From a virus, in IMG/VR virus record IMGVR_UViG_3300035698_009196, positions 1-21,156 of that record: a stretch of 21,156 nucleotides of DNA; one strand, 5' to 3'. The translations under genes were made by a program, and so were the position numbers. The notes below the pieces were generated by a model that saw nothing but the letters and a program-made list of their open reading frames with translations, ran no database searches and was not told the DNA's origin. Positions within the stretch are counted from its first letter, which is position 1. Every line of letters starts with the position of its first letter. This document shows positions 1 to 21,156 of this stretch, one piece after another.

Positions 1-15
1 ACCATTGTTATTCAT
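1..15 (-). CDS. Start of a gene running off the window edge
   Basis: An ATG lies on the minus strand at 15-13 and overlaps the TAA stop of the preceding gene in the TAATG arrangement used by several genes here. Only the residues MNNNG are visible, so nothing can be said about function. The case for a gene rests on the coupling to its neighbour. Confidence 0.45.
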
Positions 16-278
16 TATTTGCCCTCCAATTTTCCCCAAAGTGGGCTTCCGACCCAATTCGTGTGATTGTCTCGAATACTTCTTGGAACTCCTGCTCTTG
101 GATACGACCAATGTAATTCACCACATCGTTCGCATTTATATTGTGTTCGAGATAATGGAGTGCCGTCCCATATAGTTATAATTCCTAATTCATGTGCTTG
201 TCTCGAACTAGCATATGTCTGAGTACTATTCTCAATGTAAGGTCCCGTGTGAAATCCTAGCCAACATTTCCAACTCAT
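15..278 (-). CDS. Small putative zinc-binding protein (87 aa)
   Basis: The N-terminus has a Cys and a His close together (C5, H10) and a later Cys-x2-Cys-Gly (KCERCGE, about residues 49-55). The C-x4-H plus C-x2-C-G arrangement is common in very short phage zinc-knuckle proteins. The rest is rich in Trp and Arg with no recognised domain. The ATG overlaps the upstream stop (TAATG) and GGAG lies a few bases before it, so the start is well supported. It is the last complete gene of the small-gene run after the capsid gene. The zinc-site reading comes from spacing only; the role is unknown. Confidence 0.6.
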   Translation of the reverse strand: MSWKCWLGFHTGPYIENSTQTYASSRQAHELGIITIWDGTPLSRTQYKCERCGELHWSYPRAGVPRSIRDNHTNWVGSPLWGKLEGK

Positions 279-433
279 TATTTCTCCATTCTTTCAATTC
301 TCTTAGTGAGCCACCAAACATGAAGGCGCTCCCAAAACGTGAACATGCCAATCATCCTATACACTTTAATATCGTCAAGGATCAATTGCTTGGTTGTTTT
401 CAAATATATTAATTTACATTTTTTATCCTGCAT
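278..433 (-). CDS. Small hypothetical protein (51 aa)
   Basis: The proposed start is the ATG at 433-431, which lies inside the end of the upstream gene and has GGGAG before it. An in-frame upstream extension is possible but would overlap the neighbour further. The product is basic and ends in an aromatic, possibly membrane-associated stretch (about residues 29-42, rich in Phe, Trp and Met) followed by a charged tail. Its stop forms TAATG with the next gene. I do not recognise it. Coupling on both sides is the main evidence that it is real. Confidence 0.5.
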   Translation of the reverse strand: MQDKKCKLIYLKTTKQLILDDIKVYRMIGMFTFWERLHVWWLTKRIERMEK

Positions 434-749
434 TCTTTTTCTCCCATTTAACATACTTATTGCACATGGTCTCAATATATTTACATTCTGTATCTATCTT
501 CGGGTTCCTTGCAATTTTATTCTTATTTAGCAACTGGTGTACTTCCCTAAGTTCGGGTGCGAGTACATCATTAATTCTGACTAACCTGGTTACTAGTGGG
601 AGCATCAATGAGCATTTTTGATCGTCTACCCTATTGTAAACGAGGTATCTATAGGTATTTTCTAGCACAACGGCTAGGTGTCGTTTCATGTCTGGCTCTA
701 ATCCATCTAAAAATCCTGACGTTTCCCATTTTTCTGTGGTATTACTCAT
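423..749 (-). CDS. Paralogue of the capsid-protein N-terminal arm (108 aa)
   Basis: Residues 7-30 (KWETSGFLDGL, then LAVVLEN) follow the N-terminal pro-segment of the major capsid protein encoded upstream (KWEPTGLLEGL, then MAVLLEN, residues 31-56). A later block, LMLPLVTRL, matches the capsid ALPLVRRIF. The similarity then stops and no capsid-shell domain follows. The second small gene at 1575-1252 has the same design. This copy lacks the Leu/Ile-x-Glu cleavage site present at the matching place in the capsid protein (it has LVYN). It could occupy the prohead inner face or core, or be a decoy or regulator of capsid assembly. Similarity is seen directly; the role is inferred. Confidence 0.65.
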   Translation of the reverse strand: MSNTTEKWETSGFLDGLEPDMKRHLAVVLENTYRYLVYNRVDDQKCSLMLPLVTRLVRINDVLAPELREVHQLLNKNKIARNPKIDTECKYIETMCNKYVKWEKKNAG

Positions 750-753
750 GCTC

Positions 754-960
754 TTAACCTACTCCTGCACAATCACCTGAGCAAGTGCATCTACTAATTC
801 TAATATTATCCGGATTTTTACCTCTACGTTTTGCGATTGCATTTGCAATGCCTTCCCACCATTTTAATTCTCGCATTGTCCTTAAGGAAAGAAATCCATT
901 TTCTTTGTTTTGAAATCTAGTTCCTTTGCGACAATGACAGTCTTTTTTTCTTGTAGCCAT
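754..960 (-). CDS. Small cysteine-containing hypothetical protein (68 aa)
   Basis: A basic protein with CHC near the N-terminus (residues 8-10) and CTCSGDC near the C-terminus. Together these could bind one zinc ion. The middle (about residues 23-45) looks helical and contains a WW pair. It starts at an ATG just after the upstream TAA, with AAGGA ahead. I do not recognise a family; a nucleic-acid or protein-interaction role is only a guess from charge and cysteines. Confidence 0.55.
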   Translation of the reverse strand: MATRKKDCHCRKGTRFQNKENGFLSLRTMRELKWWEGIANAIAKRRGKNPDNIRISRCTCSGDCAGVG

Positions 961-961
961 T

Positions 962-1252
962 TTAATTTTCCTTCATATATGTTGATTTCATAATTTTGCC
1001 GGCGATTGTATCTCCGATGTTGAATTTTTTATCTTGAGGTGTTCGTTTTCTAAATCTGAATCGTTTATATGCATCACTTCCAATTACAAGGGCACCGATG
1101 ACTTCAGCAGAAATTACAGATAGTTTGAACTCGTCCCACCAAATACCAGGGCCTGCTTCAACTTCAACGACATATTTATCCCGATCTATCATCGCACCTT
1201 TTATGAAATCACGTGGTATTTCTGTTCCTCGTTCTATTATTGTATAATCCAT
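962..1252 (-). CDS. Hypothetical protein (96 aa)
   Basis: A soluble protein of mixed beta-rich composition with an IWWDEF motif in the middle and a basic RFRFRKRTPQDKKF stretch in the C-terminal third. The ATG at 1252-1250 overlaps the stop of the upstream capsid-arm paralogue (TAATG), implying co-translation. No family recognised, no membrane segment or signal peptide. It sits in the transcription unit that begins after the capsid-gene terminator. Confidence 0.6.
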   Translation of the reverse strand: MDYTIIERGTEIPRDFIKGAMIDRDKYVVEVEAGPGIWWDEFKLSVISAEVIGALVIGSDAYKRFRFRKRTPQDKKFNIGDTIAGKIMKSTYMKEN

Positions 1253-1575
1253 TATTTTTCTCCGCCGTCATATTCTTTAAAATATTTTTTTGATATATAA
1301 TCACAGTATTCATATTCAGCATCCACTGCAGGACCCACGTTTAAATCTTCAATTATTGTCGGATCAACCATATCAGTCAGATACGGTAAGTCTATAAAAT
1401 CATATGTGTATTCCCTGTATAATTTAGTTACAATCGGTATCAAAAGAGCAGATTTTTGTGGTGGTACTTCATCCAATTCCACTACATCTTCCAATAGTTC
1501 TGCCAATTCTTGCTGAGAATTTTTACTTAGATCGTCAATTAAACCTGTAGGTTTCCACTTTTCAATTAATGTCAT
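1252..1575 (-). CDS. Paralogue of the capsid-protein pro-segment with a cleavage-like site (107 aa)
   Basis: Residues 6-36 resemble the major capsid pro-segment: KWKPTGLIDDL, then LAELLED, ending in ELDE, where the capsid protein has LIDE. A block LLIPIVTKLY then parallels ALPLVRRIF of the capsid. Beyond that the protein is acidic and unrelated. The ATG at 1575 is preferred over an upstream in-frame ATG at 1602, because 1575 overlaps the upstream stop (TAATG) and has AAAGG ahead. The retained Leu-Asp-Glu suggests the prohead protease could cut it after residue 36. Similarity is visible; incorporation into the prohead is inferred. Confidence 0.7.
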   Translation of the reverse strand: MTLIEKWKPTGLIDDLSKNSQQELAELLEDVVELDEVPPQKSALLIPIVTKLYREYTYDFIDLPYLTDMVDPTIIEDLNVGPAVDAEYEYCDYISKKYFKEYDGGEK

Positions 1576-1727
1576 TATTTGTATGCCTTTTCTTTTGCCC
1601 ATTCTAAAATAGTTTCAATGCTCTTGCCTTTAAATCTGTCTAGGCTAGGTGGATTAACAAGTGCGGCAAATAATGCCACTGCTAAATGTTCTGCTTCTGT
1701 TTTGGGTTCCCACGGAATTAATATCAT
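1575..1727 (-). CDS. Very small hypothetical protein (50 aa)
   Basis: A short ORF from an ATG at 1727-1725 with an AGAGG ribosome-binding site, ending in a TAA that overlaps the next start. The product has an acidic N-terminal half and a C-terminal amphipathic helix (SIETILEWAKEKAYK). It is the first gene after the capsid-gene terminator and lies about 17 bases from a promoter-like motif. No family recognised. Confidence 0.6.
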   Translation of the reverse strand: MILIPWEPKTEAEHLAVALFAALVNPPSLDRFKGKSIETILEWAKEKAYK

Positions 1728-1743
1728 TTATAACCTCTTTAGT

Positions 1744-1753
1744 TATAAGTATT
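1744..1753 (-). promoter_or_regulatory. Candidate late promoter AATACTTATA
   Basis: On the minus strand this reads AATACTTATA; its complement is TATAAGTATT. The same motif, with C or T at one position, occurs in three other gene gaps (4719-4727, 14563-14572, 19445-19454). Here it lies between a terminator and the first gene of the next unit. T4 late promoters have a single TATAAATA box; this could be a relative, but the direction is ambiguous because the motif nearly reads both ways. Confidence 0.4.
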
Positions 1754-1788
1754 CAGTAAAATGATCAAACGATAATTTATTTTTTAGC

Positions 1789-1818
1789 AAAAAAAAAGCC
1801 TTCCGAAGAAGGCTTTTT
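1789..1818 (-). terminator. Rho-independent terminator after the major capsid gene
   Basis: A perfect 8-bp stem (AAGCCTTC / GAAGGCTT) closes a four-base loop (TTCG on the minus strand). It is followed on the minus strand by a T-run of nine. It sits just downstream of the capsid-gene stop. A shorter T-run on the other side means it might also work on the plus strand. Confidence 0.93.
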
Positions 1819-1838
1819 CATTTTATGTACGACTAGTA

Positions 1839-3467
1839 CTAGACGTAGTTCACATCTGCGACATGAACAAGACCGTAAAACTCAGGGCGAACCATTTTCT
1901 TCGCATAACGCGTCATGACGCCTTTGCGGGGGGTGAAATTTACTGGATCATATACTAATGGTGTCATGATAAGAGGTACATATGGAGCATATACAGCACC
2001 AGTTTCTAAGAAATTGCTTCCTCGGAAACCCATGAGAATTGTATTATCCAACATGTATGGATTCTTATAAACTGTGTAGCGGTTAGTCAACATACCAACT
2101 TTTTGAACACCCATTGCAAATGAACTGTTCATTGGATCAGCGTTAGTATCAGAAGCAAAGCCTGGGATACTTTCGATGATTGTTGCAGTCTCTGGAGACA
2201 CAACTATGAAGTTTGCACCACCACGAAGCGTTTTCTGATGGATCGCATTAGAAACAGCTTGTAGTTTATTACCTAATGTCTGGAACCAAGTACCCTTGGT
2301 GTAAGCCGAAGCATAGCCTGAGGACTCTGCAAATACTTTCGTACTTGAATTATACTCATATCCAACACGAGCTGACCAGTATTCTGTTTTTGCTGAAGCG
2401 TTAACTTTAAGCATGTCAAGAATTTCCAAGTCAATTTCCATCGTGATATACTCAGACAACATAGCAGTTAATTCTGCTTCTGCGTCAACACTATGATAAG
2501 CGTTTAAATCTTGAGCAAGTTCTGGAGTCCAGACAGCTTTCAATTTACGAGTTTTAGCAACGATTGGGATGCTCTTCATTTTGATGTCGATTTCAGGAAT
2601 ATCAACGTCATCCGCACTGTTAGGTGAAGGAGTCGTGAAGGTAGTCTGCTCGAAATCACCACGTGTAATATCAGTAGGTAACTTGTGATATTTCAGCGTT
2701 AATGAACCGCTAAATTCGCCAGGAATTGTCATACCTGGGTCGATGATAAATGAAGCACTTGTTGCAGTTATAGTTGTGTAAGCTGGGTAAAGTGTTGTTA
2801 CTTCTGTTGTGACAGCGCCACTAGTACCAGAACCTGATATTACGAAAGCACGTACACCGTCAAAGTCACCTGCGGCAAATTCTGAACGAGCAATAGAAAC
2901 CTTTAACAGATTGCTAAGACTTGAGGACAGATCATTGTCAAATTTTACATCTTCCCAAACTACGGAAGCTGATGTATGATTTGAAGTGGAAGCCGTGACA
3001 TCATTGATTGTATATCCGAATTTACCAGCGCCATAAAGACCACCACTAGCATCGCCAGATGCAGAAGTATTACCGTAAATATCGGTGTTAGTTGTAAAAC
3101 CAGTCTGTGCTGTTCCATACTTGAAATCCAAGTAGAAAATAAGACCAGAAGGCAAGTTCATTGGTTGTACGGACACAAATTCCTGTGCCGCTAATTCGCC
3201 GAAAATACGACGGACTAACGGTAACGCTACTCCACTCCACTCTTCCGAGTTAGATGCAGTACCAGTTTTTGAAGATTCATCAATAAGCTGACGTGCTTGG
3301 TTCTCAAGCAATACTGCCATATTGTTTACTGCACCATCTGAGGCAAGACCCTCAAGAAGACCAGTTGGTTCCCATTTTCCAACAAGAGCCTTTGATTCTT
3401 CCAAACGTCTGCGTTGTGGGGAGTATCCTTCCATTAGTTGTTCAATTGTGTTCATTGATTTACTCAT
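1839..3467 (-). CDS. gp23: Major capsid protein, gp23-like (542 aa)
   Basis: Forms the hexameric shell of the head. The motif FVSVQPMNLPSG (about residues 96-107) matches the gp23-family VQPMNxPTG region, and the length is close to T4 gp23 (521 aa). The N-terminal part is a helical pro-segment (KWEPTGLLEGL at 31-41, AVLLENQARQ at 51-60) ending LIDE at 61-64. Cutting after E64 would mirror the T4 gp23 cut after E65. A Ser/Thr/Gly-rich variable stretch (about 120-230) probably forms a surface insertion. The ATG at 3467 follows the scaffold stop by 14 bases with a GGAG site; the gene ends in TAG followed by a strong terminator. It contains no in-frame TGA. Confidence 0.95.
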   Translation of the reverse strand: MSKSMNTIEQLMEGYSPQRRRLEESKALVGKWEPTGLLEGLASDGAVNNMAVLLENQARQLIDESSKTGTASNSEEWSGVALPLVRRIFGELAAQEFVSVQPMNLPSGLIFYLDFKYGTAQTGFTTNTDIYGNTSASGDASGGLYGAGKFGYTINDVTASTSNHTSASVVWEDVKFDNDLSSSLSNLLKVSIARSEFAAGDFDGVRAFVISGSGTSGAVTTEVTTLYPAYTTITATSASFIIDPGMTIPGEFSGSLTLKYHKLPTDITRGDFEQTTFTTPSPNSADDVDIPEIDIKMKSIPIVAKTRKLKAVWTPELAQDLNAYHSVDAEAELTAMLSEYITMEIDLEILDMLKVNASAKTEYWSARVGYEYNSSTKVFAESSGYASAYTKGTWFQTLGNKLQAVSNAIHQKTLRGGANFIVVSPETATIIESIPGFASDTNADPMNSSFAMGVQKVGMLTNRYTVYKNPYMLDNTILMGFRGSNFLETGAVYAPYVPLIMTPLVYDPVNFTPRKGVMTRYAKKMVRPEFYGLVHVADVNYV

Positions 3468-3481
3468 TTAAATTCTCCTAA

Positions 3482-4597
3482 TTACTTTTTAATGTTAGCT
3501 AACTTCTGATAGCGAGCTTTCAAGTCAACATTTTCCTCTAAGATGTCAGTCTTAGGTTTAGTTGAACTGATTACTTTTGAACTGCCACCAGCTGGTTTTC
3601 TAACTTTGTTTTCAACAATTTTAGTTTTTTTAGTTGCTTTTGCGCCAAAAGATTCTGCGATGGTAGAGAAAATTAATTTCACTTCACGCAAGTTCTTTGC
3701 ACGGTCAAAAGTTTCAACGACTTTATATTTCTTCTCGTTGTCAAGATCAAAAGACCTGAACAATTTGTTAGTATAAAGAAGTTTTGAGTTAAGAAGGTTC
3801 ACTTCATTGATTTTACTCTTTAGAAATTTAACTGCCTGAACGTATTCAGCCATGTCAGCTTTCAATTTAGCATTTTCAATTTCAAGATCCGATTCGTCTG
3901 CCTCAACTTCGTCCTCTTCAAAATCATCATCCTCGCCCAATAGGTCGCTGATAAGTTCTTGTAGATCAAAGTCTTCCTCTTCCTCTTTCAGTTTAGCTTT
4001 ACCAACTGAACCGATACCAGAAGATTGGTTAGCCTTTCCAGGCTGTTTGTTGTCAGAGCTACCAATATCTGAGGAAACATCATTTTCTTCAATTTCTTCA
4101 TCATCTTCAATATCAATGTCAATTTCCTCTTCGTCTTCAAATTCAGAATCCATGTCCTCTTCGACTTCGTCCTCGGGGTACATATCTTCCTCTTCGTCAT
4201 CCAAATCAGCTTCAAGATCATTAATTGTTGCTTCTAGATCCAACTCATCAAACTCGTCATCCTCGTCCTCAACTTCGCCTTCAATTTCGTCTTCGACTGG
4301 TGCTTCGTCTTCAAACTCAATATCTTCTCCGCCTTCGGCCTCGAATTCCTCTTCGCCTTCTTCAGGCTCAACAGCGATTTCAGGTTCGCCTTCCTCTTCG
4401 CCAGCCACTTCTTCCTCACCAGCTTCATAGTCCATATCTTCCTCTTCTTCATCATCCATTTCTGTCTGAATCTGTTTTGCAAGCATAGCCTTGACGTGGG
4501 GATTAAAAGCTTCTTCGAGTGCTAATTTTGCGTTTTCTAAGGCTGTTTCACGAACTGCTTTAGCATCTGCAATAGCTTCTTTTAAAAGATCATCCAT
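3482..4597 (-). CDS. gp22: Prohead core scaffolding protein, gp22-like (371 aa)
   Basis: Scaffold of the T4-type prohead core, degraded by the gp21 protease before DNA packaging. The N-terminal 45 residues are helical. Residues of about 46-240 are extremely rich in Glu and Asp with many E-E-D runs. The C-terminal third (from about residue 240) is a coiled-coil-like segment with a basic end (ARYQKLANIKK). This acidic-middle, helical-end architecture and the position immediately before gp23 match gp22. T4 gp22 is shorter (269 aa), so the acidic region is enlarged here. The ATG at 4597 has GGAG ahead. The plus-strand mirror of this gene gives long serine-rich ORFs that are not genes. Confidence 0.88.
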   Translation of the reverse strand: MDDLLKEAIADAKAVRETALENAKLALEEAFNPHVKAMLAKQIQTEMDDEEEEDMDYEAGEEEVAGEEEGEPEIAVEPEEGEEEFEAEGGEDIEFEDEAPVEDEIEGEVEDEDDEFDELDLEATINDLEADLDDEEEDMYPEDEVEEDMDSEFEDEEEIDIDIEDDEEIEENDVSSDIGSSDNKQPGKANQSSGIGSVGKAKLKEEEEDFDLQELISDLLGEDDDFEEDEVEADESDLEIENAKLKADMAEYVQAVKFLKSKINEVNLLNSKLLYTNKLFRSFDLDNEKKYKVVETFDRAKNLREVKLIFSTIAESFGAKATKKTKIVENKVRKPAGGSSKVISSTKPKTDILEENVDLKARYQKLANIKK

Positions 4598-4718
4598 TTT
4601 TTTTCTCCAAATTTACATTTGTCGGGATTTACTAAAGTTATTAGGAACTCTAATAGAATTTGTTTCTGATTACATTATATGAAGTAGCCTATGAAAGACT
4701 GATAATGTATTTTGTATA

Positions 4719-4727
4719 TATAAATAT
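4719..4727 (-). promoter_or_regulatory. Candidate late promoter (ATATTTATA)
   Basis: The minus strand reads ATATTTATA within a longer run of alternating A and T; the complement contains an exact TATAAATA. It lies directly after a terminator and about 120 bases before gp22, the same terminator-motif-gene order seen at 1744-1753. Function and direction are inferred from position. Confidence 0.35.
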
Positions 4728-4736
4728 ATAGGCCAC

Positions 4737-4763
4737 AAAAAAAGTGACGTAAATACGCCACTT
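4737..4763 (-). terminator. Rho-independent terminator after the leader-protein cluster
   Basis: On the minus strand AAGTGGCG, loop TATTTA, CGTCACTT forms an 8-bp stem with one G-T wobble, followed by a run of T. It lies 9 bases after the stop of the last leader-bearing gene, so it should end transcripts of the cluster and make gp22/gp23 a separate unit. Confidence 0.85.
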
Positions 4764-4771
4764 ATTTTGAA

Positions 4772-5065
4772 TTATTTTCCTTTAATATATTTTTCCATTG
4801 TTTTTACAGCTCTGGCGAAAATTTTATTATCCTCATCAGAAAATGCTAGTTGTGTTCTTTTAAATATTTTTAAATAATTTTTAAGATATGTTCCAGTCAT
4901 TTCATCTAAATCTGCTTCTCATTTTGTCCATTGTTTTTCATTCCAAGGTGATCTACCCATAAAACCGCCACCCATTTGATTTAGACCTGGGTCATGCATT
5001 TTTTTAGCTTCACTCAATTTCTGAATTTCTTCTCGTATGATTTGTTTTAATTCTGATCTTTTCAT
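4772..5065 (-). CDS. Leader-bearing putative internal protein (97 aa)
   Basis: Begins MKRSELKQIIREEIQKLSE, then AKK. This is the shared cluster leader, with a predicted prohead-protease cut after E19 that would leave a 78-residue protein. One in-frame TGA (4921-4919) is read as Trp49 inside WNEKQWTKWE; under the standard code the ORF would stop at residue 48 and be missed. The mature part is basic and Trp-rich in the first half and helical in the second. Its ATG overlaps the upstream stop (TAATG) and a terminator follows. Family and function are unknown; packaging into the capsid is inferred from the leader. Confidence 0.8.
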
Positions 5066-5346
5066 TATTTACTCCAAATATACCATTTACCGTTTTGTTT
5101 TTTCTTATTAAATTTAAGATTTCGGTACGGCATTAATTCTTTTAAGAAATCAATTATCATATCAGCGTGTTTCTCTTTGTATATTGCATCAACTTTAGCT
5201 GAGGTATTTGTAAATTCTGATTCCCCGTGTTCGAGTTTATTTTTATCCATGAAAGCGTGTACTTTTGTAGCAACACTTTTATATTCAGCTTCATTCAATT
5301 TCTGAATTTCTTCTCGTATGATTTGTCTAAGTTCTGATTTTTTCAT
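5065..5346 (-). CDS. Leader-bearing putative internal protein (93 aa)
   Basis: The leader is MKKSELRQIIREEIQKLNE followed by Ala-Glu, the most complete copy of the cluster motif; a cut after E19 would leave 74 residues. The mature part has a small alpha-beta look: a helix (VATKVHAFMDKN), an acidic middle, a helix (ADMIIDFLKELM) and a basic C-terminus ending WYIWSK. I do not recognise a family. The gene has AAGGAACC before its ATG and is coupled to the next gene by TAATG. Confidence 0.82.
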   Translation of the reverse strand: MKKSELRQIIREEIQKLNEAEYKSVATKVHAFMDKNKLEHGESEFTNTSAKVDAIYKEKHADMIIDFLKELMPYRNLKFNKKKQNGKWYIWSK

Positions 5347-5357
5347 GCTGGGTTCCT

Positions 5358-6059
5358 TTAATTCTCTCTGACTGTTTTGCCAAATTTTTCTAGTTCACGT
5401 ATTGGTATATCTATCCATTTAGTTGTTTTATGTTCTCCGCGTAATTGTATAGCTACAGGATAATGAGAATCCGCATGTTGCTTTACAAATGTAAGAATAA
5501 CATTTGAAATATATCCTTCAGATAATACGGATTCTGTGAAACCACTTAATCCCATTGCCTTGAATTGTTTCTTATTCTTGGAACCTCAGGAAGCTAAATC
5601 GTCCATGCTAACATTTGCCAGAACTGCTTTATTTGCGTCCATGTCAGCCATAGATTTGAAAACAGAGTATGACCAATCTTTATTTCGTCTTAGCACGCCT
5701 TGAGGAGATTTCCAAATTTTTACTTGGCCTTCAGTCAATCCCTCTTTAACTACTTCAAAGTCTGAGTTGCCTTTTAACCAACCATCATAAGCAACAAATT
5801 CACCTCTGCCACTCGGATTCATGATTACTAAGCCTTGTTGTGACGGATGCAAATGAGTTGAGGTTCTACCTAAGATAGTCAATTTTTGACCTTTCTTTAA
5901 ATTCTTCCCGCCATATTTACCACTTGACTTTACTAACAAATAACCGTGTTTGTTGTTATTTTGTTTTGCTACCATCTGTCTTAAAAAGTCAGCTTTTTTG
6001 TCCTCATCCAATTTCTGAATTTCTTCTCGTATGATTTGTTTTAATTCTGATTTTTTCAT
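5358..6059 (-). CDS. Leader-bearing protein with several internal cleavage-like sites (233 aa)
   Basis: Starts MKKSELKQIIREEIQKLDE, giving a predicted cut after E19. Two further Leu-x-Glu-Gly sites occur, GLTE at 107-110 and VLSE at 178-181, which would split it into pieces of about 91, 71 and 52 residues. An in-frame TGA (5588-5586, Trp158) joins what would otherwise be two ORFs; the second part has no convincing start of its own because it would begin inside the joined frame. Residues 35-100 are rich in Gly and basic residues (KSSGKYGGKNLKKGQKLTI) and could form a small beta-barrel. No family is recognised. Multi-piece processing is inferred from the motif only. Confidence 0.8.
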
Positions 6060-6069
6060 CTTCGGTTCC

Positions 6070-6585
6070 TTATTTTACAGTCTTAATTGCCCATTTATGA
6101 TTGTCTGTAATATCATCTTTATTAGACTTGATTATTTTATTCATATCAGAGAACACTTTTTCAATCTTTTTTATCATCGTATCACGTGGAGTTACACCTT
6201 GACGGAACGGTACTTTTACACGACCGAATGCCATGTGTTTCTGAGTAGGTTTTACTGTCAATGATGGATGACTTATGCCTTTTAATGCTAATTTTTCTCC
6301 CGCAAATTGGCCATCCTCTTTAAAACCATATACAAATAATTTCATATTCATAGGCGAGTTTTCATAGATGCCATTTGCCCAATCTGTTTTTTTACCTACA
6401 GCAAATTGAATGTACACTGCCGGGTGTCCTAATCCAGTATCCAAATATACGCTTAAGAAGGAATTTTTAAAATATTTATCAACCACAGCCTTTACCTCGG
6501 CGATAAATGAATCAGAGTCATTTGAACCTTCGTTTAATGTCTGGATTTCTTCTCTAATAATTTGTCTTAATTCTGATTTTTTCAT
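6070..6585 (-). CDS. Leader-bearing putative internal protein (171 aa)
   Basis: The ATG at 6585 is chosen because it places the shared leader MKKSELRQIIREEIQTLNE exactly at the N-terminus; a longer in-frame extension would put it inside the protein and overlap the upstream gene. A cut after E19 would leave about 152 residues beginning Gly-Ser. The mature part has an acidic start, a beta-rich middle (VYLDTGLGHPAVYIQFAVG) and a basic C-terminal half ending in a helix. No family recognised. It lies 2 bases after the upstream stop, so translation is probably coupled. Confidence 0.82.
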   Translation of the reverse strand: MKKSELRQIIREEIQTLNEGSNDSDSFIAEVKAVVDKYFKNSFLSVYLDTGLGHPAVYIQFAVGKKTDWANGIYENSPMNMKLFVYGFKEDGQFAGEKLALKGISHPSLTVKPTQKHMAFGRVKVPFRQGVTPRDTMIKKIEKVFSDMNKIIKSNKDDITDNHKWAIKTVK

Positions 6586-6586
6586 A

Positions 6587-6850
6587 TTACCATCTTCTTT
6601 TTCATACTTTTTTGAAGTCACTTGATTTTAATCCTACACTTTTACCAGCTTTATTGAGAATTTCAATTAAGTCATCGCTTAAAACTGTAGGTAAATCCTC
6701 CTTTAAATTAGAGTCTCCGAAAATCTGCGATTGAACCTGTAAATAATGAGTAAGTCCCTCTATTATTTTTTTCTTAGCATGTTCAATTTGAGCATTATCT
6801 TCGGTAAGTAATTCCTCTTTAATTAATTGGCGCAATTCTGATTTTTTCAT
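6587..6850 (-). CDS. Leader-bearing putative internal protein (87 aa)
   Basis: A shorter leader variant, MKKSELRQLIKEELLTE, then DNA; predicted cut after E17. The body is mainly helical and ends with basic residues. The final four codons follow an in-frame TGA (6604-6602, Trp) and give WKRRW before a TAA, so the end depends on the TGA = Trp reading. Under the standard code it would be 82 residues. The next gene starts 2 bases beyond the stop. Function unknown. Confidence 0.78.
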
Positions 6851-6865
6851 AGTTTATTCCTTTTT

Positions 6866-7216
6866 TTACCAAACTGTCATTTGTTTGTCAAGAAATTTAA
6901 GAACTTTGTTATAGCCGAATTTCTTAAATAAACTGTTTTCTAAGTTCCATGCTTCTTCATCTTTGGCGAGTGTGAGCAGTTGATCTGCATCTAGGGCCGC
7001 TTCAATCGCTTGAATGTTTGTCATATCAGGTTCATCTGAGTATGCTAGTCCTTCTTCTCAGTCTCCACCTGCTATTGATACAACTCGATTAATCGGCCCG
7101 CGTAATTCCCCAGCAGTTGCTTTGTCAAGTTTTACATTCTTGTCATAGACCCGTTTAGCCTCTTTCAAGGCTTGAATTTCTTCTTTTATGATTTGTCTTA
7201 ATTCTGATTTCTTCAT
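6866..7216 (-). CDS. Leader-bearing putative internal protein, hidden by in-frame TGA (116 aa)
   Basis: Starts MKKSELRQIIKEEIQALKE, then AKR; predicted cut after E19. An in-frame TGA (7060-7058) is Trp53 in GGDWEEG. With a standard code only a 52-residue fragment would be seen, so a routine annotation would skip the gene. The C-terminal half is helical and acidic (about residues 62-100), ending in KFLDKQMTVW and TAA. It lies just downstream of the bS21 gene. No family recognised. Confidence 0.82.
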
Positions 7217-7231
7217 AGTTAGTTAGATCAC

Positions 7232-7426
7232 CTACTTTCCTGTATCGGCTGTGCGATATTTTTCACGTAATCTTGCAATAGCACGTGCTTTACGTCTGCG
7301 CTCTGAAGGTTTTGTGTATTGTTCACGTTCTCTTAGTTCAATGAATACTTCTTGGTCTTTCATTTGACGTTTGAGTATTTGGAGTGCTTTTTCTACATTT
7401 CCGTTGATCACTTTTACTTTTACCAT
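7232..7426 (-). CDS. rpsU: Ribosomal protein bS21 homologue (64 aa)
   Basis: Small-subunit ribosomal protein that helps mRNA selection by the 30S subunit near the anti-Shine-Dalgarno end of 16S rRNA. The sequence fits the family along its length: VEKALQILKRQMKDQEVFIELREREQ, then the signature KPSERRRKARAIARLREKY (pattern KPS-x-RR+K). Length is normal for bS21. It carries no cluster leader, so unlike its neighbours it should act in the infected cell rather than be packaged. bS21 genes are known in several phages, including pelagiphage HTVC008M. The ATG has GAGGT ahead; the stop is TAG. A role in biasing ribosomes to phage mRNA is inferred. Confidence 0.92.
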   Translation of the reverse strand: MVKVKVINGNVEKALQILKRQMKDQEVFIELREREQYTKPSERRRKARAIARLREKYRTADTGK

Positions 7427-7446
7427 GTTTACCTCTTTTGTTATCG

Positions 7447-8253
7447 TTATTTTTTCAGTAATTTATTTTTCTTAATGAAATCATAAATAGCCTGATTTAA
7501 TTGAGCTCTCCCGATAGCCTTAGAGCTATCAGGTCTCAATCTAAAAAATTTATTGCGAGTGTCAATGTAAGCCCATGCCTTTGACATATTTTTATTATCT
7601 GCTTTTAATTGTTTTGCTACTGCATCGCCTGACTTTTCAATATCTACTTTGATAATAGTGCCATTATCAGCTTCGACCGATAAGATGGTTTCATTCAATC
7701 CTTCTGCCAAAATTTCTCTGATTTGCCTACGAATATAGTTTTCTTCAAGTTTATTGTCTTCGAGAAACGCTATATATTTTTCAGCATACATTTGTTCTCT
7801 TTTATAGGATGCATTCTCAGCTTTCTTTTTCAATGATTTTGGCATCTCACGACATTCCTCTTCGGATAGACCGTGATTGTTAGCGAAATACGAAATTCTA
7901 CGAGAATCCACAGAATAATTTTTTCGCCACTTGTTTTCTGGCAATCTCTTGAACCACGAGTTTACTTCCTTTACCGTGACTTTTCTTCTAGTCGGAATAG
8001 CACTCCACGCGGCTTTTAGATCGTTTTTGTAATTTAGCCAGTATGCCGGTCTAATTTCATCTCATGCAATCCTATATGTTTTTCTGTCTACAAGTGATTT
8101 AACACTTACGGTAGACCAATCATTTTTTAATACTTTAAATGGTGCAATAGCCACTTCTTTAGCCATTTTTATTTTTTGCATAAATATTTTTCTGTATTTG
8201 TCCTTGATCTTAATCAATGACCCGAGTTTTAGACTTTCATCAAGAGGTTGCAT
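7447..8253 (-). CDS. Large putative internal protein with internal leader-like segment (268 aa)
   Basis: An in-frame TGA (8064-8062, Trp64 in RIAWDEIRPAYW) joins two segments that otherwise look like separate ORFs. The N-terminus is MQPLDE, so a very short leader with a cut after E6 is possible. Residues 170-188 (EENYIRRQIREILAEGLNE) resemble the cluster leader but lie inside the protein, suggesting a cut after E188 that would release an 80-residue C-terminal piece. Residues 65-165 are rich in basic and aromatic residues (SRRISYFANNHGLSEEE) and could bind nucleic acid; no family is recognised. GGAG precedes the ATG. Two-domain processing is inferred. Confidence 0.75.
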
Positions 8254-8261
8254 ACTATCTC

Positions 8262-8591
8262 CTATAATACCTTAGTGATATCCTTAAAATTAATAAATTT
8301 AGCCTTTGCCCAATTAAGTATGAATTTGGCTACGGTCTTTAATTCTGACCTTAAAGCGTCATCTATAGATCCGGCACGTTGTTGTTTCTGTTGTATTTTT
8401 TCAAGACTTTTAATATATTCTTTCTTGCCTATCTCAGTGGCAATTGTCAAATACGCCTCAATAATGTCATTATTTTGAATGTAATCTTTCACATCCTTTA
8501 ACTTATCAGGAGGAAAATATGTCCGAGTACTAAACTCGTTTAATGTTTGAATTTCTTCTCTAATTATTTGACGTAATTCTGATTTTTTCAT
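8262..8591 (-). CDS. Leader-bearing putative internal protein (109 aa)
   Basis: The leader is MKKSELRQIIREEIQTLNE, then FST; predicted cut after E19. The remaining 90 residues are predicted mostly helical, with a basic, Gln-rich middle (IQQKQQRAG) and a C-terminal helix (VAKFILNWAKAKFI). The ATG has CGGAGA ahead; the stop is TAG, 8 bases before the next start. Function unknown. It follows a 121-base gap that separates it from the homing-endonuclease-like gene. Confidence 0.82.
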   Translation of the reverse strand: MKKSELRQIIREEIQTLNEFSTRTYFPPDKLKDVKDYIQNNDIIEAYLTIATEIGKKEYIKSLEKIQQKQQRAGSIDDALRSELKTVAKFILNWAKAKFINFKDITKVL

Positions 8592-8712
8592 CCTTATGTC
8601 TCCGTTTATAATGACGCTACATCATTGTTTATATATCTAATATTTGCATTTTTGCCGGTTACTATAAAATCAATACCTTTAATTTTACAATATTTTAATG
8701 CAGCTTTATATT
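8592..8712 (-). pseudogene. Gap with an open, startless 38-codon fragment
   Basis: Between the zinc-finger/NUMOD-like gene and the next leader gene, one minus-strand frame is open for 38 codons from a TAG near 8726 to a TAA near 8611. It contains the peptide CKIKGIDFIVTGKNANIRY and has no plausible start codon. It may be the tail of a gene broken by insertion of the upstream mobile element, or a frameshifted end of that element. The remaining bases hold an AT-rich spacer and the next ribosome-binding site. The coding reading is weak. Confidence 0.3.
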
Positions 8713-9015
8713 TTAGTATAATCTACTTTCACGCGCATGTTTAGATGCTAATTTTCTATCACCGTGAAATTTTCCACCAAAATTGGGATTATTAATACCA
8801 CTATATTTATTTGAAAAATGCTCACGTATTTGTTTTCCTTTTTTGTCACCACAAATTTCTTCAATCGTTTTTCCTTTTCTATGTGACGGTCGGCCGGACA
8901 TGGCAGACGATTGAAAGGACTGCTTACATTCCATAGAACATAATTTTTTCTTCTGGCTCGGCCAAGATTCAAATGTTATTCCACATTGAATGCATAATTT
9001 AATTATTTTAGGCAT
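8713..9015 (-). CDS. Homing-endonuclease-like fragment: zinc finger plus NUMOD-type motif (100 aa)
   Basis: The N-terminus has a four-cysteine finger (C8, C11, C26, C30), followed by GKTIEEICG and NNPNFGGKFHG (about residues 75-85). The second motif resembles the NUMOD3 DNA-binding modules of GIY-YIG/HNH homing endonucleases (NNPxxG). No complete catalytic GIY-YIG or HNH core is visible, so this may be a truncated homing enzyme or a DNA-binding remnant. It lacks the cluster leader, and its ATG overlaps the stop of the upstream gene, as expected for an insert between genes. Assignment as mobile-element-derived is moderate; activity is doubtful. Confidence 0.65.
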   Translation of the reverse strand: MPKIIKLCIQCGITFESWPSQKKKLCSMECKQSFQSSAMSGRPSHRKGKTIEEICGDKKGKQIREHFSNKYSGINNPNFGGKFHGDRKLASKHARESRLY

Positions 9016-9686
9016 TATTTTCCATCTTTAGAAACATACATTTTATCAACATAATCATAAAATTCTTTTTTCTCGTCATCATTTAAATCATCTGGGGAGT
9101 TAATACCAAATTTCTTCATTGCTGATTTAAAGAATGCTTGATATTTGCCATCATTTTCTTTAATTTTGTCGCCGTCAATTTCATCTTTTTCAAAAAATGC
9201 TCCACCACCGTCAGCTTCCTCAGTTAATTCATTAATATCATAATAGCGATTTAGAATGTGGCCCATGTCTTCAAATACAGATTCCATGCGTTGCTGTAAT
9301 GATGTTGCTTCAGTTGCAATTTTAGTGAACTCACCTGCATGTGCGCCTAACATTTTCATATTCTTATTAACTGTTATTTTATCAAAACTGTTTTCAGTTT
9401 CTTTAAGAGTATGAGTCCTTGCAATTTCTGCAATTTTAGATAATTTTTCTGCAATAGAACGTAGATCATTTTCACGATAAATAGATTTACCGATTTCGTT
9501 ATAATTACCGACCTCAGTTACAAATTCTTTAAGGTCATATTCTGGTTCATCTGACTCTTTGTAAAAATCTTCTACAAGGTCTGATAATTTACTTGTACGA
9601 AATTGACTGTCTCCGCCAAGAGCTCCACTGGTTACGAATCCTCCTGCGATTGTTATCTCATTTAATAATTTTTTCTTTTTACTCAT
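9015..9686 (-). CDS. Putative virion-associated protein with short leader (223 aa)
   Basis: Begins MSKKKKLLNE, then ITI: a ten-residue basic leader ending in Leu-Asn-Glu, a shorter form of the cluster leader and similar in length to T4 internal-protein leaders. Residues of about 30-155 are helical and acidic. The C-terminus has a compact motif, YQAFFKSAMKKFGINSP, followed by DDEKKEFYDYVDK. From memory, motifs of this type recur at the C-termini of uncharacterised head-region proteins of marine T4-like phages; I could not check this. Start at ATG 9686 with GGAG ahead. It may be a packaged internal protein or a minor structural protein. Confidence 0.72.
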   Translation of the reverse strand: MSKKKKLLNEITIAGGFVTSGALGGDSQFRTSKLSDLVEDFYKESDEPEYDLKEFVTEVGNYNEIGKSIYRENDLRSIAEKLSKIAEIARTHTLKETENSFDKITVNKNMKMLGAHAGEFTKIATEATSLQQRMESVFEDMGHILNRYYDINELTEEADGGGAFFEKDEIDGDKIKENDGKYQAFFKSAMKKFGINSPDDLNDDEKKEFYDYVDKMYVSKDGK

Positions 9687-9696
9687 TTGGATTCTC

Positions 9697-9978
9697 CTAT
9701 GGTTTGCTCAATGCACTAAATGTCATTGACTTTTTTAATTTATTGAAAGCTTTTTGTAACTCAGAATCCCTGAATGTTTTTGCTCCAGCTCTCCAGGCTA
9801 ATAATGCTTCTAAAGTCCAGGTTTCCATTTCCTCATCACCTATTTTCTTAATATCTTGTTTAAGATCACGCTTCAATGCCGCAAGCAATGAATCTAAATT
9901 CTGGTCAGGAGTTTGAGCTTCGTTAAGACGCCACTCTCTCCATTTTTTATTTATGTTCATTATGTCTGTATTTTTCAT
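9697..9978 (-). CDS. Leader-bearing putative internal protein (93 aa)
   Basis: The leader is divergent: MKNTDIMNINKKWREWRLNE, then AQT. It keeps the length (20), the basic-amphipathic character and the Leu-Asn-Glu end of the cluster leaders but not the SELRQ sequence. It resembles the leader of the gene at 11680 in having an N-x-x-W core. The body is a helical protein with an acidic middle and a basic helix near the C-terminus (LQKAFNKLKKSM). The stop is TAG. Unknown function; packaging inferred. Confidence 0.75.
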   Translation of the reverse strand: MKNTDIMNINKKWREWRLNEAQTPDQNLDSLLAALKRDLKQDIKKIGDEEMETWTLEALLAWRAGAKTFRDSELQKAFNKLKKSMTFSALSKP

Positions 9979-9987
9979 AATTGTCTC

Positions 9988-11148
9988 CTATGACATGTAG
10001 TGTGGACGTAAATGTGCTCTTGGTGGTAAGTCCATTTCATTGACTACCTCACCTTTTCATTTTGTAGCTAAATGGGTTGCTAATTTTTCTGCATCTTTTT
10101 TAGATAGGCCATTTTTCAATACTTGCCCGCCCAATTGCCTAGAAGCATGAACACTATGCATTACGGTGTATTTGCCACCGCCCTTTGTAAAGATGTGTAC
10201 ATAATCTTTTTTCTCATTCAATGAATGTATTTCCTCACTAACTACCTCACCGCCTCATTTTGTTGCTAATTCTTGTCCTAAACGATGTGCTGATTGTTGT
10301 GATAATCCAGTTTTTAGTACTTGGTCGCCTTGTCTCACGCTATATTTATTGTCTATATCTGAATAAACATATACGCATTTTTTCCCCTCTGATAAAATAC
10401 TTTGTATTTCTTCACGAACTGCTTCTCTAACCTGTTCGTGCATTACTAACCATTTTTTGAGTGTCCTTGCCGCTTCCGCAGGTTTAAGGTACATCTTTGG
10501 AGCATATTTAAGTTTTTTACCTGTATCTGCTATCGCGTAATATAATGTTTTGCCTTGGTTTACTAAACTTGCAAGTTTAATATGATAATCTTTAAATGAT
10601 GCAACATTAATTACTTTTTCACCCTTAAATGACCAATCGTATGCGATTGTTGCTTCATTAATACCTTCTTTAAATACCTGTCCTTTTTTGATGTCACCGC
10701 CGTGTAACCATTTCACGAGTGCTTTATAAAATTTTGGTCGATCTTCTCTAAATTGTCCGATGTGATAAACAGTATTTCCGCCACCTTTAGTGTCAGTTGA
10801 CAAATACATGTGAGTGCTATCACCGTGTTTTTTAATATACCACGGATATATTTTACCATCCTGTTTGTCTGATAATTTGATTTTGATCCATTCGTTTTCT
10901 GGCATGACATCTTCCTTTTTTAAGCGACTTTTTTCTGCGCGTCCTCTGTTTTTACCCTCTGCTTCAAATCCTACGATTTTTCCATTTTTATGGGAAGCGT
11001 CTTTTTTATCACCGTTACCGTATGTGCCTTTTTGCCTGTTGTACTTGTTTAGCTCGGCACGGTATTTTTTAGATTTCGTAGAGGATTGAAATTTCTTATA
11101 TTCCTCTTTGTAATTGCGTTCTGCCTTTTCTTCTATATTATCTTGCAT
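9988..11148 (-). CDS. Polyprotein-like gene with tandem domains and internal cleavage-like sites (386 aa)
   Basis: Two in-frame TGA codons (10257-10255, Trp298; 10059-10057, Trp364) join the frame to a TAG at 9990. Residues 22-75 are strongly basic, with YGNGDKKDASHKNGKIVGF and KNRGR resembling an HNH-like DxxHK...NR pattern. A Trp-rich domain follows to about 160. Then x-x-E sites recur: GINE165, ILSE254, LNE312 and VNE371. Residues 255-312 and 313-371 repeat each other (YSVRQGDQVLKTGLSQQSA against KYTVMHSV...QVLKNGLSKKDA, both ending ATKW-x-GEVV-x-E). AVREEIQSILSE at 243-254 resembles the cluster leader. The start lies within the end of the upstream gene. Processing into four or five small proteins is inferred. 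Confidence 0.8.
10043..10270 (-). repeat. Direct repeat within the polyprotein-like gene
   Basis: About 30 bases at 10043-10072 and 10241-10270 are nearly identical. They encode the ATKW-x-GEVV joint at the end of each tandem domain, including the TGA codon read as Trp. The 198-base spacing equals 66 codons, so the repeats are in frame and reflect duplication of a whole domain unit. Confidence 0.8.
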
Positions 11149-11680
11149 AATCGTATAATTCTAATTCGACCACATTTTTCTTTTTATCTAAACTTCATAC
11201 TTTATAATATCTTGATTCAAAATCATCCTCACTCAATTTAGTCATATCACTTTTTGTTAGCTGAACTGTCGCCATTTGCGGTAATGAATATTTATCTGGG
11301 GCTGTGAAAGTAATTTTTTTAATACCGGCACCGGATTTAGAAATCATTTTGTTCAAAGATTTAGCTATATGTTTTAATCTTGCGGTAGCTTTCTTTTTCT
11401 CAGTCTTTGATATGTCCATTTTAGCAATAAAATCAGTTACCTTACCCATTGGTTGAGCTTTGTCATGTTTGAAGCCAGTATAGCCTCCTGCATTTGCCTG
11501 GCCGATTACCATCTTTTTAGCAGTTTTATAAACTGGATCCGATTCATCATATCCTAATGCTGATTTGACTTTGATGGAACGACCGGTTTTTGGATTTTTA
11601 ATTTTTTTATCCATTACTGAGGCTTCATTCATGAAATTATCTCAATTTTTGTTTATTGATTCATAAAGTTCTTTTTTCAT
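11138..11680 (-). CDS. Leader-bearing putative internal protein (180 aa)
   Basis: The true start appears to be the ATG at 11680, overlapping the upstream stop (TAATG). It gives the leader MKKELYESINKNWDNFMNE, then ASV, with a cut after residue 19. This requires reading TGA (11644-11642) as Trp13. A second TGA (11197-11195) is Trp162 and extends the end by 18 residues to a TAA. The body is basic (KNPKTGRSIKVKSALGY at the start of the mature part, resembling small basic phage domains with PKTGR), with a helical centre. Its cleavage-like end is Met-Asn-Glu rather than Leu-x-Glu. Function unknown. Confidence 0.8.
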
Positions 11681-11910
11681 TATTGTTTCTCCATGTATTC
11701 AGCCATTGCATTTCACATTGCTACAAATGCATTTAAATTACTTTTACCGATACGTTGGTATTCATGTTTCTTAGTACGATTTACTAAATCTTTTGCTTGA
11801 GCTTCTAATCTTTTAGCCAATGTAGCGTGAGTGTATTTTCCAATACCCGGAACTAGAATTTCGTCCTCTTTTGCTTCGTCTATTTTGATTAAATCTGTAA
11901 GTTTAGTCAT
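11680..11910 (-). CDS. Leader-bearing small protein (76 aa)
   Basis: Starts MTKLTDLIKIDE, then AKE: a 12-residue leader ending in Ile-Asp-Glu. One TGA (11715-11713) is read as Trp66 and extends the protein by 11 residues (WNAMAEYMEKQ) to a TAA that overlaps the next ATG. The mature part is mostly helical and basic, with LAKRLEAQAKDLVNRTKKHEYQR in its centre. The TAATG coupling created by the longer reading supports the TGA = Trp end. No family recognised. Confidence 0.78.
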
Positions 11911-11919
11911 TATTTTATC

Positions 11920-12222
11920 CTAATATATTTCTAAATTATCAGCATCTTTTTTAAGTTTTTTAATAAAATCAGTTATACTGTTTTCAAAACTGTTTTTGGT
12001 ACTGTCATTCATAGTAACCTCAAAAACAGCTTGAACAAGTTCTTTTTTAGCACTTTCAAGTTTAGCAAACGCGGCCTTCACCTTTGAATTAGAAGTTGTT
12101 TTTGCTTCATTCATTTCATCGGAATGTGCTTTAGTCGTGTCCGCAAGTGTAGGTAACGGCTGACCAGAAACATGTTCAAATGCGTCTTCTGTAAGTAAAT
12201 CTTTTAATTTTAAATTTTTCAT
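11920..12222 (-). CDS. Leader-bearing small helical protein (100 aa)
   Basis: Begins MKNLKLKDLLTE, then DAF: a 12-residue leader ending Leu-Thr-Glu. Residues of about 45-95 form a helical, coiled-coil-like region (KVKAAFAKLESAKKELVQAVFE) that could oligomerise. Stop TAG, 9 bases before the next start. Nothing identifies a biochemical role. It sits third after the protease in the cluster. Confidence 0.75.
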   Translation of the reverse strand: MKNLKLKDLLTEDAFEHVSGQPLPTLADTTKAHSDEMNEAKTTSNSKVKAAFAKLESAKKELVQAVFEVTMNDSTKNSFENSITDFIKKLKKDADNLEIY

Positions 12223-12231
12223 CTTGTCTCC

Positions 12232-12504
12232 TTATTTGCGAACATCAATTTGAACAGTTTTATCATTATTTGCTTTTCGAGTGATAGAAATCATTCCTTG
12301 ATTTACTCCCTCTTTATCCTTAAAATAATATACATATCCTACATGAGGAACGTGGCTTTTAGTCATTTTCATATTTGGAAATAATTTTTTTGCCTGCATT
12401 AATACTTTTTTATTTACAGTAAGCTCGCCGGTATCTATATGTTTCCAACTAGCTTCGTTCAATATTTCTTCCTTAATCATTTGGCGTAGTTCTGATTTTT
12501 TCAT
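12232..12504 (-). CDS. Leader-bearing putative internal protein (90 aa)
   Basis: The first cluster gene after the prohead protease. The leader is MKKSELRQMIKEEILNE, then ASW; predicted cut after E17. The mature 73 residues look like a small alpha-beta domain: a helix (KKVLMQAKKLFP), then strands around HVGYVYYFKDKEG and GMISITRK, ending in a charged strand. The pattern suggests a compact folded domain rather than a structural filler, but no family is recognised. Start 3 bases after the protease stop, so it is very likely co-translated with gp21. Confidence 0.82.
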   Translation of the reverse strand: MKKSELRQMIKEEILNEASWKHIDTGELTVNKKVLMQAKKLFPNMKMTKSHVPHVGYVYYFKDKEGVNQGMISITRKANNDKTVQIDVRK

Positions 12505-12506
12505 TT

Positions 12507-13115
12507 TTATCCCCGGATAATCTCGTTAATGGTATTTTCAACTTTGCACCACTTGCCACATGTTCTGTCTTCAACTTTATGTTCGACACCTTCGCGCATC
12601 GGATGTAAAAATGCACCATGTGTACTAGGATTGCTTACAAAGTCAAATGCGATTAATTCAAAATCGTCCTGTACTTCTTGTGTGTCGCCATTTGCTTCAC
12701 TTTGTTGTACTGAACCAAGACCTCTTGAAGAAATTCCAAGTTTAATACCTGCTTCAAATAAGTTACGTAAAATATTACCTGCAGGTGTTCCTAAAATTTC
12801 GACTGTGCTTACTAAATTGTCACCTTCAAAATGCATTTCAGTAATATTATGTGATACATTCTGTAAATTGACAACCGAACTATCCGGGTGATCTAATTCG
12901 CCCATTGCTCGTTTTTGTTGAATAAAATTTTTCGCATAATTTTTAGATTCGCGGGCTAAAATTTCCATAGGATAAACTCTGCCATTTTGATTTTTAGCAT
13001 TAGCCCTTTGGAGTACGCCTTGTACAATAAGTCGCCCATTTTCTTTTATGGATTCATTTATTTGTTGTTTACTGATTTCAAATAGAATACAATCAGTTAA
13101 TAATTGTGGTTGCAT
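12507..13115 (-). CDS. gp21: Prohead core protease, gp21-like (202 aa)
   Basis: Serine protease of the T4 prohead (peptidase family S80). In T4 it cuts scaffold, capsid pro-segment and internal-protein leaders after Leu/Ile-x-Glu. The family pattern is clear: NAKNQNGRVYP (40-49), GELDHPDSSVVN with the likely catalytic His76, and KLGISSRGLGS (125-135) with the likely catalytic Ser at 129 or 130. Length is close to T4 gp21 (212 aa). The ATG overlaps the upstream stop (TAATG). It directly precedes the leader-bearing cluster, which would supply its substrates. Its specificity here is inferred from the family. Confidence 0.94.
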   Translation of the reverse strand: MQPQLLTDCILFEISKQQINESIKENGRLIVQGVLQRANAKNQNGRVYPMEILARESKNYAKNFIQQKRAMGELDHPDSSVVNLQNVSHNITEMHFEGDNLVSTVEILGTPAGNILRNLFEAGIKLGISSRGLGSVQQSEANGDTQEVQDDFELIAFDFVSNPSTHGAFLHPMREGVEHKVEDRTCGKWCKVENTINEIIRG

Positions 13116-13645
13116 TATGCATTCTCCTCATTAGGTTCAAACTCTCGTGCATATTTCAGTGCTAGTTTTGCACGATCTTTTTTTGGAAATAGTGTGTTCC
13201 ACTGTCCGCCGTACTCTTTTGAGTATAATTTAGCACCCTGTTCTACAAAATATAAAAATGCTCGTACCGCCTGCGCTAGTTTAAATTTATTATTTTTGAT
13301 CGCCTTATGCATTTGTTTCATAATTGGCATTTTTATAGTTTTAAATATTTTCGTGTTTTTGTCAAGAAATTGCTCCAATTGTTTCATTTCATCTGAAAGT
13401 TTAATATCTGCTTCATACAATTGTGCTATATGTTTGTTGTTCTTGTCTGCTCGTTTATAGTCAAATACTTCTGGATCTTTATGTCCATCGGCATGACCAG
13501 TTTTTACTCGTTTTTTACTCGTTCTAAACGCATTTGGTGTTTTAATTGGGCCTTCGCCACCATCAATATTACCAGTTGCATTGGCTTCCTCGATCTCCGA
13601 TTGAATTACACTTCGTATATAATTCCGTAATTCCTTAGACTCCAC
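13115..13645 (-). CDS. Putative prohead core protein in the gp67/gp68 position (176 aa)
   Basis: Lies between portal and protease, where T4 has the core genes 67 and 68. The start is probably GTG at 13645 (AAGGAAC ahead), as no ATG fits, and it overlaps the end of the upstream gene. The N-terminus ESKELRNYIRSVIQSEIEE followed by ANA resembles the cluster leaders (ELRxxI...Glu), so it may carry a targeting or cleavage signal. The middle is basic (RTSKKRVKTGHADGHKD), followed by a helical region (about residues 60-150). No sequence match to T4 gp67/68 is claimed; the assignment is by position. Confidence 0.6.
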   Translation of the reverse strand: MESKELRNYIRSVIQSEIEEANATGNIDGGEGPIKTPNAFRTSKKRVKTGHADGHKDPEVFDYKRADKNNKHIAQLYEADIKLSDEMKQLEQFLDKNTKIFKTIKMPIMKQMHKAIKNNKFKLAQAVRAFLYFVEQGAKLYSKEYGGQWNTLFPKKDRAKLALKYAREFEPNEENA

Positions 13646-14525
13646 ATGAAGTTCCTTCTTTGAGGACTTTTTTAATTTCTCGTGTCAGTTGATAATGACG
13701 CATCAATTTAACAACATGCTCATCCTTAACAACATTGCCGCTTGATAATGAATCAATGTGCTTGATCACTTCGTCCAACTTAATTTTTGTAATTGGATCA
13801 TCAACTTGTTTAGCTAAATTTTTAAGTATACCCTTCACGCGTGTTACTTCGCTCGTGATGTATTCTTTTAAATGATTTGTATTTGATATGTTATTGATAT
13901 ATTCACGCAATAATTTCTTTTGACATGAATTTAAACTATTAGTGTATTTTGCGTTGAATTTTTCAACCAACATTCTGTATGACAAAATACGTAAATCTTT
14001 TTCTTCCTTTTTGAAGCTATCATAAATTGTTGCTTTTTTCTTTTCATGGGAAACAGACGAGGTTATATATTCAATCACCATAAATCTATTATTTACTGAT
14101 TCTTTCGGATCAAAAATTCCATTCGAGGTCTCCGTCAAAAATAATTTGTAGACCGAAGCAAAAATTTTAAATTCCGGAACTCTAGCATTAAAGAAATCAT
14201 TGATTTCATAATTTTCTTTTATAGCTTTAATTAAATTGTATTTTTCACGCTTTAAATCTGAATTTTTGATTTTCTGGCGTGAGGAAACTACGGCATCCAC
14301 TAATTTGTCAGCCTTTATTTCCGATTTGTATTTTTCATGGACAAGGATTTTATACAGTTGTAATTCCTTACCCATCGCAGTCGTGGCTCCAAAAAATGTT
14401 TTAATTAGAGGTATGGCTACCGAGTCCTTTTTGTTGTTCAATACATCCACCGTTATCTGGCGCGATAAAAGCTCAAATAATAGAGCAGTATTCTTAATTT
14501 TATTGTGACGCAAAATTTTATCCAT
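13635..14525 (-). CDS. Conserved head-region protein of unknown role (296 aa)
   Basis: A long helical basic protein starting MDKILRHNKIKNTALLFELL. I recall proteins with this start (ILRHNKIKNTxLLFELL) next to portal genes of marine T4-like phages, always unannotated, but cannot verify that here. It has no membrane segment and is rich in Lys, Ile and Asn. The ATG has CGGAG ahead and lies after a 65-base AT-rich gap that holds a promoter-like motif. Position suggests a prohead core or head-assembly role. No TGA in frame. Confidence 0.7.
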   Translation of the reverse strand: MDKILRHNKIKNTALLFELLSRQITVDVLNNKKDSVAIPLIKTFFGATTAMGKELQLYKILVHEKYKSEIKADKLVDAVVSSRQKIKNSDLKREKYNLIKAIKENYEINDFFNARVPEFKIFASVYKLFLTETSNGIFDPKESVNNRFMVIEYITSSVSHEKKKATIYDSFKKEEKDLRILSYRMLVEKFNAKYTNSLNSCQKKLLREYINNISNTNHLKEYITSEVTRVKGILKNLAKQVDDPITKIKLDEVIKHIDSLSSGNVVKDEHVVKLMRHYQLTREIKKVLKEGTSCGV

Positions 14526-14562
14526 GTATTTACTCCGTTTTATGTGTATATTCGTTCTTATA

Positions 14563-14572
14563 TATAAATATT
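14563..14572 (-). promoter_or_regulatory. Candidate late promoter AATATTTATA
   Basis: The minus strand reads AATATTTATA about 38 bases before the ATG at 14525; the complement contains TATAAATA. It shares the core AATAYTTATA with the sites at 1744 and 19445. It is in the only clear gap between portal and protease genes. Confidence 0.35.
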
Positions 14573-14590
14573 AAAATATCTCAAAATACG

Positions 14591-16450
14591 TTAATCTGTG
14601 GAAGATTCATTTTTCAAATCTTCGTTATATTCAGCTTCTATATCAGCAGATTCCTCAAGTATTTTTTTGCCCTCATTGTCAAATTTTTTGCCCAATTGAG
14701 CTACTAGACCGTCATAAGTTGCCACTCTTAAAATTTTACCGTGTTTAGGTGAGCCTGAAAAAGCCTTGCGCCTATCATGTTTTCCAAGAGGATCACGGCC
14801 ATTAATTGAACTGTCCTTGCCATATTTAGGACCCTCTTTGGGACGACCTGAACCAGGCCATCCGCCTTTTGGCATTTCTTCGCCTTCTTCTGGGTCAACA
14901 TCTTGACCTTGCGGTGCGCCTTCTTCACCGGGGTCTCCGCCGGCGTTAGCACCCTGAGTACCGACTGCCTCACCACTTTTCAATGGGTCGTTGCCTTCGT
15001 CCTCAATCTGTTGCCATCTAAATGCACGTTTCTTGTCTTTCAACATTTCCAATCTAATGTTATTTTTTTCTTCTTGACTGAATTTAAAAACATTGTCATA
15101 CAGTCATTCCGAAGGTAATAAATTATCTTGCATTGCTGAACTTGCGGCCGTTAATTTATTGACTAGCAATTCAATCTTTTCTTCCTCGTAGATCGTAGAA
15201 GGATTGGTTAATTCTAAATCGAAACTCAATAAATTTTCATCTGTATATCCCTGTGTGTAAAGATGTACAACTCCAACTTTTTTAAGTTCGGCTATAAGCG
15301 TTCTCTGAATACGTTCGATTGTTCTAGCAAAACGAACATCTTCTGCGGCCAATGTTGCCTTTGAATTTAATTGATCATCATATCCTAAGAATGCTTTTGG
15401 CACTTTCAAAGCGGCCAACATCTTATTTTTAAGATATTCAATGTCAGCAGTCATATCATATTCCATACCTTGAAGTGTATCAATCTCAGTACCACTATCG
15501 CCACCACGAACAGGTAAGAAAAAATCTTCTGTAAGATTCTGCATATTATAACGAAGGTTATAATCGCCAGTTTGGTTATCTATGATAGGAGTTTTCTTCA
15601 TTTTGTTCATCATTAATTTCATGTATGGTTCAACTTCTGCTGGAGAAAGGTTACCAATATCAACTTTGAAAATTCTCTTTTCAGGAGCACGCATGATTCT
15701 GTGAATCAACATAGCATCTTCCATCAATGTCAACTGCTTCCAAACTTTACGAGCACCTTCAATCATTGATTTACCATACGGTAAATAATTTGAATCTGAA
15801 TTAAGCCTGTAGTGGGCAATTTCAAATTCCTCAAAAGTCTCCAAATTATCGCCTTTCATTGATCCGAGTGTTTCACCCTGACCTAGTTGAAAGGTGACTT
15901 CATTCGGTCTCTCAGGGTCTATGCCTTCTAATCTAACGACATCATATACAGATAACGGGATAATATTAAATACGCCATATTGTTCCTTGAGCATCAAGTG
16001 TAAATAGAAATCTCCGTATTTACACAAGTTACGTGTTCATGGCCACAAATTAAATTCTATGTTCATAATATCATAATAAAGATTATTTAGAATTTCCTTG
16101 ACTTCTTCACTCTCAGTATTAACTTGAAGTACTGTACCATATTCTGATTTTAATGTACATTCATCTGCATAAATATCTAAGGCTGAGGCAATGATTGCAT
16201 CGGAATCCATTTGTTCATAATCTTTGAACAATGCCATTCTCTGACCTGCTTGGTAAAATTGCATAGCTTTTCCGGTTCCACCGGCCATTGATGAATACAT
16301 TCTACTATACCTATCTAGATAATTTTTAGCTGATCTAGATTGTAGTTGATTTGTATCAATTACTTTTAATTGTTTTCCGCCTTTATGTCTAATAATGACC
16401 TGTCCGGAAAATAATCGTTTTAAATTTGCTCTGAAATTGCTCTCTGCCAT
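14591..16450 (-). CDS. gp20: Portal vertex protein, gp20-like (619 aa)
   Basis: Forms the dodecameric portal through which the terminase packages DNA. The frame needs two TGA codons as Trp: 16039-16037 in LWPWTRNLCKYGDFYLHL, and 15106-15104 in PSEWLYDNVFKF. Family-like blocks include SSMAGGTGKAMQFYQAGQ (about 49-66), ALDIYADECT (about 90-99), EVEPYMKLMMNKMKK and LPVRGGDSGTEIDTL. It is longer than T4 gp20 (524 aa), mainly through a C-terminal tail rich in Gly, Pro, Glu and Asp (about residues 480-560) that may be disordered. The ATG at 16450 has AGAGG ahead. No tail sheath/tube genes (18, 19) lie between it and gp17, unlike T4. Confidence 0.93.
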
Positions 16451-16470
16451 TTTATGTTACCTCTTTCTTA

Positions 16471-18042
16471 TTATCTAAGCCATCCTAAATCTTCTCGTTG
16501 TCCATTAACTTCCCAATCCCAACCCTCAGCAGTTTTAGTGTCATCTTGAGTATATACACCTGAATGTTGTAGGGTCTGACCAAGAACTTGTTTTTGGATT
16601 TCATTGCCTTCCGTGCGTAGTCGAATTGCGGTATCTCTAACCCACAATCCAATCGCCAAACTCATGACTAAATCATCATTATATCCTTTAGCCGCTTGAG
16701 CACGATTTCTTTCATAAATGAAAACAAACAATTCATTAATCAATCGTTTTGAATGAACCATTACGGAACGGTCTCTAAAATACTCATCTAATTTAGCGAT
16801 GATCAACGGACGCGTTTTTGAACTGGTTGTAAATCCGGGAATCATTTTTCTATCTTCAGCATTATGTTTGTTTGTTAAATGCTGTTTAACATCCACGTAT
16901 TGAAAATCTCGTGTGGAATAAAATAAATTTTTGTAATCTCGTTCGATTACCTGTTGGAGTGCGGCTCAACCTATAGTATTATTTTCTACTATAAGTAGTG
17001 CATCATTATATTCTGTAGAAATATTCACCAATAAATCACCGTACGACTTGGTATCCAACTTGCCTCGATATTCAGCCACCTGGGTCATCGTATCAAGCTC
17101 TAAAATATGAAAAGCAGAATAATCAGTTGAATCTCCGCGTGAAACATCAGCACTAACCACATACGATTTACCGGGTAATGGATATTCTCATATCCAAATA
17201 TCTTGTTCCATACCACGTCTTTCTATTGGATCTTTCATATGTTGTGTTCTATATTCCTCAATCACAGAGCCGGGGACCACAGTCTTACCGGAACTAATAA
17301 AGTCACAGTCATTTTCCTGTGCGGCACGGTCCTTGTCGCCGAGACTTTTTTCTTCCGAGTCTCGCCATGCCTGGTCACGTTCTGGATGAACATCTCATTT
17401 TAATGTAATTGGATTGAAATCGTTTTCTTGTGTTTCGGAGCGCATCCATGTAGAATGGAATCAGTTACCAATTCCGTTTGGAGTACTCAGTGCAATACAA
17501 TCGCCACCAGTTGCAAGTGTCGGTGAAGCGGCCGTCCAAATCTCGTCAACTCCGGGAATGAACGCGGCCTCATCAAGGATCAATAATGACAATCCTTCTG
17601 AACGTGCGGCGTCTTCCGAGCTTGTTTCTGCTACGATTTGGGAGCCATTGTGGTATCTAAGGGAAAGTTTGTTATCTTCAATACAAGACGATTTTAACCA
17701 TCCTGGAAGATTGGCGTGCATAACTCGAACTTTCGTTACAAGATTACGAGCCTTTACTTGTTTTGTTGCAATTACTAAAATATTTTTGTCTGTATGAAAT
17801 GTCATTAATCATAATGAATATCCAGCGACAAGCGTTGATAAGCCAAGTTGACGACCTTTTAAAATAATATTGTATCTGTAAGACATAAAATCATTTATAA
17901 CATCACATTGGAAATCATATAGAGCGAATGGCACTTTTCCACGTATCGGGTGCTGAATAATACAATATTTCTTCATGAAATATTCGGGACTCAATCCGCA
18001 TTTTACTCACTCTTGTTTAATCATTTCCTTATAATCTGACAT
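16471..18042 (-). CDS. gp17: Terminase large subunit, gp17-like (523 aa)
   Basis: ATPase/nuclease motor that packages and cuts phage DNA. Six in-frame TGA codons (18009, 17811, 17463, 17397, 17190 and 16968, first base) read as Trp and restore one frame. Examples are GYSLWLMTF, TPNGIGNWFHSTW and NNTIGWAALQQ, where Trp fits the family. Walker A is KGRQLGLST (62-70); Walker B is LLILDEAAF with Asp157 and catalytic Glu158; the coupling motif is STPNG (186-190). The nuclease has SADVSRGD with Asp299, VENN with Glu353 and NDDLVMSLA with Asp456/457. All key residues are present, so it should be active. The ATG at 18042 overlaps the upstream stop. Confidence 0.96.
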
Positions 18043-18043
18043 A

Positions 18044-18427
18044 TTATCCTTTCACAAGTCCTAATGCATATGCTGTAAGAACAATAATCATCATTCCTTG
18101 GGCTCGGTAAAAGTCTGGAGTCATATACCATTTAGGTCTTTTGGATTCCATCTCTTTTTTGTATATTTCTACTCTATCTTCTAGGAGTAAAATATGTTCA
18201 TCCTTGTATTCAAGTATCAATGAATCGAGGTTTGCCTGATATTCAAATTTTCCAATCAATTCAGATTGTTGCATAATTACCACTTGTCGGAGAGAATCCG
18301 TAACGACAAGTTCCGTATATGCGCTCAATTTTTCCTGCATCTTCATTACTTCATCTGCGGTGAAAGTATATTGAGCATCAGCCAACCCAAATAAAAGTAC
18401 TAGGGCAATTAATATACGTTTAATCAT
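18044..18427 (-). CDS. Exported coiled-coil protein with C-terminal membrane segment (127 aa)
   Basis: ATG at 18427 (a TTG two codons earlier is possible). A signal-peptide-like start (IKRILIALVLLFGLADA, likely cut after ADA) is followed by a Leu/Glu/Lys-rich coiled coil (about residues 25-95). A hydrophobic segment follows near the C-terminus (GMMIIVLTAYALGLV). No lipobox cysteine is present. With the overlapping upstream gene, which has an N-terminal anchor and a coiled coil, it looks like a spanin-type lysis pair or another envelope-spanning complex. It is not a clear match to known spanins. Its stop is adjacent to the terminase start. Confidence 0.65.
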   Translation of the reverse strand: MIKRILIALVLLFGLADAQYTFTADEVMKMQEKLSAYTELVVTDSLRQVVIMQQSELIGKFEYQANLDSLILEYKDEHILLLEDRVEIYKKEMESKRPKWYMTPDFYRAQGMMIIVLTAYALGLVKG

Positions 18428-18737
18428 TTGCAAACTTCTTTAATCACTCGTATGCTTCATCAGCATCGACTGGTTTTTTAGATTTTTCCATTTCATTAAT
18501 TTTCTTCTGAGTAGCTTCAAGCTCTTTTTTAAGAGTTTCGATTTCTTTTTTGTTGGCTTTTTTATCATTATCTAGCACGGTAATTTTATCCTTAACAGCT
18601 TGTTCAGCTTTTTTACTATCTTCAATTACTTGTTCGATTGGTTTATTATCAGCTGGTTTACGTTTCATAAAAAGTATGCCCAGTACCAACATCAGCCCTG
18701 CAAATATTTTTGATATTCATTCAAATATTTTATTCAT
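18420..18737 (-). CDS. Membrane-anchored coiled-coil protein (105 aa)
   Basis: The start ATG at 18737 and the end at 18420 both depend on TGA = Trp: TGA 18719-18717 gives Trp7 in the membrane-anchor region, and TGA 18446-18444 gives Trp97 near the C-terminus. Residues 3-25 form a hydrophobic anchor (FAGLMLVLGILF); residues 35-90 are a highly charged coiled coil (KKAEQAVKDKITVLDNDKK, then ETLKKELEATQKKINEMEK). This N-in anchor plus coiled coil resembles an inner-membrane spanin subunit. The 3' end overlaps the exported protein gene. The function is inferred from architecture. Confidence 0.65.
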
Positions 18738-18942
18738 TATTCACATCTCCTTTTTTCTTAAATTCCTCACGAACTATTTTACGAGTCTCTTTGTCTCTCA
18801 TGATATTTTCACTCACACTAGATACTTTTGATAAGGTCGTTAATAATTGTGGATATTTCGCCAAAAATGCTATTAAACCCATTACGCCAGTTGTGGCAGA
18901 ATTAGGAATATTAAATTTTTTGAACAGTTGCCTAATGTTCAT
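18730..18942 (-). CDS. Small hypothetical protein, weakly hydrophobic N-terminal half (70 aa)
   Basis: Residues of about 17-32 (TTGVMGLIAFLAKYPQ) are moderately hydrophobic and could lie in or at a membrane; the C-terminal half is charged. Next to the two coiled-coil membrane proteins it could be a holin-like part of a lysis unit, but one short hydrophobic segment is too little to claim that. The ATG is one base beyond the upstream stop; the TAA overlaps the next gene. Confidence 0.55.
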   Translation of the reverse strand: MNIRQLFKKFNIPNSATTGVMGLIAFLAKYPQLLTTLSKVSSVSENIMRDKETRKIVREEFKKKGDVNNE

Positions 18943-19227
18943 TTATTTCTTAATAGCTTTCCACCAATATCGTTCATCTAAAATTGGGTCTTCAAATATA
19001 ATTTCGACTGAATCCATTTCTCTTTCATGGACTTTGTGATTACCGTATGCCTTTTCAAGCTTTTTGATTTCTTTTTTGAAATTATAGGCTCCCTTTGAAG
19101 GATATAGCCAAATAGTATTTGAGTTTGTCAAATCACCCATAAAATTACCAAAGTCATGATGAATATGACCTTCTTTTATAATTTTAATTTCTTCCTTTAT
19201 TACTTGGATTAATTTCAATTTTTTCAC
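18943..19227 (-). CDS. Leader-bearing protein outside the main cluster (94 aa)
   Basis: Starts at GTG 19227 (AGGGG ahead) with MKKLKLIQVIKEEIKIIKE, then GHI. The leader has the same 19-residue length and the I-K-E-E-I core as the main cluster leaders, ending Ile-Lys-Glu. It is the only such gene found upstream of the terminase. The body has a His-rich start (GHIHHDFGNF), a basic middle and an acidic, Trp-containing end. Packaging in the head is inferred from the leader only. Confidence 0.72.
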   Translation of the reverse strand: MKKLKLIQVIKEEIKIIKEGHIHHDFGNFMGDLTNSNTIWLYPSKGAYNFKKEIKKLEKAYGNHKVHEREMDSVEIIFEDPILDERYWWKAIKK

Positions 19228-19236
19228 TGGTTTCCC

Positions 19237-19419
19237 CTACTTAGATTCTGCTACCGATTCTTTGCGATATTCGGTAACTAATTTTTTGATTTCGCCAATT
19301 GATTTTCTGGCGCGACTACCAGCTGATTTATTACCCTTTTCAATGAAAAGAATATGGTTAGCTTCAAAGTCTTCAAACAAAGCTTTGATTTCGGTGTACA
19401 ATTCTATTGATTTTTTCAT
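19237..19419 (-). CDS. Histone H1/Hc1-like protein (60 aa)
   Basis: The central part FIEKGNKSAGSRARKSIGEIKKLVTEYRKE (about residues 25-54) fits the bacterial Hc1-type histone-like family (pattern EKGNKxAGxRxRK...EIKxL...R), as I know it from Bacteroidetes and Chlamydia proteins, and the length is typical. Such proteins bind and compact DNA. A phage copy could coat its own genome or affect host nucleoid structure. No leader or cleavage site, so packaging is not implied. GGAG precedes the ATG, and a promoter-like motif lies about 26 bases upstream. Stop TAG. Confidence 0.78.
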   Translation of the reverse strand: MKKSIELYTEIKALFEDFEANHILFIEKGNKSAGSRARKSIGEIKKLVTEYRKESVAESK

Positions 19420-19444
19420 TTTATTCTCCTAATTAAGTTATATA

Positions 19445-19454
19445 TATAAGTATT
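19445..19454 (-). promoter_or_regulatory. Candidate late promoter AATACTTATA
   Basis: The minus strand reads AATACTTATA followed by TATATA, about 26 bases before the histone-like gene start, overlapping the upstream stop. Same core as at 1744-1753. Function inferred from recurrence and position. Confidence 0.38.
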
Positions 19455-20010
19455 AAACTTCTAATAATTGTGTTTCTACTTTAGCTAATTCTTTACTATA
19501 ATCAGCAATTGCTTCATCTGCCATTTTCTGAATTTTTGCGTCATTTACATTCCACTTTTCCTCTTCCACCTGATGTCCATCAGGGTTTATTTGATTCATA
19601 AACTGTACGCTTGTACTTTTTTTATAATCGGTGATCTGAATAATTTGATCCTTTAGTCAATCTCGTTTATTTTCCAGTACGATACGGTTTTCATATGCTT
19701 CAAATGTCCCGTCTATTCTCATTTTATTTTCAGCTTCAACGGTACAGTTGAAACAACTTTTTCTACGATTCCAAAATTTGGTATCTAATTTTTTGTTCAT
19801 TATGCCTTTGCATTTAGGACAAAAAAGAGGCATCCGAAGTTCGCGTAATAGCTCATTCTTTGCCTCTTGTTCTTTTTTTTCTTTAACTTTTTGCTCGCGG
19901 TATTTCACCATCTCAGGGTCATTCCTATCTCAAGTTGACACCTGTATCTTTTGTTCTGGATTTTTACCCTGCAGAATATTTTTTAATGCTTTATCTTCAT
20001 GTGTTGCCAT
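19453..20010 (-). CDS. Zinc-ribbon protein (185 aa)
   Basis: Start ATG at 20010 with a strong GGAGG site. Two TGA codons are read as Trp (19932-19930, Trp27 in STWDRNDPE; 19659-19657, Trp118 in KRDWLKDQ), joining three pieces. The four-cysteine ribbon is C64-P-K-C67 and C86-F-N-C89, preceded by MPLF and followed by a charged KMRIDGTFEAYENR segment. Ribbon proteins with MPLFCPKC and an R-x-x-G-x-(F/W)-E-x-Y tail are, from memory, common just upstream of terminase genes in marine T4-like phages. A structural or DNA-binding role is likely but unassigned. Confidence 0.82.
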
Positions 20011-20869
20011 TGTAACCTCCTAATATAGTTTCTACACTACTTATTGCGTCTAATTTTGAGTACCCCTTCGGAGTACCTACTTCTCCTGATTTTACTGTAA
20101 CCATAGATTTAAACAGTCCGATTATACGTTTGCTACTTCTTTCGTTATTCAATGTCGGGTTTATCATAGGTAATAACTCCTCAAATGATAAGTTTAAATC
20201 ATACTCATGTAATAAATTTATTACTTCACTCCATGACGTTGTATTCCAAACAATCGTTCTTGATAGTTGTCTATACATATCATCAAGTTTAACAATCCGT
20301 AATTCTAACTTGGAACTGCTTAAATTGAACTCAAATTCCTCATTTTCTTCTAAAATATCAGTGGTTTGGTTAATATTCATTCGCACAAATACAACCTCAG
20401 GATTTTCTTCAATCAATATCACTTTAACAAGGCCTAATAATAAACCCTGTTTGGGTGCGGGAAGATTCAAAAAATTCTCTTTAAAAAGTAATTCAGTTTC
20501 ATCAAGCGCAACAATATTATCAATTTGAACACTTGTTCCATCTCCCTGAGGGTACAATACCGTAACAAGTTCGCCTGAGTTATAATGGCGTCTTCCAGCG
20601 TATTTTTCGCTTTTAAACGGCTGTATCTGACTTACCGGTTGTTTTAATAAAAACTGTATAAAGTCTTTTTTCATACGTGGTTTGTCGGTACCGTCAAATT
20701 GTACGATCAAATCTATATCTCCAGAGTCGCCTTTTCCGCCTTTGTAACTGCCAGTAATTATAAAAGATTTATAATGTGGATAGTGTTTAAGTATTTTATT
20801 GACATACCCCTTTGCAACACGTTCTATATTAGATTTTCGTATTCTATCTCCGCCTGCTACTCCGCTCAT
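19991..20869 (-). CDS. Nucleotidyltransferase of Pol-beta type (292 aa)
   Basis: Residues 38-55 (ITGSYKGGKGDSGDIDLI) fit the NTase signature hG[G/S]...DhD, with Asp51 and Asp53 as metal ligands; VQIDNI (115-120) supplies a third Asp at 117. These three carboxylates are the two-metal site of the DNA polymerase beta/X nucleotidyltransferase fold. The C-terminal half is helical and unfamiliar. The substrate cannot be told: candidates are DNA gap-filling, RNA tailing or protein modification. A TGA near the end (19999-19997) is Trp, adding Trp-Arg before TAA. The start overlaps the upstream stop (TAATG). Confidence 0.85.
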
Positions 20870-21156
20870 TAAACATACTCCTGTAATTTTGAATCACCAG
20901 GTAAGAATTTTCCTGACAGGTTGAGTGTTTTTTTAATGTTGATCCAGTAGTCCTGAAGATCGTCTGGAATGTCTGCTCGTGTTTTATCTAAAATACCCAA
21001 ATAAATATCCAATACTCCATAATGATCGTAGGCTTGAAGTTCATTCCTCATAAGAGCATGAATTTTGAAATAATCTGATACTATTTCTTGAGTAAATTTT
21101 ACTCTATATAACCGTGTCAACAATGCAATTGCTTCGTCACTCGTATGAGCTTCTAT
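20869..21156 (-). CDS. Hypothetical protein, N-terminus beyond the window (at least 95 aa)
   Basis: The frame is open to the window edge with no good start inside it; a TTG at 21123 exists but the frame continues beyond it. The visible part is helical and moderately acidic (YFKIHALMRNELQAYDHYGVL). Its TAA overlaps the start of the nucleotidyltransferase gene, so the two are probably co-translated and may act together. No family recognised. Confidence 0.65.
   Translation of the reverse strand: MEAHTSDEAIALLTRLYRVKFTQEIVSDYFKIHALMRNELQAYDHYGVLDIYLGILDKTRADIPDDLQDYWINIKKTLNLSGKFLPGDSKLQEYV

What the first reader, a model, noticed from the sequence alone, without database searches (positions are those of the whole stretch)
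4772..12504. Large array of proteins with a shared cleavable leader between protease and scaffold: a candidate capsid-packaged cargo system
Seen: 16 genes lie between gp21 and gp22. Thirteen start with a 6-20 residue basic-amphipathic leader ending in Leu/Ile-x-Glu or a close variant, and eight of these are near-copies of MKKSELRQIIREEIQKLNE. The protein bodies behind the leaders are unrelated. Known: T4 internal proteins carry short capsid-targeting leaders cut by gp21 after Leu/Ile-x-Glu, then are injected with the DNA; T4 internal protein I protects against a host restriction system. Inference: this is an expanded set of injected effectors or DNA-associated proteins, several times larger than in T4, with the protease gene directly upstream and the scaffold directly downstream. 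The leader motif may exist in databases on unannotated proteins; the link to gp21 is the new claim.
Basis: partly seen in the sequence, partly recalled or inferred. Interest (0 to 1): 0.92.

Follow-up and report, generated by a model that had tools for sequence, protein, structure and literature searches.

The report
Leader-tagged cargo array of T4-like phage
An uncultured T4-like phage, which reads the stop codon TGA as tryptophan, carries about fifteen small genes whose proteins start with (or are chained together by) a short tag that looks like T4's 'pack me into the head, then cut me off' signal; this suggests a large, fast-changing set of proteins loaded into the virus particle and probably injected into the host.

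Summary
Between gp21 and gp22 of this T4-like phage lie 17 genes (TGA = Trp, which this phage uses); 15 have an [LIM]xE site within 25 residues and 8 carry a near-identical 17-19-residue leader (MKKSELRQIIREEIQxLxE) before unrelated bodies. The leader is N-terminal in 233 of 233 checked matches, conserved as protein, common in viral contigs and nearly absent from 85,000 cellular genomes. In 141 non-redundant proteins picked on residues 1-13 only, LxE appears at residue 17, 19 or 20 and conservation stops there. Leader contigs carry gp21 far more often than random viral contigs (22/42 versus 3/32). Short (10-12) and long (17-20) leaders match T4's 10-residue IPII/IPIII and 19-residue IPI tags. 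Several genes look like polyproteins, and the same module can sit behind a leader in one phage and inside a chain in another, joined at LxE. Bodies are basic and mostly unique to one phage. Best reading: capsid-targeting leaders removed by gp21, loading a modular, hypervariable internal-protein cargo. Packaging and cleavage are inferred; injection and function remain untested. A new variant of the T4 internal-protein system.

The parts
16471..18057 (-). TerL (gp17), intact only with TGA=Trp; true start inside this open frame, probably near 18040
   Evidence: PF03237 3e-9 on the code-4 reading; TGA positions 83, 199, 221, 290 and 364 face W in 70/73, 70/77, 78/78, 83/84 and 84/88 relatives
14591..16450 (-). 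gp20 portal, 619 aa with TGA=Trp
   Evidence: PF07230 1e-69; its two TGA codons face W in 99/99 and 91/99 relatives
13115..13645 (-). prohead-core-like protein directly upstream of gp21 (T4 gp68 position); a homologue in L168 carries the MKKSEL leader
   Evidence: gene order as in T4 20-67-68-21; L168 homologue
12507..13115 (-). gp21 prohead protease (Peptidase_S77)
   Evidence: PF03420 8.8e-27; matches T4 gp21 structure 5jbl, 1.6e-12
12232..12504 (-). cargo gene, long leader MKKSELRQMIKEEILNE|A
11920..12222 (-). cargo gene, short leader MKNLKLKDLLTE|D
   Evidence: orthologues with short leaders
11680..11910 (-). cargo gene, short leader MTKLTDLIKIDE|A
   Evidence: body homologous to a module inside L084_6463 with the junction near LxE
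11138..11680 (-). cargo gene, MKKELYESINKNWDNFMNE|A (W = TGA)
9988..11148 (-). 386-aa candidate cargo polyprotein; LxE sites at INE165|A, LSE254|G and LNE312|K separate modules; modules 3 and 4 are paralogues, each preceded by a leader-like helix
   Evidence: code-4 reading; structure model of residues 1-297 puts sites 165 and 254 in low-confidence linkers between bbb-a modules
9697..9978 (-). cargo gene, MKNTDIMNINKKWREWRLNE|A
9015..9686 (-). conserved core cargo/internal protein, short leader MSKKKKLLNE|I (MAKLKDLLKE|N in relatives)
   Evidence: 15-sequence alignment; 36 hits in relatives
8713..9015 (-). Cys-rich, HNH/Zn-finger-like ORF, no leader
   Evidence: sequence; no significant Pfam match
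8262..8591 (-). cargo gene, long leader ...EEIQTLNE|F
7447..8253 (-). 268-aa candidate polyprotein (MQPLDE|S; internal LAE184|G, LNE188|T)
   Evidence: code-4 reading; fused in L013 and L016, separate or shuffled elsewhere
7232..7426 (-). ribosomal protein bS21 gene, no leader
   Evidence: PF01165 8.1e-12 among members of A2; same position in Mel-JY01 annotated RpsU
6866..7216 (-). cargo gene, long leader ...EEIQALKE|A, 116 aa with one TGA
6587..6850 (-). cargo gene, long leader MKKSELRQLIKEELLTE|D
6070..6585 (-). cargo gene, long leader ...EEIQTLNE|G, 171 aa
5358..6059 (-). 233-aa candidate cargo polyprotein, long leader ...KLDE19|D plus internal LTE110|G and LSE181|G
   Evidence: module 108-181 is 92% identical to one sitting directly behind the leader of L194:3271-3756
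5065..5346 (-). cargo gene, long leader ...EEIQKLNE|A
4772..5065 (-). cargo gene, long leader MKRSELKQIIREEIQKLSE|A, 97 aa with one TGA
3482..4597 (-). gp22-like acidic scaffold, MDDLLKE|A... N-terminus
   Evidence: position and composition; conserved across 30 loci
1839..3467 (-). gp23 major capsid protein; conserved LIDE64|S near the T4 cleavage position (LTE65|A)
   Evidence: PF07068 7e-76; site is LI[DR]E in all 14 gp23s compared; T4 site
18943..19227 (-). leader protein outside the interval, diverged leader (KLKLIQVIKEEIKIIKE|G); the orthologue in L013 has the canonical leader
   Evidence: 55% identity over 94 aa

Best explanation
The shared N-terminal peptide is a capsid-targeting sequence (CTS). 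Proteins carrying it are recruited into the gp22 scaffold core of the prohead, gp21 cuts after L/I-x-E, and the freed, mostly basic bodies stay in the head with the DNA, probably to be injected into the host. The interval between gp21 and gp22 is used as a loading bay. It holds a few conserved internal proteins with 10-12-residue leaders, many hypervariable single-module proteins with 17-20-residue leaders, and polyproteins whose internal LxE sites would let gp21 release several modules from one chain. Shown: the leader, its N-terminal position, protein-level conservation, the LxE boundary, module exchange at LxE, the association with gp21, and basic bodies. Inferred: packaging and cleavage (strong analogy with T4). 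More weakly inferred: injection and host-takeover or anti-defence roles.
For: Leader N-terminal in 233/233; 165 distinct proteins, bodies with almost no shared Pfam or PHROG family. LxE at residue 17/19/20 in most of 141 proteins selected on residues 1-13 only; conservation falls to ~0.1 bit right after; P1' is most often Ala, as in T4. Codon changes in window leaders 50 synonymous to 33 non-synonymous against 19% synonymous expected at random. gp21 in 22/42 leader contigs versus 3/32 controls, p = 8e-5. Domain junctions at LxE: 38% versus 16% expected in array/leader families (p = 2e-5), 17.5% versus 13% in other families (p = 0.35). ESVNE-type motif 5.6-fold enriched inside interval proteins, control motifs not. 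Same module behind a leader in one phage and inside a chain in another, joined at LxE. T4 yardstick: IPII/IPIII site at residue 10, IPI at 19, gp24 MAKINELLRE|S at 10. Body pI median 9.1 versus 6.2. Leader genes of a 140-kb relative all lie in the 3.7-38 kb head region. T4 CTS biology: PMC9026906.
Against: No virion proteomics exists for these phages. The leader core itself contains I-R/K-E at residues 10-12, so the true cut could be there or at both sites. 18 of 141 leader proteins lack LxE in the usual place. Leaders also occur on genes outside the gp21-gp22 interval (as T4's IP genes do). The body functions are unknown.
Confidence: 0.78

Rival explanations
1. The proteins are prohead core (scaffold/size-determination) components, like T4 gp67 and gp68: targeted by the leader, cut by gp21, then degraded or expelled, never injected.
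For: Position next to gp21/gp22; multi-cut proteins such as T4 gp67/gp68/gp22 have many LxE sites; one family (9015-9686) is conserved and predicted helical.
Against: Most long-leader bodies tested have no homologue in relatives whose gp21 is 72-85% identical, which does not fit an essential structural role; polyprotein modules are predicted as folded domains joined by linkers, though at low confidence; bodies are basic.
Confidence: 0.15
2. The leader is an uncleaved docking peptide that tethers accessory proteins to a shared partner (scaffold, portal or packaging machine) rather than a removable CTS.
For: Its strongest conservation is a charged amphipathic helix (residues 4-14), typical of a docking surface.
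Against: The helix is followed at variable distance by LxE where conservation stops, and LxE rather than the helix marks internal module junctions.
Confidence: 0.08
3. The leader is a DNA-level repeat (recombination cassette, mobile element end or translational start signal) and the peptide has no function.
For: Eight near-copies in one 8-kb region; bodies are shuffled behind it.
Against: Changes among copies are mostly synonymous, matches are always in frame at the start codon, and codon use differs between phages while the peptide stays.
Confidence: 0.02

Closest known systems
T4 internal proteins IPI, IPII, IPIII and Alt with capsid-targeting sequences cut by gp21 (PMC9026906)
   Same: N-terminal 10- or 17-20-residue leader ending in L/I-x-E; basic small bodies; cognate gp21, gp22, gp23 and gp20 present; fast-changing bodies.
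   Different: T4 has four such genes, located away from gp21-gp22 (its gp21-gp22 gap is 30 bp; IP genes at 65-66 and 74 kb); here about 15 form one block between gp21 and gp22 sharing one leader family, plus candidate polyproteins with internal LxE sites.
T4 core proteins gp67, gp68, gp22
   Same: Several LxE sites per chain, same operon, processed by gp21.
   Different: In T4 the fragments are small peptides mostly removed from the head; here the segments between sites are recurring modules also found as single leader-tagged proteins.
Inner-body/ejection proteins of giant phages phiKZ and SPN3US; P1 Dar system
   Same: Packaged proteins processed by the prohead protease at x-x-E sites and ejected (PMC5694885, PMC9026906).
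   Different: Giant-phage propeptides are mostly over 100 residues and not a shared sequence; the protease is only distantly related.
Encapsulin or carboxysome cargo-loading peptides
   Same: Short amphipathic peptide directing unrelated cargo into a shell.
   Different: Not removed by a protease, no phage context; recalled from general knowledge, not tested.

Membership tests
T4-type capsid-targeting sequence (CTS) on internal head proteins | Short (10-20 aa) N-terminal peptide shared by otherwise unrelated proteins | tested here: met
   233/233 N-terminal, 165 distinct proteins; two length classes as in T4
T4-type capsid-targeting sequence (CTS) on internal head proteins | Ends in L/I-x-E, the gp21 recognition site | tested here: met
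   Position-specific LxE peak at residue 17/19/20 and end of conservation; 18 of 141 lack it there
T4-type capsid-targeting sequence (CTS) on internal head proteins | Cognate gp21-family protease in the same genome | tested here: met
   Window gp21; 22/42 leader contigs versus 3/32 controls
T4-type capsid-targeting sequence (CTS) on internal head proteins | Peptide is removed by gp21 in the prohead | not testable with these tools
   Needs virion mass spectrometry or an in-vitro cleavage assay
T4-type capsid-targeting sequence (CTS) on internal head proteins | Peptide is sufficient to package a passenger protein | not testable with these tools
   Needs a fusion experiment
T4 internal proteins (IPs) | Small basic proteins present in the mature head and injected | tested here: inconclusive
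   Basic bodies, median pI 9.1 versus 6.2; presence and injection not testable
T4 internal proteins (IPs) | Sequence homology of the bodies to IPI, IPII, IPIII or Alt | not tested
   No direct comparison was run; Pfam and PHROG scans of 162 leader/array proteins listed no internal-protein family
T4-like phage (gp20-gp21-gp22-gp23 head module) | Syntenic gp17, gp20, core genes, gp21, gp22, gp23 | tested here: met

The most novel reading that the evidence does not exclude
gp21 serves as the processing enzyme of a modular cargo-delivery platform. A common leader and common LxE linkers let these phages plug any small domain into the head, either as a single leader-tagged protein or as one bead in a polyprotein string, so that a block of many interchangeable effectors is delivered with the DNA and turns over between close relatives.
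Probability: 0.5. Interest if true: 0.87.

Novelty: new variant of a known kind. Interest (0 to 1): 0.74.

Why it matters
It gives a sequence handle on the internal proteins of uncultivated T4-like phages, a class hard to find because bodies are short, diverse and usually annotated as hypothetical. Any ORF starting with this leader, or any module bounded by LxE in a head-gene polyprotein, becomes a predicted packaged and perhaps injected protein. That is a candidate pool for early host-takeover and anti-defence factors, and a natural catalogue of candidate CTS tags for loading proteins into phage heads. A single virion proteome would test dozens of predictions at once.

Tried and rejected
(1) Sequencing-error explanation for the broken TerL and gp20: rejected, since the in-frame TGAs face Trp in most relatives; the phage reads TGA as Trp. 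(2) Leader search in INPHARED by tblastn with 20 aa: no match; cultured relatives (Mel-JY01, immuto) have small gp21-gp22 gaps. (3) First control pattern in viral contigs gave no hits; replaced by an arbitrary 16-mer. (4) Pfam and PHROG annotation of bodies: nearly all unknown, so no effector class can be named. (5) Structure models are low confidence (pLDDT 51 and 58); fold searches were not run because matches would be meaningless. (6) The unrestricted junction test was dominated by one large upstream protein family; replaced by a per-family test. (7) Suppressor tRNA(UCA): none found in the 140-kb relative. (8) DNA-repeat explanation: rejected on codon evidence. (9) Literature: no paper in the open-access library holds the leader peptide string.
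Full report
What the window is. The window is a 21-kb IMG/VR fragment with all major genes on the - strand (one search names it a virus record). gp21 (12507-13115) matches Peptidase_S77 at 8.8e-27 and the solved T4 protease 5jbl; gp23 (1839-3467) matches PF07068 at 7e-76; 3482-4597 is an acidic gp22-like scaffold; gp20 and TerL lie upstream. The order 17-20-core genes-21-...-22-23 follows T4, except that T4 has 30 bp between genes 21 and 22 where this phage has about 7.9 kb.

Genetic code. Read with table 11, gp20, TerL and several array genes are broken. With TGA = Trp they are whole. Masking the TGA positions and aligning relatives gives Trp at gp20 138 (99/99) and 449 (91/99), and at TerL 83, 199, 221, 290 and 364 (70/73, 70/77, 78/78, 83/84, 84/88). 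So the phage uses TGA as Trp, and the array must be read that way. That gives 17 genes between gp21 and gp22, all listed with translation.

The leader. Eight of the 17 start with the long leader MKKSELRQIIREEIQxLxE or a close variant; seven more have an [LIM]xE site within 25 residues (for example MKNLKLKDLLTE|D, MSKKKKLLNE|I). Random 24-mers of body composition have such a site 22% of the time, so 7 of the 9 non-long-leader genes is p = 6e-4. The two without are bS21 and a Cys-rich ORF.

Is it a peptide, not a DNA repeat? In the loci scanned, 233 of 233 matches are N-terminal. Among the seven window leaders compared by codon there are 50 synonymous and 33 non-synonymous differences, where random changes would be 19% synonymous. 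A DNA pattern for residues 1-13 finds at least 120 stretches in 2.9 million viral contigs but one stretch in 84,980 cellular genomes, on a 5-kb contig of an uncultured bin; the reversed pattern finds none in 42 viral contigs where the pattern finds 98.

Where does the leader end? The pattern used residues 1-13 only, so residues 14 onwards are a free test. In 141 non-redundant leader proteins, [LIVMF]xE peaks with E at residue 17 (25 cases), 19 (35) and 20 (50), against about 2 per position further on. Information content drops from 0.7-0.8 bit at residues 18-20 to about 0.1 bit from residue 22, and the residue after the site is most often Ala. T4 offers a yardstick from its own record: IPII and IPIII MKTYQEFIAE|A (10), IPI ...ITE|A (19), gp24 MAKINELLRE|S (10), gp23 LTE|A (65). 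The window gp23 and 13 relatives have LI[DR]E near the T4 position. T4 gp21 cuts after L/I-x-E (PMC9026906) and T4 CTSs are 10-19 residues.

Link to gp21. gp21 was found in 22 of 42 leader contigs of 30 kb or more. Summing contig lengths and assuming a ~170-kb genome, about 20 would be expected if every one of these phages had gp21. In random viral contigs it is 3 of 32 (Fisher p = 8e-5). Of the 20 negatives, one ends inside a T4-type portal gene and six carry T4-type gp32. In a 140-kb relative all nine leader genes lie between 3.7 and 38 kb, the head-gene region.

Relatives. Thirty loci have both gp21 and gp22 with 0.3-9.8 kb between them; L016 and L012 have 13 and 10 long-leader genes there. 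More distant, standard-code relatives mostly use short leaders (MIKLKDLLKE|). The conserved members, such as 9015-9686, are shared across the group. Of seven long-leader products of the window tested, six have no body homologue in the loci searched, although gp21 of the nearest is 85% identical; only 5586-6059 has one. The content is hypervariable.

Polyproteins and module exchange (new here). Homologous proteins of different architecture were aligned and the start of homology recorded. In array/leader families the start lies within 3 residues of [LIVM]xE in 38% of cases against 16% expected (p = 2e-5); in other families of the same loci it is 17.5% against 13% (p = 0.35). These tests used standard-code gene calls, which should only blur the signal. 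The motif E[SAG][VIL]NE is 5.6 times more frequent inside interval proteins than outside, while permuted control motifs are not enriched. L030:10956-12518 has a leader and six such sites about 50-90 residues apart. Two exchanges are explicit. Residues 108-181 of the window 5358-6059 product, starting LTE|GQVKIWK, are 92% identical to the body directly behind the leader of L194:3271-3756. A 66-residue module of L030, starting SVNE|GGMGILDK, is 73% identical to the whole body behind the leader of L032:7478-7726. In the window 9988-11148 product, LSE254 and LNE312 each precede paralogous modules, and a low-confidence model places sites 165 and 254 in linkers between bbb-a units.

Bodies. Bodies are basic (median pI 9.1 against 6.2 for other proteins of the loci), as T4 internal proteins are. 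Pfam and PHROGs name almost none. One relative has an Fe/Mn superoxide dismutase with an MKLKKLIE start in the interval.

Interpretation. The simplest account is a T4-type CTS family driving a greatly enlarged internal-protein set, loaded through the core and processed by gp21. The steps up to a protein leader ending at LxE and tied to gp21 are shown by sequence. Cleavage and packaging follow by analogy with T4. Injection and function are conjecture. The main caveats are the invariant I-R/K-E inside the leader core, which could also be cut, and the lack of any virion data.

Novelty. CTS-mediated packaging of varied proteins by T4-like phages is known and has been proposed as a general mechanism (PMC9026906). 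What I did not find in the literature searched (open-access papers only) is a shared leader family on arrays of this size placed between gp21 and gp22, or modular cargo polyproteins with LxE linkers. Hence a new variant of a known kind.

Noticed in passing
window 14591-18057 and array genes; also L012, L013, L015, L016, L135, L174, L206: Genetic code change: TGA is read as Trp. In the 140-kb relative (L332-L338) in-frame TGA appears in late genes such as TerL and gp20 and is rare in the other long ORFs; no tRNA(UCA) was found there.
   Followed up: partly
window 423-749 and 1252-1602 (-): Two small genes downstream of gp23 resemble the N-terminal arm of gp23 (E = 2e-6 and 8e-5 in pairwise BLAST), i.e. 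possible stand-alone MCP N-arm paralogues.
   Followed up: partly
window 7232-7426 (-): Phage-encoded ribosomal protein bS21 gene embedded in the array without a leader; the same gene sits between gp21 and gp22 in Microcystis phage Mel-JY01.
   Followed up: no
L084:11685-12317: Fe/Mn superoxide dismutase with a KLKKLIE leader-like start inside the gp21-gp22 interval of a relative: a possible packaged SOD.
   Followed up: no
L084:10649-11707: Volactin (viral actin-like protein, PF25216) in the same interval, without a leader.
   Followed up: no
L030:101-3040, L041, L043, L051, L055 and others, upstream of TerL: Large (about 800-1100 aa) nucleotidyltransferase-like protein (GRFQPFGPHH) whose variable N-terminal domains often end in V/I/L-N-E just before the conserved domain; it may be a gp21-processed virion protein comparable to T4 Alt.
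   Followed up: partly
window 19997-20869 (-): Nucleotidyltransferase-like protein (DNA_pol_B_palm, 1.1e-5) upstream of the head cluster.
   Followed up: no
L211 (CAJQGZ010000038.1): The only leader match in 84,980 cellular genomes, on a 5.1-kb contig of an uncultured bacterial bin; probably a misbinned phage contig.
   Followed up: no
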